Shown here: positions 1 through 64,000 of the stretch, piece by piece
Layout of the letters: every line of letters starts with the position of its first letter
How positions within the stretch are numbered: the stretch's first letter is position 1
Origin: Thermonema rossianum DSM 10300
GTDB taxonomy: Bacteria; Bacteroidota; Bacteroidia; Cytophagales; Thermonemataceae
Direction: 5' to 3'
DNA: 64,000 nucleotides
NCBI RefSeq assembly: GCF_000426825.1
Contig: NZ_AUGC01000010.1
Span: 1-64,000, forward strand
Position numbers and translations under genes: made by a program
Notes under the pieces: model-generated
What the model saw: the letters and a program-made list of their open reading frames with translations, nothing else
What the model was told of the DNA's origin: nothing
Database searches by the model: none

Positions 1-70
1 TAGGTGACAGGTGTAAGCGGTGAGAGCCGTTGAGCCGAGTCATACTAATACCCCGAAAGACTTCTTTGCG
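1..70 (+). rRNA. rrl: 23S ribosomal RNA, 3' end (partial)
   Basis: The window opens inside an rRNA gene. The stretch with GAGCCGAGTCATACTAATA followed by CCCGAAAGACTTCTT matches the conserved 3' end of Bacteroidota 23S rRNA, and a 5S gene follows about 60 bases later in the same direction. The exact 3' end is not visible; it is placed near base 70. The 60-base spacer to 5S contains no tRNA. Confidence 0.85.
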
Positions 71-130
71 TGGTTGTAGTCTTCGATATGAACAGTATGT
101 TGAGAGCTGAAAGGTATTGATAAAGATATT

Positions 131-241
<111 letters not shown>

Positions 242-252
242 TGAACACTGAA

Positions 253-279
253 AGCCCCCTTGGAAAAGGGGGTTTTTTT
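253..279 (+). terminator. Rho-independent terminator of the rRNA operon
   Basis: A C-rich arm (AGCCCCCTT) and a G-rich arm (AAGGGGG) flank a short loop and are followed directly by a run of seven T. It lies about 12 bases after the 5S gene and ends the rRNA transcript. Confidence 0.9.
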
Positions 280-379
280 GTTTTTAGGGGGTATGAGGTG
301 TAAGCCCCAAAACAGCCGGGTTTTTATTCTTCCGTAACTGCCTTTTTGGTTCTTTCGATTTCCTTCTTCCTTCTTCCTT

Positions 380-475
380 CTTGTCATCTCGAACGGGCAC
401 AGCGAGTGAGAGATCTCACCAACCCAAGCCACAGGAAGCAAAAAGGGATTTCCCGCATGCGCTCGAAATGACAAG
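380..475. repeat. REP-like palindromic repeat, unit 1
   Basis: The left arm CTTGTCATCTCGAACGG and the right arm CGCTCGAAATGACAAG are near inverted repeats that enclose a second inverted pair (GAGAGATCTC and GGGATTTCCC). The core is AACCCAAGCCACAGGAAGC. A further copy of the right arm follows at about 480-500, and a CTTC-rich tract (361-380) precedes it. Short repeats of this GTCATTTCGAGCG type are scattered through many Bacteroidota genomes. There is no ORF in it, and it may form a long hairpin if transcribed. Confidence 0.7.
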
Positions 476-578
476 AGGGGCGCTCAAAATGACAAGAGGG
501 AGTGCCTCGACAGTGTGAAGCGTGGTTTATCGTTCCGAACGGGGCACAGCGGAGCATGTTATTTTTCCCCCCACGCTT

Positions 579-674
579 CTTGTCATCTCGAACGGGCACA
601 GCGAGTGAGAGATCTCACCAACCCAAGCCACAGGAAGCAAAAAGAGATTTCTCGCATGCGCTCGAAATGACAAG
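579..674. repeat. REP-like palindromic repeat, unit 2
   Basis: This is an almost exact direct copy of the unit at 380-475, with the same arms and core; it differs at a few bases (for example AGAGATTTCTCGC in place of GGGATTTCCCGC). It is followed by extra copies of the right arm (CTCGAAATGACAAG at 681-694, then a partial GCGCTCAAA). Between the two units, about 530-555, is a diverged left-arm-like piece. The stretch 280-716 holds these repeats and no credible gene. Confidence 0.7.
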
Positions 675-716
675 AGGGCGCTCGAAATGACAAGAGGGGC
701 GCTCAAAGGTTTTGCT

Positions 717-2645
717 TTACCCTTTCTTTTTCTTCAGCTCTTCTATTTGGGCTTTTAGTTCGGCAATTTCTTCGTCTTTGACTTTGAGCGCCTGGCGTGC
801 CAGTTTGTCGTCTTGGCGTAACTGATGAATTACCCGCCGCAATTCGTCGCGCTGTCTTTCCAGTTCGGCCATCTTCACACGTAAAGTTTGCATTTCTTGC
901 TGCGCTTCTTGCAATTGGTTTTTTAGCTGCTTTTCCCTTTTATAGACACTTTCAAGGCGTGACTCATATTCATTTCGCAATCTTTCTATCACCTCTCTTT
1001 GTTCTTGCTCCCGTTTGGCGAGCGCTTCTTGAGTAGCAGCCAGCTCTTCGAGGTTTTGGCGCATCTCTTCTTCTTGTGCCCGCATTTGTTGGGCAGTTTC
1101 TTGTGCTTCTTGTAGCAGTTTGCGGGTTTGTTCAGCAATTTGCACAGAAGCGATGGACATGGCTACGGTTTCAGCTACCTCTTCGACGAAGGCGATTTCA
1201 TGAGGTTGAAATTCGCGAAATGAAGCCAGCTCCAGCACACCAAACACGGCTTGTTCTGTTTTTAGTGGCACTGCCAGCAACATTTTAGGTTTACTTTCAC
1301 CTAAACCGGAACTTATTTGCAAGTAGCCTTCCGGCAGGTTGCGCAAAATGATTTTGTCTTTTTCATATACGACTTGTCCGATTACGCCCTCTTCCAGTTC
1401 GAACTGAACTTCATCGAAACGGCGGCGGTCATAAGCATAGCAGGCTGCCATGCGAATATAGCGCCTTCCGGTTTTTTCTTCTTCTACCACATAGAAAGCC
1501 CCATGCACAATGTCTAAGTAGCGTATGAGTTCATAAATCACACGATAGCCAAACTCGTCGATTTCTTTGAACTCGGTGCGCGATAGTTCATTAAAAATAG
1601 CGATGCCACGGTTGTGCCATTCTCTTAACTTGGCTTCTTCGTCGATACGTTTGAGGTTGTCGCGCATTTCAAGCAATGCTTTCCCCAGCAGGTCTTTATC
1701 GCTGCGTGCTTCGAATGCTACATCGAAACGGTAATGCCCTATTTCGTCTGCAAAGTGCGCTGCATTGCGCAGGCTGTTGCTTAGGGCATTGATGCTTTGG
1801 GCCAATTTGCCTACCTCGTCTTCTTGCCTTATGTGCAGGTGAATATTGACATCGCCTGCTGCCAATCGCTCGGCGGCGGCTGCAATACGGCGTATGGGGG
1901 TAATGAGTGACTGCTTGAATTGAATGTAGGTAACAACGAAGAGGCCTACGTAAATGAGGAAGGCAATGATTAGGTTTTGTGTGGCACGGCTCTTGGCATC
2001 ATAGTAGGCGGCCGCTAAAATGTCGCCCAGTTCGGAGGTTTGCTTTAGCAGATTAAAGCTATTGTCGCGTATGTACACGATGGCTGCCTGCCTGTCGCGA
2101 TTGGGCACTTTTCGTACTGTGTATTCCACAATGCCAAACTCGTTATAGCTGCTGTCTATAGCAGGCACGGTGGGCTCTTGCGTAATAAGAATATCGAGCT
2201 GTTTCTTATAGTTGTTCCATAATACTTCTACCTCCATCAGCTTGTTTTGTGCTTCGCCACGCACGGGCGGCAGTTGCAGGCGTTTTTGTGTGATATACAC
2301 CTCGCCGCCTTCTTTGAGGATGTCGAGCCGGTTTTGAAAAGCAATGGCTTCCTGTTCTATTTTTTTTGTGAGTTGCATTTCGCCGGCAGCAACCTTTTCT
2401 GCCCAAGAGGCCATCTGTTGTACGCTCAACTCATTGCGCCGGGCTACTTCGCTCCAAGCATGATGGCGGGCAAGATAGTTGGTCAGGTAAAAAACCAGTA
2501 AGTAACTTGCCAGGGTGAGGACTACCAAGGCAATGAGCAACAAAGTGGCTTTCGCTTGAATTGAGTTGAATTTGATGGACGGCAAAATGCCTCTTTGTAT
2601 ATAGCTCTGTGTAGGTTGTTGCTTCATGGCGTGTGGCGATTTCAT
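717..2645 (-). CDS. Membrane receptor with HAMP and GAF domains and a C-terminal coiled coil, no kinase domain
   Basis: 642 aa. Visible layout: TM helix at about residues 33-55, extracytoplasmic region of roughly 165 aa, second TM at about 223-242, HAMP linker at about 243-297 (TPIRRIAAAAERLAAGD), GAF-like domain at about 350-500 (GVIGQVVYEKDKIILRNLP), then a Glu/Arg/Gln-rich coiled coil of about 140 residues to a Lys-rich end. No histidine kinase, cyclase or methyl-accepting output domain follows, so the signal must be passed by the coiled coil or by a partner. HAMP-GAF receptors of this kind are common in Cytophagales. An ATG six codons later is an alternative start. It is the last gene before the repeat region and lies 38 bases downstream of the permease gene on the same strand. 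The ligand is unknown. Confidence 0.75.
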   Translation of the reverse strand: MKSPHAMKQQPTQSYIQRGILPSIKFNSIQAKATLLLIALVVLTLASYLLVFYLTNYLARHHAWSEVARRNELSVQQMASWAEKVAAGEMQLTKKIEQEAIAFQNRLDILKEGGEVYITQKRLQLPPVRGEAQNKLMEVEVLWNNYKKQLDILITQEPTVPAIDSSYNEFGIVEYTVRKVPNRDRQAAIVYIRDNSFNLLKQTSELGDILAAAYYDAKSRATQNLIIAFLIYVGLFVVTYIQFKQSLITPIRRIAAAAERLAAGDVNIHLHIRQEDEVGKLAQSINALSNSLRNAAHFADEIGHYRFDVAFEARSDKDLLGKALLEMRDNLKRIDEEAKLREWHNRGIAIFNELSRTEFKEIDEFGYRVIYELIRYLDIVHGAFYVVEEEKTGRRYIRMAACYAYDRRRFDEVQFELEEGVIGQVVYEKDKIILRNLPEGYLQISSGLGESKPKMLLAVPLKTEQAVFGVLELASFREFQPHEIAFVEEVAETVAMSIASVQIAEQTRKLLQEAQETAQQMRAQEEEMRQNLEELAATQEALAKREQEQREVIERLRNEYESRLESVYKREKQLKNQLQEAQQEMQTLRVKMAELERQRDELRRVIHQLRQDDKLARQALKVKDEEIAELKAQIEELKKKKG

Positions 2646-2683
2646 TGCAGCTCTATAAGCAAGTTAATCATTTTGTTGAAATT

Positions 2684-3907
2684 TTAAAGCCGCTCTATAC
2701 GAAATGAGCGGGCGGCTTTTTGTGCAGGGATATACGACAAAACAATGGTGAGTAATATCATGCAAAGACCTACGGTGCACACATCTTGCCAGGCCAAGCG
2801 CACAGGATACGCTTCGACGATGCTGCTGACAACGCCCATTTTAATAAAACCGTAGCGCTCCTGAAGCCATACAATAAAACTGCCGAGCAGAATGCCGCTT
2901 AAAGCACCGCTAAGCCCAATCATGGCGCCTTGCAACAAGAAAACATGCCGGATGAAACGCTCCGGGGCGCCCATGCTGCATAAAATGCTTATGTCTTTTG
3001 ATTTTTCTATGACCACCATGGATAGTGTGTAAAATATATTAAGGGCAGCAATCAATAAAATAACGCCCAATGCCAAGCCGGCAAAGAGCTTCTCCGTACG
3101 GATGGCACGCAGGATATCGGCTTGCTGCTCTTCCCGGTCAAGTACCAAAAAAGCATCGCCCAATCGCTTTTTTAGTTGAGTTTTCAGAGCAGCGACTTTT
3201 CCCTGCTTGGCTTTGATTTCGAGTGCCGAGCGCTCTTGCTCGTATTGCATGAGGGCTTGCGCAAACGGAAGTGGTACCAATATGTAGCGGGCATCTTGCT
3301 CAAACTCTACTTCAAAAATGCCGCCTACTTGAATCAGTCCCTTTTGGAGGTCCCGTTCGGTTAGGGTGATTTTTCCCTTGCGGTTCGGATACCATATTTC
3401 CAAGGGGTTGATGTCGCCCCATGCATAACTCAAGGTGCGATAAACACCGTAGCCTATGATGGCAAAGTAGTAATCGTCTTCTTGTAGCACAAAGCGCCCT
3501 GCTACCATGTGCTTGGGATATTCGCTTACTTCACCGTAATTGTGGCTTACGCCTTTGATACGTGCTACCATTTGTTTTTCATGGTAGCGCACCACGGCTT
3601 CATCTTCAATCACTTCGCTAAAAGTATCGATGCCGTCTGTTTGCTTGATTTTTTGCCTGAGGCTGTCGTTTAGTAAAAAGGTTTTTCCTTGGGCGGGCAA
3701 CACTTTTAAATCAGGATTGAATTTGCTAAACTGTTGGCGTAGCAAGTCTTCCAGTCCGTTGAATACAGACAGCACCAGCAGCATGGCCATTGTGCTGACG
3801 CCTACGCCCAGCCAGGCGAGGGTAGTCATGCGGTTGATGAACTTTTGGCGCTTGCGCGAACGGAAATAGCGCCGGGCAATAAGCCAGGTAGTAGCATTTA
3901 CTTTCAT
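2684..3907 (-). CDS. ABC transporter permease, LolC/LolE (FtsX) family
   Basis: 407 aa, the usual length for the lipoprotein-releasing permease family. It has an N-terminal cytoplasmic RRYFRSRKRQKFINR segment, TM1 at about 25-50, a large periplasmic domain (MacB-PCD-like), and three C-terminal TM helices (about 270-400) around the FtsX-type core ILCSMGAPERFIRHVFLLQG. In other bacteria LolCDE moves lipoproteins from the inner membrane to LolA; Bacteroidota often carry a single LolC/E-like subunit, which this is likely to be. Its start overlaps the stop of mutS by 4 bases (ATGA), so the two are translationally coupled. No ATPase gene (lolD) is next to it. Confidence 0.85.
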   Translation of the reverse strand: MKVNATTWLIARRYFRSRKRQKFINRMTTLAWLGVGVSTMAMLLVLSVFNGLEDLLRQQFSKFNPDLKVLPAQGKTFLLNDSLRQKIKQTDGIDTFSEVIEDEAVVRYHEKQMVARIKGVSHNYGEVSEYPKHMVAGRFVLQEDDYYFAIIGYGVYRTLSYAWGDINPLEIWYPNRKGKITLTERDLQKGLIQVGGIFEVEFEQDARYILVPLPFAQALMQYEQERSALEIKAKQGKVAALKTQLKKRLGDAFLVLDREEQQADILRAIRTEKLFAGLALGVILLIAALNIFYTLSMVVIEKSKDISILCSMGAPERFIRHVFLLQGAMIGLSGALSGILLGSFIVWLQERYGFIKMGVVSSIVEAYPVRLAWQDVCTVGLCMILLTIVLSYIPAQKAARSFRIERL

Positions 3908-6561
3908 TCGGACTCCATCATTTGTTTTAGCTCGTTGAGTTTCATGAGGGCTTCGAGGGGTGTAAGTGTGTTCAGGTCAAGACCGCCCAGGAACTGTTTT
4001 ATTTTTTCCCATTGCGGGTCATGGGCTTGGAATATCTGCAGTTGCATGGCAGGACTTGCGGCTGTCAGCCGTTTGGACTTCTTCCGGTGATGCATCTTTT
4101 CTTCTTCAAGCAGGCTAAGTACCTCTTCTGCCCGCCGTACGATGCCCGAAGGCATGCCCGCCATCTTGGCAACATGAATACCAAAGCTGTGCTCGCTGCC
4201 GCCTTCCTGCAGCTTTCGCAAGAATATGACCTTGTCTTTGAGTTCTTTGACGGCTACATTGAAGTTTTTGACGCGCGGCAAATGCTCTGCCAATTGATTC
4301 AATTCGTGGTAGTGTGTGGCAAAAAGGGTTTTGGGACGATAAAGCGGGTGGTTATGCAAGTACTCAACGATGCTCCATGCTATAGAGATGCCGTCATAAG
4401 TGCTGGTTCCCCGTCCGATTTCATCCATCAGTATAAGCGAGCGGTCACTCAGGTTATTCATGATGGAAGCCGTTTCGGTCATTTCCACCATAAAGGTGGA
4501 TTCGCCCTTCGCCAGGTTGTCCGAAGCGCCCACACGGGTAAATACCTTATCTACTACACCAATACGGGCTTGGCTTGCCGGCACGAAGCTCCCCATTTGC
4601 GCCATCAGTACAATCAAAGCTGTTTGGCGCAAGAGGGCAGACTTACCCGCCATATTGGGTCCGGTGATGATAAGAATTTGTTGAGTATCGCGGTCAAGGT
4701 AAAGGTCGTTGGGCACATAGTGCTCGTCTATGGGCAACGAGCGTTCGATGACCGGGTGCCGCCCTTCCCGGATGTCGATGGTGTGCCCGTCGTTTATTTC
4801 GGGGCAGTGGTATCCGTACAATTGAGCAATGTAAGCAAAGTTGGCAAGTACGTCGAGGTGAGCAAGCGCCTGAGCGGTTTGTTGTATGCGTCCGATGTAG
4901 GGCAAGGCTTGCTCTACGAGTTGCCGGTAGAGCTGTGCTTCCAGTTCGATGCTTTGTTCTTCGGCACGCAGTATTTTGTCTTCATATATTTTGAGTTCTT
5001 CGGTAATGTAGCGTTCTGCGTTGGCGAGTGTTTGCTTGCGAATCCAGTCGTTGGGCACTTTGCTTTTGTGGGCATTGGTTACTTCCAAGTAATAACCAAA
5101 TACTTTATTGAAACCTATTTTAAGCGAAGGAATTTGCGTGCGAATAATTTCACGTTCCAGGATTTTATCGAGATACTCCTTGCCGTTGTTCATCAGGTTG
5201 CGCAGCTCGTCAAGTTCAGCATGGACGCCTTCGGCAATGATGCCGCCCTGTGTGCTGCTGATGGGCGGGTTTTCTATCAGGCTTTTCAATATAAGACCGG
5301 CAAGCTCGCGGCAGTCGTCCATTTGTTGCCAGAGGCTGTGCAGCTGATGAAAAGACTGCTCGTGGTCTTCGGCCAGAATTTCTGCCAGCTCATCTTTGAT
5401 AGGCTGTATTTGACACAGTGCCTTTGCCATGGCGCGCAGTTCACGGGGGTTGATGCGTCCGGTAGCCAGTTTTGATACCAGGCGTTCCAAGTCACCGATG
5501 GGTTTCATATGGGCACGTAAAGATTCCAACAGGCTGCGATCGGCATGCAGGGCTTTGACCGTCAGCAGGCGTGCCCGGATGGCTTCGGGCGATTTCAAAG
5601 GAAGCACTACCCACTTGCGCAGCAGGCGCCCCCCCATGGGGGTTACCGTTTCATCGAGTACGTCAATCAGCGCTACGCCATTTTCGTGTTGCGGGCGTAA
5701 AAGCTCAAGGTTTCGAATGGTAAAGCGGTCAAGCCATACGTATTGCTCTGCTTCGATGCGTGCCAGATGGCGTATGTGGGCAATGTGGTGGTGTTCTGTG
5801 ATGCTTAGGTAGTGAAGAATGGCACCGGCAGCCGTAACCCCCAGCGGCAAGTGTTCAACCCCAAAACCTTTGAGGGTCGTTACTTCAAAATGACGACAAA
5901 GGGCATCTTCGGCAAAGTCAAGAGTGAACACCCAGTCATCGAGGTATTCCACATTCCACTCACTGCCAAAGAGCAGCGGAAACTCTTTTTTGATAGGTTG
6001 AGGAAAAAGGATTTCGGCAGGGGCAAAGCTCTGTAATAACTTTTCCACATAGGCAAGGCTGCCTTGCCCGCTCATAAACTCACCTGTGGAAATATCGAGG
6101 AAAGCCACGCCAAACTGTTCGCCTTCTTTACAAATGGCGCAGAGGTAGTTGTTTTTCTTGGTTTCCAGCACTTGGTCGTTGAGCGAGAGCCCGGGAGTAA
6201 CCAATTCTGTAACCCCCCGTTTGACAATGCCCTTTGCCTGCTTGGGGTCTTCGAGTTGGTCACAGACAGCCACCCGCTTGCCTGCTTTGATAAGCTTGGG
6301 CAGGTAGTTGTCGAGTGCGTGGTGCGGGAAACCGGCCAGTTCTACTTCCGAAGCAGCTCCATTGGAACGTTTGGTAAGCGTGATGCCCAATATACGGCTG
6401 GCTTGAATGGCATCTTCGCCAAAAGTTTCATAAAAATCACCCACACGAAACAGCAGGATAGTATTCGGATATTTCTTTTTGATTGCATAATATTGCCGCA
6501 TCAAGGGCGTTTCTTTGGTCTTGCTTTTTGCCATAACGCTTTTGCTGATTCCTTCACTCAT
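3904..6561 (-). CDS. mutS: DNA mismatch repair protein MutS
   Basis: Recognises mismatches and starts methyl-independent or MutL-dependent repair. The N-terminal domain shows LLFRVGDFYETFGEDA, which contains the Phe-X-Glu mismatch-binding motif. Connector, lever and clamp domains follow, then the ATPase with Walker A (GPNMAGKSALLRQ, about residue 632), Walker B (LILMDEIGRGTSTYDG) and the ATHYHEL signature. A helix-turn-helix and a C-terminal tail end it. About 885 aa, normal for MutS1. Start choice: an upstream TTG at 6579 overlaps a likely -7 promoter element, so ATG at 6561 is preferred; ATG at 6534 (MAKSKTKET) is also plausible. It reads divergently from the TrmH-type gene. Confidence 0.97.
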   Translation of the reverse strand: MSEGISKSVMAKSKTKETPLMRQYYAIKKKYPNTILLFRVGDFYETFGEDAIQASRILGITLTKRSNGAASEVELAGFPHHALDNYLPKLIKAGKRVAVCDQLEDPKQAKGIVKRGVTELVTPGLSLNDQVLETKKNNYLCAICKEGEQFGVAFLDISTGEFMSGQGSLAYVEKLLQSFAPAEILFPQPIKKEFPLLFGSEWNVEYLDDWVFTLDFAEDALCRHFEVTTLKGFGVEHLPLGVTAAGAILHYLSITEHHHIAHIRHLARIEAEQYVWLDRFTIRNLELLRPQHENGVALIDVLDETVTPMGGRLLRKWVVLPLKSPEAIRARLLTVKALHADRSLLESLRAHMKPIGDLERLVSKLATGRINPRELRAMAKALCQIQPIKDELAEILAEDHEQSFHQLHSLWQQMDDCRELAGLILKSLIENPPISSTQGGIIAEGVHAELDELRNLMNNGKEYLDKILEREIIRTQIPSLKIGFNKVFGYYLEVTNAHKSKVPNDWIRKQTLANAERYITEELKIYEDKILRAEEQSIELEAQLYRQLVEQALPYIGRIQQTAQALAHLDVLANFAYIAQLYGYHCPEINDGHTIDIREGRHPVIERSLPIDEHYVPNDLYLDRDTQQILIITGPNMAGKSALLRQTALIVLMAQMGSFVPASQARIGVVDKVFTRVGASDNLAKGESTFMVEMTETASIMNNLSDRSLILMDEIGRGTSTYDGISIAWSIVEYLHNHPLYRPKTLFATHYHELNQLAEHLPRVKNFNVAVKELKDKVIFLRKLQEGGSEHSFGIHVAKMAGMPSGIVRRAEEVLSLLEEEKMHHRKKSKRLTAASPAMQLQIFQAHDPQWEKIKQFLGGLDLNTLTPLEALMKLNELKQMMESE

Positions 6562-6576
6562 TTGATACACTACCAA

Positions 6577-6584
6577 CAAAGTTA
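6577..6584 (-). promoter_or_regulatory. Candidate -7 promoter element for mutS
   Basis: On the minus strand the sequence reads TAACTTTG, a perfect match to the Bacteroidota -7 consensus TAnnTTTG. A TTG lies 16 bases upstream, slightly closer than usual for the -33 element. Transcription would start near 6570, leaving a short leader to the ATG at 6561 or about 36 bases to the ATG at 6534. Confidence 0.5.
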
Positions 6585-6614
6585 CGTCTTTTTACACTTT
6601 CAATCCCGAAGAGA

Positions 6615-7160
6615 ATGATACGCAAGCTGCAGCTCGAAGAACTCGGAAGAGTAGATGTAGATACTTTTAAAAATCAGCCGAAGCACCCGGTGGTGTTGGT
6701 GCTCGACAACTTGCGCAGTGCCCACAATGTAGGGGCTGCTTTCCGCACCGGCGATGCTTTTGCCGTAGAGGCGCTATATCTTTGTGGCATTACGCCGCAA
6801 CCACCCCATAAAGAAATCCATAAGGCAGCCCTGGGGGCTACCGAGTCGGTAGAGTGGCACTACTTTGAGCAGACAGCCGAGGCGATCAAGCTACTTAAAG
6901 AACAGGGCTATCGCATTGTGGGGGTAGAACAAACCGACAGCCCCACTTATTTGCAGGACTTTCGCCCTGCCGCAGAAGAAAAATACGCTTTTGTGTTCGG
7001 CAATGAGGTGTATGGCTTGTCGGAAGAAGTGCTGCCCTTGCTGGATATGGCGCTTGAAATTCCGCAATTTGGCACCAAGCATTCGCTGAATGTGTCGGTA
7101 ACGGTGGGTATTGTTTGCTGGCATTATTGGCAGCATGCTTTTGCTTCAAAAACGCCTTAA
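6615..7160 (+). CDS. TrmH/SpoU family RNA 2'-O-methyltransferase
   Basis: 181 aa SPOUT enzyme that uses SAM to methylate a ribose 2'-OH in tRNA or rRNA. All three SpoU motifs can be seen: motif 1 NLRSAHNVGAAFRTGDAF (Asn and Arg), motif 2 YAFVFGNEVYGLSEEVL, and motif 3 IPQFGTKHSLNVSVTVGIV. There is no N-terminal substrate-binding domain, so it is the short form; the target nucleotide cannot be told. It is divergent from mutS and its end overlaps the convergent mtgA end by 15 bases. Confidence 0.9.
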   Translation: MIRKLQLEELGRVDVDTFKNQPKHPVVLVLDNLRSAHNVGAAFRTGDAFAVEALYLCGITPQPPHKEIHKAALGATESVEWHYFEQTAEAIKLLKEQGYRIVGVEQTDSPTYLQDFRPAAEEKYAFVFGNEVYGLSEEVLPLLDMALEIPQFGTKHSLNVSVTVGIVCWHYWQHAFASKTP

Positions 7161-7925
7161 ATCTCGAAGATAGGCATAGCCGCCAAGCAAATGCACCTGG
7201 CGTATGATATGTTGCTGCCGGCGGTAGAGCCAGGCGGAAGGGCGCCCCGGGTTCCAGCGTATGGGATTGGGCAGACCGGCAATGAGCAGCGCCGATTCAT
7301 ATAAGTTAAGCTTTCGTGCCGGCTTGTGAAAATAACGTCGTGCGGCTGCTTCTACCCCGAAGCACCGGGGCCCCGTTTCCGCTACGTTTAAATACACTTC
7401 CAATATACGCTGCTTGCCCCATATGAATTCAATGGCATAGGTAAAGTACACTTCCAACGCTTTGCGAAAATACCCCCCACCTTGCCATAAAAATACGTTT
7501 TTAGCCACCTGTTGGCTGATGCTGCTGCCGCCACGCAAAGGCAAGCCCCTCTTTTTTCGCCATTGGTTTTCGCGATAAGCTTGGCGTACAGCTTCCCAGT
7601 CAATGCCCCAATGAGAAGGAAAGCGCTGGTCTTCAGAGGCTACGGCGGCTATTTTAACATATGGCGACATGTGTTCATAAGACACCCATTGATAATTGAT
7701 GGAGCATCCCCGGCAGCTTATCTTGCGCTGAAGCATGGTGAGCGTATAGGGCACCGGCAGCCATTTGAGTATAAAAATGTAAAAATGAACCGATAAAAGT
7801 ACATATATCGCAAAGCTTCGCAACTTCTTATATAACCGGTGACGCCCCTGCTTATCCTCTACGGCAGGCGCCGGAATAACCGGAATGCTTAATATATCAT
7901 TTGGAAAAGTGTTTTGTGTTTCCAT
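7146..7925 (-). CDS. mtgA: Monofunctional biosynthetic peptidoglycan transglycosylase
   Basis: 259 aa. Polymerises lipid II into glycan strands at the outer face of the inner membrane. One TM helix at about residues 35-55 is followed by a GT51 domain with the catalytic-Glu motif VASEDQRFPSHWGIDWEA, the RGGSSISQQVAKNVFLW motif and the EVYLNVAETG motif. No transpeptidase domain follows, which matches MtgA. A perfect 15-bp palindrome (7922-7936, CCATAGATTCTATGG) covers the start codon. Confidence 0.95.
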   Translation of the reverse strand: METQNTFPNDILSIPVIPAPAVEDKQGRHRLYKKLRSFAIYVLLSVHFYIFILKWLPVPYTLTMLQRKISCRGCSINYQWVSYEHMSPYVKIAAVASEDQRFPSHWGIDWEAVRQAYRENQWRKKRGLPLRGGSSISQQVAKNVFLWQGGGYFRKALEVYFTYAIEFIWGKQRILEVYLNVAETGPRCFGVEAAARRYFHKPARKLNLYESALLIAGLPNPIRWNPGRPSAWLYRRQQHIIRQVHLLGGYAYLRDLRRF

Positions 7926-8031
7926 AGATTCTATGGTTTTGCTTTTCAGTGACTTGCGAAGATAAACACACTTTATCGATTAAAAAGTGCATTCTGTTGT
8001 GGAATCTTATACAAAGGCGAGTACTTTTGAT

Positions 8032-8069
8032 ACTATGAAAACTTTTGTGGTTTTAAAAGTTTTCATAGT
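8032..8069. promoter_or_regulatory. Perfect 15-bp inverted repeat, likely operator of the TetR-type regulator
   Basis: ACTATGAAAACTTTT (8032-8046) and AAAAGTTTTCATAGT (8055-8069) are exact reverse complements separated by 8 bases. The repeat lies between mtgA and the tetR-led efflux operon and covers the -33 region and part of the -7 element of the promoter, as expected for an autorepressing TetR family operator. It has no T-run placing it as a terminator. Confidence 0.75.
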
Positions 8070-8073
8070 TTTG
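8044..8073 (+). promoter_or_regulatory. Bacteroidota-type promoter of the efflux operon
   Basis: TTTG (8044-8047), an 18-base spacer and TAGTTTTG (8066-8073) match the TTTG / TAnnTTTG consensus and spacing. Transcription would start near 8080, about 13 bases before the ATG at 8093. A second TACTTTTG lies at 8022-8029 and could be an alternative upstream promoter. Confidence 0.7.
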
Positions 8074-8092
8074 TGCGTACCGTTTGAAACCA

Positions 8093-8731
8093 ATGGCTTA
8101 TTACATGGAAGAAGCAAAAGAAAGAGTGATACAAAAGGCCGATGAGCTATTTCGCATGTATGGCTTACGCAGCGTGACAATGGACGATTTGGCCAGGGCC
8201 TTGGCTATGTCGAAACGAACACTTTACCAGCTGTTTAAAGACAAACGGGAATTGGTGAAAGAAGCCATCAGCTGCAAGATGGAGGAAGACTATTGTGTGG
8301 TAGAAGAGGCACGCAAAAAGGCTCAGAATGCCATAGAAGAGATTGTTTTGATATTCCAACATTTTCGTACGGTCATTGCCACCTTAAAGCCTACTTTTTT
8401 GTATGAACTGGAGCGCTACTTTCCGGAGGCGTGGCAATTCTTTCATCAGTATAAAAATGAGGTGATTCGCGAACAGGTGGAAAGAAACCTGAAGCGCGGC
8501 ATAGCAGAGGGGGTTTATCGCTCTGACATCCGCCCCGACATATTGGCAGCCATGCGGGTAGAGCAAGTATTTATTGTCTTCAACCCGCAGGTGTTTCCGC
8601 CCGAAAAATTTCACTTCGTAGAGGTGCAGGAAGAACTGCTCAAACATTTTATCTACGGCGTGTTGTCCGAAAAAGGCTTACAACTTGTCAAACAATATGA
8701 AGAAGAAGGAAAACTATGGTTAAACAAATGA
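8093..8731 (+). CDS. TetR/AcrR family transcriptional regulator
   Basis: About 212 aa. The N-terminal helix-turn-helix is clear: RVIQKADELFRMYGLRSVTM then DDLARALAMSKRTLYQLFKDK. The C-terminal ligand-binding part is all helical and has no recognisable subclass. As the first gene of an operon with tolC-, adaptor- and RND-type genes it probably represses the pump and itself through the inverted repeat at 8032-8069. ATG at 8093 is chosen over an upstream TTG (8084); ATG at 8105 is possible. The stop codon overlaps the next start (ATGA). Confidence 0.9.
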   Translation: MAYYMEEAKERVIQKADELFRMYGLRSVTMDDLARALAMSKRTLYQLFKDKRELVKEAISCKMEEDYCVVEEARKKAQNAIEEIVLIFQHFRTVIATLKPTFLYELERYFPEAWQFFHQYKNEVIREQVERNLKRGIAEGVYRSDIRPDILAAMRVEQVFIVFNPQVFPPEKFHFVEVQEELLKHFIYGVLSEKGLQLVKQYEEEGKLWLNK

Positions 8732-10092
8732 AAAAATACCTCTTTGTGGCACTGCTTTCTTGTGCATCTTGGGTAAGTTATGCACAAGAAGAGCGCAATC
8801 CGGAGCAGGCTGCCACCATGAGCTTGCAGGAGTGCATAGAGTATGCCTGGGAGCAAAATGCCGCTATGCGCAAAGCGCAGTACGACGTGCAGAAAGCAAC
8901 CGCGCAGGTGCGTGAAACCGTGGGGGTGGGCTTACCCCAAATCAATGGGCAGGCTCAGTTTATCGACAACATCAACGTGCAGCGCTCTTTTATTCCTGCT
9001 GAGTTTTTTGGAGGGGAGCCCGGCACTTTTATGCCCGTTACTTTCCAGCCGAAGTACAACAGCAATGCTTCCATTACGGCCACCCAATTGATTTTCAACG
9101 GCTCTTACTTCGTGGGCTTGCAGGCATCGCGTGCTTACAAGGAATTTTCCGTGCGTCAATTGGCAGTCAAGAAAGTAGAAGTGGCACAACAAGTTTCCAA
9201 AGCTTATTTAAATGTACTGATCAATGAAGAGCGCTTGGGCTTGTTGCAAGCCAACTTGCAGCGCCTCGACTCGTTGCTTATCCAAACCAAAGCGCTGAAT
9301 GAAGCAGGTTTTGCAGAGGAGATAGATGTATTCCGGGTGGAAGTAGCACGCAACAACCTGCGTGCCGAATATGAAAAGGTGAGCCGCCTGGTGAATTTGA
9401 GCTATGTGCTTTTGAAGTTCCAAATGGGCATGCCCTTAGAGCAAGACCTGAAATTATCACAAACGCTTGCCGATTTTCAGTTGAGCGTAGTGACCCAAGA
9501 AATGCTGCAAGCGGAAGCAGCGGTAGAGAACCGGCCGGAGTACAAGCTCACCGAGCAGGCCATTCACTTGCAAGAGCTGAACAAGAAAAACGTGCTTTCC
9601 GGCTACCTGCCTACGCTTAGCGCCTTTGCTACTATAGGTGCCAACTTCGCCGGACAGAATCTGGATGGATATACCGACTTCGAAAACCGCTGGTTTGAGT
9701 ATTCGCTCGTTGGGCTGCGCTTGGACGTGCCTATCTTCGACGGCTTGCAGAAAAAATACAAGACACAGCAAAACAAAATAGAAATTGCCAAGTTGGAAGA
9801 AGACAAACGCCAGCTGACCCAAGCCATTCAAATGGAGGTCATGCAGGCACAAATCAACTTCCAAAATGCCATCAGCTCATTGGAGGCACAAAAGCGCAAC
9901 CTTGAACTTGCCAAAGAAGTGGCCCGCATTGCAGCCATCAAGTATCAGGAAGGCGTGGGTTCCAACTTGGAAGTGATCGATGCAGAAACAGCCTTCAAGG
10001 AAGCAGAAACAAACTACTACAATGCCTTGTATGAGGCATGGAGTGCCAAAATCGACTTAGACAAAGCCTTAGGTACATTGGTTCAAGAATAA
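8728..10092 (+). CDS. TolC-family outer membrane efflux protein
   Basis: About 454 aa. A signal peptide of about 20 residues (MKKYLFVALLSCASWVSYAQ) is followed by two OEP repeats with the usual features: SLQECIEYAWEQNAAMRKAQ near the start and YQEGVGSNLEVIDAETAF near the end. It forms the outer-membrane channel of the tripartite pump. The start at 8728 overlaps the regulator stop (ATGA); an ATG at 8716 would add four residues before the signal peptide and is less likely. Confidence 0.93.
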   Translation: MKKYLFVALLSCASWVSYAQEERNPEQAATMSLQECIEYAWEQNAAMRKAQYDVQKATAQVRETVGVGLPQINGQAQFIDNINVQRSFIPAEFFGGEPGTFMPVTFQPKYNSNASITATQLIFNGSYFVGLQASRAYKEFSVRQLAVKKVEVAQQVSKAYLNVLINEERLGLLQANLQRLDSLLIQTKALNEAGFAEEIDVFRVEVARNNLRAEYEKVSRLVNLSYVLLKFQMGMPLEQDLKLSQTLADFQLSVVTQEMLQAEAAVENRPEYKLTEQAIHLQELNKKNVLSGYLPTLSAFATIGANFAGQNLDGYTDFENRWFEYSLVGLRLDVPIFDGLQKKYKTQQNKIEIAKLEEDKRQLTQAIQMEVMQAQINFQNAISSLEAQKRNLELAKEVARIAAIKYQEGVGSNLEVIDAETAFKEAETNYYNALYEAWSAKIDLDKALGTLVQE

Positions 10093-10127
10093 AACACAAG
10101 ACTCATCCTTTAAAAACGCACATCGAT

Positions 10128-11264
10128 ATGAAACGAATTTTGATAGCCATAAGCATCCTTGCTTTTGCAGTGGCCTGTGGTGCCAAAAAAGACGACTTGG
10201 CTGCCAAACGGGAGCAGCTTATTCAGAAAAAGAAAGAGCTGGCAAAGCTGGAGGCAGAAGTAAAAGCCTTGGAAAAAGAAATTGCTGCGCTGGACCCGGC
10301 TTTTAAAGAGGAGCTCGAAGACCGCACCTTGATAACCACTTTGCCGGTGGTGCGCACCACCTTTGCCCACTACATAGAAGCACGCGGCAGCGTAGAGGCC
10401 GAAAAAAATGTGCTGATTACACCGCAAACCGTGGGCAAAATCGTGAAGATATATGTAAAAGAAGGGCAGGTGGTGAAGCGCGGACAGGTGATTGCCCGCC
10501 AAGATGTGGACGTTATCTTGAAGAACATAGAGCAAGTAAAGTCTCAATTAGAACTGGCCACCACGCTTTTTGAAAAACAAAAGCGCTTGTGGGAGCAAAA
10601 AATAGGCACCGAAGTGCAGTACCTGCAAGCAAAAACCAATAAAGAGGCGCTGGAACGCCAATTGGCAGCTTTGCAGGCGCAAGCTGATTTGGCGGTTATC
10701 CGTGCACCTTTTAGCGGCATCGTAGATGAGGTTTTTGCCAAAGAAGGCGAGGTGGCCGCACAAGCAACCCCCATTGCACGCTTGGTAAGCCTCAATGAAA
10801 TTAAAGTGGTGGCAGACTTGTCCGAAGCTTATTTGAACCAAGTAAAGACCGGCGACGAAGTGGTGGTAGAGCTACCCACTTTGCAAGAAACACAAAAAGC
10901 ACGCATCACTTACATAGGACAAGTGATAGACCCCACCAACCGCACTTTCCGGGTAGAAGTAGCCTTGCGCAATCCTAATGGAAAAATCAAGCCTGAAATG
11001 GTGGCTATAGTCAAGCTCAAAGACAGCGAAGTGCCCGACGCCGTGGTAGTGCCCGTGAGCCTTGTGCAGGAAGATGCCAACGGAAAGTTCGTGTACATTG
11101 TAGATACTACCACACAGACCGTGCAGCGCCGCAACATTGAAATAGGCAGTGTGTACGATGGCAAAGCACAGGTATTGAAAGGCTTGGAAGGCAACGAAGT
11201 GCTGGTGAATGAAGGATTCCGTTTTGTGTCGGAAGGTAAAAAAGTGAAAATCGCCAAATCTTAA
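10128..11264 (+). CDS. RND efflux periplasmic adaptor, lipoprotein
   Basis: About 378 aa membrane-fusion protein linking the RND pump to the TolC-type channel. The signal peptide ends in a lipobox (FAVAC, Cys near residue 15). A short coiled coil (about 18-50) comes next, then the biotinyl-lipoyl half-motif GKIVKIYVKEGQVVKRGQVI, an alpha-helical hairpin, the second half (APFSGIVDEVFAKEGEV), and beta-barrel and membrane-proximal domains. ATG at 10128 is chosen because it starts the signal peptide; reading further upstream would run into the tolC gene. It is 5 bases upstream of the pump gene. Confidence 0.93.
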   Translation: MKRILIAISILAFAVACGAKKDDLAAKREQLIQKKKELAKLEAEVKALEKEIAALDPAFKEELEDRTLITTLPVVRTTFAHYIEARGSVEAEKNVLITPQTVGKIVKIYVKEGQVVKRGQVIARQDVDVILKNIEQVKSQLELATTLFEKQKRLWEQKIGTEVQYLQAKTNKEALERQLAALQAQADLAVIRAPFSGIVDEVFAKEGEVAAQATPIARLVSLNEIKVVADLSEAYLNQVKTGDEVVVELPTLQETQKARITYIGQVIDPTNRTFRVEVALRNPNGKIKPEMVAIVKLKDSEVPDAVVVPVSLVQEDANGKFVYIVDTTTQTVQRRNIEIGSVYDGKAQVLKGLEGNEVLVNEGFRFVSEGKKVKIAKS

Positions 11265-11269
11265 CGACC

Positions 11270-14200
11270 ATGAGCGCCAACAAACAAAATATAAACGAGC
11301 AAAAGCCGGATATCAAAAAAGAGTTCGGCTTAACCAACCTTGCGGTGGGCAATGTGACCAGCGTGGTGATTCTCACCGTCTTGATTGTGCTTTTTGGGGC
11401 AATGTCGTATGTACAAATGCCCAAAGAGACTTTCCCGGAGATTGTGATACCTACTATTTACGTAGGTACGCCTTACCCCGGCAACTCGCCCATCGATATG
11501 GAAAACCTGGTTACACGCCCTATTGAAAAAGAAATCAAATCTATTTCCGGGGTGAAGGACATAAAGTCCACTTCCATTCAGGACTACTCAACCATTATCG
11601 TGGAGTTTAACCCCGATGTGGAAGTGGAAAAGGCATTGCAGGATGTAAAAGACGCAGTGGACAGAGCCGAGTTGCCCAACGACTTGCCCTCCGACCCGAA
11701 TGTGTTTGACATTAACCTTTCGGAAATCCCCATCATGTTCATCAACATATCGGGCAACTATGATGTGGAAACCCTGAAAGAGTATGCCGAGTACTTGCAA
11801 GACGAAATTGAAAAGCTGCCCGAAATATCGGAAGCTCCCATACGGGGTGCACTTGAGCGCGAAGTGAAAATAGAAGTGGACCCCTTCAAAATGGAAGCCC
11901 GTCAGGTGTCTTTCATGGACATTGAAAACGCCATTAAACAAGAAAACATCACCCTTTCGGGTGGTAATATCAAAGAAGGCGACTTCCGTAGAACCATCCG
12001 CATCGATGGCGAATTCAAAAACCGCGAGCAAATAGAAAATATTGTGGTGAAGCAGGAGCGGGGCGAAGTGGTTTACCTGAAAGATATTGCCGACGTGTAT
12101 GTGGAAAACAGCTATAAAGAACGTGAAAGCTATGCCCGCTCGTCAGGTCTGCCGGTGGTAACTATTAACGTGGTGAAGCGAAGCGGCGAAAACCTGATTG
12201 ATGCCGCCGACAAAATCAAGCAGATCATTGAAGTTGCCAAGCAGAAAAAATTCCCCGAAGACTTGCAGGTAACCATTACCAACGACCAATCGAAGCGTAC
12301 GCGCTCGCAGCTGGCAAACCTTGAAAACAGCATCATTTCCGGGGTGATTTTGGTGGTGCTTGTGCTGCTCTTCTTCTTGGGCTTGCGTAATGCCTTGTTT
12401 GTGGGCATTGCCATTCCTTTGTCCATGTTCATGTCGTTCATGATACTGGATGCGGCCGGCGTGACTCTGAACCTGATGGTGCTCTTCTCGCTCATCTTGG
12501 CATTGGGTATGCTCGTGGACAACGGTATTGTGATTATTGAAAACATCTACCGGCAGTTGGAAGAAGGCAAGCCCATTTTGCAAGCAGTAAAAGAAGGTGT
12601 TGGTGAAGTGGCTGTGCCTATCATTGCTTCCACGGTTACTACCGTAGTGGCTTTCGTGCCTTTGGCATTTTGGAGTGGCATCATCGGGGAGTTCATGAAG
12701 TACCTGCCCATCACTTTGATTATCACCTTGTCTTCATCTCTTTTTGTTGCTTTGGTTATCAACCCCGCTTTTGCCGTGCTGTTCATGCGCAAAGACGACG
12801 CCGACGGCAAAGCGTCGCGCAGCCCGAAAACCATTAAAGTGGGCATAGCCCTTACGCTGATTGGACTTGCATTCTTTGGATTGAAGCTTGCCGGTGCGCT
12901 AAGCACTTTCACCCTTCCCAACATCTTCGTAACTGCCGGTTTGCTTACCCTGATTTATCAATATGCGCTTATTCCGGCGACGCACTGGTTCCAGGACACC
13001 CTGTTGCCCGGCATCGAAGCGGTTTACTCGCGTTTTATACGCTTTGCCCTTCGTGGACGGAACCCCTATTACTTCCTCGGAGGCACCTTCTTACTGTTGA
13101 TTTTCTCTATTATGCTGTTGGGTATCAGCGCACCCAAAGTGAACTTCTTCCCTGTGAATGAGCCGGAGTACATCAACGTATTTATAGAAAAGCCGATTGG
13201 TACCGACATCGAAGCAACCAATCGTCAGGTAGAGCAGATAGAAAAAGACTTGATGGAGTTGCTCAAGCCCTACGATTTCATGATTGAGTCGTTTATTGCA
13301 CAGGTAGGAGCAGGTACCGGCGAAGATGGCTTCGGTAGTCAAGGGGGAAATACACCACATAAAGGCAAAATCACCATTAGCTTCGTGGACTATGAGTTGC
13401 GCAAGGGCGTATCTACTGCCAAGCTGATGGAGGACGTGCGCCGCGCATTGAACAAATACCCGGGCGTGGTTATTACGGTAGAGAAAAACCGCAGCGGACC
13501 ACCTGTTGGTAAGCCCATCAACATAGAGGTGGCAGGCGAGGACTACGATAAACTCATTGCCATCTCTCAACAAGTGATTAACCGCATTGAGGCGGCGGGC
13601 ATTCCGGGCATTGAAGAGCTGAAAACAGACCTTGAAACCGGCAAACCGGAATTGGTAGTGGAAATAGACCGCGAGAAAGCACGCCGTTTCGGAGTATCGA
13701 CTTATTCTATTGCCAATGAAATACGTACGGCACTGTTTGGCAAAGAGGTGTCGAAGTTTAAAGAAGGCGAAGACGAATATCCCATTTATGTGCGCCTGAA
13801 GGAAGAGTACCGCCACGACCTCGATGCGCTGCTCAACAAAAACATTACTTTCCGCAACAATCGCGGGCAAATACAGCAAGTTCCCATTTCGGCAGTGGCC
13901 AAGGTGCGTTATTCTTCGACTTATGGCTCGGTGAAGCGCAAAGACCTCGACCGTGTCATTAGTATCTATTCCAACGTGAAAGAGGGATACAACGCCAACG
14001 AGATAGTGCAGCAAATCAAAAACGAGTTGAAAGACCTGGAGTTGCCTGAGGGCTACTCTGTGAAGTTCACCGGTGAGCAAGAAGAACAACAAAAATCCAT
14101 GCAGTTCTTGATGAAGGCGTTGCTTATTGCGGTGTTTGCTATCTTCTTGATTATTGTTACGCAGTTCAACTCTATTTCGGCGCCTTTCATCATCATGACT

Positions 14201-14752
14201 TCGGTGCTGTTTAGTACCATTGGGGTGTTCTTGGGCTTGGTGGCTTTCCAAATGGACTTTGTCGTAATTATGACCGGCATTGGTATCATTTCTTTGGCCG
14301 GTGTGGTGGTGAATAATGCCATTGTGTTGATCGACTACACCAATTTGACCCGCAAGCGCCGCAAAGCAGAACTGGGATTGGCAGATGAAGAATTCCTTTC
14401 ACGCAAGGATTTGGTGGAAGTAGTAGCCAAAGCAGGGCAAACCCGTCTGCGCCCGGTATTGCTGACAGCCATCACTACCGTTCTGGGCTTGATTCCATTG
14501 GCTATTGGGTTGAACATCGATTTCTTTGGTTTGTTTGCCCGCTTCGAGCCCAATATTTACTACGGTGGCGACAACGCGCTTTTCTGGGGACCTATGGCTT
14601 GGACGGTCATTTTTGGGCTTACTTTCGCCACTTTCTTGACCCTGGTGATTGTGCCGGTGATGTATATGATTGCCGACCGCCTGAAGGCCGGCTTGCGCAA
14701 GCGTAAGGTGCAAGCTACAACGGAAGCGAAAGAAGAAGCAATCTCTGTATAA
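11270..14752 (+). CDS. RND-family efflux pump, inner-membrane component
   Basis: 1160 aa, slightly longer than the typical 1030-1050 aa of AcrB-type pumps. Twelve TM helices are expected; the TM1 block and the hydrophobic clusters near residues 345-520 and 950-1140 can be seen. The proton-relay region includes LGMLVDNGIVIIENIYRQLE (TM4, with Asp), and the TM11-12 region has GVVVNNAIVLIDYTN. The large periplasmic loops are present. An insert of about 60 aa with two hydrophobic stretches lies around residues 505-580. Substrates could be drugs, bile-like or other lipophilic compounds and cannot be told from sequence. Confidence 0.95.
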   Translation: MSANKQNINEQKPDIKKEFGLTNLAVGNVTSVVILTVLIVLFGAMSYVQMPKETFPEIVIPTIYVGTPYPGNSPIDMENLVTRPIEKEIKSISGVKDIKSTSIQDYSTIIVEFNPDVEVEKALQDVKDAVDRAELPNDLPSDPNVFDINLSEIPIMFINISGNYDVETLKEYAEYLQDEIEKLPEISEAPIRGALEREVKIEVDPFKMEARQVSFMDIENAIKQENITLSGGNIKEGDFRRTIRIDGEFKNREQIENIVVKQERGEVVYLKDIADVYVENSYKERESYARSSGLPVVTINVVKRSGENLIDAADKIKQIIEVAKQKKFPEDLQVTITNDQSKRTRSQLANLENSIISGVILVVLVLLFFLGLRNALFVGIAIPLSMFMSFMILDAAGVTLNLMVLFSLILALGMLVDNGIVIIENIYRQLEEGKPILQAVKEGVGEVAVPIIASTVTTVVAFVPLAFWSGIIGEFMKYLPITLIITLSSSLFVALVINPAFAVLFMRKDDADGKASRSPKTIKVGIALTLIGLAFFGLKLAGALSTFTLPNIFVTAGLLTLIYQYALIPATHWFQDTLLPGIEAVYSRFIRFALRGRNPYYFLGGTFLLLIFSIMLLGISAPKVNFFPVNEPEYINVFIEKPIGTDIEATNRQVEQIEKDLMELLKPYDFMIESFIAQVGAGTGEDGFGSQGGNTPHKGKITISFVDYELRKGVSTAKLMEDVRRALNKYPGVVITVEKNRSGPPVGKPINIEVAGEDYDKLIAISQQVINRIEAAGIPGIEELKTDLETGKPELVVEIDREKARRFGVSTYSIANEIRTALFGKEVSKFKEGEDEYPIYVRLKEEYRHDLDALLNKNITFRNNRGQIQQVPISAVAKVRYSSTYGSVKRKDLDRVISIYSNVKEGYNANEIVQQIKNELKDLELPEGYSVKFTGEQEEQQKSMQFLMKALLIAVFAIFLIIVTQFNSISAPFIIMTSVLFSTIGVFLGLVAFQMDFVVIMTGIGIISLAGVVVNNAIVLIDYTNLTRKRRKAELGLADEEFLSRKDLVEVVAKAGQTRLRPVLLTAITTVLGLIPLAIGLNIDFFGLFARFEPNIYYGGDNALFWGPMAWTVIFGLTFATFLTLVIVPVMYMIADRLKAGLRKRKVQATTEAKEEAISV

Positions 14753-14783
14753 CTACATACCTCCTCCTTTTTAAAGGTATAAG

Positions 14784-14816
14784 AAAAAAGGCGCAAGCAT
14801 TGCTTGTGCCTTTTTT
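14784..14816. terminator. Bidirectional Rho-independent terminator
   Basis: AAAAAAGGCGCAAGCA and TGCTTGTGCCTTTTTT form a hairpin with an A-run before it and a T-run after it. It ends the efflux operon on the plus strand and could also end the TM2-protein transcript on the minus strand. Confidence 0.85.
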
Positions 14817-14844
14817 GCTGTTTAGAAAAACAAAAGGTGTTTTT

Positions 14845-15216
14845 TTATATCTCCGATAATAGCTTTTGCTTTAAATACTCAAACTCTTCGAAGTTGATGC
14901 TCCCTTTTTCATACATGCTTTCCAGCTCTTTCAGTTGCTTGGCAACCAATAAACTTTGTTGTTTGCGTGGAAGCCTCCTCTGCTTTAAACCACCTTTCAT
15001 CCGGTTTGAAAGAAAGGCGTGGGTATTATACCGGGCATCAAATACATCATCATCCATGAGCAGGAAAGCAATGGTATCGATGATAGAGCCTATGCCAAGC
15101 AGTCCGCAAGTCAGCAGGTAAAGAATCCCCAAGCCCGGTTGGTTTAAATAAAACCGGTGTATTCCGAAGTTACCAAACAAGAAAGCAAGTACGGCTGTCA
15201 GCAGGCGTTTTTTCAT
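14845..15216 (-). CDS. TM2 domain protein with a C-terminal SHOCT-like segment
   Basis: 123 aa. Two TM helices with the TM2 signature (FGNFGIHRFYLNQPGLGILYLL then GIGSIIDTIAFLL) are followed by a basic linker and a C-terminal SHOCT-like helix pair (KELESMYEKGSINFEEFEYL). TM2 proteins are common in Bacteroidota and their role is not well defined. Its terminator is shared with the efflux operon. Confidence 0.85.
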   Translation of the reverse strand: MKKRLLTAVLAFLFGNFGIHRFYLNQPGLGILYLLTCGLLGIGSIIDTIAFLLMDDDVFDARYNTHAFLSNRMKGGLKQRRLPRKQQSLLVAKQLKELESMYEKGSINFEEFEYLKQKLLSEI

Positions 15217-15283
15217 TCTTTTGAACTCAATAGTTTGCTTGTTAGTGTGGTAGCAGCAATAAAAGTTAGCACTTCTTTTCGCT

Positions 15284-17812
15284 CTACTTTAAAGAAACAC
15301 GCAACAGCTTGGCGGTGTTTCCATAAATAGCCGACACCTCAACATATTCACCGGCTGAAAGTGCACAGGCATTTTGCACCTTCTCTATACTATTGACTAC
15401 AAACTCGCCTTTATGGTTGAGCAGGTAGGCAAGAGCTACACCGGGCTCTATCACCAGGAAGTAGTCGCGGTTGCGGTGCCGGAATGCTTGTATTTTCATG
15501 TCGTCAGTGGCAGAGAAGCGCTGCTCCCATAGTAAATCGCCTTTGGGCGAATAAAGGCTTAATTCATTTAAGTGTTGCTTTACAATCCAAAAGCCCGATG
15601 AGTGGTGCACTATTTTAAAGAAGCTGCCTTCCTTGCGGGGTAGTTGCAGTTTGCTTATAGTGTTGCCTTGGGTGTTCAAAACATGAAGCAACCCTTTTTC
15701 GCCAATGATGTAGATGAGTCCGCGCCGGGCATCTACATAATAATCCGTAGGACGTTCAGACAAAGCCACAGGAAAGCCCGCATAAGGCTCACCCCGACGG
15801 TTTAACAACAGGCATCCGTTTTCCCGTAGCAAGACTATAAAATAGTCCTTACTTTCATGGCGGAAATGGTGCGTGGGTTGTACCATATGTCCTTCGATGC
15901 GCTTGGGGTTCCAGCCTGCCAACAGTTTCCCTTCTTTGTTAAGCAACAAAATTTCGTCGCGGGTATTGTTGATTACCCAGCGATAGTTATGTGAGCCGTC
16001 GTAGTCTGCCACACTCAGGTGGCGCAGTTGAGATTGCAGGGGCAAAGGAAGGGGATAGTTTTTGACAGGCCGCCCCAGGCGGTCAAACAAAGCGAGGTGC
16101 TGCTCGCATCCAATGAGGTATTGATATTTGTTGTTGTTGTAATAGTCCACCTCTATGGCAGGAGTAACCGGGTTCCCGGGCAGGTTTCTTTTCCAGCGCA
16201 GTTTACCCTCTCTCGACAGCAAAGCTATTTCTTGAAGGTCATTCAGCAGCAAAATATCCGGATGGGGGCTTGTGTGGTTTTCTACTCTTTGCACGCCGGT
16301 TAAAATACCATCGCCTATTTCCACTGCCCACAGCTGTTCGACTTTTCCGGTGGAAGTTTCGGCAGAAGCGTTGGAGTCTAAAGACATGACAGCTTCTTCC
16401 TGCCCCAGCTGAATAAATATTTTGCTTTCGGCGGGGGTCATGTTCAGCTCCAATCCGCGCAGGGCCGGTAAGGGCAGTTGCTGCATCAGTGCGTCGCTGT
16501 ACTCGTCCGGAAGCTGAATAAAGCAAATATCCTGCTCGGTGGGAATGGAGCGCAGATATTGCATGGTAGATACATTCTTACCCCAGGTGCGCTCCTGCCG
16601 GTAGTAATGGATGGCTTCCTCGAGCAGGTCGGCACTGGGCGATACAAGCAAGGAACGTCCTTCATCCAGCAAAGCCCCCCAATAAATGCTCAAATCCGGA
16701 AATTGACGGGGCAGATGGGCTTGTAAGGCAGCACGCATGCTGTCGCGAATGGCAAAAACTACATCATGTAAAAATGCTTCGTGCTTGAGGCGACGACAGT
16801 GCTCTTCAAGCGCCCCACGGCTCTGCACACTCAAGAAAGCTATAGACCGGCTCTTTTGCAAGCTGTCGGTGTAAAAACACATTTCACCACCTACCCATGG
16901 AAGCGGTGGGGCATCCGGTATGGCAGCCGGGTTGCCATAGCCCGGCACAATACTTACTTTGTAAATACTTGTAAGGAAGTCGGGAATCAAATGCACCTGA
17001 CGAAAGCCGCCGGGTGATACATGTCGCCAACGGTTGAGATCATGTACGGCATAGCCGGGCGTCAAAAAGTTACCGCTAAGCCACCAACCACTGTTTGCGG
17101 GTGTCAGCTGTGCATAAATGAGCGTGTTGGCAGCGGGCGCATCGTGAAACAAATGTTCGATGCCTCTTTGAAAGCGCTCGATAAGATGAAAGCGGAAAAA
17201 GACGCTAATTGCTTTAGTGTGGTTTTCGGGATGAAAAATGCGCTGTAAACGTTCCGGTTGTCCCCAGTAGTTATGGCGGAGGGTATATTCCAGGTAGTCG
17301 GCGGTGAAGCTGACGAGCAGGTAATTCTTTTCCACGCAAAAACTAATATACCGCTTGCTTTGGCGCTCTTCGAGCCGCAAGATGCGGCGTCCTTCCAGTT
17401 GATAATCCTCACTGATGAAGTCGCGGGCAAACAAGGATTCTATGTTGGATAAAATACTGCTGCGCTCTTTGTCACGCAGGGGAATGCACAGCACGCCCTT
17501 TGTCTGTTGAGGGTTTTGAAAATCAGCGCTAAGCCAGGCGGTGCGTTTGGGGTCGCTTTGCAGTAAAAGGCGCAGCAAGCGCCATGCACTTTCGGGGGTC
17601 TGCCGGTTGATGATATAACGCGCATAGGGGCTTTGCTCCAAGTAATTGAGCAGGAGTGCCGTCGTAGGGAAATAAAAAAGCATTTCCTCTTGATGCGGGA
17701 TGCTTTTTTCGGTAGAATACTGATAACGTTGAGGATAAACCCACAAGAAGTAATAGCTGAGAAACAAAGCAAAAAACAGAAATATCAGTATGGTGATTTT
17801 ACGCCAATTCAT
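15284..17812 (-). CDS. Membrane-anchored protein of unknown function with a C-terminal beta-propeller
   Basis: 842 aa. One N-terminal TM helix (about residues 6-28) acts as an uncleaved anchor. Residues about 40-450 form a domain with the feel of DUF3352 (alternating strand blocks, repeated short motifs such as FYFPTTALLL), but I do not recognise a family with certainty. Residues about 490-840 contain repeated strands of the type LLNDLQEIALLSREGKLRWKR, IGCEQHLALFDRLGRPVKNYP and LLNKEGKLLAGWN, typical of a PQQ/WD-type propeller. No catalytic motif seen. The neighbours give no clue beyond shared orientation with the YdcF-type gene, 29 bases away. Confidence 0.6.
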   Translation of the reverse strand: MNWRKITILIFLFFALFLSYYFLWVYPQRYQYSTEKSIPHQEEMLFYFPTTALLLNYLEQSPYARYIINRQTPESAWRLLRLLLQSDPKRTAWLSADFQNPQQTKGVLCIPLRDKERSSILSNIESLFARDFISEDYQLEGRRILRLEERQSKRYISFCVEKNYLLVSFTADYLEYTLRHNYWGQPERLQRIFHPENHTKAISVFFRFHLIERFQRGIEHLFHDAPAANTLIYAQLTPANSGWWLSGNFLTPGYAVHDLNRWRHVSPGGFRQVHLIPDFLTSIYKVSIVPGYGNPAAIPDAPPLPWVGGEMCFYTDSLQKSRSIAFLSVQSRGALEEHCRRLKHEAFLHDVVFAIRDSMRAALQAHLPRQFPDLSIYWGALLDEGRSLLVSPSADLLEEAIHYYRQERTWGKNVSTMQYLRSIPTEQDICFIQLPDEYSDALMQQLPLPALRGLELNMTPAESKIFIQLGQEEAVMSLDSNASAETSTGKVEQLWAVEIGDGILTGVQRVENHTSPHPDILLLNDLQEIALLSREGKLRWKRNLPGNPVTPAIEVDYYNNNKYQYLIGCEQHLALFDRLGRPVKNYPLPLPLQSQLRHLSVADYDGSHNYRWVINNTRDEILLLNKEGKLLAGWNPKRIEGHMVQPTHHFRHESKDYFIVLLRENGCLLLNRRGEPYAGFPVALSERPTDYYVDARRGLIYIIGEKGLLHVLNTQGNTISKLQLPRKEGSFFKIVHHSSGFWIVKQHLNELSLYSPKGDLLWEQRFSATDDMKIQAFRHRNRDYFLVIEPGVALAYLLNHKGEFVVNSIEKVQNACALSAGEYVEVSAIYGNTAKLLRVSLK

Positions 17813-17841
17813 CTTTGGTAGTAAGTTATGTTACAAGCCTT

Positions 17842-18600
17842 TCAAAGATAATCTAAAATATCGTACACTATATACCCTATCAATTCGTGAATAAAAACGC
17901 CCCATAGGGCTATGCTTTGCTCATTGGGGGCTATCCACAGCAGCCAGTATGTTTGTTTTGGGGTGGAATAGAAGTCCACGGGGAAGGGGTCAGCCTCGAT
18001 GCCTGCCTGACGGAAACAGCCCAGTGCCCGGCGCATGTGAAAAGCAGAAGTGATAAGCAAATAGCGCCCTTGCGGGAGGTGGTCGCGCAAAAGAACTGCT
18101 GTATAACGGGCATTTTCAACCGTATTGAGAGCGTAGGGTTCCACAATGATGTCTTTTGCTGGGACGCCTGCCAGCAATAAAACTTGTTTTAACTGCTCTG
18201 CCTCGGGCGTTACCGTGCTGTCGTAATTACCCCCGCTAATCAGTATTTTCTTTATGATGCCTTTGCGGTACAAGAGAAGAGCATGCAACAGGCGGTCAGC
18301 GCCTCTTTGCATATATACCCGGTCTGCAGGCTGTTGGTGGGTTTGTACAATGCCGGACAGCACAATGCCTACATCGTAAGAGGGCAGCTCATGCAAGGGA
18401 CGTGGCGGCAATTCCCACCGGCGCATCAGTTGGTTGATAACAAAAGGGTTCGTAAAAAGCAGTAGCAAGCATAGCAACAAAATGCTCAGACGCTTCTTCA
18501 CGATGGGGCGCCGCACCCATAGCACAGCAGCCGCCAACAGCAGCAGCCATACGGCAGGCATGGCCAGGTAATAGAGCGTTTTCGATAGAACAAAAAACAT
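17842..18600 (-). CDS. YdcF/ElyC (DUF218) family membrane protein
   Basis: About 252 aa. Two N-terminal TM helices precede a DUF218 domain: DVGIVLSGIVQ, ADRLLHALLLYRKGIIKKIL, LISGG, then the Glu/Asn-containing VEPYALNTVENARYTAVLL and LLITSAFHMRRALGCF. The family includes ElyC and SanA, linked to envelope and peptidoglycan precursor metabolism, with an unproven enzymatic activity. ATG at 18600 is chosen; an upstream GTG (18624) would add eight residues with no domain. Confidence 0.8.
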   Translation of the reverse strand: MFFVLSKTLYYLAMPAVWLLLLAAAVLWVRRPIVKKRLSILLLCLLLLFTNPFVINQLMRRWELPPRPLHELPSYDVGIVLSGIVQTHQQPADRVYMQRGADRLLHALLLYRKGIIKKILISGGNYDSTVTPEAEQLKQVLLLAGVPAKDIIVEPYALNTVENARYTAVLLRDHLPQGRYLLITSAFHMRRALGCFRQAGIEADPFPVDFYSTPKQTYWLLWIAPNEQSIALWGVFIHELIGYIVYDILDYL

Positions 18601-18632
18601 CGATTTGCAGTTTGAGCATATCACTCCCCTAA

Positions 18633-18663
18633 AATAAAAAAACGGGCGGCAAATGCCACCCGT
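18633..18663 (-). terminator. Rho-independent terminator after groEL
   Basis: On the minus strand ACGGGTGGCATTTGCCGCCCGT, shown here by its arms ACGGGTGGC and GCCGCCCGT, forms a stem with one mismatch and is followed by a T-rich run. It lies about 30 bases past the groEL stop. Confidence 0.85.
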
Positions 18664-18694
18664 TCTACTTTATGAAAGAGGCTTCTGTTTCAGA

Positions 18695-20335
<1,641 letters not shown>

Positions 20336-20426
20336 TTAAAGGTTAAACATTTACTGTTACTGTAATTATGAATTCAGAAAGCCGGGTTGCGTGTCGTCTT
20401 TTTCAGCAATAAAATTACATCTATGC

Positions 20427-20741
20427 TTAGATGATAGCGTAGATGTCAGACTCACGCATGATGAGGTAGTCTTTGCCGTCGATGTGGATTTCGGTACCGG
20501 CATATTTACCGTACAACACGCGGTCACCTACTTTTACGGTCATGGGTTCATCTTTTTTGCCGGGACCTACAGCCACTACCACACCTTCTTGAGGTTTCTC
20601 TTTTGCAGTGTCAGGAATGATAATACCGGCTTTAGTTTTTTCTTCTGCGGGTAGAGGTTCCACTACCACACGGTCAGCCAAAGGCTTAATGTTTACTTGA
20701 GTCATGTTGTTGGTGTTTTTGGTTTCAACTGCTGCGCTCAT
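20427..20741 (-). CDS. groES: Co-chaperonin GroES (10 kDa)
   Basis: 104 aa as drawn; the conserved part starts at residue 13 ([20 protein letters not shown]) and ends [13 protein letters not shown]. The mobile loop [19 protein letters not shown] and the dome region are intact. Most GroES proteins start at the equivalent of Met13 (20705), so the first 12 residues may not be translated, though they are in frame with their own ATG. The groES-groEL order is standard. Two direct copies of ATAGCACTT lie at and upstream of the start (20740-20748 and 20784-20792); see findings. Confidence 0.95.
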
Positions 20742-20955
20742 AGCACTTACACTTTTTAGAAGTTGAACACTTCGCCCTTGTGTATAGCACTTCTTGTGCC
20801 AATTCCCTACTTGTCAGTTGGAAACTGTAAAAATGTCAGGTGTTTCTTACTTTTCTATGTTGTGAATTGTTTTGTGTTGCTTGATTTTTTTGGTAAAATA
20901 TTTGTCGTTTTGTTGTTTAATGTTTGTCATATTTTACAAAAAAGAGTTTTTAGCT

Positions 20956-21672
20956 ATGAAAAAGTTGAGTGTGGATTGGCTGACAAGTGGTCTGATGGAT
21001 TTCGAGTACAAGAAGTACCTGCTATTGGCGTATTTGCAAGAAGTGCGCCGCGAGTTTGGAGAAGTAAAGCTGTATCCGGCGCTTTCCGATTTGGTGTTTC
21101 ACTACCAAAATCTTCTCAATGTCAAAAAAAACAAGACCTTGCTCTATGAGCAATTCCCCCAAATCATCAGCAAGGCAGATTTTGAACGCCTGACTTTGGA
21201 ATATGAAAAGATAGTGAAGGATGACGAGCTCATGCAGGTGATTGAAGAAATCATCTTATTTGCACTGCCTGAGCTTAAGCGGGTGATGAAAGAAGGCGAA
21301 GATATTTATAAATACGTGGAAGAGCATATGGTCTTGTCGCCGGTGGGCATTGAGCCCCTGCGCAATGAAGAGGGCTATTTGCTCTTGCATTTCGACGGCA
21401 CCGAGGCGGTGCAGGTCTATCTTTATCAAAGCACGCTTTTCGAGCCGAACGAAGAGTACCGTACGGTGCGTTTGAATCTTTTGGAAGAGGTGGAAAAGAG
21501 AAAAACAGAAACTTATGAAAGTGTGAAGGTACAGCTCATCAAAAAGTACAAAGACCTGCCGCAGCCTGCTACTTTCTTGATTGTGGCCAAGGTGCAGTGC
21601 CCTTTGCAAGAAACGGTGGTGCCCATTGCCCGCCGCCTGCTCATGAAGCATCTGGCACGCTGGGCGGCATAG
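20956..21672 (+). CDS. Conserved Bacteroidota protein of unknown function
   Basis: 238 aa from ATG 20956 (MKKLSVDWLTSGLMDFEYKK). Soluble, no signal peptide or membrane segment. The sequence is helical at the N-terminus and more strand-like from about residue 120 (LSPVGIEPLRNEEGYLLLHF), and it ends with a basic segment. I do not recognise a domain or catalytic motif. It is divergent from groES across a 214-base gap and is followed by gltX 113 bases later. Confidence 0.75.
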   Translation: MKKLSVDWLTSGLMDFEYKKYLLLAYLQEVRREFGEVKLYPALSDLVFHYQNLLNVKKNKTLLYEQFPQIISKADFERLTLEYEKIVKDDELMQVIEEIILFALPELKRVMKEGEDIYKYVEEHMVLSPVGIEPLRNEEGYLLLHFDGTEAVQVYLYQSTLFEPNEEYRTVRLNLLEEVEKRKTETYESVKVQLIKKYKDLPQPATFLIVAKVQCPLQETVVPIARRLLMKHLARWAA

Positions 21673-21750
21673 GCTGACATGCTGTCATATTGTCAGTTTC
21701 GATGAAGCGGGCTCGCGAATTGGCTGCGGGCTCGCTTCTTTGTTCCTGAT

Positions 21751-21758
21751 TAGTTTTG
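21751..21758 (+). promoter_or_regulatory. Candidate -7 promoter element for gltX
   Basis: TAGTTTTG matches TAnnTTTG and lies 27 bases before the gltX ATG. No well-placed TTG was found 17-20 bases upstream, so this rests on the -7 match only. Confidence 0.4.
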
Positions 21759-21785
21759 TACATTTGCGCCAAATGTCTGAAAACT

Positions 21786-23336
21786 ATGAGTCAACAAGAA
21801 GTGCGTGTTCGTTTTGCCCCAAGCCCCACCGGTGGCTTGCATATTGGCGGTGTGAGAACTGCCCTTTACAATTACCTTTTTGCCAAGAAGCATGAAGGCA
21901 AGTTTATCATTCGCATAGAAGATACGGACCAGAAACGCTTTGTGCCCGGCGCAGAGGAATATATTTACGAAGCCCTGGAATGGCTGGGGCTGACCCCTGA
22001 CGAAAGCCCCAAAGTGGGTGGGCCTTATGGTCCTTACCGCCAGTCGGAGCGTAAAGAAATGTATCGTCAATATGCTGAGCGCCTGGTAGAAGAAGGCAAT
22101 GCCTATTATGCTTTCGATACGGAAGAAGAGCTGGAAGCCATGCGCCAGCGTTTGATAGCCGCCAAATCAAAAAATCCCTCTTACAATGCCATTTCGCGCA
22201 TGAGCATGAAGAACTCGCTTACGTTGCCCCCCGAAGAGGTGAAGGCACGTATCGAGTCGGGCGAGCCTTATGTCATTCGCATGAAAGTGCCTCATAAAAA
22301 AGAAATCCGCTTCAAAGACCATATTCGCGGCTGGGTGGTAGTGCATGCTTCTGCTTTGGATGACAAGGTGTTGCTCAAGTCGGATGGCATGCCCACGTAC
22401 CACTTGGCAAATATCGTGGATGACCACCTGATGAAAATTACCCATGTGATTCGTGGGGAAGAGTGGTTGCCTTCGGCGCCTATTCACGTGCTGTTGTATG
22501 AGTTTTTTGGATGGCAGCCCCCGGAGTTTGCACACCTGCCCCTGATTTTACGCCCCGACGGCAATGGTAAGCTTAGCAAACGGGTAGCTGACCAGTTGGG
22601 CTTTCCCATTTTTCCACTTACATGGACCGACCAAGAAGGCAATGTATCGATAGGTTATCGTGAGCGGGGTTTCTTGCCCGAAGCCATTATCAACTTTTTG
22701 GCATTGCTTGGATGGCACCCCAGCGACAACCGGGAGCTGTTTACCTTGGAAGAGCTGATTCAAGAGTTTAGCTTGGAGCGCATCACCAAGTCAGGTGCAC
22801 GCTTCGACTTTGAAAAAGCCAAGTGGTTTAACCAACAATATTTGCGAAAAAAATCAGGTGAAGAGCTGCTTCCCTTCTTCTTCGAAGGCTTGGAGCAAGC
22901 CAATACGGGCATCAAGGTTGCCGATATTGACAAAGAAAAAGCCGTCCGCATTTGCGAATTGATGAAAGAGCGGATTACCTTCCCCAAGGACATATGGGAA
23001 GAAGCAGCTTTCTTTTTCGTGGCGCCTGCCTCTTTCGATGAAAAAGCAGTGGCGAAACGTTGGAACGAACAAGCGGCTGCCATACTGAAAGACTTTGCCG
23101 AAAAACTGCAGGCTGCCGGTGCTTCTGACGGGGCTGCCATGAAGCAGCTGCTGGAGGAAACAGCCACCGCGCAAGGGGTTAAAATAGGCAAGGTGATGCC
23201 GGCATTGCGTCTGGCTATTACCGGTCAGATGGCAGGTCCCGACTTAGTGGAAATTCTGGACATCCTGGGTAAGGAAGAGGTTGTCAAGCGCCTGCAGTAC
23301 GCCATTGATACTTTGGGGATACCGGCTAAATCATAA
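21786..23336 (+). CDS. gltX: Glutamyl-tRNA synthetase
   Basis: 516 aa class I aminoacyl-tRNA synthetase that charges tRNA-Glu. The HIGH-type motif is in RFAPSPTGGLHIGG and the KMSKS-type motif is KLSKRVAD; an anticodon-binding helical domain makes up the C-terminal third. ATG 21786 (MSQQEVRVRF) is chosen because it places the HIGH motif near residue 10, as in the family; ten more in-frame residues upstream are not needed. hldD follows 6 bases later, so the two are probably cotranscribed. Confidence 0.97.
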   Translation: MSQQEVRVRFAPSPTGGLHIGGVRTALYNYLFAKKHEGKFIIRIEDTDQKRFVPGAEEYIYEALEWLGLTPDESPKVGGPYGPYRQSERKEMYRQYAERLVEEGNAYYAFDTEEELEAMRQRLIAAKSKNPSYNAISRMSMKNSLTLPPEEVKARIESGEPYVIRMKVPHKKEIRFKDHIRGWVVVHASALDDKVLLKSDGMPTYHLANIVDDHLMKITHVIRGEEWLPSAPIHVLLYEFFGWQPPEFAHLPLILRPDGNGKLSKRVADQLGFPIFPLTWTDQEGNVSIGYRERGFLPEAIINFLALLGWHPSDNRELFTLEELIQEFSLERITKSGARFDFEKAKWFNQQYLRKKSGEELLPFFFEGLEQANTGIKVADIDKEKAVRICELMKERITFPKDIWEEAAFFFVAPASFDEKAVAKRWNEQAAAILKDFAEKLQAAGASDGAAMKQLLEETATAQGVKIGKVMPALRLAITGQMAGPDLVEILDILGKEEVVKRLQYAIDTLGIPAKS

Positions 23337-23342
23337 GCAATC

Positions 23343-24308
23343 ATGATAGTAGTAACCGGAGCTGCCGGTTTCATTGGCAGTTGTTTGATTCAGCGACTCA
23401 ATGAAGCCGGCTACAAATACATAGTAGCCGTTGATGACTTTTCGCGCGAAGACAAGCGCCCCAATTATCAAGGCAAGGCTATTGTGGAATATGTGCCGCG
23501 TGAACAGCTGATAGACTGGCTGCACCGGCATGAAAAGACGGTGGAATTTGTCTTTCATTTGGGGGCTCGCACCGATACGACCGAGTTCAATGAAGCGGTT
23601 TTTGAAGAATTGAACGTAAACTATTCCAAGCAGGTGTGGCAGGCTTGCACGCGCTATCAAATACCTTTGGTCTATGCTTCTTCGGCAGCCACCTATGGCA
23701 TGGGCGAGTATGGCTATTCCGACGATGAGCGGTTGATTCCTAAGTTGCAACCGCTGAACCCTTATGGTTGGTCGAAGCAGCGTTTTGACCTGTGGGTGCT
23801 GGAGCAGCAGCAGAAGCCTTTCTTTTGGGCCGGCTTGAAGTTTTTCAATGTATATGGTCCCAACGAATACCATAAGGGGCGTATGGCTTCGGTGGTCTTT
23901 CATGCTTTTCGCCAAATTCGCGAAACCGGCAGCATGAAGCTGTTCCGCTCGCATCGGCCGGACTTTGAAGACGGCAAGCAAATGCGCGATTTTATTTATG
24001 TGAAGGACGTGGTGGACGTATGCCTTTTCCTGATGGAGCAGCGCAAGCACCCGGGCATTTACAATTTGGGCACAGGGCAGGCACGCACCTTCTTGGACTT
24101 GGCAAAAGCGGTGTTTCGCGCATTAAACAAACCGGTAAGTATCTCGTTTATCGATACGCCCGAAGACATACGCGATAAGTACCAGTATTTTACCGAAGCG
24201 AAGATGGACAAGCTGCGTGCCGCAGGCTATGACAAGCCTTTTACTTCTTTGGAAGAGGGCATTGCCGATTATGTGCAAAATTACCTTTTGCCCGGTAAGT
24301 ATTATTGA
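23343..24308 (+). CDS. hldD: ADP-glyceromanno-heptose 6-epimerase
   Basis: 321 aa short-chain dehydrogenase/reductase. It converts ADP-D-glycero-D-manno-heptose to the L,D form for lipopolysaccharide core. Visible: NADP-binding IVVTGAAGFIGSCLIQRLN, the family-specific HLGARTDTTE, catalytic Ser-Tyr-Lys in YASSAATYGMGE and NPYGWSKQRFD, and FFNVYGPNEYHKGRMASV. No other heptose genes are in the window. Ends at a hairpin terminator. Confidence 0.93.
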   Translation: MIVVTGAAGFIGSCLIQRLNEAGYKYIVAVDDFSREDKRPNYQGKAIVEYVPREQLIDWLHRHEKTVEFVFHLGARTDTTEFNEAVFEELNVNYSKQVWQACTRYQIPLVYASSAATYGMGEYGYSDDERLIPKLQPLNPYGWSKQRFDLWVLEQQQKPFFWAGLKFFNVYGPNEYHKGRMASVVFHAFRQIRETGSMKLFRSHRPDFEDGKQMRDFIYVKDVVDVCLFLMEQRKHPGIYNLGTGQARTFLDLAKAVFRALNKPVSISFIDTPEDIRDKYQYFTEAKMDKLRAAGYDKPFTSLEEGIADYVQNYLLPGKYY

Positions 24309-24346
24309 AATTTTGCTTTTCTTTGTGCGGGATTAGAATAAAAGCA

Positions 24347-24383
24347 AAAGCCCGTGTAGCTGCATAAGCGGCGCACGGGCTTT
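24347..24383. terminator. Bidirectional terminator between hldD and the thioesterase gene
   Basis: AAAGCCCGTG (24347-24356) and CACGGGCTTT (24374-24383) are exact inverted repeats with a 17-base loop. An A-rich run precedes and a T-rich run follows, so it can serve both convergent genes. Confidence 0.8.
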
Positions 24384-24404
24384 GTTGTTTGTGAATCAAG
24401 CCGG

Positions 24405-24830
24405 TTATTTCATCTCTATATTCAGCAAGTTGCTGCTTGCTTTGGCTATCAACTTTCCTTCGGCATTGCGTATTTCGCCCACGACATGTATCAATTGGCG
24501 TCCTTGGCGTATTACCTGCGCTTCTACTTCAACTGTTTCGCCCATGCGTGCCTTGCCCAAAAAGTCAACGTTGAGATTGACCGACACCGAAGGTTTGTCT
24601 TTTTCCAAGGCAGATACCATCATGCCTATGATTTCGTCGAGCAGCGCTGCTTGCACACCACCATGCAGCAGCCCCAGTGGGTTTACCATATCGGGGCGCA
24701 CTTCCATGGTGGCAACTACGTGTCCCGATTCTACTTTGCGCAAAACAAAATTCAGCCATTTGGTCACGGGGGGCGCTTGTTCGGGCATTTCTTTGCCCAC
24801 CATGTTTTTCAGTATTTCAATAAGTGCCAT
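24405..24830 (-). CDS. PaaI-type hotdog thioesterase
   Basis: 141 aa. The hotdog-fold signature NPLGLLHGGVQAALLDEIIG contains the HGG and catalytic Asp/Glu region seen in PaaI-type acyl-CoA thioesterases. The C-terminal strands (ETVEVEAQVIRQGRQLIHV) complete the fold. The acyl substrate is not known. It is the last gene of a minus-strand run behind hemH (15-base gap). Confidence 0.85.
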   Translation of the reverse strand: MALIEILKNMVGKEMPEQAPPVTKWLNFVLRKVESGHVVATMEVRPDMVNPLGLLHGGVQAALLDEIIGMMVSALEKDKPSVSVNLNVDFLGKARMGETVEVEAQVIRQGRQLIHVVGEIRNAEGKLIAKASSNLLNIEMK

Positions 24831-24845
24831 GTGTTTGTATGCTTT

Positions 24846-25919
24846 TTAGTTGTCGGTGGTTATTTTCTGTTCGGCAGAAGACAAACGCAACGTGGCTTCT
24901 TCGATGATTTGACGCAGAGCATCGACCCAGGCGGGGGAATCGTTGAGGCTTTCTACCAGCACCCACTTTTCACCGCCCAACTCTTCGAATAATTCTTTGT
25001 ATTCTTCCCCTACTTCAATGGTGGTTTCCAGACAGTCGGCAATGAATGCCGGCGAAAACGCAAGCACTTTTTTCGCCCCTTGGCTTGCCAATTGACGGAC
25101 GACGTCTTCGGTGTAGGGTTGAATCCACTCGGCTTTGCCTAAGCGCGACTGAAAGGCTGTAATGCAACGCTCGGCCGGTAATTGCAGGGCGTCGGCAAGC
25201 AGGCGGGTGGTTGCGAAGCATTGAGCCCGGTAGCAGAGGTGGTTGTTTTCATGCAAGCGGTTGCAGCAGCCTGCGGCAGTCTTGTCGCTCGATGACAGGC
25301 AACAACCGTGCATATCTGCTTTTTGTATCTGACGCACGGGCACGCCATGGTATGAAAAAACAAAATAATCGTATTGGTCGGCTTCTACATAGGGGCGTGC
25401 ACGCATAGCCAGCGCTTGCACAAAAGCAGGGTGGTTGTAGAAGTGAGAAACGATGCTGATCGACGGGAAGCTTTGCCAGTGGCGTGTTTCATCGTAAAAC
25501 TTCTGAATGACAGAGCCGGTAGTTGCCGATGCGTATTGAGGGAAAAGAGGCAGCAAAATGATTTGGTCGTAAGCGTGGCGTCGCATTTCTTCCAAGGTAT
25601 CGCGCATGGAGGGGTGCTGATAACGCATAGCCAAATACACATCATACTCTTTGCCCAGGGCGTCTTGAAGCAGGGATTGAAGACGTTCGCCATATACCTT
25701 GAGCGGCGAGCCTTCCGGGGTCCACAGCTCACGGTAAGCCCGGGCAGAACGCGGTGCCCGGAAGGGGGCTATGATTAAGTTTACCAGCAGCCAGCGCGAA
25801 AGGGCGGGAATGTCAATCACGCGACCGTCTAAAAGGAATTCTCGTAAATAACGACGGACTTGCGGGGTGTAGGGGGCATCCGGTGTGCCCAGGTTTACCA
25901 GTAATACGGCTTTTTTCAT
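24846..25919 (-). CDS. hemH: Ferrochelatase
   Basis: 357 aa. Inserts Fe2+ into protoporphyrin IX as the last step of heme synthesis. It starts KKAVLLVNLGTPDAPYTPQV, and has the active-site His in YFVFSYHGVPVRQIQK and FSPAFIADCLETTIEVGEEY near the end. A Cys-rich insert (ADMHGCCLSSSDK, AAGCC, CYRAQC) after the active-site His could bind a metal or Fe-S cluster; similar Cys clusters occur in Bacteroidota ferrochelatases. It sits in a run miaB-cobT-hemH-thioesterase. Confidence 0.95.
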   Translation of the reverse strand: MKKAVLLVNLGTPDAPYTPQVRRYLREFLLDGRVIDIPALSRWLLVNLIIAPFRAPRSARAYRELWTPEGSPLKVYGERLQSLLQDALGKEYDVYLAMRYQHPSMRDTLEEMRRHAYDQIILLPLFPQYASATTGSVIQKFYDETRHWQSFPSISIVSHFYNHPAFVQALAMRARPYVEADQYDYFVFSYHGVPVRQIQKADMHGCCLSSSDKTAAGCCNRLHENNHLCYRAQCFATTRLLADALQLPAERCITAFQSRLGKAEWIQPYTEDVVRQLASQGAKKVLAFSPAFIADCLETTIEVGEEYKELFEELGGEKWVLVESLNDSPAWVDALRQIIEEATLRLSSAEQKITTDN

Positions 25920-25969
25920 TTGTCTCTTGTTTACTTCCGTTTTTACAAACCACGCCCCCTTTCAAAAAG

Positions 25970-27034
25970 TTACAAACAGGTATCAGACTCTATGTCTTGA
26001 CGGTTGGAAACACCGGCTTCATCGAAGCTTGCCATTTCGTTGAGGAAGCGCACCGCCGATTCCACCACCGGATAGGCCACCGCACAAGCGCTACCTTCGC
26101 CCAGGCGCATGCCCAATTGCAAAATAGCTTGTGCCTGCATGTATTCAAGCAACTTTTGATGCCCTTGTTCGGCAGAGGTGTGGCAAAAAATAGCATAGTG
26201 GCGTATGTAGGGGTTGCTCTTATAGGCCACCAGGAACGCCACGGAGCTGATGAAACCATCCACCAAGATAAGCATATGCAGGGCTGCCGCTTGCAACATA
26301 GCCCCGCACATCATGGCAATTTCATAACCGCCATAAGTGCGCAGTACTTCAAAGGGATCGTTACTGTTTAGTTGATGATGCAGCAAGGCTTTGCGCAATA
26401 CTTCAATTTTATGTTGATATTGCTCATCGTTGAGTCCGGTGCCCCTGCCTACGCATACTTCCACGGGCTGTTTGGTAATTACACTCATGATGGCAGAAGC
26501 CGAGGAGGTATTGGCAATGCCCATTTCACCAAAGCCCACTACATTACAACCTGCTTTGTGGAGCTCTTTGACCAGCTCGCTGCCTTTTTGAATGGCTTGT
26601 TCCAATTCTTGCCCGGTCATGGCCGCTTCATAAAGGAAGTTGCGGGTGCCTTTGGCTATTTTGGCATGCACAATAGGGAGGTCTTGCGGGAAGTCGGCGG
26701 CTACACCGGCATCAATCACTTTTAAAGACAGGTGGTTTTGCCGGCAAAATACGTTCACGGCAGCACCGCCCCGCACGAAGTTCATTACCATCTGGGCAGT
26801 TACTTCTTGTGGATAGGCACTTACGCCTTCGGCCGCAATGCCATGGTCGCCGGCAAAGACCAGTATGTGAGGATTGCGAAGGGTAGGCGTAAGGCTTTGT
26901 TGTATGGTAGCAATTTGCACGGCCATCTCCTCAAGCTTGCCTAAAGCTCCCAATGGCTTGGTTTTGTTGTCAATTTTTTCCTGTACTTGCTTGGCAAAGC
27001 TTGTAGAGAGTGGTTCTATGACAAATCCTTTCAT
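25970..27034 (-). CDS. cobT: Nicotinate-nucleotide-dimethylbenzimidazole phosphoribosyltransferase
   Basis: 354 aa. Makes alpha-ribazole phosphate for the lower ligand of cobalamin. Family features: DNKTKPLGALGKLEEMAVQI near the N-terminus, VFAGDHGIAAEGVSAYPQEV, GFGEMGIANTSSASAI, VGRGTGLNDEQYQHK and LVDGFISSVAFL. The catalytic Glu is expected near the GEGSACAVAYP segment (about residue 315). No other cobalamin genes or cobalamin riboswitch are seen nearby, so the gene stands alone between miaB and hemH. Confidence 0.95.
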   Translation of the reverse strand: MKGFVIEPLSTSFAKQVQEKIDNKTKPLGALGKLEEMAVQIATIQQSLTPTLRNPHILVFAGDHGIAAEGVSAYPQEVTAQMVMNFVRGGAAVNVFCRQNHLSLKVIDAGVAADFPQDLPIVHAKIAKGTRNFLYEAAMTGQELEQAIQKGSELVKELHKAGCNVVGFGEMGIANTSSASAIMSVITKQPVEVCVGRGTGLNDEQYQHKIEVLRKALLHHQLNSNDPFEVLRTYGGYEIAMMCGAMLQAAALHMLILVDGFISSVAFLVAYKSNPYIRHYAIFCHTSAEQGHQKLLEYMQAQAILQLGMRLGEGSACAVAYPVVESAVRFLNEMASFDEAGVSNRQDIESDTCL

Positions 27035-27046
27035 AGCTTTTTGGGG

Positions 27047-28552
27047 TTAAGGGGTCCATTTGCCCACGGCTTTGCCGATGAGCGTGGCGCTGGTGCACTC
27101 TTCTACCAGCACATCCACATAGTCGCCAATTTCATAGTTTTCTTTGGGAAACACAACCACTTTATTGGCAGTGTTGCGCCCGAACAGATGTTCTTTGGAG
27201 CGCTTGGAATAGCCTTCTACCAATACGCGATGTACCTTGCCCACGTCCATCAAGTTTCGCTCCAAAGAGTGTTTATTTTGTAACTCAATGATTTCTTGCA
27301 GTCTTCTTTTCTTTACTTCCAAAGGCACATCGTCTTGCAGGCGCTTGGCTGCCGGTGTGCCGGGGCGTTCAGAGTAGTAGAACATGTAAGAGAAGTCGAA
27401 CTTGACCGCTTCCATGAGCGAGAGCGTATCGCGGTGCTCTTCTTCTGTTTCGCTGCAGAAACCGGCAATCATGTCGGAGGACAAACCGCACTCATTGCCC
27501 AGGATGCGGCGAATGGCTGCCACGCGTTCCAGATACCACTCACGAGTGTAGGTGCGGCGCATCAGTTCCAGAATACGGTTGTTGCCGCTTTGCACGGGCA
27601 AGTGTATGTATTTACAAATGTTGTCGTAGCGTTGCATGGTGTAAAGCACCTCGTCGGTGATGTCCTTGGGGTGTGAGGTAGAGAAGCGTACGCGCAGGTC
27701 CGGCGCTATTTGAGCGACCATCTCGAGCAAGTGCGCAAAGTTGACTTGCTCGTACTTGCTCAGGTCCTCGCCACGTTTGAGCGCCTTACGGTATTCGTTC
27801 AGCGATGTTATTTGCGGGTGGGAGGTCCAAAAGTAAGAGTCCACGTTTTGGCCAAGCAAAGTTACTTCCTTGTAGCCACGTTCATATAAGGTGCGTGCTT
27901 CCTGCACGATGGAGTGAGGGTTACGGCTGCGTTCGCGCCCACGTGTATAGGGCACCACGCAGAAGGTGCACATGTTGTCGCAGCCTCGCATGATAGATAT
28001 GAAGGCGGTTACACCGTTGGAATTCAAGCGCACGGGGTTGATGTCGGCATAGGTTTCTTCGCGGGAGAGGAATACGTTGACTGCCTTGTTCCCGTCTTCG
28101 GCTTCTGCCACCAGATGGGGCAAGTCGCGGTAGGCGTCCGGTCCGGCTACGATATCAACGATTTTTTCTTCTTCAAGCAATTTGGTTTTCAGCCGTTCGG
28201 CCATGCAGCCCAGCAGCCCTACGAGCAAGCCCGGCTTTTTGTTTTTTAAGGATTCCAGCTCGCGCAGGCGCTTCCAAATGCGTTGTTCGGCATTGTCGCG
28301 TATTGCGCAAGTGTTCAGAAAGATAACATCGGCTTTTTGTGCTTCGCTGGTCGTGTCAAATCCATGCTCTTGCAGAATGGCTGCTACAATTTCACTATCG
28401 GAGAAGTTCATCTGGCAGCCATAGCTTTCAATATACAGTTTACGGCTTTTGCCGGTATTTTGCTCTTGGGTGGTTTTGACTGTTTCGCAAGCTTCGCCCT
28501 CTGCTGACTGAATCAAGTCAATATCTTTTACTATCTGTTTCATAGCTTCCAT
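27047..28552 (-). CDS. miaB: tRNA-2-methylthio-N6-dimethylallyladenosine synthase
   Basis: 501 aa radical SAM methylthiotransferase that acts on i6A37 of tRNA. The N-terminal UPF0004 domain holds three cluster Cys ([33 protein letters not shown]). The radical SAM cluster is in [27 protein letters not shown] domain closes it ([22 protein letters not shown]). About 40 extra residues precede the first domain; ATG at 28543 is an alternative start. First gene of the minus-strand run with cobT, 12 bases upstream of it. Confidence 0.96.
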
Positions 28553-28651
28553 GCAATGAGTTATCTTGCAAAATTAGGAATTTCAAGGAAATAAGTGATA
28601 AGTTTTGTATTTTGCCTTTATGAAGCTCTACTGTTATTGCACAAACATTTC

Positions 28652-29197
28652 ATGAATGGCTTACGGTTCAAAATTATTTGTTACCTGTTGGGGTATTGCG
28701 GGGCACTTGTGCCGGGTTATGCGCAAACCGAAAAAATAGACGAGCTGCAGCTGAAAGCAGCTTTGTTGGTCAAGATGTTCGATTTCATTGAATGGCCCGC
28801 CTTGCACCGCCCTCGTGACAATGTATTCTTGATTGGGGTTTACCAAGACACAGAGGTGTTGCATGTGCTGCAAAAGTCATATGCTGAACGCATGGCAAAG
28901 GCAAGGGGGATTGAGGTGGTTCCCATCCGGGATGAGCACGACATGCTGCACGTCCCCTTTGATGTTATTTGGTTGGGGCGGCTTTCCGATGCACGATTGC
29001 AAGACATATTGCCTTACATACAACAAAGCAGCGCTTTAATCGTAAGTGATACTCCGGGCTATGCTCAAAAAATAAGCATGGTGAATTTTTTCGAATCGGA
29101 GGGGAAAGTGAAATTTGAAATAAACACAAGAATCCTCACACAAAAAGGCTTCGTAGCAAACTTCAGGCTGCTGAAGCTGGCAAAAGTAGTGAAGTGA
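28652..29197 (+). CDS. YfiR-like periplasmic protein (DUF4154)
   Basis: 181 aa with a signal peptide (cleavage after about GYAQ). The DUF4154 features are a helix-strand core starting QLKAALLVKMFDFIEWP and containing VFLIGVYQDTEVLHVL, then VIWLGRLSDARLQDIL and the conserved end SMVNFFESEGKVKFEINTR. In Pseudomonas, YfiR is the periplasmic repressor of the cyclase YfiN. Here the next gene, read two bases after the stop, is a sensor histidine kinase. ATG 28652 is chosen because it starts the signal peptide. Confidence 0.85.
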   Translation: MNGLRFKIICYLLGYCGALVPGYAQTEKIDELQLKAALLVKMFDFIEWPALHRPRDNVFLIGVYQDTEVLHVLQKSYAERMAKARGIEVVPIRDEHDMLHVPFDVIWLGRLSDARLQDILPYIQQSSALIVSDTPGYAQKISMVNFFESEGKVKFEINTRILTQKGFVANFRLLKLAKVVK

Positions 29198-29199
29198 TC

Positions 29200-31002
29200 A
29201 TGATAAGAATACGGAAGAGCAGGTATTGGACCTTAGACAAGCGCATTACACTTTATACTCTTATTGCAGTAGGGGCTTCTCTCTTGCTGGGCTTTTATTT
29301 TATGTTTCATGGCAGCTACCAGCAGCACAAGCGCCACTTTGTGTATTACTACCTCAGCCAATTACGCATGACAGCCGAGTATTGTATTGCCCCTATAGAG
29401 TTAGGACAACCGGAGGCAGCCAAGGAATTTATTGAGAAGATAGCCGCATTGAAAGCCGTGAAGTGTGTGTGGCTGGAAGCACCAGACGGCACCTTGTGGA
29501 TAAGTGCACCTGCCGGCTGTGATTTTCCGGGCAATTTGTCCGGTGATAGTTTATCCTGGACGGAAGAGTATTTGCACATACGGACAGAGATTCGAGGAAT
29601 TCACGGGGAACTGCTGGGGTACCTTCGCGCCGGAGTGAGTACCGAAGAGCTGCGCACTTTTAAAGAGGAGCAGTTTTGGAACAGTGCTATTTTGTTTATC
29701 AGCTGTTTGTTGCTGTGTGGCCTGCCTTTGTCGGCTTTTTTGAGAAGCCGCCTGATTCAACCAATTGTTCAATTGGAGCGCTCATTGTATGCCGCCGTAC
29801 AGAACCGTACTTATCGCATAGTCGATGCGCCGCCCCGTTCGTCGAAGGAGGTGCGTTGGTTGTACCGGCGGGTTGCTTATATCCTGAGTACCATACGCCG
29901 GCAATTGAAAGAGCTACACCAAAAACAGCTGGATTTGGAGCGCCAAGAGGGATTGTACAAAGCCTTATTTGATAACGACTTGATAGGGGTTTTGCTGGTG
30001 GATTTATCAAACAATAAGATAGTACAGAGCAGTCCCAAGGCGCAGGAAATATTGAACCTAAAGGACAATGCTTGTCATTTTGCCGGTTTCTTCGCACAGC
30101 GCACGGTTTATGAATCTTTTGTAGAAGAACTGCAAAGCAAGGGAAGGGTGGCACCGCAAGAGGCACTTCTGCGTGTGCAGCAGCATAAAAACTTATGGGG
30201 GCTGATTGCCGCCAAGAAAGCCGGTAATAACATGGCAGAAGTGGTGGTGCAGGATATTTCCGATATGAAACACAACATGAATGAGCTGCAGCGTTTGAGC
30301 GACGAGCTGGATAACTTCGTATATCATGCCTCGCATGAGCTGCGGGCACCTTTGCGCTCAATTTTGGGAATCGTACAATTAATGGAGTTCAACCCCTCAG
30401 CAGACAATGTGCAGCAATGCGTGGGACACTTGAAGCGAAGTATTGAGCGGCTGGATGAAACCATTCAATTGGTAGTGGCAGTTTCTGAAACCCAAGCGCA
30501 TAACAACGAAGCCGAGCCGATAGATGTGGAGACACTCATCCGGCAGAGCATAGAGCACTATGATTACTTGAATCAAGACCAACGTGTGGATATACGCTAT
30601 GAGGTAAGGTTCGATACAGAGGTTATGATAGATAAATTTAGTTTGAGTTTGATAATCAATAATTTGTTGAGCAATGCGCTAAAGTATGCTGACTACGCCA
30701 AACCACATCCTATGGTACGCATTGTTGCCGAAGTGCAGGATAGCAACCTGATACTTTCCATAGAAGACAATGGTGTCGGTATTCCGCTGAAAATTCAACC
30801 CCATATTTTCAAAATGTTTTACCGGGGACACGAGCGTTCCGAAGGGGCCGGCTTGGGACTTTACATAGTGAAAAAGGTTGTCAGCCGTTTAGGGGGGCGC
30901 ATCCTGTTTGTCTCGGAGCCGGGTAAAAGCACCACTTTTTATGTGCGTTTGCCTTTGGCACAAGCGCCGTTTCATGAATATGAGTCGGCAGCTGCACAGT
31001 AG
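29200..31002 (+). CDS. Sensor histidine kinase with a CHASE8-like periplasmic domain
   Basis: About 600 aa. TM1 at about residues 15-38, an extracytoplasmic region of about 120 aa (ending near STEELRTFKEEQFW) that resembles the periplasmic part of YfiN-type proteins, and TM2 at about 160-182 followed by a HAMP-like linker. A PAS-like domain (YKALFDNDLIGVLLVDLS) precedes the dimerisation helix with the phospho-accepting His (ASHELRAPLRSILG, about residue 378). The ATPase has NNLLSNALKYADYA, EDNGVGIP and GAGLGLYIVKKVV. A GTG at 29194 overlaps the previous stop; ATG 29200 is preferred. No response regulator gene is adjacent. The last 122 bases overlap the convergent membrane-protein gene. Confidence 0.88.
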   Translation: MIRIRKSRYWTLDKRITLYTLIAVGASLLLGFYFMFHGSYQQHKRHFVYYYLSQLRMTAEYCIAPIELGQPEAAKEFIEKIAALKAVKCVWLEAPDGTLWISAPAGCDFPGNLSGDSLSWTEEYLHIRTEIRGIHGELLGYLRAGVSTEELRTFKEEQFWNSAILFISCLLLCGLPLSAFLRSRLIQPIVQLERSLYAAVQNRTYRIVDAPPRSSKEVRWLYRRVAYILSTIRRQLKELHQKQLDLERQEGLYKALFDNDLIGVLLVDLSNNKIVQSSPKAQEILNLKDNACHFAGFFAQRTVYESFVEELQSKGRVAPQEALLRVQQHKNLWGLIAAKKAGNNMAEVVVQDISDMKHNMNELQRLSDELDNFVYHASHELRAPLRSILGIVQLMEFNPSADNVQQCVGHLKRSIERLDETIQLVVAVSETQAHNNEAEPIDVETLIRQSIEHYDYLNQDQRVDIRYEVRFDTEVMIDKFSLSLIINNLLSNALKYADYAKPHPMVRIVAEVQDSNLILSIEDNGVGIPLKIQPHIFKMFYRGHERSEGAGLGLYIVKKVVSRLGGRILFVSEPGKSTTFYVRLPLAQAPFHEYESAAAQ

Positions 31003-32086
31003 CTACCGGGGGGCGTCTGGTTTCATGCCAGCGCATTGCATGATGCCCATCACGGACAAGCAGGCTAAGCCACCACACAATGAACACTGTCTTTGCCGTT
31101 TGCGTGTGCATGAGTGGAAGTGCACCCATGCCCAACAGGCAAAATACCCAAACGGGCAGGAGGTAGCGCACTTGGTCGTCATAAGACTGTATGTTTACCA
31201 GCAGCAGAAAAAGCAGCTCTACCCCGGCGGCAGTAAGAAAATAGCGTGCTTGTGGGGGAGAGGCGCGAAGAAAAGACCGGCTCAACAATATCATACTGCA
31301 AAAAGCTACGACGGGCAGCAGCATTTGAGCGGTGGCAGGCAAAAAATAATTACCCCATGCATAGAGGTAAAAAATAAAGGTTTGACGCCAGTTGCCTTCC
31401 CACATGCCATAATTATGCAACATATCGCTTTGATGCATATAGGCATAGCCTATCCACAAAGCTACGGCCAGCAAGCTGGCGATGAACAGCTGACCGGCAA
31501 AGTACCGTTCTTTTTTAGCAGAGGCGGCGAGTCCATCCCGGAGCAATAAAGTATAAATGGCAGGCAAAAAGGCAAAGCGACACCAGCTTATGGCAACTAT
31601 TAAGAAGAAGGCGGGAAGGCGTTGTTTGAAAGGAGCATTACGGAAGCGGATATAATACCAAAGGAACCACAGAAGCAAAGGAAGCGCCAATGCTTCGGTC
31701 CACACAAACGAGAAAGCAGTCAACACCAACGGATGACACAGAATAGCGGCATATGCCCACCCCGGCAAATGCAATGAGCGCTTGAGCAGCCATAGCCCAC
31801 GCATAAACGCTAAAAGGCATACGAGGTGAAGTATAAAAACTCCGGAAGGAATATTTAAAAAAATGCCTAACAGTGTGGGATATAACGGCTGCCAGTGCGC
31901 GAGCGCCTGTCCGTCGGCAGTGAGCCACTGCCCGCTTTGCCAGAACGAACGCCCTGCTGCTGCAAAATGGACCGAGTCGTTGGTGTAGGCTATGCCATAA
32001 ATATTGGCAAATATCCACGCAATCAGCAAAAAAGAGTTGCTTGTTACTACAACTATTTGATGGCCGGCTAAGCGAAAAGGTTTCAT
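30881..32086 (-). CDS. Multi-pass membrane protein, possible GT-C type glycosyltransferase
   Basis: 401 aa with about nine to eleven hydrophobic helices. A short loop after TM1 reads AYTNDSVHFAAAGRSF, which recalls the acidic first loop of GT-C/ArnT-like enzymes that use lipid-linked sugars, but the similarity is weak. The last about 40 residues are hydrophilic and lie in the region that is antisense to the end of the histidine kinase gene, so the C-terminus may be a late extension. Divergent from the subtilase gene by 50 bases. Confidence 0.6.
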   Translation of the reverse strand: MKPFRLAGHQIVVVTSNSFLLIAWIFANIYGIAYTNDSVHFAAAGRSFWQSGQWLTADGQALAHWQPLYPTLLGIFLNIPSGVFILHLVCLLAFMRGLWLLKRSLHLPGWAYAAILCHPLVLTAFSFVWTEALALPLLLWFLWYYIRFRNAPFKQRLPAFFLIVAISWCRFAFLPAIYTLLLRDGLAASAKKERYFAGQLFIASLLAVALWIGYAYMHQSDMLHNYGMWEGNWRQTFIFYLYAWGNYFLPATAQMLLPVVAFCSMILLSRSFLRASPPQARYFLTAAGVELLFLLLVNIQSYDDQVRYLLPVWVFCLLGMGALPLMHTQTAKTVFIVWWLSLLVRDGHHAMRWHETRRPPVATVQLPTHIHETALVPKANAHKKWCFYPAPRQTGCAPLNG

Positions 32087-32136
32087 TTTCTTAATTTAAG
32101 GTATTAAGAACTATAGAAAGTAAATGGCAAAAGCTA

Positions 32137-35061
32137 ATGAGGCGCATCGTAGTATTTTTTTTCATCGCATTGCTGCCATTGACTGCTGTGGGGCAGTCAG
32201 ATAAGCAGGAAACCTTTTACGGAGTAGTAAAGATAAAACCCACGGCAATAAAGAAGTGGCAAGAAAATACGCATTCTTCCCGTAAACATCAGGGGCAGCA
32301 CCTGCAAATTACCCCACGCTATCCGCAACAAAGCCACCGGCGCTATGCCTATGCCAAGCGTCCACCGGCTCTTTTGGAGCAGCTGTTTACTATTCAAGCA
32401 GGCAGTAAGGATGTCTTGCTGCAAGCCATTGATTCATTGCGGCGCTTGCCGGAAGTAATTTACGCAGAACCGCTGTATCAATACCAACCGCTTTATACGC
32501 CCAATGATCCGGGCTTAGACTCTGCCAGTGCGCCTAACTACCAATACTATCTCGATAAAATCGGTGCCTTGGATGCTTGGGATGTGGAGCAAGGCAACCC
32601 GTCGGTGGTAATTGCCATTGTGGATTACGGCTTCCGGCTCACCCATGAAGACTTGCAAGCCAACCTGCATCCGGCTTACTATGACGTGGGAAACAATGAT
32701 ACTGACCTTACAGGTATTTATCACGGTACGGTGGTAGCAGGTGTAAGCAGTGCCACCCCCGATAATGCCAAGGGCATTGCCGGCACAGGTTTTCACTGCC
32801 GTTATCTGCCTATCAAAGCCATTTCGGACGATTTCACTTATTTCAACTTCGACGGTGCCCTGCTATATGCAGCGGCGCAAGGTGCCTCGGTCATCAATAT
32901 GTCTTTTGGGCGTCCTATTACAGCCACAGAACCGGAGTCGGAGTTTGAGCGCGACCTGCTGCGCTTGATGGTCGATTATTACGATATTGTACTGGTTGCT
33001 GCCGGCGGCAACAGCGGCAAAGATGAAAAATGGTCACCTGCTGTTTATCCGGAGGTGATTGCCGTGTCCGGCACGAATGCCAACGACCAAAAATGGGGAA
33101 GCTGGGGCAGTGGCAGCACCTTCGGTTACCATATGGACATAGCAGCGCCTGCACAAGCTATTTACTCTACCTACAGTCGTAGTGATAGTGACTACTACAG
33201 CCCTGCCACTGCGATTTCGGGCACTTCTTTTGCAGCACCCCAAGTGAGTGCCGCCGCTGCTTTGGTGCGTGCCCACTTCCCCGGATTGAATGCTTATCAA
33301 GTGATGGCACGCTTGATGGCAACTACCGATAAAATCGATGCTTTGAATCCGGGCTTTGAAGGTAAGTTGGGCAAGGGACGTTTGAACATCTACCGCGCAC
33401 TGACAGAAACCAATGCGTTTGCCGTGCGCCCGTCCGACCCGCTCATATATGCCTTGGGCAACAACCGGTATGCCATCCATATGAAGCACACCAATTTGTT
33501 GACACCGGCTACGAACGTGCAAGTGCGCATCAATAGCCTGTCGCCTTATGTGAATGTAATTACGGCAACCGCAGATATAGGCGATATGGCTACTATGGAA
33601 ACTAAGGAGACGCCGGCAGCTGCTTTGGTTATAGAACGGGCTGCCGATATGCCGGCTGCCCATACGGCTTATATAGAAGTTGAATATACGGCCGACCAAG
33701 GCATTTTCCGTGAATACGTAGAGTTGCGATTTGCGCCACTCTATCCCACAATGGCCGGGGCGGTATTGGATTATTGGTATAGCGAAACGGGGCATTTGGC
33801 AGTTTACGACTACCCCTACAGTCAGGGAATGCGGGTGAATGACACCATTTATGTGCGGGCTGCCGGCTTTGTGATGGCTACCACACAGGACAGCCTGTGG
33901 AGGACTGTGCCGGACTATGCCGGCAGTATGAACAGCGATTTTCAGGCGACGGCTTCATGGCTTAGCCCTGTGGCGATGCATGCATTCCTTCAACCGGACA
34001 ATACGCCGAAATACTCTGTTACCCAGCGCTTATACATCGATTCGCTTCTGCCCGGTGCCGTTTTCCAAGAATATCGTGTGCATAATCATCAGTCGTTTGC
34101 AGACACGGCCCGGGTAGGCGTTTTCTATGACTTTGATCTGCCCGATGCTACTTTCAATGAATGCAAACTGGATGAGCAGTTGCCCATGTTGTATGCCTAT
34201 GACAATAAAGGGCATTATGCAGGTATCGGCTTGTTATATGCTTTTCGCAATGTGGATACGACCTACTACGCCTTTGACGTAGATGGTGCTAATGGCAGCC
34301 TTGCCCTGAACGATGGTTTTTCCGATGCCGAGCTGTGGGCATCCATGGAGAATGAGCGCCGGCAGGCGGGCGGTAGCGGTGCCGATGTGGCAGCGATGAG
34401 CACGGTGCACTTGCAGCTTGCAGCGCAAGACTCTGCTTGGGTTGCTTGGGCGGTATTGGTTGCGCCTTCGCTCGACAGCTTGAGAGCTTTGTATATAGCG
34501 GCGCGTGAGCGTTTTCTTGCTTTGCGTACCTGTTTGCCGGCACAAGTGCCGGATAGAATAGAGGTACACGAATCCGATGCCGTGCATCTTGCATCTGTGG
34601 CTCCGGCCGGCGGCAACTACTTCCATTTTTACCGGGCAGACAGCAGCCTATACCAAAGCGGGGCAGGAATGGTTTACTTGGTGAATGCTTTTCCTTCCGA
34701 AACCGTCTTTTTCGTGGAAAATGCTTCTTATGACTTTGACCATTTGTTGCCTGCCGCTTGGCAGCGGGTCACTATTGTGGGGGTGGCAGAAAGCCCTACA
34801 GCGGTGGATACCAGCCAGTTGCCGGCAATTCGATTGTATCCGAACCCAAGCAGGGGAACGGTGCATGTAGAGATCCGTGCAGACGGAACACAAGCAGGAG
34901 CCCTGAAGTGGCAACTTTATACTTATGACGGAAAACTATTAAGGCAAGGCGAAATGCCACGGGCAACGTCTTTTTACCTGCATGAGCTGTCCCGTGGTTT
35001 ATATATTTTACAGCTTTCTGTGCATGGCGGTATGCATCATTTTCGCCTGCTTGTTGAATGA
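32137..35061 (+). CDS. Subtilisin-like (S8) serine protease with a T9SS C-terminal domain
   Basis: 974 aa. Signal peptide of about 19 residues, N-terminal propeptide-like region to about 120, then an S8 domain with catalytic Asp in VIAIVDYGFRLTHEDL (about residue 162), His in YHGTVVAGVSSATPDN (about 195) and Ser in ISGTSFAAPQVSAAAALV (about 364). A long beta-rich middle region follows. The last about 80 residues are a type A T9SS sorting domain (IRLYPNPSRGTVHVE, then GLYILQLSV). It is predicted to be exported to the periplasm, moved across the outer membrane by the type IX system and anchored or released. Confidence 0.92.
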   Translation: MRRIVVFFFIALLPLTAVGQSDKQETFYGVVKIKPTAIKKWQENTHSSRKHQGQHLQITPRYPQQSHRRYAYAKRPPALLEQLFTIQAGSKDVLLQAIDSLRRLPEVIYAEPLYQYQPLYTPNDPGLDSASAPNYQYYLDKIGALDAWDVEQGNPSVVIAIVDYGFRLTHEDLQANLHPAYYDVGNNDTDLTGIYHGTVVAGVSSATPDNAKGIAGTGFHCRYLPIKAISDDFTYFNFDGALLYAAAQGASVINMSFGRPITATEPESEFERDLLRLMVDYYDIVLVAAGGNSGKDEKWSPAVYPEVIAVSGTNANDQKWGSWGSGSTFGYHMDIAAPAQAIYSTYSRSDSDYYSPATAISGTSFAAPQVSAAAALVRAHFPGLNAYQVMARLMATTDKIDALNPGFEGKLGKGRLNIYRALTETNAFAVRPSDPLIYALGNNRYAIHMKHTNLLTPATNVQVRINSLSPYVNVITATADIGDMATMETKETPAAALVIERAADMPAAHTAYIEVEYTADQGIFREYVELRFAPLYPTMAGAVLDYWYSETGHLAVYDYPYSQGMRVNDTIYVRAAGFVMATTQDSLWRTVPDYAGSMNSDFQATASWLSPVAMHAFLQPDNTPKYSVTQRLYIDSLLPGAVFQEYRVHNHQSFADTARVGVFYDFDLPDATFNECKLDEQLPMLYAYDNKGHYAGIGLLYAFRNVDTTYYAFDVDGANGSLALNDGFSDAELWASMENERRQAGGSGADVAAMSTVHLQLAAQDSAWVAWAVLVAPSLDSLRALYIAARERFLALRTCLPAQVPDRIEVHESDAVHLASVAPAGGNYFHFYRADSSLYQSGAGMVYLVNAFPSETVFFVENASYDFDHLLPAAWQRVTIVGVAESPTAVDTSQLPAIRLYPNPSRGTVHVEIRADGTQAGALKWQLYTYDGKLLRQGEMPRATSFYLHELSRGLYILQLSVHGGMHHFRLLVE

Positions 35062-35067
35062 TTTCCT

Positions 35068-35075
35068 TAACTTTG
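35068..35075 (+). promoter_or_regulatory. Candidate -7 promoter element for rpiB
   Basis: TAACTTTG matches TAnnTTTG and lies 32 bases before the rpiB start. A TTG (35051-35053) lies 14 bases upstream, closer than the usual spacing. It partly overlaps nothing coding, since the subtilase stop is just before it. Confidence 0.45.
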
Positions 35076-35107
35076 TAAAAGGAAAATCAACGCAATCATA
35101 TTGAATC

Positions 35108-35548
35108 ATGGAAAAAGAAACAGTCTTTATTGGTTCAGACCATGCCGGTTTTGAATATAAGGAAGCCATCAAAAAAATGCTTACGGAAGCAGGCTACCGG
35201 ATTGAAGATGTAGGAACGCACAGCAGCGAGTCGGTGGATTATCCGGATTATGCCCATCCTGTAGCACAAGCAGTAGAAGAGGGAAAAGCACACTGGGGAA
35301 TTCTTATTTGTGGTTCCGGCAATGGGGTGTGCATGACAGCCAACAAACACGCGAAGGTACGGGCTGCTCTCTGTTGGAACGAAGAAATAGCCCGCTTGGC
35401 GCGTCAGCACAATGATGCGAATGTGATTTGCTTGCCTGCCCGGTTTGTGTCGTTGGAAGAAGCTAAAGCTATGGTCAAAACCTTTTTGACGACCGGCTTT
35501 GAAGGCGGACGGCATGAAAGGCGTGTCAATAAAATAGCTTGCGCATGA
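35108..35548 (+). CDS. rpiB: Ribose-5-phosphate isomerase B
   Basis: 146 aa. Interconverts ribose 5-phosphate and ribulose 5-phosphate. Opens with FIGSDHAGFEYKEAIKKML, has the ligand-binding DYPDYAHPVAQAVEEG and the catalytic-Cys loop GILICGSGNGVCMTANKH, and ends with HERRVNKI. The loop reads GSGNGV where many family members have GTGIGM; the catalytic Cys is kept. Monocistronic, bounded by its own promoter candidate and a terminator. Confidence 0.93.
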   Translation: MEKETVFIGSDHAGFEYKEAIKKMLTEAGYRIEDVGTHSSESVDYPDYAHPVAQAVEEGKAHWGILICGSGNGVCMTANKHAKVRAALCWNEEIARLARQHNDANVICLPARFVSLEEAKAMVKTFLTTGFEGGRHERRVNKIACA

Positions 35549-35572
35549 ATGCATGTACAGTTTGCAACAATA

Positions 35573-35604
35573 AAAAAGCAGCTACTTTAAAGTAGCTGCT
35601 TTTT
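35573..35604. terminator. Bidirectional terminator after rpiB
   Basis: AAAAAGCAGCTACTT and AAGTAGCTGCTTTTT are inverted repeats with almost no loop; they end rpiB on one strand and the lipoprotein gene on the other. Confidence 0.85.
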
Positions 35605-35623
35605 GGTATTTAGCATGTTGGGC

Positions 35624-36487
35624 TTATTTCTTGGTGATGGTGACCGTGATGGTATTGTCACACTCGCCTTCGCCGTAGTTGACTACATGAATGGCACGAG
35701 GTCCTTCCATTCTCACTACACCGGAAACAGGCATATAGTTTTGGCTGAGGAAACACTCGGTTTTGATAGTCAAGGGCTCTAATATTTCGGCATTGTAAGT
35801 TTGTTGGCGGCGGTCAGTACCGGACCATTCACCGGTAATTTTAAAGACATCGTCAAAGGAGTTGTCCAATTTTTGAATGTCTTCATAGCCGCTTACCCAT
35901 TCGCGCACACGTGTTGACTGCCAAGAAGCTTCGAGTCCGCCGGGGAAGATTAATTTACCATCGGCTTCCAAACGGTGAGTAGGATTGCCACCTTGTTGGG
36001 TGATGTTGGTTACAGTTTTGGTGCCGACCACTTGCACAAAACCGGTGCCACGACGGTTGCTTACAAAATAGTTTTCAGGAGTGGTGGTAATTACGCTGCC
36101 GGGCTCCATATAAGGACCGGTATAGGTGATAATGATTTTTCCTTTGCGTGTGCGTCCGTCTTGACACTTCACGCCTTCTTCACCAAAATCAATGGTGATT
36201 TTCTTATTAGGTTTATCTATTGTGATAACACAATCACAACCACGCACAACGCCGTTGGCACGGGCGGTCGCTCCTTCGTCAGAAGGTTTGGCAGCTGCTT
36301 CTGCTTGCAGAGTAGCATCAATGGAGATGCTTTCCAAGTCATCGAACTCGGCTTGTACGTCGTTGCCGTCTTCTACATAGGCATCTTCGGGAATGGTAGG
36401 CTCGTCATCTTTTTTGTTGCAAGCACTCAAGCCTACAAGAGAAGCAAGGGCTACTACCGTTGCATACTTCCAAAATACTCGTTTCAT
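35624..36487 (-). CDS. Lipoprotein of unknown function
   Basis: 287 aa. A lipoprotein signal peptide ends in LVGLSAC with the modified Cys near residue 23, followed by an Asp/Glu-rich spacer that is typical of surface-exposed Bacteroidota lipoproteins. The rest is beta-rich with four Cys (RGCDCVITID, VKCQDGRTRKG, KTECFLSQ, GECDNTITV). I know no named domain for it. Strong terminator downstream suggests it is a single-gene unit. Confidence 0.75.
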   Translation of the reverse strand: MKRVFWKYATVVALASLVGLSACNKKDDEPTIPEDAYVEDGNDVQAEFDDLESISIDATLQAEAAAKPSDEGATARANGVVRGCDCVITIDKPNKKITIDFGEEGVKCQDGRTRKGKIIITYTGPYMEPGSVITTTPENYFVSNRRGTGFVQVVGTKTVTNITQQGGNPTHRLEADGKLIFPGGLEASWQSTRVREWVSGYEDIQKLDNSFDDVFKITGEWSGTDRRQQTYNAEILEPLTIKTECFLSQNYMPVSGVVRMEGPRAIHVVNYGEGECDNTITVTITKK

Positions 36488-36569
36488 AGTTTTTCGTGTT
36501 TTGGGTTTGACTTCACTTTCTTAGATGCAAAAGTTATACGATGGTTTAATCCACGTAATTTTTTTGAAA

Positions 36570-37265
36570 TTACTCTTTGTAAACAATGTTGAAACACTGG
36601 TTTTTCAGGGCGTTTGCATGGGTTTCATGTGTGAAAAAAAACTCGACATTCCGGTAAGATTTCCAAAAACGCTTTGTCTTTTTTGAGGCAATAAGCCGGT
36701 CCTGTTCCGGGAGGTAAATGGTTACGGGGACAGGCGTCAGCAACTCAAGGGCACGGGGCGATACTTCAAAAGCGGCGGCAACGCTCCAGTGTTCGCGCAG
36801 CGTACGAAGTTTTTGGGAAGATAAGGGAGGATATGCGCCCAAAAACTGCATGATATGGTGTCTGTGTTTGCGCATCAAGGGAAGCAAGGCATGCCACCAA
36901 TCCCATAGAAAGCCTGCTTGGGGACGGAGCATCCAATAAAGCAGCGGGTGTGCAGGCATGCCCTCGGGGGCAATCAGCGAGAGCTGTGCCGGGCGAAGTG
37001 CAATACTTGCCCACAGGGCTATGCGTGCCCCCATGCTTAAACCTATGATTTCGGTTTCACTGCCCCAAGTGATTTCTTTAAGCTGCCGGAAAAGAGAGAT
37101 AGGAGCGATTTTTTGTATTTCAATAAGGTAAGTGGGGTGGGGGGGCATTGAAGACAAATATTTGCCAAAGAGGCCGACTTCTTGACCTGCGCCCAGAAAT
37201 ACCAGCCGGACACGCCCCACATCTTTTCCTTCTATTTTTATGTATCTTAGTCCGGAAGTCACCAT
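36570..37265 (-). CDS. Alpha/beta hydrolase family protein
   Basis: 231 aa with the alpha/beta hydrolase layout: strand and oxyanion region (VFLGAGQEVGLFG), nucleophile elbow IIGLSMGARIALW (Ser), Asp in YLPEQDRLIASK, and a His near the end (THETHANAL). The substrate is not known and no signal peptide is seen. Divergent from the PKD protein gene by 53 bases. Confidence 0.8.
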   Translation of the reverse strand: MVTSGLRYIKIEGKDVGRVRLVFLGAGQEVGLFGKYLSSMPPHPTYLIEIQKIAPISLFRQLKEITWGSETEIIGLSMGARIALWASIALRPAQLSLIAPEGMPAHPLLYWMLRPQAGFLWDWWHALLPLMRKHRHHIMQFLGAYPPLSSQKLRTLREHWSVAAAFEVSPRALELLTPVPVTIYLPEQDRLIASKKTKRFWKSYRNVEFFFTHETHANALKNQCFNIVYKE

Positions 37266-37318
37266 TTTGAAATGACATTTTCATACGCAAACGTATATAG
37301 TAAAAAATATTTGGCTTT

Positions 37319-40165
37319 ATGAGGCTTAGTGGAGGCTTGCTCTTTCTCTTATTATTTAGCCTGCTTTCTTTTGCAGCGTATGATGCAATTGCGCAGTGCA
37401 CGGTAGATACCGCTACCGGCTTTGGACTACCCGCTTCTGCTTGTCCGGACAGCCCCGTGGCATTGAGCAATCCGGCGCCTTCTGCCAACGCCTGGGAGTG
37501 GTATTTCTGCACCGATGCGCTGGAGCAGGCGCCTTCTGTTACAGAAGCCTTGCTCTTGGATGGTTCGGTCCCTACCAATCCTCAGTTACTGCTCGATGGC
37601 AATAATTATTATTTGTTTACCACCAGCCGTGAAACAAACGAACTGATTCGCGTCCGCTTGGGTAACTCGCCACTCAATGCCCCACAAGGAATACCACAGC
37701 GTTTTAATTTAAGTTTTTTTGATAAACCGGAACCTATTTCTTTTATCCAAGAAAACGGGCAATGGTATGCCATTGTGGCAAACACAGGGTACACGGGCGG
37801 GAGCAAATCTTTTGTGAGGCTCAGCTTTGGCAATAGCCTCGGCAACACGCCTACGGCAACCAGTTTGGGAGATTTGGGCTTGCCGGCGCTGAGCCGGGGG
37901 CTTAAACTTGTAAAGCAAGGCGGGAATTATTATATGCTAATAACCAATGCCACAAGCAACAAACTTTATGTGGTGAAATTTGGCAGTTCCATTACGAACA
38001 ACATTGATGCAAGCAGCATTATACAAGAAGTAAGCTTTTCCGCAGGTGATTATATATGGAATGTTGACGTTTTTGAAGACTGCGGCAGGGTATATGCGTG
38101 GGTGTTGGGGTTGTTAGGAAATAAAATATACCTTTTGGATTTTGCCGCAGGACTTGAAAATACGCCCACTGTATATGACAGAAGTGCCACAATCGGGCTC
38201 AGCCGCCCGGGAGGAAGCTACAGCTTGCGTGTGGGTGAAAAAGTGCATACTGTCTTTTTATCGCAGTTTAGTACTCAGTTTAGTACTAATGGAGAAGTAA
38301 AGTATGTAGCTTTTTCCGGAGACATCACTTCTACGCCTATGGTCCAAACTCAAAATACATCGATAAAATATGTGCAAGGTATAACAGGCTACTTTTACGA
38401 GGGTATTTTGCATTTGTGGGCGGCGAACTATAATACCCGCGTTGTGCATCGTTTGTCGTTTGATGCATGCGATGCAAGCGACGTTTACTCAACGGACCCC
38501 AACCCTATGGTGAGTTATCATGGATTAGGAAGCCGGCGTGTGGTCATGGTGGCTACACAAGGAGATGGAACGCAAGCTATCTACGAAGACAATTTAAATA
38601 TCGATAACAACAGCATTGTTGCAGATTTCAGTTTTTCCGGACAGTGTCTGGGCGCAACTACTGTTTTTACAAACAACAGTGCCGGCAATTTTGCCAATAT
38701 CTCACAATGGACATGGGACTTTGGTGATGGCAGTCCGGTATCGAATGCCGAGAGCCCAGTGCATACCTATGCTTCTGCCGGCAATTATACGGTAACGCTT
38801 ACGGCGCAGGCACTCAATGGCTGTGTGACTACAGCAGTGAAAACTGTTTCTATTTCAGATGCCCTTGTGGCTGATTTTCAATATACGGGCAACGCTTGTG
38901 TGAATAACGAGCTTACTTTTGAGGACATGAGCACATGGAGCTTCAACCCGCCTGATGCAATAAATGGTTATTACTGGGACTTTGGCGACGGTACTTATGC
39001 CGTAGAAGCCAATCCCCAAAAGATATACACTGCTCCGGGGGACTATCTCGTGCAGTTGACCATCCAAGATGCCGGTGGCTGTATGGCTTCTGTCTCAAAA
39101 ACGGTTTCTATTATTGAGAGTCCTGTGGCGTATTTTGAGCCCCCTGCCTTGATTTGTCAGGGCAGTGCCGTGCAGTTTTTTTCCCAGAGCACAGGGAGCA
39201 TCACTGCTTACGAGTGGGCTATCGATGGGCAAGTAGTGAGTACAGAAGCGGACCCTTTCCTGCTCTTTTCCACATCCGGAATGCATGAAGTAAGCTTGCG
39301 TGTATTTTCGCCCAATGGTTGTGATAATCTGTATCGTCAGAATGTGGATGTGAAAGGGTTGCCGGTGGTTTTATTTACAAGCGCCCCCTCTGAAACCAAT
39401 CCTCTGAGCATCGATTTCTTCAATCAGAGCAGTGGGGGAGTAAGTTTCATATGGGACTTTGGCGATGGCTCGCAATCTACAGCCGTGTCCCCCTCGCATG
39501 TCTATGCATTGCCCGGCATTTACCGGGTAGAGCTTACGGCTACCAGCGTGGATGGATGCAGTAGTTCCTTTGCAAAAGATATAGAAGTGGGCAAGCTGGA
39601 TCGTGATTTAGTCTTGGACAGCCTGTGGCTGCCTGCCGATGCAAAGACGGCTAAGCTGACGGTTACCAATAATGGAAACATTGCCATCGCTTCGTTTAAA
39701 ATAAGCCTGACTGCCGGCGGGGAGCTTGTCGCAGACACTACTGTTTCTGCACTGCTTAATAGTGGGCAATCACAGGAGGTGGAAGTACCCCTCTCGCTCA
39801 CGGGAGAAGACTTAATAAACAGGAATTACCTTTGTGCCTCGGTGGACTTGCTTAACTATGAGGACGCCCAGCCGGCAGACAACGAAAAATGCATACCTAC
39901 CCGGGATGGTTTTTATGTTTACACACCGGCACCTAATCCGGCGAATCAGTCATTTAGGCTTCGCTGGGTACATGACCGGCAAGTGGCAGTAGATTGCCGG
40001 CTCTACGATACGCGGGGAGAACAGGTATGGCAGTACCGCTTCGATTCTTTTGCCACACCCGCTGAATATGAGGTGAACACTTCGTCTTTGCCTGCCGGTC
40101 TTTACTTTTTGAAAATCAGTGACGGGCAGCGTTTCTTTGTATATCGAATCATCATTCAACGCTGA
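37319..40165 (+). CDS. PKD-repeat protein with a T9SS C-terminal domain
   Basis: 948 aa. Signal peptide of about 26 residues. Residues about 80-430 look like a propeller of short repeats (for example LLLDGNNYYLFTTSRETNEL). PKD domains follow with the WDFGDG signature at about 463 (WTWDFGDGSPVS), 551 (YYWDFGDGTYAV) and 710 (FIWDFGDGSQST), and a degenerate one near 630 (YEWAIDGQVV). A CARDB-like domain is near 777-850, then a type A sorting domain from about 868 (PAPNPANQSFRLRW to GLYFLKISDGQ). It is a predicted secreted, surface-attached protein, perhaps for adhesion or glycan binding. Confidence 0.88.
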   Translation: MRLSGGLLFLLLFSLLSFAAYDAIAQCTVDTATGFGLPASACPDSPVALSNPAPSANAWEWYFCTDALEQAPSVTEALLLDGSVPTNPQLLLDGNNYYLFTTSRETNELIRVRLGNSPLNAPQGIPQRFNLSFFDKPEPISFIQENGQWYAIVANTGYTGGSKSFVRLSFGNSLGNTPTATSLGDLGLPALSRGLKLVKQGGNYYMLITNATSNKLYVVKFGSSITNNIDASSIIQEVSFSAGDYIWNVDVFEDCGRVYAWVLGLLGNKIYLLDFAAGLENTPTVYDRSATIGLSRPGGSYSLRVGEKVHTVFLSQFSTQFSTNGEVKYVAFSGDITSTPMVQTQNTSIKYVQGITGYFYEGILHLWAANYNTRVVHRLSFDACDASDVYSTDPNPMVSYHGLGSRRVVMVATQGDGTQAIYEDNLNIDNNSIVADFSFSGQCLGATTVFTNNSAGNFANISQWTWDFGDGSPVSNAESPVHTYASAGNYTVTLTAQALNGCVTTAVKTVSISDALVADFQYTGNACVNNELTFEDMSTWSFNPPDAINGYYWDFGDGTYAVEANPQKIYTAPGDYLVQLTIQDAGGCMASVSKTVSIIESPVAYFEPPALICQGSAVQFFSQSTGSITAYEWAIDGQVVSTEADPFLLFSTSGMHEVSLRVFSPNGCDNLYRQNVDVKGLPVVLFTSAPSETNPLSIDFFNQSSGGVSFIWDFGDGSQSTAVSPSHVYALPGIYRVELTATSVDGCSSSFAKDIEVGKLDRDLVLDSLWLPADAKTAKLTVTNNGNIAIASFKISLTAGGELVADTTVSALLNSGQSQEVEVPLSLTGEDLINRNYLCASVDLLNYEDAQPADNEKCIPTRDGFYVYTPAPNPANQSFRLRWVHDRQVAVDCRLYDTRGEQVWQYRFDSFATPAEYEVNTSSLPAGLYFLKISDGQRFFVYRIIIQR

Positions 40166-40180
40166 AAACACTAAAATTCC

Positions 40181-40188
40181 TATTTTTG
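40181..40188 (+). promoter_or_regulatory. Candidate -7 element for the polysaccharide exporter operon
   Basis: TATTTTTG matches TAnnTTTG and lies about 25 bases before the start of the Wzm-type gene. No clear -33 TTG is present. Confidence 0.35.
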
Positions 40189-40213
40189 AAAAATGAACAG
40201 CGTTTAAAAATTC

Positions 40214-41089
40214 ATGGAAAAGCATAGTGTGAAGAACTTGGCATCGCAAGAGCAAGAATGGACGGAAGTGATAGAGCCGGACAAACCTTGGTGGCAACTG
40301 AATATCGGAGAATTATGGCGTTATAGAGACTTGGTCATCCTGCTGGTACGGCGCGATTTTGTGGCACAGTACAAGCAAACCATTTTAGGTCCTTTGTGGC
40401 ACTTGATTACGCCGCTGCTGAGCACTTTGACTTACACGGTGATTTTCGGCAATATAGCCAAGCTGCCGACGGATGGCATTCCTCCTTTCCTTTTTTATTT
40501 GTGTGGCACTACATTTTGGGGGTATTTTGCCAAATGCCTTACCTCCACCGCAGATACCTTCGTTGCCAATCAAAATATATTTTCAAAAGTTTATTTTCCC
40601 CGTTTGGTCATGCCGCTGTCGCAGGTGATAAGCGCAGGTATTGGCTTTTTGATACAATTGGGCTTGTTTTTGATATTCGCGGCATATGCCTTTTGGCAAG
40701 GGGCACCCATTCACTTGTCTTGGGCACTTTCCCTGCTTCCCTTGTTGGTTTTGTTGATGGTTATATTGGGCTTGGGAATGGGTATCATCATCTCGGCAAT
40801 GACTACCAAGTATCATGATTTGCGTCATGCCGTGAGTTTTGGGGTGCAGCTGCTTATGTATGCTACGCCTGTTATCTACCCTTTATCGATGGTGCCGCCT
40901 CAATGGCAAAAATATTTGCTTTTAAATCCTTTGACTTCGTTGATGGAATTGTTTCGTTTGGCTTTATTGGGTGAGGGTTTCTTTGAGCCTGTTTGGTTTG
41001 CTTACAGCGTGTTTATGTGTGTGGTGGTTTTGCTGGCAGGGGTTGTGAGCTTCAACCGGGTTGAGCGTATATTTGTAGATACAGTATAA
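40214..41089 (+). CDS. wzm: ABC-2 type polysaccharide export permease (Wzm-like)
   Basis: 291 aa with six expected TM helices and a short cytoplasmic N-terminus. Conserved Wzm/TagG features: LLVRRDFVAQYKQTILGPLW before TM1 and NPLTSLMELFRLALLG near the end. With the next gene it forms an ABC exporter that moves finished, lipid-linked O-antigen or capsule chains across the inner membrane. Starts a co-directional cluster; the Wzt gene follows after 9 bases. Confidence 0.92.
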   Translation: MEKHSVKNLASQEQEWTEVIEPDKPWWQLNIGELWRYRDLVILLVRRDFVAQYKQTILGPLWHLITPLLSTLTYTVIFGNIAKLPTDGIPPFLFYLCGTTFWGYFAKCLTSTADTFVANQNIFSKVYFPRLVMPLSQVISAGIGFLIQLGLFLIFAAYAFWQGAPIHLSWALSLLPLLVLLMVILGLGMGIIISAMTTKYHDLRHAVSFGVQLLMYATPVIYPLSMVPPQWQKYLLLNPLTSLMELFRLALLGEGFFEPVWFAYSVFMCVVVLLAGVVSFNRVERIFVDTV

Positions 41090-41098
41090 CAAAGAGGT

Positions 41099-42382
41099 AT
41101 GGCAAAAACAGTAATACATGTAGAGGATGTCTGGAAACGCTATCGTTTGGGGGTGATAGGAGCCACTACCTTGCGGGATGATTTGAAGCGTCTGAGTGCC
41201 AAGTTGCGGGGCAAGGAAGACCCTACCGTACCTTTGGATAAAAGCAATCATTTAAACCATAAAACAAAAGACGCCTATACGTGGGCGCTACAAAATATCA
41301 ATCTGGAAATCAAAGAGGGGGAAGTAATCGGTATCATCGGCAAGAATGGGGCAGGAAAAAGCACACTCCTGAAGATTCTCTCTAAAATCACGCCTCCTAC
41401 ACGCGGGCGTGTGAAAATAAGAGGACGCATAGCTTCTTTGCTGGAGGTTGGCACCGGCATGCATCCGGAGCTGACAGGCATTGAAAATATCTACCTGAAT
41501 GGCGCTATACTGGGCATGAGCCGCCGGGAAATCAAAGAAAAGTTAGATGATATTATTGACTTTGCAGGTATTGCCAAGTATGCCGACACCCCGGTGAAAC
41601 GCTACTCTTCAGGTATGCGTGTGCGGCTGGGCTTTGCCGTAGCTGCTTTCTTGGAGCCCGATATTCTCATTGTAGATGAAGTATTGGCGGTAGGAGATGC
41701 CGAATTTCAAAAACGGGCAGTAGGTAAAATGAAAGAAGTGAGCAGCGGGCAGGGGCGCACAGTGCTGTTTGTGAGTCATAACATGGCGAGTGTACAGCAT
41801 CTGTGTCATTCAGGTGTTGTTTTGGATAAAGGTCGAGTAGTGTATCAGTCACAGAATATAGATGAGGTCATTCAATATTATGCGAAGCAGGTAAGACAAC
41901 AAGTATCGATACCGCTAATGAGCCGGAATGATAGAAGTGGAAGAGGAGAGATTCGGGTCCAAGAGCTATGCATTACAGATACTCAAGGCAATTTAATAGA
42001 TACCATACTTACCGGGCAGGCTGTCAATATAGAGCTTGCTTATAAGGTGTCAAGAGAAGCCCCCCTGCAAGATGTGATGGTAGCCCTCTCTTTACGGCGT
42101 TTCGATGGGACTGTGGTTACTACTCTTTCTACCGAGTATTTGTGCAGCAATTTTCAGCAACTTACAGGTGAAGGTCGCCTGCTTTGTCATATTCCGCGAC
42201 TCCCTCTTACATCAGGAGAGTATATTTTAAATGTAATGATTCGAAGCCAAGGGGAAATTCAAGACTGGCTCGAAGATGCGTGTGTACTGTGTGTAGAAAA
42301 TGGCGATTTTTTCGGAACAGGTCAAGTAGTGCCTGCAAGTCACCCCGGAGTACTCTTTGAACACATGTGGAAACATAAATAA
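41099..42382 (+). CDS. wzt: Polysaccharide export ATPase with a Wzt C-terminal domain
   Basis: 427 aa. ATPase with Walker A (GKNGAGKSTLL, about residue 80), ABC signature (YSSGMRVRLGFAVA), Walker B (ILIVDEVLAVGD) and the switch His (LFVSHNMAS). From about residue 270 a beta-sandwich Wzt_C domain is present (GRGEIRVQELCI, LSLRRFDGTVV, LTSGEYILNVMI), which in other systems reads the non-reducing end of the chain, often a methyl or other cap. That fits the methyltransferase gene that follows. Confidence 0.93.
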   Translation: MAKTVIHVEDVWKRYRLGVIGATTLRDDLKRLSAKLRGKEDPTVPLDKSNHLNHKTKDAYTWALQNINLEIKEGEVIGIIGKNGAGKSTLLKILSKITPPTRGRVKIRGRIASLLEVGTGMHPELTGIENIYLNGAILGMSRREIKEKLDDIIDFAGIAKYADTPVKRYSSGMRVRLGFAVAAFLEPDILIVDEVLAVGDAEFQKRAVGKMKEVSSGQGRTVLFVSHNMASVQHLCHSGVVLDKGRVVYQSQNIDEVIQYYAKQVRQQVSIPLMSRNDRSGRGEIRVQELCITDTQGNLIDTILTGQAVNIELAYKVSREAPLQDVMVALSLRRFDGTVVTTLSTEYLCSNFQQLTGEGRLLCHIPRLPLTSGEYILNVMIRSQGEIQDWLEDACVLCVENGDFFGTGQVVPASHPGVLFEHMWKHK

Positions 42383-42390
42383 CTTAGAAA

Positions 42391-43167
42391 ATGACTTTTT
42401 TGAAAAAGGTTATAAAGAAAATACTTCATGGTTTAGGATACGATATTAGGCGCTTGCCGACTCACTCAAAAGCAAAAAAACAACCTATAGCCATGGCACA
42501 GGGTATACCGGTTTATTCTGCTATTGAGCATAATACCCGGCAAAGGACCAACGAGTATTACTCCAATGAAGAAGCTGTAAGGCAGTACCTATCCCCTGAC
42601 CGGTTGCAGTTCTATAAAGAAGTGATCTCTCTTGTGAGGGAGAAAGTAAGTGAGTTGACTGCCCGAAAAGCACAACAGAGTGTACAAATTGGAGATGTAG
42701 GTTGCGGACCGGGAGATTTGCTTGCATATTTGACTGATAGCTTAGAGCCAGCTGGGGCTGGGTATGCCATGACTGGTTTGGACTTTTCAGAAGCGGCTAT
42801 TCGCGTTGCCTCCCAACGCTTTCCCCATATTAGTTTTCATGTGTTTGACATCTACCAAGACTTTGAGCAATATACTTCTTCTTTTGACCTTCTTTTTTGT
42901 ACAGAAGTTTTGGAACATTTATTATACCCTGCCAAAGCACTTAGTCATTTGCTTTCTATGACAAAAGAGATGTTGGTGCTTACAGTACCTGATGGGCGGA
43001 AGGATACATTTGCAGGGCACATTAATTTTTGGAGCCCTGAAAGCTGGGAAGTATTTGTCCGGGAAGGTACCTTGAAAGAGTATCCCGCTGCAAAGATTCA
43101 AATAGGTTACTTGGAAAAGAACAATATTAATTACGCTATTATTGAATTGAATGACAATGAAAGGTAA
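42391..43167 (+). CDS. Class I SAM-dependent methyltransferase
   Basis: 258 aa. SAM-binding motif I is VQIGDVGCGPGDLLAYL, motif II MTGLDFSEAAIRVA, and the post-I region FDLLFCTEVLEHLLYP. It probably methylates a sugar or caps the polysaccharide; its place behind a Wzt with a C-terminal binding domain supports chain-end capping, but the target is an inference. Overlaps the next gene by 17 bases. Confidence 0.85.
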   Translation: MTFLKKVIKKILHGLGYDIRRLPTHSKAKKQPIAMAQGIPVYSAIEHNTRQRTNEYYSNEEAVRQYLSPDRLQFYKEVISLVREKVSELTARKAQQSVQIGDVGCGPGDLLAYLTDSLEPAGAGYAMTGLDFSEAAIRVASQRFPHISFHVFDIYQDFEQYTSSFDLLFCTEVLEHLLYPAKALSHLLSMTKEMLVLTVPDGRKDTFAGHINFWSPESWEVFVREGTLKEYPAAKIQIGYLEKNNINYAIIELNDNER

Positions 43168-44200
43168 TAGATTGAAATTTGCTATTATAGGTTGCGGGCG
43201 GATAGCGCAAAGGCATGCTTTCCATATAAGTAATAGAGGCGACCTGGTGGCAGTGTGTGATATAGAACTTCACAAAGCAGAGCAGCTGGCCAAGGAATAT
43301 GGTGCAACATTTTATGCTGATGCACAGACAATGCTTGCCCGTGAATCGATTGATGTGGTAGCTGTTTGCTCGCCTAATGGGCTGCATGCCCAGCATACTA
43401 TCCTGGCACTTCGTGCTGGCTGTCATGTCGTATGCGAAAAGCCTATGGCAACAAGCGTGTTGGATTGTCATCAAATGATCAATGAAGCAGAGAAGGCAAA
43501 TAAGCGCCTTTTTATTGTCAAGCAAAATAGGTTTAACCCACCGGTTGCAGAGGTGAAAAAACTACTTGATGCAGGTGTATTGGGTAAAGTGCTGAGTGTG
43601 CAGCTTTCATGCTTCTGGAATAGAAATGAAGAATATTATAACAGCTCTCCATGGCGAGGCACCAAGGCTTTAGATGGTGGTACTCTTTATACACAGTTTA
43701 GTCACTTTATTGATCTTCTCTATTGGATGGTAGGCGATGTGAAGAGGGTCGCTGCGGTGGGTAGAAACGCAGCTCATCAAGGAGTTATTGAGTTTGAAGA
43801 TTGTGGCGCGGTAGTGTTGGAGTTTTATAATGGAGCTATTGGCACTATCAACTACACGGTCAATAGTTACCGGCAAAATATGGAAGGCTCTCTCACTCTA
43901 TTCTGTGAAAAAGGAACTGTGAAAATAGGAGGGCAGTATTTGAATGAATTAGAGTATCAATGCATAGAAAACTATCAAATTTCAAACTTGCCGCCCGGCA
44001 ACCCTCCTAACAACTATGGCAAGTATTTGGGGTCTATGTCTAATCACGACAAAGTGTATGATAATGTAATAGAGGTGCTCAACAACCAAGGAGTTATTGC
44101 TACTAATGGCCTTGAGGGGCTGAAAACTGTTGAAATTATAGACAAGATTTACACACAAATGCGTTCCTCTCATGAAGACAGTCATATTTCTTGGTTCTAA
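43151..44200 (+). CDS. Gfo/Idh/MocA family oxidoreductase
   Basis: 349 aa. N-terminal NAD(P)-binding fold (FAIIGCGRIAQRHAFHI), EKPMATSVLDCHQMI, and the C-terminal domain with VKQNRFNPPV and DGGTLYTQFSHFIDLLYWM (His probably catalytic). The pattern resembles WbpB/WlbA-type sugar-nucleotide 3-dehydrogenases, which supply a ketone for an aminotransferase. An aminotransferase two genes downstream fits this. It overlaps the formyltransferase gene by 29 bases. Confidence 0.8.
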   Translation: MTMKGNRLKFAIIGCGRIAQRHAFHISNRGDLVAVCDIELHKAEQLAKEYGATFYADAQTMLARESIDVVAVCSPNGLHAQHTILALRAGCHVVCEKPMATSVLDCHQMINEAEKANKRLFIVKQNRFNPPVAEVKKLLDAGVLGKVLSVQLSCFWNRNEEYYNSSPWRGTKALDGGTLYTQFSHFIDLLYWMVGDVKRVAAVGRNAAHQGVIEFEDCGAVVLEFYNGAIGTINYTVNSYRQNMEGSLTLFCEKGTVKIGGQYLNELEYQCIENYQISNLPPGNPPNNYGKYLGSMSNHDKVYDNVIEVLNNQGVIATNGLEGLKTVEIIDKIYTQMRSSHEDSHISWF

Positions 44201-44921
44201 GCCCATTGGCTACGAGTGCCTTCAACATCTCTTTTCCCGGCAGGATTCGCTCGGTATAAAAGTGACTGCTGTTTTTACAAACGACAATACCCGTTTTGAT
44301 AAAAATAAAAGTGTCAGAGACTTGGCAACATCTTTTGGCGTGCCCGTATACGAAGATATTGCTGCTCTTGAAACGATGGCGCCCGTAGATGTTTTAATAT
44401 CGGTGCAGTATCATCAAATCTTGAAGAAGAAACACATTCAAAAGGCCAAGCAGCTTGCTGTCAATCTTCATATGGCGCCTTTACCTGAATATCGGGGGTG
44501 TAATCAATTTTCGTTTGCCATATTGGATGGAGCAAAAGAGTTTGGAACGACACTGCATGTGATGAATGAAGATATTGACGGAGGGGATATCTTGTTTGAA
44601 CGGCGCTTCCCCATTCCTGCTGATGTGTTTGTAAAAGAACTTTATCAGAAGACATTTGAGGAGTCGCTTATTTTGTTTCAAGAACATATAGAAGATATCA
44701 TCAGGGGAGAGTATCAGCCTATTGCACAAAGTGACAGAATCCCTACTCATGGAACATCTATTCACTACAGGAATGAAGTAGAACAGATTAAATGTATAAA
44801 TTGGAGGTGGCCCAAAGAAAAAATTGAGCGTCACATTAGAGCTACCTCTATGCCGGGCTTCCCTCCTCCTTACACTTACATAGCAGGAAAAAAAATAGAG
44901 TTTCATTTAAAGGAAGATTAG
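44172..44921 (+). CDS. Formyltransferase, probable sugar N-formyltransferase
   Basis: 249 aa. It has the formyltetrahydrofolate-dependent fold with the catalytic Asn, His and Asp in [18 protein letters not shown] (about 98-100) and [12 protein letters not shown] (about 137). It is shorter than methionyl-tRNA formyltransferase (about 310 aa), lacks its C-terminal tRNA-binding domain, and lies between an oxidoreductase and an aminotransferase, so a sugar-nucleotide amine is the likely acceptor. The exact sugar cannot be named. Confidence 0.8.
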
Positions 44922-44925
44922 TTCT

Positions 44926-46050
44926 ATGAATGTTTCTTTTGTTGATTTGCGGGCTCAATATCTTTCCATAAAAGAAGAGATTGATGCAGCTATCTGGCAA
45001 GTTCTCGACTCAGCCTCTTTTATTGGTGGAGAGTGGGTGGCTAAATTTGAGAGAGCATTTGCACAATATATAGGCAGAAGATTTTGCGTTTCGTGTGGCA
45101 ATGGCACAGATGCCATTGAAGTTGCGCTAAAAGCCTTTGGTATAGGACCCGGCGACGAAGTGATCGTTCCTGCTTATACATGGATATCTACTGCAGAGGC
45201 AGTAAGTAATGTGGGCGCTGTCCCTGTTTTTGTAGATGTAGAAGAAGATTATTATTGTATTGACCCTCAACTTATAGAGGGTAAAATTACCTCGAAGACT
45301 AAGGCAATTATCCCGGTTCATTTTTATGGGCAGGCAGCAAACATGCCGGCTATTATGCAAATAGCTCAGAAACATCAACTCATTGTTATAGAGGACTGTG
45401 CACAGGCTCATGGAGCAAGTATTGAAGGAAAAAAGGCTGGGAATTGGGGCCATGCCGCTTGCTTTAGCTTTTATCCCGGAAAAAATTTGGGAGCATATGG
45501 TGATGCCGGTGCAATACTTATAGATGATGAGCGCATTGCAGAGACCATACGCAGACTTTGTAATCATGGACAGCTGGTAAAACATGAGCATCTCGTTGAG
45601 GGGCGTAACAGCCGCCTTGACACCATTCAGGCAGCTGTCCTTTCTGTCAAACTAAAATACCTTGAATTGTGGACAGAACAGCGCATTGCCAATGCCCGCC
45701 TATATACTCAATTACTGCAGGAGCAGCTTGGAGGAAGCATTCTGCCACCCAAGGTGCGCGGTAATACGAGACATGTGTTTCACTTGTATGTGGTGCAATG
45801 TGAACAAAGAGACTGGATAAAGCAGTATTTGGCTAAACATTCCATTCAAACTGCTATTCACTATCCAAGAGCGCTGCCATTTCTTGAGTGTTATGCTTAT
45901 ATGGGGCATTGCCCGGAGGATTTCCCCAAAAGCCATGCTATGCAAAAGCGAATCTTATCTCTTCCTATGTACGCGGAGCTGACAGGCGAGCAAATTTATT
46001 ATGTGGTCAATTGCATGAAAGATGCAATCCTTGAATCAAAACAATGTTAA
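44926..46050 (+). CDS. DegT/DnrJ/EryC1/StrS family sugar aminotransferase
   Basis: 374 aa PLP enzyme. Opens [18 protein letters not shown], has the cofactor-binding [28 protein letters not shown] and the Schiff-base Lys in [15 protein letters not shown] (about residue 186). It transfers an amino group to a keto-sugar nucleotide; paired with the dehydrogenase it likely acts at C3 and feeds the formyltransferase. The end overlaps the Met-start region of the next gene. Confidence 0.9.
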
Positions 46051-46060
46051 TCAACCTGCA

Positions 46061-47236
46061 ATGGGTAAAGTTAAAGTATTTAAAGGCAGCCCCATGTATT
46101 CACAGGGGGCAACGAGTATATATCAGCGTAGCCCGTCTTTGAGAAGTGCCTCGTATGAGCAGCAATACCAGGCTCTCATGGGCGCTTTGTTTGGGTTTTC
46201 TGATTTTTGGAAAAAGAACTTGGAAAGCTTAGGGGGGTATGAAGTAGAGGAAGTGCTTACTAATTGTAAGGACCTCCAGCTAAAATGGGCAGAAGAGCAT
46301 CATGTCAAACTGCAATCTGATGATTGGCAAAGAGAGGTCCTTTTGCACCAAATTGCGCATTATCAACCTGATATTCTTTTCGCTCATGACTATAATGTTT
46401 TTGACAATCATTTTCTTAAAAACATAAAACAACAGGTCCCCTCTATTAAGATGGTTATTGGGTGGGACGGAATACTATTACATGACCCGGCACGCTTCCA
46501 AGAGTTTGATTTAATGCTTTCGCCACTGCGTTTAACGGCTGACTTTTATAAAAGTGCCGGTAAGCGAGCGTATTATTTCCCTTTTGGCTTCGAAACTTCC
46601 ATCATGGACTCTTTGAAACAAGTCAAGGAAAAGCGTTATGAGGTGAGTTTCGTGGGGTCTATTTTCTCAAAGGCTCATAGAGAACGTATGGAACTGCTGG
46701 TTTTTTTAAGTAAGCATATAAAATTAAGCTTATGGGGGGCACACTTCCCTAAAAAAAACGAGAAAAAAGAGTGGTTCCCATGGGCTTACCCTCAAAGGCA
46801 ACGTTTGCTTAACCGGCAGTGGCAAGAATGGTGGGCTATTTGGAAACTTGCCCCCATCAATCAAGGGGGGGTTTTTGGTATAGACATGTATCAGGTATTG
46901 GCTGAGTCTATGATTACCTTAAATAAACATATAGATGTTGTTCCTAACGCAGAAGCGGCAAATATGAGATTATATGAAGCTACCGGAGTTGGGACTTGCT
47001 TGGTGACTGACTATAAAGAAAACTTAAATGACATATTTACAATTGATGAAGAAGTAGTAGCTTACAAAAGCAAAGAAGAATGTTTAGATAAAGTGAAGTA
47101 TCTTCTTAAACATCCAAAAGAATGTGCCAGAATAGCTAAAGCCGGACAAAAAAAAGTAATGGAAAACTATTCTTTTCGTAAACGAGTCTTGGACTTTGTC
47201 CCTTATTTAGAACAACTTTTGGAAGAGAAAATTTAA
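46061..47236 (+). CDS. CgeB-like glycosyltransferase
   Basis: About 391 aa. The GT-B-like C-terminal half shows YEVSFVGSIFSKAHRERMEL, then the nucleotide-binding AANMRLYEATGVGTCLVTDY and DEEVVAYKSKEECLDKVKYL, typical of CgeB/GT1-like surface-glycan enzymes. Start: ATG 46061 (MGKVKVFKG) follows the aminotransferase stop; an in-frame ATG at 46022 would overlap it by 29 bases. Base composition is more AT-rich than flanking core genes. Confidence 0.75.
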   Translation: MGKVKVFKGSPMYSQGATSIYQRSPSLRSASYEQQYQALMGALFGFSDFWKKNLESLGGYEVEEVLTNCKDLQLKWAEEHHVKLQSDDWQREVLLHQIAHYQPDILFAHDYNVFDNHFLKNIKQQVPSIKMVIGWDGILLHDPARFQEFDLMLSPLRLTADFYKSAGKRAYYFPFGFETSIMDSLKQVKEKRYEVSFVGSIFSKAHRERMELLVFLSKHIKLSLWGAHFPKKNEKKEWFPWAYPQRQRLLNRQWQEWWAIWKLAPINQGGVFGIDMYQVLAESMITLNKHIDVVPNAEAANMRLYEATGVGTCLVTDYKENLNDIFTIDEEVVAYKSKEECLDKVKYLLKHPKECARIAKAGQKKVMENYSFRKRVLDFVPYLEQLLEEKI

Positions 47237-47276
47237 AGTAGGACTTTCCGACTCTTACTTGTTTACCTTGAAACAC

Positions 47277-48251
47277 ATGCACCCTCAATACACACTGCTT
47301 ACAGGAGCGACGGGTTCGATAGGACGGGCTTTTTTGGCATATCAGATGGCGAAAAAGCCCGAAACCCCCTTGATTGCCCTTAGTCGTGATGAGCAAAAGA
47401 TTTTACAATTACAGCAGCAATATCCACGCAAACAGTATCCACATCTTCGATTTGAATTAGGCGACATACGCGACCTTGCACGCATCACACAGCTTTTGGC
47501 ACAGTATCCCTGCCACGAAATAGTGCATGCTGCCGCCCTGAAGCATGTGCCTCTGGCAGAACATTACCCCGGTGAATACATACAAACCAATATAGCAGGA
47601 ACACAAAACCTGCTGACTGCTGCCCTGCAGCATGCTGTTCGCAAGATTACCTTTATCTCTACCGACAAAGCCTTTTTGGCAGCCGGCGTATATGCCGCCA
47701 CCAAGCGCTGCGCCGAACAGCTGCTGATTGCCCATGTGCAACGCACACCGGTGCCTGCCATTGGCATCTTGCGTCCCGGTAACCTCGTGAATGCACGCGG
47801 TTCGATATTTGAGCAATTGAACAGCGACAAGCAGACCTTGCGCATTACACACCCCGAAGCAAGCCGTTTCTTCTTGTCGGAGGCACAGTTGCTGCAAGCC
47901 ATAGAATATGTGCGGCATCATGCCCATGAGGGCGAAATAATCATACCCAAGATGCAGGCGGTGCGCATTGCAGATTTGGGCAGGTGGCTGAAACCGCATA
48001 CACCTCAACAAATCACGGGCTTGCGCCCCGGAGAAAAAATTCACGAGTTACTCTTTGACGAAAGCCTGCACGGGCGTGTGGCAGAAAACCGCTCATACTA
48101 CATCATATATTCTGCCCCCCCGGAGGCAGAAAGCTTGCTCCGGCACCAAGCCAAACTATTGGATACTCCACGCAGTTGTTGTTCTGCGGGGCACCTGCTG
48201 CCTTCGCTCGAAGCCTTCCGGGCTTATCTAAACCAAGCATTGCCCGTATAG
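47277..48251 (+). CDS. Nucleotide-sugar dehydratase/epimerase (extended SDR, CapD/PseB-like)
   Basis: About 324 aa. TGATGSIGRAFLAYQ (NADP-binding), HAAALKHVPLAEHYPGEYI and TNIAGTQNLLTAAL match the soluble CapD/FlaA1-type dehydratase domain. The catalytic region reads STDKAFLAAGVYAATKRCAEQ; typical members have NPTNVMGATK there, so the loop after STDKA is changed and a Tyr stands in the YxxxK position. GLRPGEKIHELLF is kept. The first ATG is at 47277; upstream TTG (47259) is unlikely. GC content returns to the genome norm in this gene. Confidence 0.75.
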   Translation: MHPQYTLLTGATGSIGRAFLAYQMAKKPETPLIALSRDEQKILQLQQQYPRKQYPHLRFELGDIRDLARITQLLAQYPCHEIVHAAALKHVPLAEHYPGEYIQTNIAGTQNLLTAALQHAVRKITFISTDKAFLAAGVYAATKRCAEQLLIAHVQRTPVPAIGILRPGNLVNARGSIFEQLNSDKQTLRITHPEASRFFLSEAQLLQAIEYVRHHAHEGEIIIPKMQAVRIADLGRWLKPHTPQQITGLRPGEKIHELLFDESLHGRVAENRSYYIIYSAPPEAESLLRHQAKLLDTPRSCCSAGHLLPSLEAFRAYLNQALPV

Positions 48252-48273
48252 GCTGCCCTTTCAATATTATTTT

Positions 48274-48281
48274 TAACTTTG
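48274..48281 (+). promoter_or_regulatory. Candidate -7 promoter element for the PLP enzyme gene
   Basis: TAACTTTG matches TAnnTTTG and is 40 bases before the start codon. A TTG at the proper distance upstream was not found. Confidence 0.4.
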
Positions 48282-48320
48282 AACCATAGGTATTCTCTCT
48301 TACTTTAAAAAACATAAGCT

Positions 48321-49484
48321 ATGAAATTCGGAACTAAAGCCATACATGCAGGCGTACACCCTGATCCCTCGACCGGGGCAGTGATGACCCCCATCTTTCA
48401 GACCTCGACCTACGCACAAGAGGCCCCCGGCGTACACAAGGGCTATGAATACTCGCGCACCCATAACCCCACCCGTGATGCCTTACAAAAAAACCTGGCG
48501 GCACTTGAAAACGGCAAATATGGCTTTGTTTTCAGCTCCGGTCTGGCAGCCACCGACACACTGATGCGCACCCTTAAACCCGGCGATGAAGTCATTGTTA
48601 CCAACGACCTGTATGGCGGCACCTACCGTCTTTTCCGGCGTGTGCATGAAACCTACGGTTTGAAGTTCCATTTTATCAACATGGAAAACGTAGCGGACGT
48701 AGAGCAATATATCAATGAAAACACACGCATGATTTGGGTAGAAACACCCACCAACCCACTCATGAAAATCATAGATATTGCTGGCGTGGCACGCATTGCC
48801 AAAAAACACGGGCTGCTGTTGACGGTGGACAACACCTTTGCTTCACCTTATTTGCAGAACCCTTTGGATTTAGGTGCTGATATTGTGATGCACTCAGTAA
48901 CCAAGTACCTTGGCGGGCACTCCGATGTGGTGATGGGCGCGTTGGTTACTTCGCACGAGGCACTTGCCGAGCAACTTGCTTTCTTACAAAATGCCGTGGG
49001 GGCTGTGCCGGGCCCCATGGACTGTTTCCTGGTTTTACGTGGCATAAAAACACTGCACCTGCGTATGCGCCAACATTGCGAAAACGGGCGCGTGATTGCC
49101 GAGTGGTTGGAACAGCATCCCGCTGTTGGTAAAGTTTATTATCCGGGCTTTGAAACGCATCCCAATCACCATGTGGCAAGAAAACAGATGAAAGACTTTG
49201 GCGGCATGGTGTCTTTTACTTTCAAAGAAGACGACATGGACTTGGCGAAGGCTTTTATGAGCAACCTGCAAGTCTTTACCTTGGCGGAGTCTTTAGGTGG
49301 GGTAGAGTCGCTCTGTTGCCACCCGGCTACCATGACCCATGCCAGCATTCCCAAAGAAGAGCGTGAAAAAGCCGGTTTGCGCGATACGCTCATTCGCTTA
49401 AGTGTGGGCGTGGAAGATGTGGAAGACCTCATTGCCGATTTGGCACAGGCAATTGAAAAAGCTTTCCAAGCTGTGAGTAAGTAA
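48321..49484 (+). CDS. Cys/Met metabolism PLP-dependent enzyme (cystathionine gamma-synthase/lyase type)
   Basis: 387 aa, full length. Opens KFGTKAIHAGVHPDPSTGAV, has YEYSRTHNPTRDALQKNLA, the PLP-binding Lys in SVTKYLGGHSDVVMGAL (about residue 195) and the C-terminal LGGVESLCCHPATMTHAS. It could act as cystathionine gamma-synthase, beta/gamma-lyase or O-acylhomoserine sulfhydrylase; sequence alone does not choose. Alone in its transcript, with a promoter candidate and a hairpin downstream. Confidence 0.92.
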   Translation: MKFGTKAIHAGVHPDPSTGAVMTPIFQTSTYAQEAPGVHKGYEYSRTHNPTRDALQKNLAALENGKYGFVFSSGLAATDTLMRTLKPGDEVIVTNDLYGGTYRLFRRVHETYGLKFHFINMENVADVEQYINENTRMIWVETPTNPLMKIIDIAGVARIAKKHGLLLTVDNTFASPYLQNPLDLGADIVMHSVTKYLGGHSDVVMGALVTSHEALAEQLAFLQNAVGAVPGPMDCFLVLRGIKTLHLRMRQHCENGRVIAEWLEQHPAVGKVYYPGFETHPNHHVARKQMKDFGGMVSFTFKEDDMDLAKAFMSNLQVFTLAESLGGVESLCCHPATMTHASIPKEEREKAGLRDTLIRLSVGVEDVEDLIADLAQAIEKAFQAVSK

Positions 49485-49520
49485 CTTTTGTTATAAAAAT
49501 TTGATTTTTAATTAAATATG

Positions 49521-49551
49521 TTGGGCTGCTGCAATTATTTCAGCAGCCCAA
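49521..49551 (+). terminator. Probable terminator hairpin
   Basis: TTGGGCTGCTG (49521-49531) and CAGCAGCCCAA (49541-49551) are exact inverted repeats with a 9-base loop. The T-run after it is weak (TGCTTTTGG). It lies 37 bases after the PLP-enzyme stop. Confidence 0.65.
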
Positions 49552-49614
49552 TGCTTTTGGCACGCCCTTTGCCTAAAAGCATAAGCATGTTTTACATTTA
49601 AATTTTTAAAAATT

Positions 49615-50175
49615 ATGAAAAACCTGTTCTTAAGTTTGTTTTTGGTGGCGCTTAGCCTTGGTGGGTTTGCCCAAACGGAAAAAAGAAATGTAATCAAGAC
49701 GAACTTACTCAGTCCTTTTCTGAGTGCGGCTCATCTCAACTATGAGCGTGGTTTGAGCGACAAAACGAGTGCCCAGCTTGGTTTGATGTATCTTTTTGGG
49801 GTGAACCAAGGCGATACCAAGTTCAATGGTTTTGGCATTACGCCCGAGTTCCGTTTCTATCCTTCCGGCAATGCCGTACAAGGCTTCTTTTTGGCTCTTT
49901 CGCCACGTTATCAGAGCTACAACCTCGAAGCTACGATAAGTGACGACAACGGCAACTCCAACACTTCCAAGGCTACATTGAGCTCTGTAGGTGCCGGCTT
50001 GCTTATTGGTAGCCAGTGGCATTTTGGCAAATCCGTAACACTTGAACTTTATGGTGGACCCTCGTACAACGTTGGCAACGTAAAGGTAGAAAGCGGCAGT
50101 GAAGATGATTTCAACACCGGTTTGGGAAGCGGCTTTGGCTTGCGTTTTGGCTTGATGCTCGGCTTTGCATTCTAA
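49615..50175 (+). CDS. DUF3575-type outer-membrane beta-barrel protein
   Basis: 186 aa. Signal peptide ending near GGFAQ. The start of the mature chain, NVIKTNLLSPFLSAAHLNYE, is the DUF3575 hallmark; glycine- and aromatic-rich strands (GITPEFRFYPSG, FLALSPRYQSY) and the terminal FGLRFGLMLGFAF (aromatic C-terminus) fit a small outer-membrane barrel. Role unknown. Confidence 0.8.
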   Translation: MKNLFLSLFLVALSLGGFAQTEKRNVIKTNLLSPFLSAAHLNYERGLSDKTSAQLGLMYLFGVNQGDTKFNGFGITPEFRFYPSGNAVQGFFLALSPRYQSYNLEATISDDNGNSNTSKATLSSVGAGLLIGSQWHFGKSVTLELYGGPSYNVGNVKVESGSEDDFNTGLGSGFGLRFGLMLGFAF

Positions 50176-50201
50176 ACATAGCGTGAAGCTTGTTATTTAA
50201 G

Positions 50202-50242
50202 CTTTGGGGCAATGTGGCAACATATTGTCCCAAAGTCATTTT
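50202..50242 (+). terminator. Terminator hairpin after the DUF3575 gene
   Basis: CTTTGGGGCAAT (50202-50213) pairs with ATTGTCCCAAAG (50224-50235), one G-T pair in the stem, and TCATTTTTATG follows. The rest of 50176-50475 holds nothing else I can support. Confidence 0.65.
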
Positions 50243-50475
50243 TATGAAGCAAAGTAAAATACCGTGCAAATACTTTTTTAGTAGATTGAAAGCCGTGCGG
50301 TAGTATATCTTTGTGTGTGTAATGGTCTCTTAATCTAATTTCAACTTTACTCATTTTTTCACTCTTCCCATAATTTAGCTTTGGGAAAGTATTCCGGGGC
50401 ACTGCTAATAAAAAATGGTAGCATTGGCATAATGCCCCCATTTTTGGCAAAATTTCATCCAACGTTGCCATCTCT

Positions 50476-51282
50476 TCATACTGCTATCATGCCGGTTGCC
50501 GGTCCGGAACACATCTTTAAACCTTCTGCTACTTGGACTTTATCTTTGGGTTTGACGCGTTTTTGAACATTTCTCTGCAAATGAATTGAGCATAATTGTT
50601 GGGATGAAGGAAATTTTTTTCCATATGGCATCCTCTGTTGAAGAACACGACTTTTTAGCTCGTCAAAAACATCCTCCCATGCCTGAGCACTTTCAGTAGG
50701 GGAATTGACAGTGCCCAATACCTGCCGTGAGCGATCTTTTCGAACACCTAATATCGTATAATAGGCCTCTTTGTTTACGTGATCCGCTTTTCGGGTGTAT
50801 ATAAAAGTTGCGTCAATCAGAATGATGGGGTAATATGATTTCAATGGCCGGCTTGACCACGCCTGAACCTCCGACCGGGCATACTCAAACAACCGGCTGA
50901 TTTGACTTGCTCTATTGTTTTCCATAAATGTCTCCAAATATCTCCCCAACCTGTTCGGTAGTGAGCCCCGCACCACACAAGTTAAATTCCGGTTTGCGGG
51001 CTTCTTCTTCCCGGTTACGCAACAATGCCAAAAGTATAGGATAGAAATTCCCCCGGCGACTGCGCAGCACTCTTAGTTCCGGTAGTTTTCCTTGTCCAAA
51101 GGTCTTGCGATAGCGGTGTCCATTGCTCATATCATCTTCTTTTTTTGTTATGGAGTTCACCTTCAGCCCGCATGCTCGCTTCAAAGCTGATTTTTTAAAC
51201 CTCTTGGAAATCATTCTTTTTTTAAAGCAGGTTCTCCTAAGGTTTTCGCAACTTTCTCTTGTGTAAAATTTAGATTTTTCAT
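50476..51282 (-). pseudogene. IS256-family (mutator type) transposase remnant
   Basis: Three reading-frame pieces can be joined on the minus strand. The ATG at 51282 starts MKNLNFTQEKVAKTLGEPAL and stops early at an A7 run; the frame then shifts to 50912-51214 (ELRVLRSRRGNFYPILLALL, TTEQVGEIFGDIYG), then to 50476-50976 (PIILIDATFIYTRKADHVNK with the first catalytic Asp, ESAQAWEDVFDELKSRVL, QLCSIHLQRNVQKRV). The second catalytic Asp region is deleted and the C-terminal third is missing, so it is inactive. It marks the left edge of the AT-rich island; clear terminal repeats were not found. Confidence 0.8.
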
Positions 51283-51491
51283 CGTCTATTGTTATTGTTT
51301 TTTAATGTTTACATTTTCAAATTTAGAAATGTTCAACTTTACACACTTTTTGGGATAGTATCTCTTATGAATATATGGATGATAGTCAAAAATTTGAAAA
51401 AAGGATTATTTGATTTTTATGAAGTATGTTTTTTTGTATTTTTAATTGGGCTTAAATCGATAAATGTATTTAGATTTTAATCAAATTTTCT

Positions 51492-52799
51492 ATGCATATC
51501 TTAAAAATCATACATGGTTATCCGCCTTATTATAATGCGGGTTCAGAAGTTTACAGCCAATCTATATGCAATGAACTGTCTAAGAAACATAAGGTTACCG
51601 TAGTGACACGCGAAGAAAACCCTTATCTACCTGATTTCCATGTTCGCTATGAAAAAAGCCATGAAAACCTTCAGTTCTTTTATGTGAACATGGCACAAGG
51701 TAAAGATGGCTTCAGGCATAAAGAATTAGATGCTGCTTTTGCTCAAATACTCCTTAAGCAAAAACCTGATATTGCTCATGTAGGACATCTTAATCATCTT
51801 TCTACGGGCATCATTGATGTACTGAATGTCCATGGAATACCCATTGTTTTTACCCTGCACGATTTTTGGCTGATGTGTCCAAGAGGACAATTCCTTCAAA
51901 GAAACTCTTGTGGTACCAAAGTTTGGGAGTTATGCGATAAACAAGAAGATAAAAAATGTGCAACCATTTGTTACAGTCCTTATTTCACAGGTATTCCCGA
52001 ATTAGAAGAACAAGACATTGCATATTGGACAAACTGGATAAATGCACGAATGAAAGAAACTAAAGCTATTATCTCAAAAACAGACCTTTTTATTGCGCCT
52101 TCAAAATATTTACTTAACCGCTTCGTAAATGAATTTCATGTTCCCAAAGATAAAATCATCTATTTAGATTATGGTTTCCCTTTACACTATCTTACTCCCA
52201 CTATCCACAAAAAATCTAATGAAGTTTTTACTTTTGGTTACATTGGCACACATATCCCTGCCAAAGGTGTCAACTTGGTTATTGAAGCATTTAATCAATT
52301 ACAATTGCCTGCAAAACTCTTAATCTGGGGCTATAAAGATGAACAAAGTTCCAATGCTTTAAGGCAACAAGCCGCTACCAACCCTAATATTGAATTTAAA
52401 GGAAAGTACATCAACCAAAACCTGGCCGATGAAGTATTTTCCCAAATAGATTGTATCGTCGTTCCAAGTATATGGACAGAGAACTCTCCTTTGGTGATTC
52501 ATGAAGCCCAAGCATGCCGTATTCCTGTAATTACTGCGAATGTAGGAGGAATGGCTGAATATGTGCAAGATGGTGTCAATGGCTTACTCTTTGAACATCG
52601 TAATGTCAAATCCTTATTACAAAAAATGCAGTATGCTGTCCAGAATCCTAATATCATGAAACAGCTCGGAAAACGAGGATATCTGTATTCTGAAGACGGA
52701 CAAGTTCCTGATATCCAAAGTCATTGTAGAGAATTAGAAAAAATTTACGAAAGCCTAATAGAAAAAAAACTATGCAAAAGTTGTCTCTCTGGCGAATAA
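51492..52799 (+). CDS. GT4 family glycosyltransferase
   Basis: 435 aa, GT-B fold. N-terminal IIHGYPPYYNAGSEVYSQSI, FTLHDFWLMCPRGQFL, and the C-terminal donor-binding part FTFGYIGTHIPAKGVNLVIEA and VVPSIWTENSPLVIHEAQAC with the EX7E-type Glu. Cys residues cluster near 140-165 (SCGTKVWELC, KKCATICYSP), a feature of some surface-glycan GT4 enzymes. Strongly AT-rich. Its end overlaps the radical SAM gene by 28 bases, so the two are coupled. Confidence 0.88.
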   Translation: MHILKIIHGYPPYYNAGSEVYSQSICNELSKKHKVTVVTREENPYLPDFHVRYEKSHENLQFFYVNMAQGKDGFRHKELDAAFAQILLKQKPDIAHVGHLNHLSTGIIDVLNVHGIPIVFTLHDFWLMCPRGQFLQRNSCGTKVWELCDKQEDKKCATICYSPYFTGIPELEEQDIAYWTNWINARMKETKAIISKTDLFIAPSKYLLNRFVNEFHVPKDKIIYLDYGFPLHYLTPTIHKKSNEVFTFGYIGTHIPAKGVNLVIEAFNQLQLPAKLLIWGYKDEQSSNALRQQAATNPNIEFKGKYINQNLADEVFSQIDCIVVPSIWTENSPLVIHEAQACRIPVITANVGGMAEYVQDGVNGLLFEHRNVKSLLQKMQYAVQNPNIMKQLGKRGYLYSEDGQVPDIQSHCRELEKIYESLIEKKLCKSCLSGE

Positions 52800-53800
52800 C
52801 ATTAGATACCAATCCTGAGGATTGTAACTTTCATTGTATCATGTGCGAAGAGCACAGTCCTTTTTCGGATTATATTCGTAAAAAACTTAACGGAAAGCGA
52901 AGGCGCATGCCTAAAGAGTGGTTAGAGCCAATCTTTAAGCAGGCGCAAAAACTGGGTGTAAAAGAGATTATCCCTTCCACGATGGGCGAACCCTTAATTT
53001 ACAGACATTTTGACACTATTGTAGAGTTTTGTTACAAGTATAACATAAAAATGAATCTTACTACCAATGGCAGTTTTCCTTCAGTGAATGGAAGAACTGT
53101 AGAAGAATGGGCAAAATGGATTGTTCCTATCACTACGGATGTAAAATTTAGTTGGAACGGTGCTAAAAAGGAAACAGACGAAAAGGTCATGATCGGCAAA
53201 AACTTTGAAAAAAGCTTACAAAATGTAAAAACTTTCATCAATATTCGTGATGAACACTATCAAAAAACAGGACATTACTGCCGTGTAACTTTTCAACTCA
53301 CTTTTATGCGAAACAACATGCACGAATTGCCGGATATTGTGCGTTTAGCTGCAGAATTAGGTGTAGACAGAGTGAAAGGACATCATCTATGGGCACATTT
53401 TGAAGAAATTAAACACTTATCTGTTAAAGTAAGCCCCGAAAGCATAGTACAATGGAATCAATATGTAGAAGAGGCGTATCAGGTACGAGAAAAATTCTTA
53501 AGACCCAACGGACAAAAAGTACTGTTGGAACAAATATTTCCCTTACAACCTGAAGAGCAACATGAAGTTCCAGAACATTATGAATGCCCATTTCTAAATA
53601 AAGAACTTTGGATTTCTGCTGAAGGAGTTATTTCCCCTTGCTGTGCACCGGATGAACAGCGTAAGACGTTAGGATATTTTGGCAATATCCAGGATACCAC
53701 TCTTGAAGAAGTATTACAGAGTGAATCCTATCAAAACCTTGTAAAAAACTATAAAAAAATGGATTTATGTAAAACTTGTAATATGCGAAAACCTAAATAG
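52772..53800 (+). CDS. Radical SAM protein with a SPASM domain
   Basis: 342 aa. The [4Fe-4S] motif CX3CX2C is at residues 18-25 (DCNFHCIMCEEHSP). The SAM-binding GEPLIYRHFD is present. The C-terminal SPASM Cys set is CPFLNKELWISAEG, SPCCAPDEQ and CKTCNMRKP. SPASM enzymes modify peptides or, in some surface-glycan clusters, sugars or polyols. No precursor peptide gene is seen beside it; the overlapping GT4 gene points to a glycan-linked job, by inference. Confidence 0.88.
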   Translation: MQKLSLWRITLDTNPEDCNFHCIMCEEHSPFSDYIRKKLNGKRRRMPKEWLEPIFKQAQKLGVKEIIPSTMGEPLIYRHFDTIVEFCYKYNIKMNLTTNGSFPSVNGRTVEEWAKWIVPITTDVKFSWNGAKKETDEKVMIGKNFEKSLQNVKTFINIRDEHYQKTGHYCRVTFQLTFMRNNMHELPDIVRLAAELGVDRVKGHHLWAHFEEIKHLSVKVSPESIVQWNQYVEEAYQVREKFLRPNGQKVLLEQIFPLQPEEQHEVPEHYECPFLNKELWISAEGVISPCCAPDEQRKTLGYFGNIQDTTLEEVLQSESYQNLVKNYKKMDLCKTCNMRKPK

Positions 53801-53823
53801 AACAAATTAAGAGATGAATTACA

Positions 53824-54487
53824 ATGAATACTAGAAAAGTCACATTTGTTTCTGGTTTATACTTTTACAGAAGAAATGGTAAAGTTAGTTATCCAGATAA
53901 AGTTATTCAAGAGATTGATAAATCATTGCAATTAAATTACTGGTATAGACAAGAACTTATTTTTTATGCAGACACGAAGGAAATGGCAAAAGTTTTATCC
54001 GATAAAGGATTATACGTACATAAAGTTTTTGATGACGCACCGAATGAAATAAAGTTTAATGCTGCTCACAAAATGAAGCATTGGATAATTTTGAATGCCG
54101 TAAAGGAATTTAATGATGTAGTTTGGTTAGATTGGGATACATATTCATTAAATTTATAAATAAATGTTTTAGTTCTGAACACCCAAAATTTACATACATT
54201 AAAAATATTGGGCAACCATTAACTGTTCCGTTTATTACTTAAATAAATGCTACGTACCACTAATGGAAAAGAGTTTTAAGTCAGTTGTATCTGAACCTAA
54301 TGATGAACTCTTATGGAAGTCTGTTTTACCAGAAAATATATGCTCCTTAAGTGAATATTGGTTAGATGATTTTGTGATAAATATCTGTGATGATGCAGAT
54401 TTTCAGAACATAACAAGTAATACATATTTTTTGCATCTAAAAAACTTTAACATGCTAAGCCTTATTAATAAATTTCAAATAACATGA
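53824..54487 (+). pseudogene. Frameshifted gene with a DWD motif, possible glycosyltransferase
   Basis: The first frame (111 aa, 53824-54159) has an N-terminal TFVSGLYFYRRNG and ends at VVWLDWDTYSLNL. A different frame continues with INKCFSSEHPKFTYIKNIG up to about 54240, and a third carries YVPLMEKSFKSVV and ends LHLKNFNMLSLINKFQIT. Joined, they give about 220 residues of one protein with acidic DWD near the middle, like the DxD of small GT-A enzymes. Two one-base changes near 54155 and 54235 break it, either true decay or sequence error. The stop overlaps the next start (ATGA). Confidence 0.7.
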
Positions 54488-55929
54488 TTGATATGAGGCA
54501 GCTTGAAACAATTGAAAGATTGAGAGCCATATTTTCTAGTCATAAAGGAGTTCAAGTAGCTTTACTTTACGGTTCATTTGGAAGAAACGAGGCAAATCCA
54601 AATTCAGATATTGATATTCAAATTTTGGTAGATGGGAGTTTTGAAGCTGAAAATTTAGTTGATATTCTGAAAAATGAATTCAAAGATAAAATTCGTTATA
54701 TCACACATGTGATTTTGAAAAATAAAATTGTAGCTTATTTTAACCATCAACCTAAAATTGAAATTCAAATTTGTAATGATATTGACGAAATCAATAGAAA
54801 CTATCTAGGATCAGAAATTACAAACATTGAACAAACTATCCTTTTTGCAAATAACTATTGGGAGGAAAAAATCAGGAATTATCTGCACACAATAACTAAA
54901 AATTATAATCTTGAGAAAGAGAAGAAAGGTATATATGATAGAGCATTAGAACTAATAGATAAATTTATTTATGAATTTGAGAATTGTTCAGCGATGCACC
55001 GTAGAAGTGATGCCTATAAGTTTTATTTTTTCTATAATATTGCTTTGCATGTGGCTGTACAACTTAAGCATCTTTCAACAGGAGATATTAAATATAATTT
55101 TTTACCAAAATATTTTGTTGTCAATTCACTAACGGAGCAAGAACGAAATCCTTTTTATGAGTTAAAAGGGACTTTATATTTACCTGAAGCAAATGTCCAA
55201 AAGAGAAAATTATTAGAGTTTTTTTATTCGTCCATTAAAACGCTTGTAAACAAAGAAAAACAAGATGAAGTAGAACAACTTCTAGAATGGATTTATGAAC
55301 GTGATTTCTTTTGGAATTTTAGAGATATAAGCACTTATAATCCAAAAATCAAAAGTAGAGTTATTTATCGAAGTGCAACATTGAGTTTATTTCAGAATGA
55401 AAGTCGCTTTCAAGAATTACTCAATAAAAAGAATATTAAAACTATTATTGACTTACGAGCAGACAAAGAAATTGCCGAGTCCCCCTATAATGATAACACT
55501 CTTTCGAAAATTAATTATGTTATGGCACAATTAGACCCTTGGAACCAACCTGAATGGTTTAAGGAAAAGTATAATTATGGTACAAATGAAGAAATTGCTT
55601 ATCGTTTCTTCATAATCGGATGTAAGGATAAAATTAAGAAAGCAATTGAAGCAATTATTAATGCAGAAGATGCGGTTGTTGTTCATTGTTTTGCAGGAAA
55701 AGATAGGACTGGTATTTTTGTCTCTTTACTTCATTTGCTCGTAGATACACCTATGGAAATAATATATACCGATTATTTGGCAAGTGAAATTGATGTTAAA
55801 CCTTATCGTTTAGAAATGGTGTTGAATATCATCAATGAACATGGAGGAATTGTACCCTATTTGATGGACTGCGGACTCCATGAAACACAAATTGAACAAC
55901 TGAAATATAAGCTATTAAATGGAAACTAA
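54484..55929 (+). CDS. Fusion of a minimal nucleotidyltransferase and a tyrosine phosphatase-like domain
   Basis: 481 aa. The N-terminal pol-beta-like nucleotidyltransferase has LLYGSFGRNEANPNSDIDIQ (Gly30-Ser31, Asp42 and Asp44) and a third acidic residue at about Glu93. A helical middle region of about 180 aa follows. From about residue 278 comes a Y_phosphatase3-like domain: NFRDISTYNPKIKSRVIYRS, IIDLRADKE, and the catalytic P-loop HCFAGKDRTG (His401-Cys402 to Arg408) with TDYLASEIDVKPYR. Both active sites look intact. It overlaps the broken gene before it and the methyltransferase after it. No known pathway with this fusion is recognised. Confidence 0.85.
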   Translation: MIDMRQLETIERLRAIFSSHKGVQVALLYGSFGRNEANPNSDIDIQILVDGSFEAENLVDILKNEFKDKIRYITHVILKNKIVAYFNHQPKIEIQICNDIDEINRNYLGSEITNIEQTILFANNYWEEKIRNYLHTITKNYNLEKEKKGIYDRALELIDKFIYEFENCSAMHRRSDAYKFYFFYNIALHVAVQLKHLSTGDIKYNFLPKYFVVNSLTEQERNPFYELKGTLYLPEANVQKRKLLEFFYSSIKTLVNKEKQDEVEQLLEWIYERDFFWNFRDISTYNPKIKSRVIYRSATLSLFQNESRFQELLNKKNIKTIIDLRADKEIAESPYNDNTLSKINYVMAQLDPWNQPEWFKEKYNYGTNEEIAYRFFIIGCKDKIKKAIEAIINAEDAVVVHCFAGKDRTGIFVSLLHLLVDTPMEIIYTDYLASEIDVKPYRLEMVLNIINEHGGIVPYLMDCGLHETQIEQLKYKLLNGN

Positions 55930-56881
55930 GATTAATCTTAAATCATTCTTTACAGAACATTGGAAATATATGGCAGTTAGTACAGCTTGTAAACTTGATT
56001 TGTTTGACCATTTGCAAGAATATAAAACTGCAAAACAATTAGCAACAGAACACTCTTGGAATGAAAATGCATTGCTTTTATTATTGAATTCTTTACATCA
56101 CATCGGTTTTTTAGATAAAAAAGAAGATTTATTCAAAATAAATGATTTATCGGAATTGCTTACAGAAAAAAATCCTGAAAGTTTAAAATATGCCTGTATG
56201 CTCTGGAGTGCAGAGCACTTAACTGCTTGGCAAAACTTGGAATTCTCTATCAAAACAGGAAAAAGTTCCTTTGAAAAATTATATCAAAAGCCCTTTTTTG
56301 ATTACCTCAATCAATACCCAGAAAAATTAGATACTTATCACAAAGCCATGTATGAATACGCCAGAGATGACTACAAGAATTTACCCGATATAATAGATTT
56401 TAGTCAGTACCAATCAATAATGGATGTTGGCGGAGGATATGGCGCCCTTTTACAAGGTATTAAAACAAAAAATCCTCGTATTGAATGTATTTTGTTTGAT
56501 TTGCCCCAAGTCGTACAGAACGTAACTATTTCTAATATCAAGAAAATTGGGGGAAGTTTCTTCGAAAAAATTCCTATTCAAGCAGATGCCATTGTTTTAT
56601 CAAGAGTTTTACATGATTGGAACGACGAAAAAGCCAAACTTATCTTAAAAAACTGCTGCGAAGCCTTGTACAGTAAAGGTGTTCTGTATGTTATTGAAAA
56701 TTGTTCTGATAAAATCAAAATTGATTTGTCTTTGCTTTCATTGAATATGTTAGCTATATGTGAAAGTTATGAAAGAACCGCTCAACAATATGTTGAACTT
56801 TGCGAAAGTACAGGCTTTCAATTAGATAACGAAATGCCATTAAACGAGTTACAAACTATTTTAATTTTCAAAAAAATATGA
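55919..56881 (+). CDS. O-methyltransferase of the acetylserotonin/hydroxyneurosporene type
   Basis: 320 aa. An N-terminal winged-helix dimerisation domain (STACKLDLFDHLQEYKTAKQ) precedes a SAM-binding domain with IMDVGGGYGALLQGI (about residue 167) and SRVLHDWNDEKAKLILKN (about 229, catalytic His-Asp region). Such enzymes methylate small-molecule hydroxyls. It begins 11 bases inside the fusion gene and ends in ATGA with the WG gene, so it belongs to one operon with both. Substrate unknown. Confidence 0.85.
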   Translation: METKINLKSFFTEHWKYMAVSTACKLDLFDHLQEYKTAKQLATEHSWNENALLLLLNSLHHIGFLDKKEDLFKINDLSELLTEKNPESLKYACMLWSAEHLTAWQNLEFSIKTGKSSFEKLYQKPFFDYLNQYPEKLDTYHKAMYEYARDDYKNLPDIIDFSQYQSIMDVGGGYGALLQGIKTKNPRIECILFDLPQVVQNVTISNIKKIGGSFFEKIPIQADAIVLSRVLHDWNDEKAKLILKNCCEALYSKGVLYVIENCSDKIKIDLSLLSLNMLAICESYERTAQQYVELCESTGFQLDNEMPLNELQTILIFKKI

Positions 56882-57579
56882 ATTGGAAAGAAATTAAAGT
56901 ATCAGAAGATAATACTCATTTTCTTTATGAAGGGAAGCCGCTTTTTAATAAAAAGTTTCTGAACGTATTAAAATTCCACGAACCGGGATTAGCACCTGTC
57001 AAAGACGAAACAGGTTGGTATCATATTCTAATCAACGGGACTCCATTGTATCCCGAGCGGTATGACAGAGCATTTGGTTTTTATTGCAACCGTGCTACAG
57101 TCGTAAAAGCCAATGAATGGTTTCATATCAACGAGAAAGGACAACGCGTTTATACACAAAATTATGCGTGGGCAGGTAATTTTCAAGAAAACCTTTGCAC
57201 CGTCAGAAATCATCAAAATTTTTATTTTCACATTGACTTAGAGGGGAATAGAGTTTATTCAGAAAATTATTTATATGCAGGGGATTTCAAAGATGGCTAT
57301 GCTTGCGTAAAATGCTCCGATGGGCTTTTTAGGCATATTAACACACAAGGAAAATTTTTGAATGAAAAAGGTTTCTTAGATTTAGGCGTATTTCATAAAG
57401 GATTTGCTATTGCAAAGGATAAAAAAGGTTGGTTTCATATCAATAAACAAGGGATGGAATTATATTCCCAAAGGTATTTAATGATAGAGCCTTTTTATAA
57501 CGGCTATGCATTAGTGACCACTTTTGACAATCAAAAAATCATCATAGATGAAAATGGGAAAAAAATATTAAACATTTAA
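56878..57579 (+). CDS. WG-repeat protein
   Basis: 233 aa with about five or six WG-type beta repeats of 30-40 residues: GWYHILINGTPLYPERYDRA, EWFHINEKGQRVYTQNYAWA, FYFHIDLEGNRVYSENYLYA, GLFRHINTQGKFL, GWFHINKQGMELYSQRYLMI. No signal peptide, so it is likely cytoplasmic and acts as a binding or scaffold partner. Starts in the last bases of the methyltransferase gene (ATGA) and ends this operon. Confidence 0.85.
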   Translation: MNWKEIKVSEDNTHFLYEGKPLFNKKFLNVLKFHEPGLAPVKDETGWYHILINGTPLYPERYDRAFGFYCNRATVVKANEWFHINEKGQRVYTQNYAWAGNFQENLCTVRNHQNFYFHIDLEGNRVYSENYLYAGDFKDGYACVKCSDGLFRHINTQGKFLNEKGFLDLGVFHKGFAIAKDKKGWFHINKQGMELYSQRYLMIEPFYNGYALVTTFDNQKIIIDENGKKILNI

Positions 57580-57714
57580 TATCAATAATAGGATTTGGTG
57601 AGCTATTAATATGTAGGATTTACCGGATAAAAATATTCTCTTAAAAAGTAATTAGTTTGATAGTCTTTTCATCTTTAATAGAAGTTTATTTAACACCATT
57701 AATTTTATAATATT

Positions 57715-58032
57715 ATGAACACAAAATCTAATTTACTAATTGCATTTTACTTTGCAATTCTAACTATTTCAACATTAATTATCAGACGTTTAGAGTTGAT
57801 TGACAGTCGGTTTATTGATATATTTTTCCTGTTTTTAATTTCTATCCCATTTAGAAAAGGAAACAGAAATCTTTACATCATTTATTCAGTAATATTTTGT
57901 ACATCAATTGCATATTTCAAAAATTACGATGCTAATAAAAATTTAAATTTAGCAATAATTATTTTTAATGGAATTTTATCATTTGGAAATATTTACCTTG
58001 GAATAAAAAAAACTACACCTAACAAGGTATAA
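57715..58032 (+). CDS. Small membrane protein, possible gene-cassette ORF
   Basis: 105 aa with about four hydrophobic segments (for example LLIAFYFAILTISTLIIR and FLFLISIPF). No family recognised. AT-rich like the island. Its stop codon lies inside the left end of an attC-like inverted repeat (58017-58147), the arrangement seen at the end of integron gene cassettes. The 135 bases before it hold no clear promoter match. Confidence 0.6.
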   Translation: MNTKSNLLIAFYFAILTISTLIIRRLELIDSRFIDIFFLFLISIPFRKGNRNLYIIYSVIFCTSIAYFKNYDANKNLNLAIIIFNGILSFGNIYLGIKKTTPNKV

Positions 58033-58147
58033 ATGCAATAGCGGGTTTAATGCTAAATTCAAAGTGGTTGTTTGTTTTTAAAGTCATTTGTAAGCAGATA
58101 ATTAAGAGAGTTTAATCCGCTACTGCATTTATACTTTACCGTTATGG
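58017..58147. other. attC-like recombination site (integron cassette type)
   Basis: The left core ACCTAAC fits the RYYYAAC consensus. Within the inner arms, 58028-58050 (TATAAATGCAATAGCGG onward) is a near-perfect inverted repeat of 58111-58133, with mismatches near positions 10, 17 and 20. Four bases (left) and seven bases (right) separate the inner arms from an outer TAAC/GTTA pair, which leaves extrahelical bases as in attC. The right core, GTTATGG at 58141, departs from GTTRRRY at one base. A 60-base central loop fits attC size. No integrase gene is in the window. The bases 58148-58304 hold no supported feature. Confidence 0.55.
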
Positions 58148-58304
58148 GCAAGTTTAGAAAAATGACAATGGTTAAAAAAGGGCTGACCACCCAATTGAAT
58201 TAGATTAACAATATTGAACTTTCAAGGTGGAGACCAGAAACCACTTAAAAAACGGGGTGAAACCGAAAAGCCTTATGAGTAGGGAAAATTAAATTAAAAA
58301 AAGT

Positions 58305-58382
58305 ATGAAGAAATTTTTTTTAAATTTAGCATTTGTTTTTGCTATTTCGGTTTTAATGACTTCTTGCTACACATTGACTTAG
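58305..58382 (+). pseudogene. Lipoprotein ORF start, cut by an insertion sequence
   Basis: An ATG starts MKKFFLNLAFVFAISVLM followed by TSCYTLT, a clear lipoprotein signal peptide with lipobox LMTSC, and then reads into the IS5-type element and stops at TAG. Across the element the frame can be rejoined as TLTYSV, which matches a small lipoprotein family opening seen in Bacteroidota, though only about a dozen further codons follow before a stop. It is probably a decayed gene. Confidence 0.55.
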
Positions 58383-59274
58383 AAGTTGTTTAAAGTTTCC
58401 TGAGTAAAATTACGGTAAAAGCCAATAACCACAAGGACTTCCAAGTTTCATCTTTGGTTTCAAAACGGACTAAAATCGCCTTAAAAGCGTCTAACCAAGC
58501 GTTGATTCTTTCAATGACAAATCTGTATTTGTAAAGCAAGCGGTCAAAAATATACTTTCCTTGTTTACTTTTTGATTTTCTGCCATTCTCTACAATATTG
58601 GCGATGATTTCACGACTACTGCAAAGCTTGCGAAATTCCCTTGTGTCAAAACCTGCATCCGCATTCAGAAACAACCCTTGTGTCGGAACGCACGATTTTT
58701 CTAACTTTTGTAGCATATCGTTGAAATGCTCATTTAACTTATATGCATCATGATGGTTTCCTGCCATTGGCCGGCTGACAGCCAACCGAATGCCTTGACT
58801 GTCGGTAAGCAATAACATATTGGTTGTTTTACTTTTTTTACGCCCTTGATAGCCTACCGATTTGCCTCCTCTTTTAGCCGGTGTATAGGTGCCGTACAAG
58901 ATAATTCCAAGCTGCCTGCATACTTGTGTACCGGCTTATTCCATACCTTTTCCCAACTGCCGTCCATGCTCCATTTACGATAATGGTAATACACGCTTTG
59001 CCAACCGTATTTCACTTTGAAAAAATGTTTTACCGGCAATTCCCGCCATTGACAACCGGTCTTTAAACGATACAGTATCGCACTGACAATTTGCCAAGCT
59101 TGAACTTTTGCATTATTCTTTCTGCCGAACGTTCAATGCGGGCAAATCTCTTTTTTATTATATCTTTGTTTAATACCATATCTTTTTGAGCGAATACTAT
59201 TTATTTCTTTCTTCTTTACAAAACAAAAAGAAAGTTGGCATTCGCTCTTTTTAATTTTTTAACTTTAAACAACC
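58382..59274 (-). mobile_element. IS5-type insertion sequence, decayed
   Basis: The ends carry inverted repeats: AGTTGTTTAAAGTT near 58384 and AACTTTAAACAACC at 59261-59274. A TTA is repeated on both sides (58379-58381 and 59275-59277), which fits the three-base target duplication of IS5-group elements. Length about 893 bp, with a transposase reading frame covering most of it (58390-59179). It inserted into a small lipoprotein ORF. Confidence 0.75.
58390..59179 (-). pseudogene. IS5-family transposase, frameshifted
   Basis: Pieces join on the minus strand as: MVLNKDIIKKR near the start (ATG at 59179), QAWQIVSAILYRLKTGCQWR, KYGWQSVYYHYRKWSMDGSW with EKVW, KYAGSLELSC, a frameshift near 58880, then TYTPAKRGGKSVGYQGRKKS, GLFLNADAGFDTREF and the DDE-family end ERINAWLDAFKAILVRFETK. 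At least three frameshifts or stops break it, so it is not active unless supplied with another transposase. Confidence 0.75.
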
Positions 59275-59372
59275 TTATAGTGTAGCCCTCACTTGCTCAT
59301 ACAGCTTATAAAACACTTTTTCTTTAAATTACCCGCATCAAAAACCCAACTTTACGAATCACCACCGTACTT

Positions 59373-60035
59373 ATGTTGCTTAGTATCCTAATTTTGTTTT
59401 TTCTTTTATGGTTGGCAGCGCGCTTCTTTCGTGGCAGCGACATCAAGCCGGCAAACAAGCATTTTTCGCCACAATGGCAAGCAGATAACGAACGCTATCC
59501 CTTAGTATTTTTGCCTTCGTCTTATTATGGTGCGAATGCGCCGGAGCGCCTGAGCCATCAGCCGCAGCGCGGAAGCAGCGAAGCCTATTTTTTCAAGTAT
59601 TTAAAACGCTATTTCCCGGGATGCGTATTCGATAACTTGGCACTTAGGATTAAAGATGACCACTATTTTCCCGACTTCGTGCTGTATTACGAACCCCACG
59701 GCCTGTGGATTGACGTAGAAATAGATGAGCCCTATAGCTTGCCTCATGGTGAACCTACGCACTATATAGGGGCAGATGACCGGCGCAACCGTTTTTTTAC
59801 AGATAAAGGATGGGTAGTCGTGCGCTTCACCGAAGAGCAAGTGGTGCGTCAGCCGCTGGCTTGTTGCCGTTTCTTGGCAGAACTACTGCAAGCCCTGACC
59901 GGTGATGACAGCTTCCTGTTGGAATTGAAAACCGCTCCGGAGTTGACCATCCGCCCTTACCCCTGGACAGAAGAAGACAGCCGTCATATGGCCATCTACA
60001 AAACCCGGCAAAGCTACCTACGACTCACGCGCTGA
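59373..60035 (+). CDS. Membrane-anchored protein with a possible PD-(D/E)XK nuclease-like fold
   Basis: 220 aa. One N-terminal TM helix (about 3-20) places the rest in the cytoplasm or periplasm. The core reads YFPDFVLYYEPHGLWIDVEIDEPYS (first PD, then EIDE), then DRRNRFFTDKGWVVVRFTEEQV, which resembles endonuclease-like folds of the DUF559/VSR type (PD...E-x-D with a following basic helix). The nuclease reading is an inference. Overlaps the end of plsY by 18 bases. Confidence 0.5.
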   Translation: MLLSILILFFLLWLAARFFRGSDIKPANKHFSPQWQADNERYPLVFLPSSYYGANAPERLSHQPQRGSSEAYFFKYLKRYFPGCVFDNLALRIKDDHYFPDFVLYYEPHGLWIDVEIDEPYSLPHGEPTHYIGADDRRNRFFTDKGWVVVRFTEEQVVRQPLACCRFLAELLQALTGDDSFLLELKTAPELTIRPYPWTEEDSRHMAIYKTRQSYLRLTR

Positions 60036-60671
60036 CTTCTTCGATTTGAAAAGATATACCTTGTTTTCATTGCCTTGAAGCAAACGCCGGATGTTGCTGC
60101 GGTGCGTATAAGTAACCAGCGCTACCATCAGCCAGGCAAAATATTTGAAATAAAGGCTGGTGCTTCCCAGCAGGTCAAAAGAAACCACCAAGGCAAAAGT
60201 CAAAGTAGCCAACATAGAGCCCAAAGACACAAAGTGACTCAAGAGCAACACCACCAAAAATACCACCACGGCTATCACCGAAGCGCCCCAGTGCAGAGAA
60301 ATAGCCATTCCCAAAGAAGTAGCTACACCTTTTCCCCCTTTGAAATTCAGAAAAACGGAGTACACATGCCCTAAGATAGCACACAAGCCAAATGCCATCT
60401 GCCATAAAAATAGGCGGTCTATGTCCACTTCCGTATGCAGCCACACCGGCAATTGAGTAGCCACCCAACCTTTCAATATATCAAGCGAAAGCACGATGCT
60501 GCCGGCTTTTTTGCCCAACACACGGAAGGTGTTCGTGGCACCGGCATTACCGCTACCATGTTTGCGTACATCTACCCCAAAAAAACGCTTGCCTATCCAT
60601 ACCGATGAAGGTATGGAGCCCAATAAATAAGCCACCGGCAAAAACAAGGCTACTGAAAAAATGCTGTTCAT
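60018..60671 (-). CDS. plsY: Acyl-phosphate:glycerol-3-phosphate acyltransferase
   Basis: 217 aa, five to seven TM helices. PlsY motifs are complete: LLGSIPSSVWIGKRFFGVDV, GSGNAGATNTFRVLGKKAG, and VFLNFKGGKGVATSLGMAI. It transfers an acyl group from acyl phosphate to glycerol 3-phosphate as the first step of phospholipid synthesis. Divergent from pheT. Confidence 0.95.
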   Translation of the reverse strand: MNSIFSVALFLPVAYLLGSIPSSVWIGKRFFGVDVRKHGSGNAGATNTFRVLGKKAGSIVLSLDILKGWVATQLPVWLHTEVDIDRLFLWQMAFGLCAILGHVYSVFLNFKGGKGVATSLGMAISLHWGASVIAVVVFLVVLLLSHFVSLGSMLATLTFALVVSFDLLGSTSLYFKYFAWLMVALVTYTHRSNIRRLLQGNENKVYLFKSKKSARES

Positions 60672-60773
60672 TTCCCGGAAAAATTAAATCATCACAACAC
60701 ATTGAAGCTTAAAGCTGCAAAAAGCCTGTGAATTGTACAAGCTGCTTCACATAAAAGAGCCGGAAAAAATACG

Positions 60774-60781
60774 TAAATTTG
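60774..60781 (+). promoter_or_regulatory. Candidate -7 element for the pheT-zapA unit
   Basis: TAAATTTG matches TAnnTTTG and lies 46 bases before the pheT start. No TTG at the expected spacing upstream was found. Confidence 0.35.
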
Positions 60782-60827
60782 ACCGGATTATACCTATATT
60801 GTAAAACGGTTAAATTGAATTAATACG

Positions 60828-63251
60828 ATGAAAATTAGCTATCAATGGCTTAAAGACTTTATCGAAATAGATGATCAAAGCCCGGAACTGATTGCCCAAA
60901 AACTCACGCATGCCGGCTTGGAAGTGGAACAACTGCATTCGTATGAAGCCATTCCCGGCAGCCTTGAAGGGCTGGTTATAGGCGAAGTGCTGCAGTGTGA
61001 GCCCCATCCCAATGCCGATAAATTGAAAAAAACCTTGGTAGATGTGGGAGGGGAGCAGCCCTTGCCCATTGTATGTGGTGCGCCCAACGTGGCCAAAGGG
61101 CAAAAAGTAGTAGTAGCTTTGGTAGGCGCTACGCTTTACCCCAAGGAAGGCGAACCATTCAAAATCAAAAAAGCCAAAATACGTGGCGAAGTGTCGGAAG
61201 GCATGATTTGTGCCGAGGACGAAATAGGTTTGGGCAGCAGTCATGAAGGCATTATGGTGCTCGATACCGACTTGCCCAACGGAACACCTGCCGCCGAATT
61301 TTTTAAGCCTTATCGCGACACTGTGCTTGAAATAGGCCTAACCCCCAACCGTGCCGATGCGGCTTCGCATCTGGGCGTAGCCCGCGACCTGAAAGCCCTC
61401 TTGGGCCGTCCCATACAAATGCCGCCTGTTCAGCAGACGTTCCCCGAAACCCCTTCGCCCATTTCCGTGGAAATAGAAAACCCGGAAGCTTGTCCCCGCT
61501 ATGCAGGCTTGTTGATAGAAGGCGTTGCAGTAGCCCCTTCGCCGGCTTGGTTGCAAGAGCGCCTCAAAGCCATCGGGCTTAAGCCCATCAACAATGTGGT
61601 GGATGTCACCAACTATGTGATGCATGAGCTGGGGCAACCCATGCATGCTTTCGATGCCGACCGTATCGAAGGCAACAAAATCATAGTAAAGACCTTAGAC
61701 GAAGGTACCCCCTTTGTTACCTTAGACGAAGAAGAACGCAAACTTTCTGCCCACGACCTCATGATTTGCGATGCAGTGAAACCGCTGGCAATGGCCGGTG
61801 TGATGGGGGGCTTGCATTCCGGTATTCAAGACACTACCCGGCGCGTATTTTTGGAAAGTGCCTATTTCAACCCAACCTACATACGAAAAACTTCGGCACG
61901 ACATGCCCTGAAAACCGACGCCTCTTTCCGTTTCGAGCGTGGCACCGACCCGAACATGGTGCTCGTAGCTTTACAACGTGCCGCTTATTTGATAACACAA
62001 CTTGCCGGTGGCAAGGCAGCAGCTCAAATAGTAGATGTGTATCCGCAGCCCATTGAGAACCGCCGCTTCTTTGTGAAATACGAGCGTTTGTTTACCCTCT
62101 TGGGCATAGAGATTCCCAAAGAAGAAGTGCGGCGCATACTAACCGGCCTCGACATTCTCATAGAAGAAGAAACAGAAGAAGGCATGGCGCTGAGTGTACC
62201 GCCCTACCGTGTGGATGTAACCGGCACTGCCGACATTGCCGAAGAAGTGCTTCGTATCTATGGCTTCGACCGCGTGCCTCTGTCAGAGCATTTGCATACG
62301 TCGTTTATTTCGCCATTTCCGGCGCCTGCCCAAGACAAAAAGCACCTGCAAGATACTATAGCAGACTTCCTGGCATCGCAAGGGCTGTACGAAGTCATTA
62401 CCAACTCACTCACCAAGCCTGCTTATGCCGGGCGGCTCAGCGAATCGGCATGGGGGCAGCCTGTTCGCATGCTCAATTATACCAGCGAAGAAATTAGTGT
62501 GCTGCGCAGTTCCCTGCTGTTTTCCGGACTGGAAGTCATAGCGCACAACCTGAACCGGCAGCGCAAATATCAAAAGATATTTGAGTTTGGTAGAGTATAT
62601 TTCCAAACTACCGATGGAGCCTATGGCGAGAAAGAGCGGCTGGGTATATGGATAACCGGTAATCGCCACCCAGAACACTGGTCACAGGCCACGCAAGCTA
62701 CTCAATATCACGACTTGGCCACCATCGTTGAGCGCCTGTTGAAGCGCATGCGTGTAAATAAATTTACCAAAGCGGCGGCACCCGCCGATCAGTGGGGCTA
62801 TGGCATCCGCTATTTGGTAGAGGGGCATGCCGTGGCAACCGCCGGCTTGGTACAACCCAAGATAACCCGCATGCTTGACATCAAACAAGAAGTGTGGTTT
62901 GCCGATGTGGATTGGGATTGGCTCACCGCCCACTACCATGATGATTACACTGCCCGGGAGCTGCCCAAATTCCCGTTTGTGCGCCGCGACCTCTCGCTCG
63001 TCCTCGATAAACAAGTCACTTGGCAAGAAGTAGAAGCCCTTGCTTGGCGTACCGAAAACAAACTTCTGAAACACATCAACCTGTTTAGCGTATATGAAGG
63101 CAATAATATTGGCGAAGGTAAAAAATCCTATGCCATCAGCTTTATTCTGCAAGATGAAACCAAAACATTGACAGATAAGGTTATAGACAAAACCATGCAG
63201 AAGCTGATGGACGCTTACAAAAAAGAGCTGGGAGCCGTTATTCGCGAATAG
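60828..63251 (+). CDS. pheT: Phenylalanyl-tRNA synthetase beta subunit
   Basis: 807 aa. N-terminal tRNA-binding domain (GLVIGEVLQCEPHPNADKLK), B3/B4 editing domain, B5 DNA-binding-like domain, catalytic-like core, and a C-terminal anticodon-binding (FDX-ACB) domain with FPFVRRDLSLVLDKQV. The alpha subunit gene is not in the window. Followed by the small coiled-coil gene after 14 bases, a normal arrangement in Bacteroidota. Confidence 0.97.
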   Translation: MKISYQWLKDFIEIDDQSPELIAQKLTHAGLEVEQLHSYEAIPGSLEGLVIGEVLQCEPHPNADKLKKTLVDVGGEQPLPIVCGAPNVAKGQKVVVALVGATLYPKEGEPFKIKKAKIRGEVSEGMICAEDEIGLGSSHEGIMVLDTDLPNGTPAAEFFKPYRDTVLEIGLTPNRADAASHLGVARDLKALLGRPIQMPPVQQTFPETPSPISVEIENPEACPRYAGLLIEGVAVAPSPAWLQERLKAIGLKPINNVVDVTNYVMHELGQPMHAFDADRIEGNKIIVKTLDEGTPFVTLDEEERKLSAHDLMICDAVKPLAMAGVMGGLHSGIQDTTRRVFLESAYFNPTYIRKTSARHALKTDASFRFERGTDPNMVLVALQRAAYLITQLAGGKAAAQIVDVYPQPIENRRFFVKYERLFTLLGIEIPKEEVRRILTGLDILIEEETEEGMALSVPPYRVDVTGTADIAEEVLRIYGFDRVPLSEHLHTSFISPFPAPAQDKKHLQDTIADFLASQGLYEVITNSLTKPAYAGRLSESAWGQPVRMLNYTSEEISVLRSSLLFSGLEVIAHNLNRQRKYQKIFEFGRVYFQTTDGAYGEKERLGIWITGNRHPEHWSQATQATQYHDLATIVERLLKRMRVNKFTKAAAPADQWGYGIRYLVEGHAVATAGLVQPKITRMLDIKQEVWFADVDWDWLTAHYHDDYTARELPKFPFVRRDLSLVLDKQVTWQEVEALAWRTENKLLKHINLFSVYEGNNIGEGKKSYAISFILQDETKTLTDKVIDKTMQKLMDAYKKELGAVIRE

Positions 63252-63265
63252 TGCATAAGAAATGA

Positions 63266-63562
63266 ATGGAAAATTACGATAAAATATTACAGCGAATCGA
63301 ACTGTTCGAAGAAAAAGTGCTGCAATTGGTAGCAGCACATGAAATATTATTGGAAGAAAATAAGCAGCTCAAAGAAGAAAATAATAAGTTGAAAGACTTA
63401 GTCAAACGATTAAATACGGAACTAATTAACTTTCAAAATCAATATAAAATTAGTAAAATTGTTGCTTCAATAGCGCCTGATGCAAAGGATGCGGAGGAGC
63501 TAAAAGCGAAGATTGACGAATATATCGCGGAAATAGATAAATGTATCAAGTTGTTGTCTTAA
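63266..63562 (+). CDS. Small coiled-coil protein, ZapB-like
   Basis: 98 aa, almost all coiled coil with heptad Leu and Asn (HEILLEENKQLKEENNKLKD). Lies between pheT and zapA, where Bacteroidota carry a small coiled-coil protein that may support ZapA or FtsZ-ring organisation. Function is an inference from position. The next gene, zapA, starts 15 bases on. Confidence 0.7.
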   Translation: MENYDKILQRIELFEEKVLQLVAAHEILLEENKQLKEENNKLKDLVKRLNTELINFQNQYKISKIVASIAPDAKDAEELKAKIDEYIAEIDKCIKLLS

Positions 63563-63577
63563 AATAAAATATTGACT

Positions 63578-63889
63578 ATGAGTCAAAAATTACCCATCAC
63601 CCTGCGTATTGCCGAGCGGTCTTATCCTATGGAGGTGGACCGCGAGGATGAAGCACGCTTACGGGCGGTGGGCAAAAAAATAAACCAACAACTGAAGCAC
63701 TATAAGGACGTTTACGGGGTGACCGACTCGCAGGACCTGCTGGCTATTTATGCCGTGGACTGCTCTATGGAAAAAGAAAACTTGAAAGAAGCTTTAGAAG
63801 CCTGTGAAGACCTGATTCTATCAAAAATTAATTCCTTAGAAGAAATCGTTGACCTCACCCTGCAGCGTTCCGAAAAAGCCATCCGCTGA
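63578..63889 (+). CDS. zapA: Cell division protein ZapA
   Basis: 103 aa. Binds FtsZ and bundles its filaments at the division site. PITLRIAERSYPMEVDREDE and DSQDLLAIYAVDCSMEKENL followed by a C-terminal coiled coil are typical of ZapA. ATG 63578 is chosen over an in-frame TTG at 63572. The run pheT-coiled coil-zapA precedes a likely rny. Confidence 0.88.
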   Translation: MSQKLPITLRIAERSYPMEVDREDEARLRAVGKKINQQLKHYKDVYGVTDSQDLLAIYAVDCSMEKENLKEALEACEDLILSKINSLEEIVDLTLQRSEKAIR

Positions 63890-63966
63890 CAGTCAATCCC
63901 TCCCATTCCCACGCATTGCGCTATTGAAGGGCATTATATGGTAGAACCTTCAAAAGTAGTAATGTT

Positions 63967-64000
63967 ATGGAATGGCTATATTGGATGTTGATACCGCTGT
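63967..64000 (+). CDS. Start of a membrane protein gene, possibly ribonuclease Y (partial)
   Basis: ATG at 63967 begins MEWLYWMLIPL, a hydrophobic N-terminus cut by the window end. In Bacteroidota rny often follows zapA and begins with a TM helix, so Rny is likely, but 11 codons cannot prove it. The 77 bases between zapA and this gene hold no gene. Confidence 0.4.
   Translation, partial: MEWLYWMLIPL

Follow-up and report, generated by a model that had tools for sequence, protein, structure and literature searches.

A mobile gene cassette with a glycosyltransferase, radical SAM/SPASM and WG-repeat core and interchangeable modules in Bacteroidota, prophages and symbiont plasmids

Gene content of the locus

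In the window, the whole 64,000-nucleotide stretch of Thermonema rossianum DSM 10300 analysed here, a cassette of five genes is found on the plus strand (Table 1). The original prediction described the last three, from 54484 to 57579, as an AT-rich operon of a nucleotidyltransferase-phosphatase fusion (NTase-PTP), an O-methyltransferase (OMT) and a WG-repeat protein. The ORF list confirms these genes and their overlaps, 11 bases between fusion and OMT and ATGA between OMT and WG, and their G+C content is indeed low, 31.0% versus 45.8% for the window. The three genes do belong together, but the operon starts earlier: the glycosyltransferase (GT4) and radical SAM/SPASM (rSAM) genes at 51492-53800, with a G+C content of 36.6%, are part of it, which makes the three genes the tail of a five-gene cassette. 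Since homologues of the fusion mostly begin at a Met equivalent to its M4, its gene likely starts at 54493. The degraded stretch between rSAM and fusion was not seen in the other cassettes; its ORF has no match among the ORFs of records L003-L024 and no Pfam family above cut-off.

Table 1. Features of the cassette and of the stretch that interrupts it
Feature	Position	Strand	Evidence
GT4 family glycosyltransferase, 435 aa, core gene 1	51492..52799	+	Pfam Glycos_transf_1 2.9e-30, Glyco_transf_4 6e-16
Radical SAM/SPASM enzyme, 342 aa, core gene 2, overlaps GT4	52772..53800	+	Pfam Radical_SAM 5e-11, SPASM 1.2e-11
Degraded stretch: 111-aa ORF ending WLDWDT (DxD-like), then broken frames; G+C 28%	53824..54480	+	ORF list
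NTase-PTP fusion, 481 aa from 54484	54484..55929, likely start 54493	+	Pfam, AlphaFold2, VIA-align
Winged-helix OMT, 320 aa, optional module	55919..56881	+	Pfam Methyltransf_2 1.5e-40, Dimerisation 3e-7
WG-repeat beta-propeller, 233 aa, core gene 3	56878..57579	+	Pfam WG_beta_rep 9e-11, AlphaFold2

The nucleotidyltransferase-phosphatase fusion

The motifs GSFGR, DIDIQ and HCFAGKDRTG lie in the fusion as originally described, and Pfam recovers NTase, phosphatase, OMT and WG families. Residues 10-96 of the fusion correspond to NTP_transf_2/Polbeta (E 4e-9 and 5e-11), residues 276-442 to Y_phosphatase3 (E 9e-34; 118 bits versus a gathering cut-off of 22.2). Both domains form complete folds in the AlphaFold2 model (mean pLDDT 88.8), which splits into a LinB-like NTase (4-273) and a PtpB-like phosphatase (276-479). 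By means of VIA-align the NTase half was superposed on LinB 3jyy with Z 20.2 and rmsd 3.6 over 260 residues at 14% identity, the phosphatase half on PtpB 1ywf with Z 21.3 and rmsd 3.0 over 190 residues. The active-site motifs are conserved: the HCxAGKDRTG loop in 17 of 17 PTP-bearing records, DxD in 15/15 NTases and GSxxR in 14/15, L020 lacking the R.

The NTase half resembles the LinB/ANT type, combining a Pol-beta core carrying GSxxR and DxD with a fold match that covers residues 4-273 including the helical C-terminal domain. Lincosamide nucleotidyltransferase LinB shares these motifs and the fold of the N-terminal half, whereas here the NTase is fused to a phosphatase within a predicted biosynthetic operon. 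Likewise, the phosphatase shares fold and P-loop with Y_phosphatase3 member PtpB of M. tuberculosis but is fused to an NTase and operon-encoded.

The core proteins and the methyltransferase

GT4 and rSAM, separate in the window, form a single protein in 18 of 25 records. The GT4 homologue adjoins or is fused to rSAM in 25/26 records and has 46-66% identity to the window's protein, while the rSAM cysteines C18, C22, C25, C272, C290, C291 and C336 are invariant in all 26. The OMT carries DVGGGYG and LHDWND motifs. The WG protein scores above the WG_beta_rep cut-off of Pfam (42 versus 25.6 bits), and its AlphaFold2 model (mean pLDDT 95.8) matches propeller chains at Z 8.3-11.6; a sequence search of the PDB gave no relative at E up to 1. 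Residues H34, H49, H83, H118, H153, H173, H187 and C107 are invariant across the records, as are Tyr and Trp residues (26 records). The protein is conserved from end to end, with a mean column identity of 69% (15 sequences), and in four records it carries a fused methyltransferase-like domain.

Recurrence, module exchange and distribution

The neighbourhood recurs as a unit, and its genes are for the most part not found singly. Fifteen non-self homologues of the fusion were identified, 14 full-length or nearly so and one PTP half, and 14 of the 15 lie within a cassette, the exception being a solo homologue in G008 (L033; 33% identity). Seven more matches (L005-L011) are weak (E 4e-7 to 9e-4) and partial, each limited to a single domain, with no cassette gene within 1.5 kb around them.

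Among the 26 records compared, rSAM and WG are present in all and GT4 in 25, the sole record without it being a cut contig. The slot of the fusion is occupied by NTase-PTP in 15 records, by PTP alone in two (L024, L083) and by an unrelated histidine phosphatase in three (L031, L067, L068). The original prediction built on a fusion that might act as modifier and eraser at once, a pairing not supported as the organising principle. GT4, rSAM and WG make up the invariant core, of which only WG was listed there; the fusion is an accessory whose NTase half can be absent, and the OMT is optional. Our comparison shows that GT4, rSAM/SPASM and WG occur and diverge together and that phosphatase, NTase, OMT and PhyH are exchanged around them. 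In a set of 148 relatives, the seven genomes with a strong WG match (>200 bits) are exactly the seven with a full-length rSAM homologue, an eighth rSAM match (G462) spanning only the last 104 residues. Gene distances correlate with Mantel r of 0.66-0.92 for 10 gene pairs of 7-25 records, with 0-2 of 2000 permutations reaching r, a correlation of cassette genes that plain co-inheritance alone would also give.

L031 and L067, whose cores are most closely related to that of the window (support 0.90), carry a histidine phosphatase instead of NTase-PTP. This swap points to dephosphorylation as the shared step. The step is not universal, since no PTP or histidine-phosphatase match is found beside the core in L069, L070, L082, the Arsenophonus plasmids and phage WO.

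In an evenly drawn sample of 395 genomes there was one NTase-PTP (the window's own), with two strong WG matches (own and G250) and three weak ones; hence the cassette is rare and patchy. Its carriers are scattered Bacteroidota, prophages and insect-symbiont plasmids.

Relation to the Undecim cluster and symbiont plasmids

The original prediction knew of no system with this set, yet the core genes have homologues in the Undecim cluster of phage WO (PMC9203015; PMC4701759). The cluster is WD0611-WD0621 in phage WO of Wolbachia; further copies are reported from Rickettsia plasmids and from Cardinium (PMC9203015), and PMC9203015 and PMC12801941 describe high expression in Wolbachia, transfer between endosymbionts and duplication in an obligate strain, and state its function as unknown. 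The likeness consists of a GT4-rSAM/SPASM fusion (49% and 52% identity to the window's proteins, nearly full length) that adjoins WG (51%), and of a prophage-borne, laterally transferred location. The Undecim cluster differs by its eleven genes (UC1-UC11), a WG fused to a methyltransferase-like domain and, as extras, an SDR, PhyH, an ABC exporter (by eye), two genes annotated as L-allo-threonine aldolase, a transporter and a UDP-glucose dehydrogenase, whereas the window has separate GT4 and rSAM genes, NTase-PTP and a separate OMT gene with an intact SAM motif. At 51001-58100 we found homologues of UC3 (as two genes) and UC4 (WG plus separate OMT) and no PhyH, SHMT-like or SDR match, the queries comprising these Undecim genes only. 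Judged by sequence, the window shares GT4-rSAM next to WG with the Undecim cluster and not its full set of eleven genes.

On plasmids of Arsenophonus louse-fly symbionts (CP132902, CP132904, CP132908), two regions (L079, L080) have GT4, rSAM and WG in the same order at 47-53% identity; rSAM and WG matches occur on CP132904 too. They differ in having WG fused to a methyltransferase-like domain, PhyH, an SHMT-like PLP enzyme and an SDR, with pantothenate genes on the same plasmid. The symbiont core is accompanied by SDR, PhyH and SHMT-like or aldolase-annotated genes. A link to the aminoglycoside (AGAB) cluster of Rickettsia buchneri was rejected: as described in parts of PMC8770908 and PMC9111745 it has kanamycin- and gentamicin-like genes and looks different.

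Genomic neighbourhood

In Bacteroidota the cassette frequently has genes of restriction type, integrase genes or an AAA+ regulator in its vicinity. PADLOC matched 278 families in 114 neighbour proteins versus 12 in 112 control proteins, figures that count overlapping families rather than genes and derive from loci of 18 records and controls of four genomes. The control matches were mad3, mad8, PDC-M37B (twice), DolB, DpdF, ATPase-Toprim, AriA, Csa3 (twice) and pVip (twice); no restriction enzyme or methylase model of PADLOC matched the control proteins. Single scans of 20 neighbours picked by eye gave a defence-type gene at 10 of 18 loci and none at eight. No PADLOC match at 1e-20 was obtained for L012:12264-15239, L019:1189-2730, L021:1-1818, L021:1825-3066, L022:13407-16757, L023:1-2139 and L031:2808-4298, although L021:1825-3066 is McrC by Pfam. 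A defence-rich neighbourhood is, as an association only, shown for the loci as a set and not for the window itself, whose own genes gave weak PADLOC matches only.

In L083 the cassette is carried by a prophage, with the endolysin gene on one side and the integrase gene on the other; of nine proteins scanned in this record, four had no match to PHROG at 1e-5. Two proteins of L082 that were taken for phage proteins have no Pfam match. An AAA+ gene is found beside the cassette in 14/26 records; in 13 of them it is divergent, whereas that of L069 is in line. It was not found in the other 12, some of which are cut contigs, and varies strongly; two AAA+ proteins have a long N-terminal region, one weakly matching RtcR (E 0.011).

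Proposed pathway and alternatives

We consider it somewhat probable that the cassette is a mobile pathway by which a small molecule is glycosylated, modified by radical chemistry and dephosphorylated in the cytosol. The WG propeller would bind this molecule, which probably serves in conflicts with phages or competitors. Of the functions originally suggested, natural-product pathway and defence unit both stay plausible. GT4 would join a sugar to a phosphorylated acceptor and rSAM/SPASM, adjacent or fused, would perform radical chemistry on the resulting glycoside. A phosphatase, whether a PTP or a histidine phosphatase, would remove the phosphate; in symbionts the step of the PhyH dioxygenase may do so instead. 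The LinB-like NTase may adenylylate a hydroxyl of product or intermediate, as mask or activation, the OMT may cap a hydroxyl, and the WG propeller would bind intermediate or product. Recurrence, correlated gene distances, the slot swap, likeness over 260 residues to LinB, a small-molecule adenylyltransferase, the symbiont companion genes and the context all count for a small-molecule pathway; against it count that no exporter occurs among the Bacteroidota cassette genes and that a polymer or protein could be the target. Use in conflict with phages or rival bacteria is suggested by where cassettes lie: close to genes of restriction type, within prophages and on plasmids of symbionts, with the AAA+ regulator as a frequent neighbour.

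A more specific form of this pathway is tentative: an inducible chemical immunity of Bacteroidota and prophages in which GT4-rSAM with WG would make a glycosylated radical-derived antimetabolite and swappable phosphatase and LinB-like modules would set phosphorylation and adenylylation, the Undecim cluster and the Arsenophonus operon being its relatives in symbionts, whose product would be a related compound that phage WO also exports. Strict anti-phage defence, compatible with the small-molecule pathway, is about as speculative. Following viperin-like logic, the AAA+ protein would sense infection and the cassette would make an intracellular antiviral molecule, in line with the defence-rich and prophage locations, the AAA+ gene in over half of the records and the exporter-free Bacteroidota cassettes; yet the rSAM is of SPASM type and matches the viperin model weakly (6e-9), the AAA+ gene is inconstant, and the phage WO version has transporters.

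GT4 enzymes are frequent in surface glycan loci, and a Wzm/Wzt-like exporter cluster lies in the window at 40214-47236 (by eye). Together with the SDR, GlmU-like gene and UDP-glucose dehydrogenase of the phage WO cluster (excerpts of PMC9203015) this favours modification of exopolysaccharide or LPS, a role already suggested for a part of the Undecim cluster by those who described it in phage WO. We deem this reading unlikely, as no polymerase or flippase family matched the cassette proteins scanned, the neighbours vary by locus and lean to restriction-type genes, and the NTase is of a small-molecule type.

Lower still we place a RiPP-like maturation, in which WG or another protein would be cross-linked by rSAM/SPASM, glycosylated by GT4 and modified further by NTase, PTP and OMT. 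SPASM enzymes often have peptide substrates, and every cassette has a WG protein with invariant His, Cys, Tyr and Trp; however, conservation throughout and a compact propeller model are unlike a precursor with variable core, and the fusions to a methyltransferase-like domain and the LinB-like NTase argue against it too. The small ORFs that lie within 900 bases upstream of GT4 belong to a number of unrelated groups, and none recurs at all 12 loci examined, which speaks somewhat against a conserved precursor peptide.

That NTase-PTP writes and erases one nucleotide tag on protein or RNA, like MntA or GlnD, is highly improbable, for although the NTase core matches the MntA antitoxin (NCBIfam 29.1 bits, below the cut-off of 60; E 6.8e-7) and, by sequence, PDB MNT chains, the fold of the full half is that of LinB, the NTase is missing in 2/17 records that have a PTP, three records have a histidine phosphatase in place of the entire protein, AMP removal is not expected of a Cys-phosphatase, and no Pfam HEPN partner occurs among seven ORFs scanned at 51492-58032.

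Part of the cassette synteny was already noted in 2015. The phosphatase/NTase branch, the modular slot and the defence-rich context seem new within the literature searched, where we found no paper pairing a WG repeat with radical SAM or with a glycosyltransferase and none on the defence-island setting. With three invariant genes and the interchangeable modules defined, the chemistry becomes directly testable; should the cassette be a defence system, it would be of a new chemical kind. Wolbachia is hard to manipulate genetically, and the tie of the Undecim core to compact cassettes in other bacteria, some of which can be grown in the laboratory, makes the Undecim puzzle approachable there. Named strains with the cassette include Algibacter pectinivorans DSM 25730 (L021) and Lacinutrix mariniflava AKS432 (L024).

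Composition and extent of the cassette

The cassette is real, mobile and modular, and is a Bacteroidota variant of a core (GT4 glycosyltransferase, radical SAM/SPASM protein, hereafter rSAM, and WG-repeat protein) known so far mainly from a symbiont phage cluster of unknown function. The core genes co-occur and diverge in parallel, modules are exchanged, active-site motifs are conserved, and in relatives the surroundings are mobile and rich in defence genes.

A nucleotidyltransferase-phosphatase fusion (NTase-PTP), an O-methyltransferase (OMT) and a WG protein had been predicted from 54484 to 57579. All three genes were confirmed at these positions with overlaps of 11 bases and ATGA, their domain assignments proved correct by Pfam, and their G+C content is 31.0% versus 45.8% for the window. 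Since most fusion homologues begin at the position matching M4, the true start of the fusion is probably 54493. The unit is bigger than these three genes and includes GT4 and rSAM genes (Table). Between rSAM and fusion lies a broken, very AT-rich gene remnant, with a 111-aa ORF whose end is near WLDWDT, possibly a lost further module. By eye, transposase-like fragments flank the cassette on both sides, and a surface polysaccharide cluster (ABC-exporter and aminotransferase, formyltransferase-like and other sugar genes) is found elsewhere in the window.

Table. Features of the window, of compared loci (L-numbers) and of their neighbours
Feature	Locus	Coordinates	Remark
GT4 gene	window	51492-52799	upstream of fusion, overlaps rSAM gene
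rSAM gene	window	52772-53800	upstream of fusion, separate from but overlapping GT4
Gene remnant	window	53824-54480	
Transposase-like fragments	window	50193-51214, 58390-58899	minus strand
Polysaccharide cluster	window	40214-47236	
Second WG protein	L034	6212-7447	
Solo NTase-PTP homologue	L033	8681-10099	
GT4, rSAM frames	L079	7618-9961	
GT4, rSAM frames	L080	7617-9961	
ABC exporter	L114	12663-14438	by eye
Divergent AAA+ protein	L021	3119-4939	606 aa
Divergent AAA+ protein	L066	5642-7462	606 aa
Small ORF, first set	L013	5386-5688	
Small ORF, first set	L017	5375-5701	
Small ORF, first set	L019	5395-5700	
Small ORFs, second set	L014, L015, L032, L066		
Small ORFs, third set	L021, L024		DUF4258 match below cut-off in L024
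BrxH/DrmD-like helicase	L012		PADLOC 1e-20
DarG	L013		PADLOC 1e-20
Type IV restriction, helicase, PDC-S02, type IIG matches	L015		PADLOC 1e-20
C5 methylase	L019		PADLOC 1e-20
Type I methylase	L023		PADLOC 1e-20
Type I restriction enzyme	L024		PADLOC 1e-20
PglX-like or type II methylase	L031		PADLOC 1e-20
Type I methylase, PDC-S05	L067		PADLOC 1e-20
Type IIG enzyme	L068		PADLOC 1e-20

Recurrence of the core

Searching genome contigs with the fusion matched 13 loci, all 13 with WG and rSAM homologues, and with GT4 homologues wherever the contig extends far enough. A second, independent route, a WG profile run against 148 relatives and 395 genomes of the phylum, led to genomes G008, G013, G044, G250, G473, G477 and G520, with GT4, rSAM and WG together in 7/7. 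The rSAM query on the same 148 genomes gave eight matches, namely the seven genomes with strong WG matches (own included) and G462, where the match is confined to the last 104 residues. GT4 and rSAM, separate genes in the window, are a single protein in 18 of the 25 records holding both, and apparently also in L018, which is cut by the contig end. One further fusion homologue (33%) occurs solo in G008 (L033), where a histidine-phosphatase cassette lies elsewhere on the same contig. Fusion, WG and rSAM had no match in G001, the one congener searched, an absence consistent with acquisition by transfer.

Structure and module exchange

The AlphaFold2 model of the fusion (mean pLDDT 88.8) recovered both predicted folds. 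Structural alignment pairs LinB with residues 4-273 (Z 20.2, rmsd 3.6, 260 aligned) and PtpB with residues 276-479 (Z 21.3, rmsd 3.0, 190 aligned); Foldseek was used as a second comparison. DxD is present in 15/15 NTase-bearing copies, GSxxR in 14/15 (L020 is without the R) and HCxAGKDRTG in 17/17 PTP copies. LinB adenylylates a small drug, and by this analogy a small molecule is the most likely substrate of the NTase. For the WG protein, which we infer to be a binder, the model is a propeller (mean pLDDT 95.8).

Across 26 records, rSAM and WG occur in all and GT4 in 25. The slot of the fusion holds NTase-PTP in 15, a count biased by the 12 found using NTase-PTP as query, PTP alone in two (L024, L083) and a histidine phosphatase in three (L031, L067 and, by Pfam, L068). 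Among the eight genomes found with WG (own included) it holds NTase-PTP in three, histidine phosphatase in three and neither in two. These phosphatases without an NTase speak against the idea of a modifier and eraser combined in one protein. In the rSAM and WG tree, several deeper nodes of which are poorly supported, the window groups with L031 and L067 (support 0.90); since both partners carry the histidine phosphatase, the slot occupant was swapped inside the window's own lineage.

A separate OMT is found in 9/26 records and PhyH in 4/26. WG is fused to a methyltransferase-like domain in four (L070, L079, L080, L114), of which L079 and L080 are near copies (rSAM 94%).

Symbiont plasmids and phage

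Phage-record searches with WG and rSAM matched Wolbachia phage WO (L114), where an SDR gene, GT4-rSAM, WG fused to a methyltransferase-like domain, PhyH, a gene that by eye encodes an ABC exporter and two genes annotated as L-allo-threonine aldolase form one successive run. According to PMC9203015, this run is the Undecim cluster WD0611-WD0621, which moved among Wolbachia, Rickettsia and Cardinium. It shares GT4-rSAM and WG with the cassette, but its WG carries the methyltransferase-like domain. A 2015 paper (PMC4701759) had already noted that WG and OMT are fused and that four other taxa may have syntenic homologues. With GT4 and rSAM belonging to the unit and the core already in this phage cluster, the novelty claimed for the three-gene set is not borne out.

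In a plasmid search, three plasmids of Arsenophonus matched both WG and rSAM. L079 and L080, the two regions that were read, have GT4, rSAM and WG in the order of the cassette, with WG fused to the methyltransferase-like domain. The GT4 and rSAM frames are open there, yet absent from the distributed gene table. The Arsenophonus symbiont paper (PMC10654098) treats plasmid pantothenate genes, and its main text, as far as consulted, is without 'phytanoyl', 'methyltransferase', 'radical SAM' and 'glycosyltransferase'. D[VI]GG[GS]xG is kept in 9/9 separate OMT genes; the DVGGGxG SAM motif is missing from the methyltransferase half of the symbiont fusions (L079, L080; L070 and L114 by eye), so the methylation role assigned to WD0614 may be wrong.

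Defence and mobile context

In a PADLOC scan at 1e-10, 114 neighbour proteins from 18 loci matched 278 families and 112 control proteins (9 stretches, 4 genomes) matched 12, both being counts of overlapping families and not of genes. These figures concern relatives' neighbours; in the window the scan covered seven ORFs. Single scans at 1e-20 of 20 of the 114 proteins, chosen by eye, gave a defence-type gene at 9/18 loci (Table), or 10/18 counting McrC in L021; the remaining eight were covered by the pooled scan, plus one L022 protein scanned singly, which was negative. An integrase or recombinase is present at L013, L017 and L019. Two loci are IMG/VR records. In L083 the cassette is flanked by an endolysin (phrog_315, 1.3e-30) on one side and by an integrase (phrog_1, 7e-39) on the other; in L082 a phage single-strand DNA-binding protein is encoded close to GT4-rSAM and WG.

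Chemistry and regulation

We infer the order of the chemical steps and the purpose of the cassette. The strongest hint about its chemistry comes from the exchange of phosphatases. That PTP and histidine phosphatases, which are unrelated, and perhaps a PhyH step occur in comparable company suggests that the pathway would pass through a phosphorylated intermediate.

An AAA+ gene, found in 12 records by tblastn and as cut copies in L014 and L020, is divergent in 13, in line upstream in L069, and strongly variable among cassettes. The divergently oriented proteins of L021 and L066 resemble sigma-54 activators with a long N-terminal region; since L066 matches RtcR at a sub-threshold level (E 0.011), a role in sensing RNA or oligonucleotides is at most hinted at. 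Three sets of small ORFs (about 100 aa) lie directly upstream of GT4 and are possible leader or regulator genes. The second WG protein of the window's genome is by eye an ordinary lipoprotein, distantly similar to the cassette WG.
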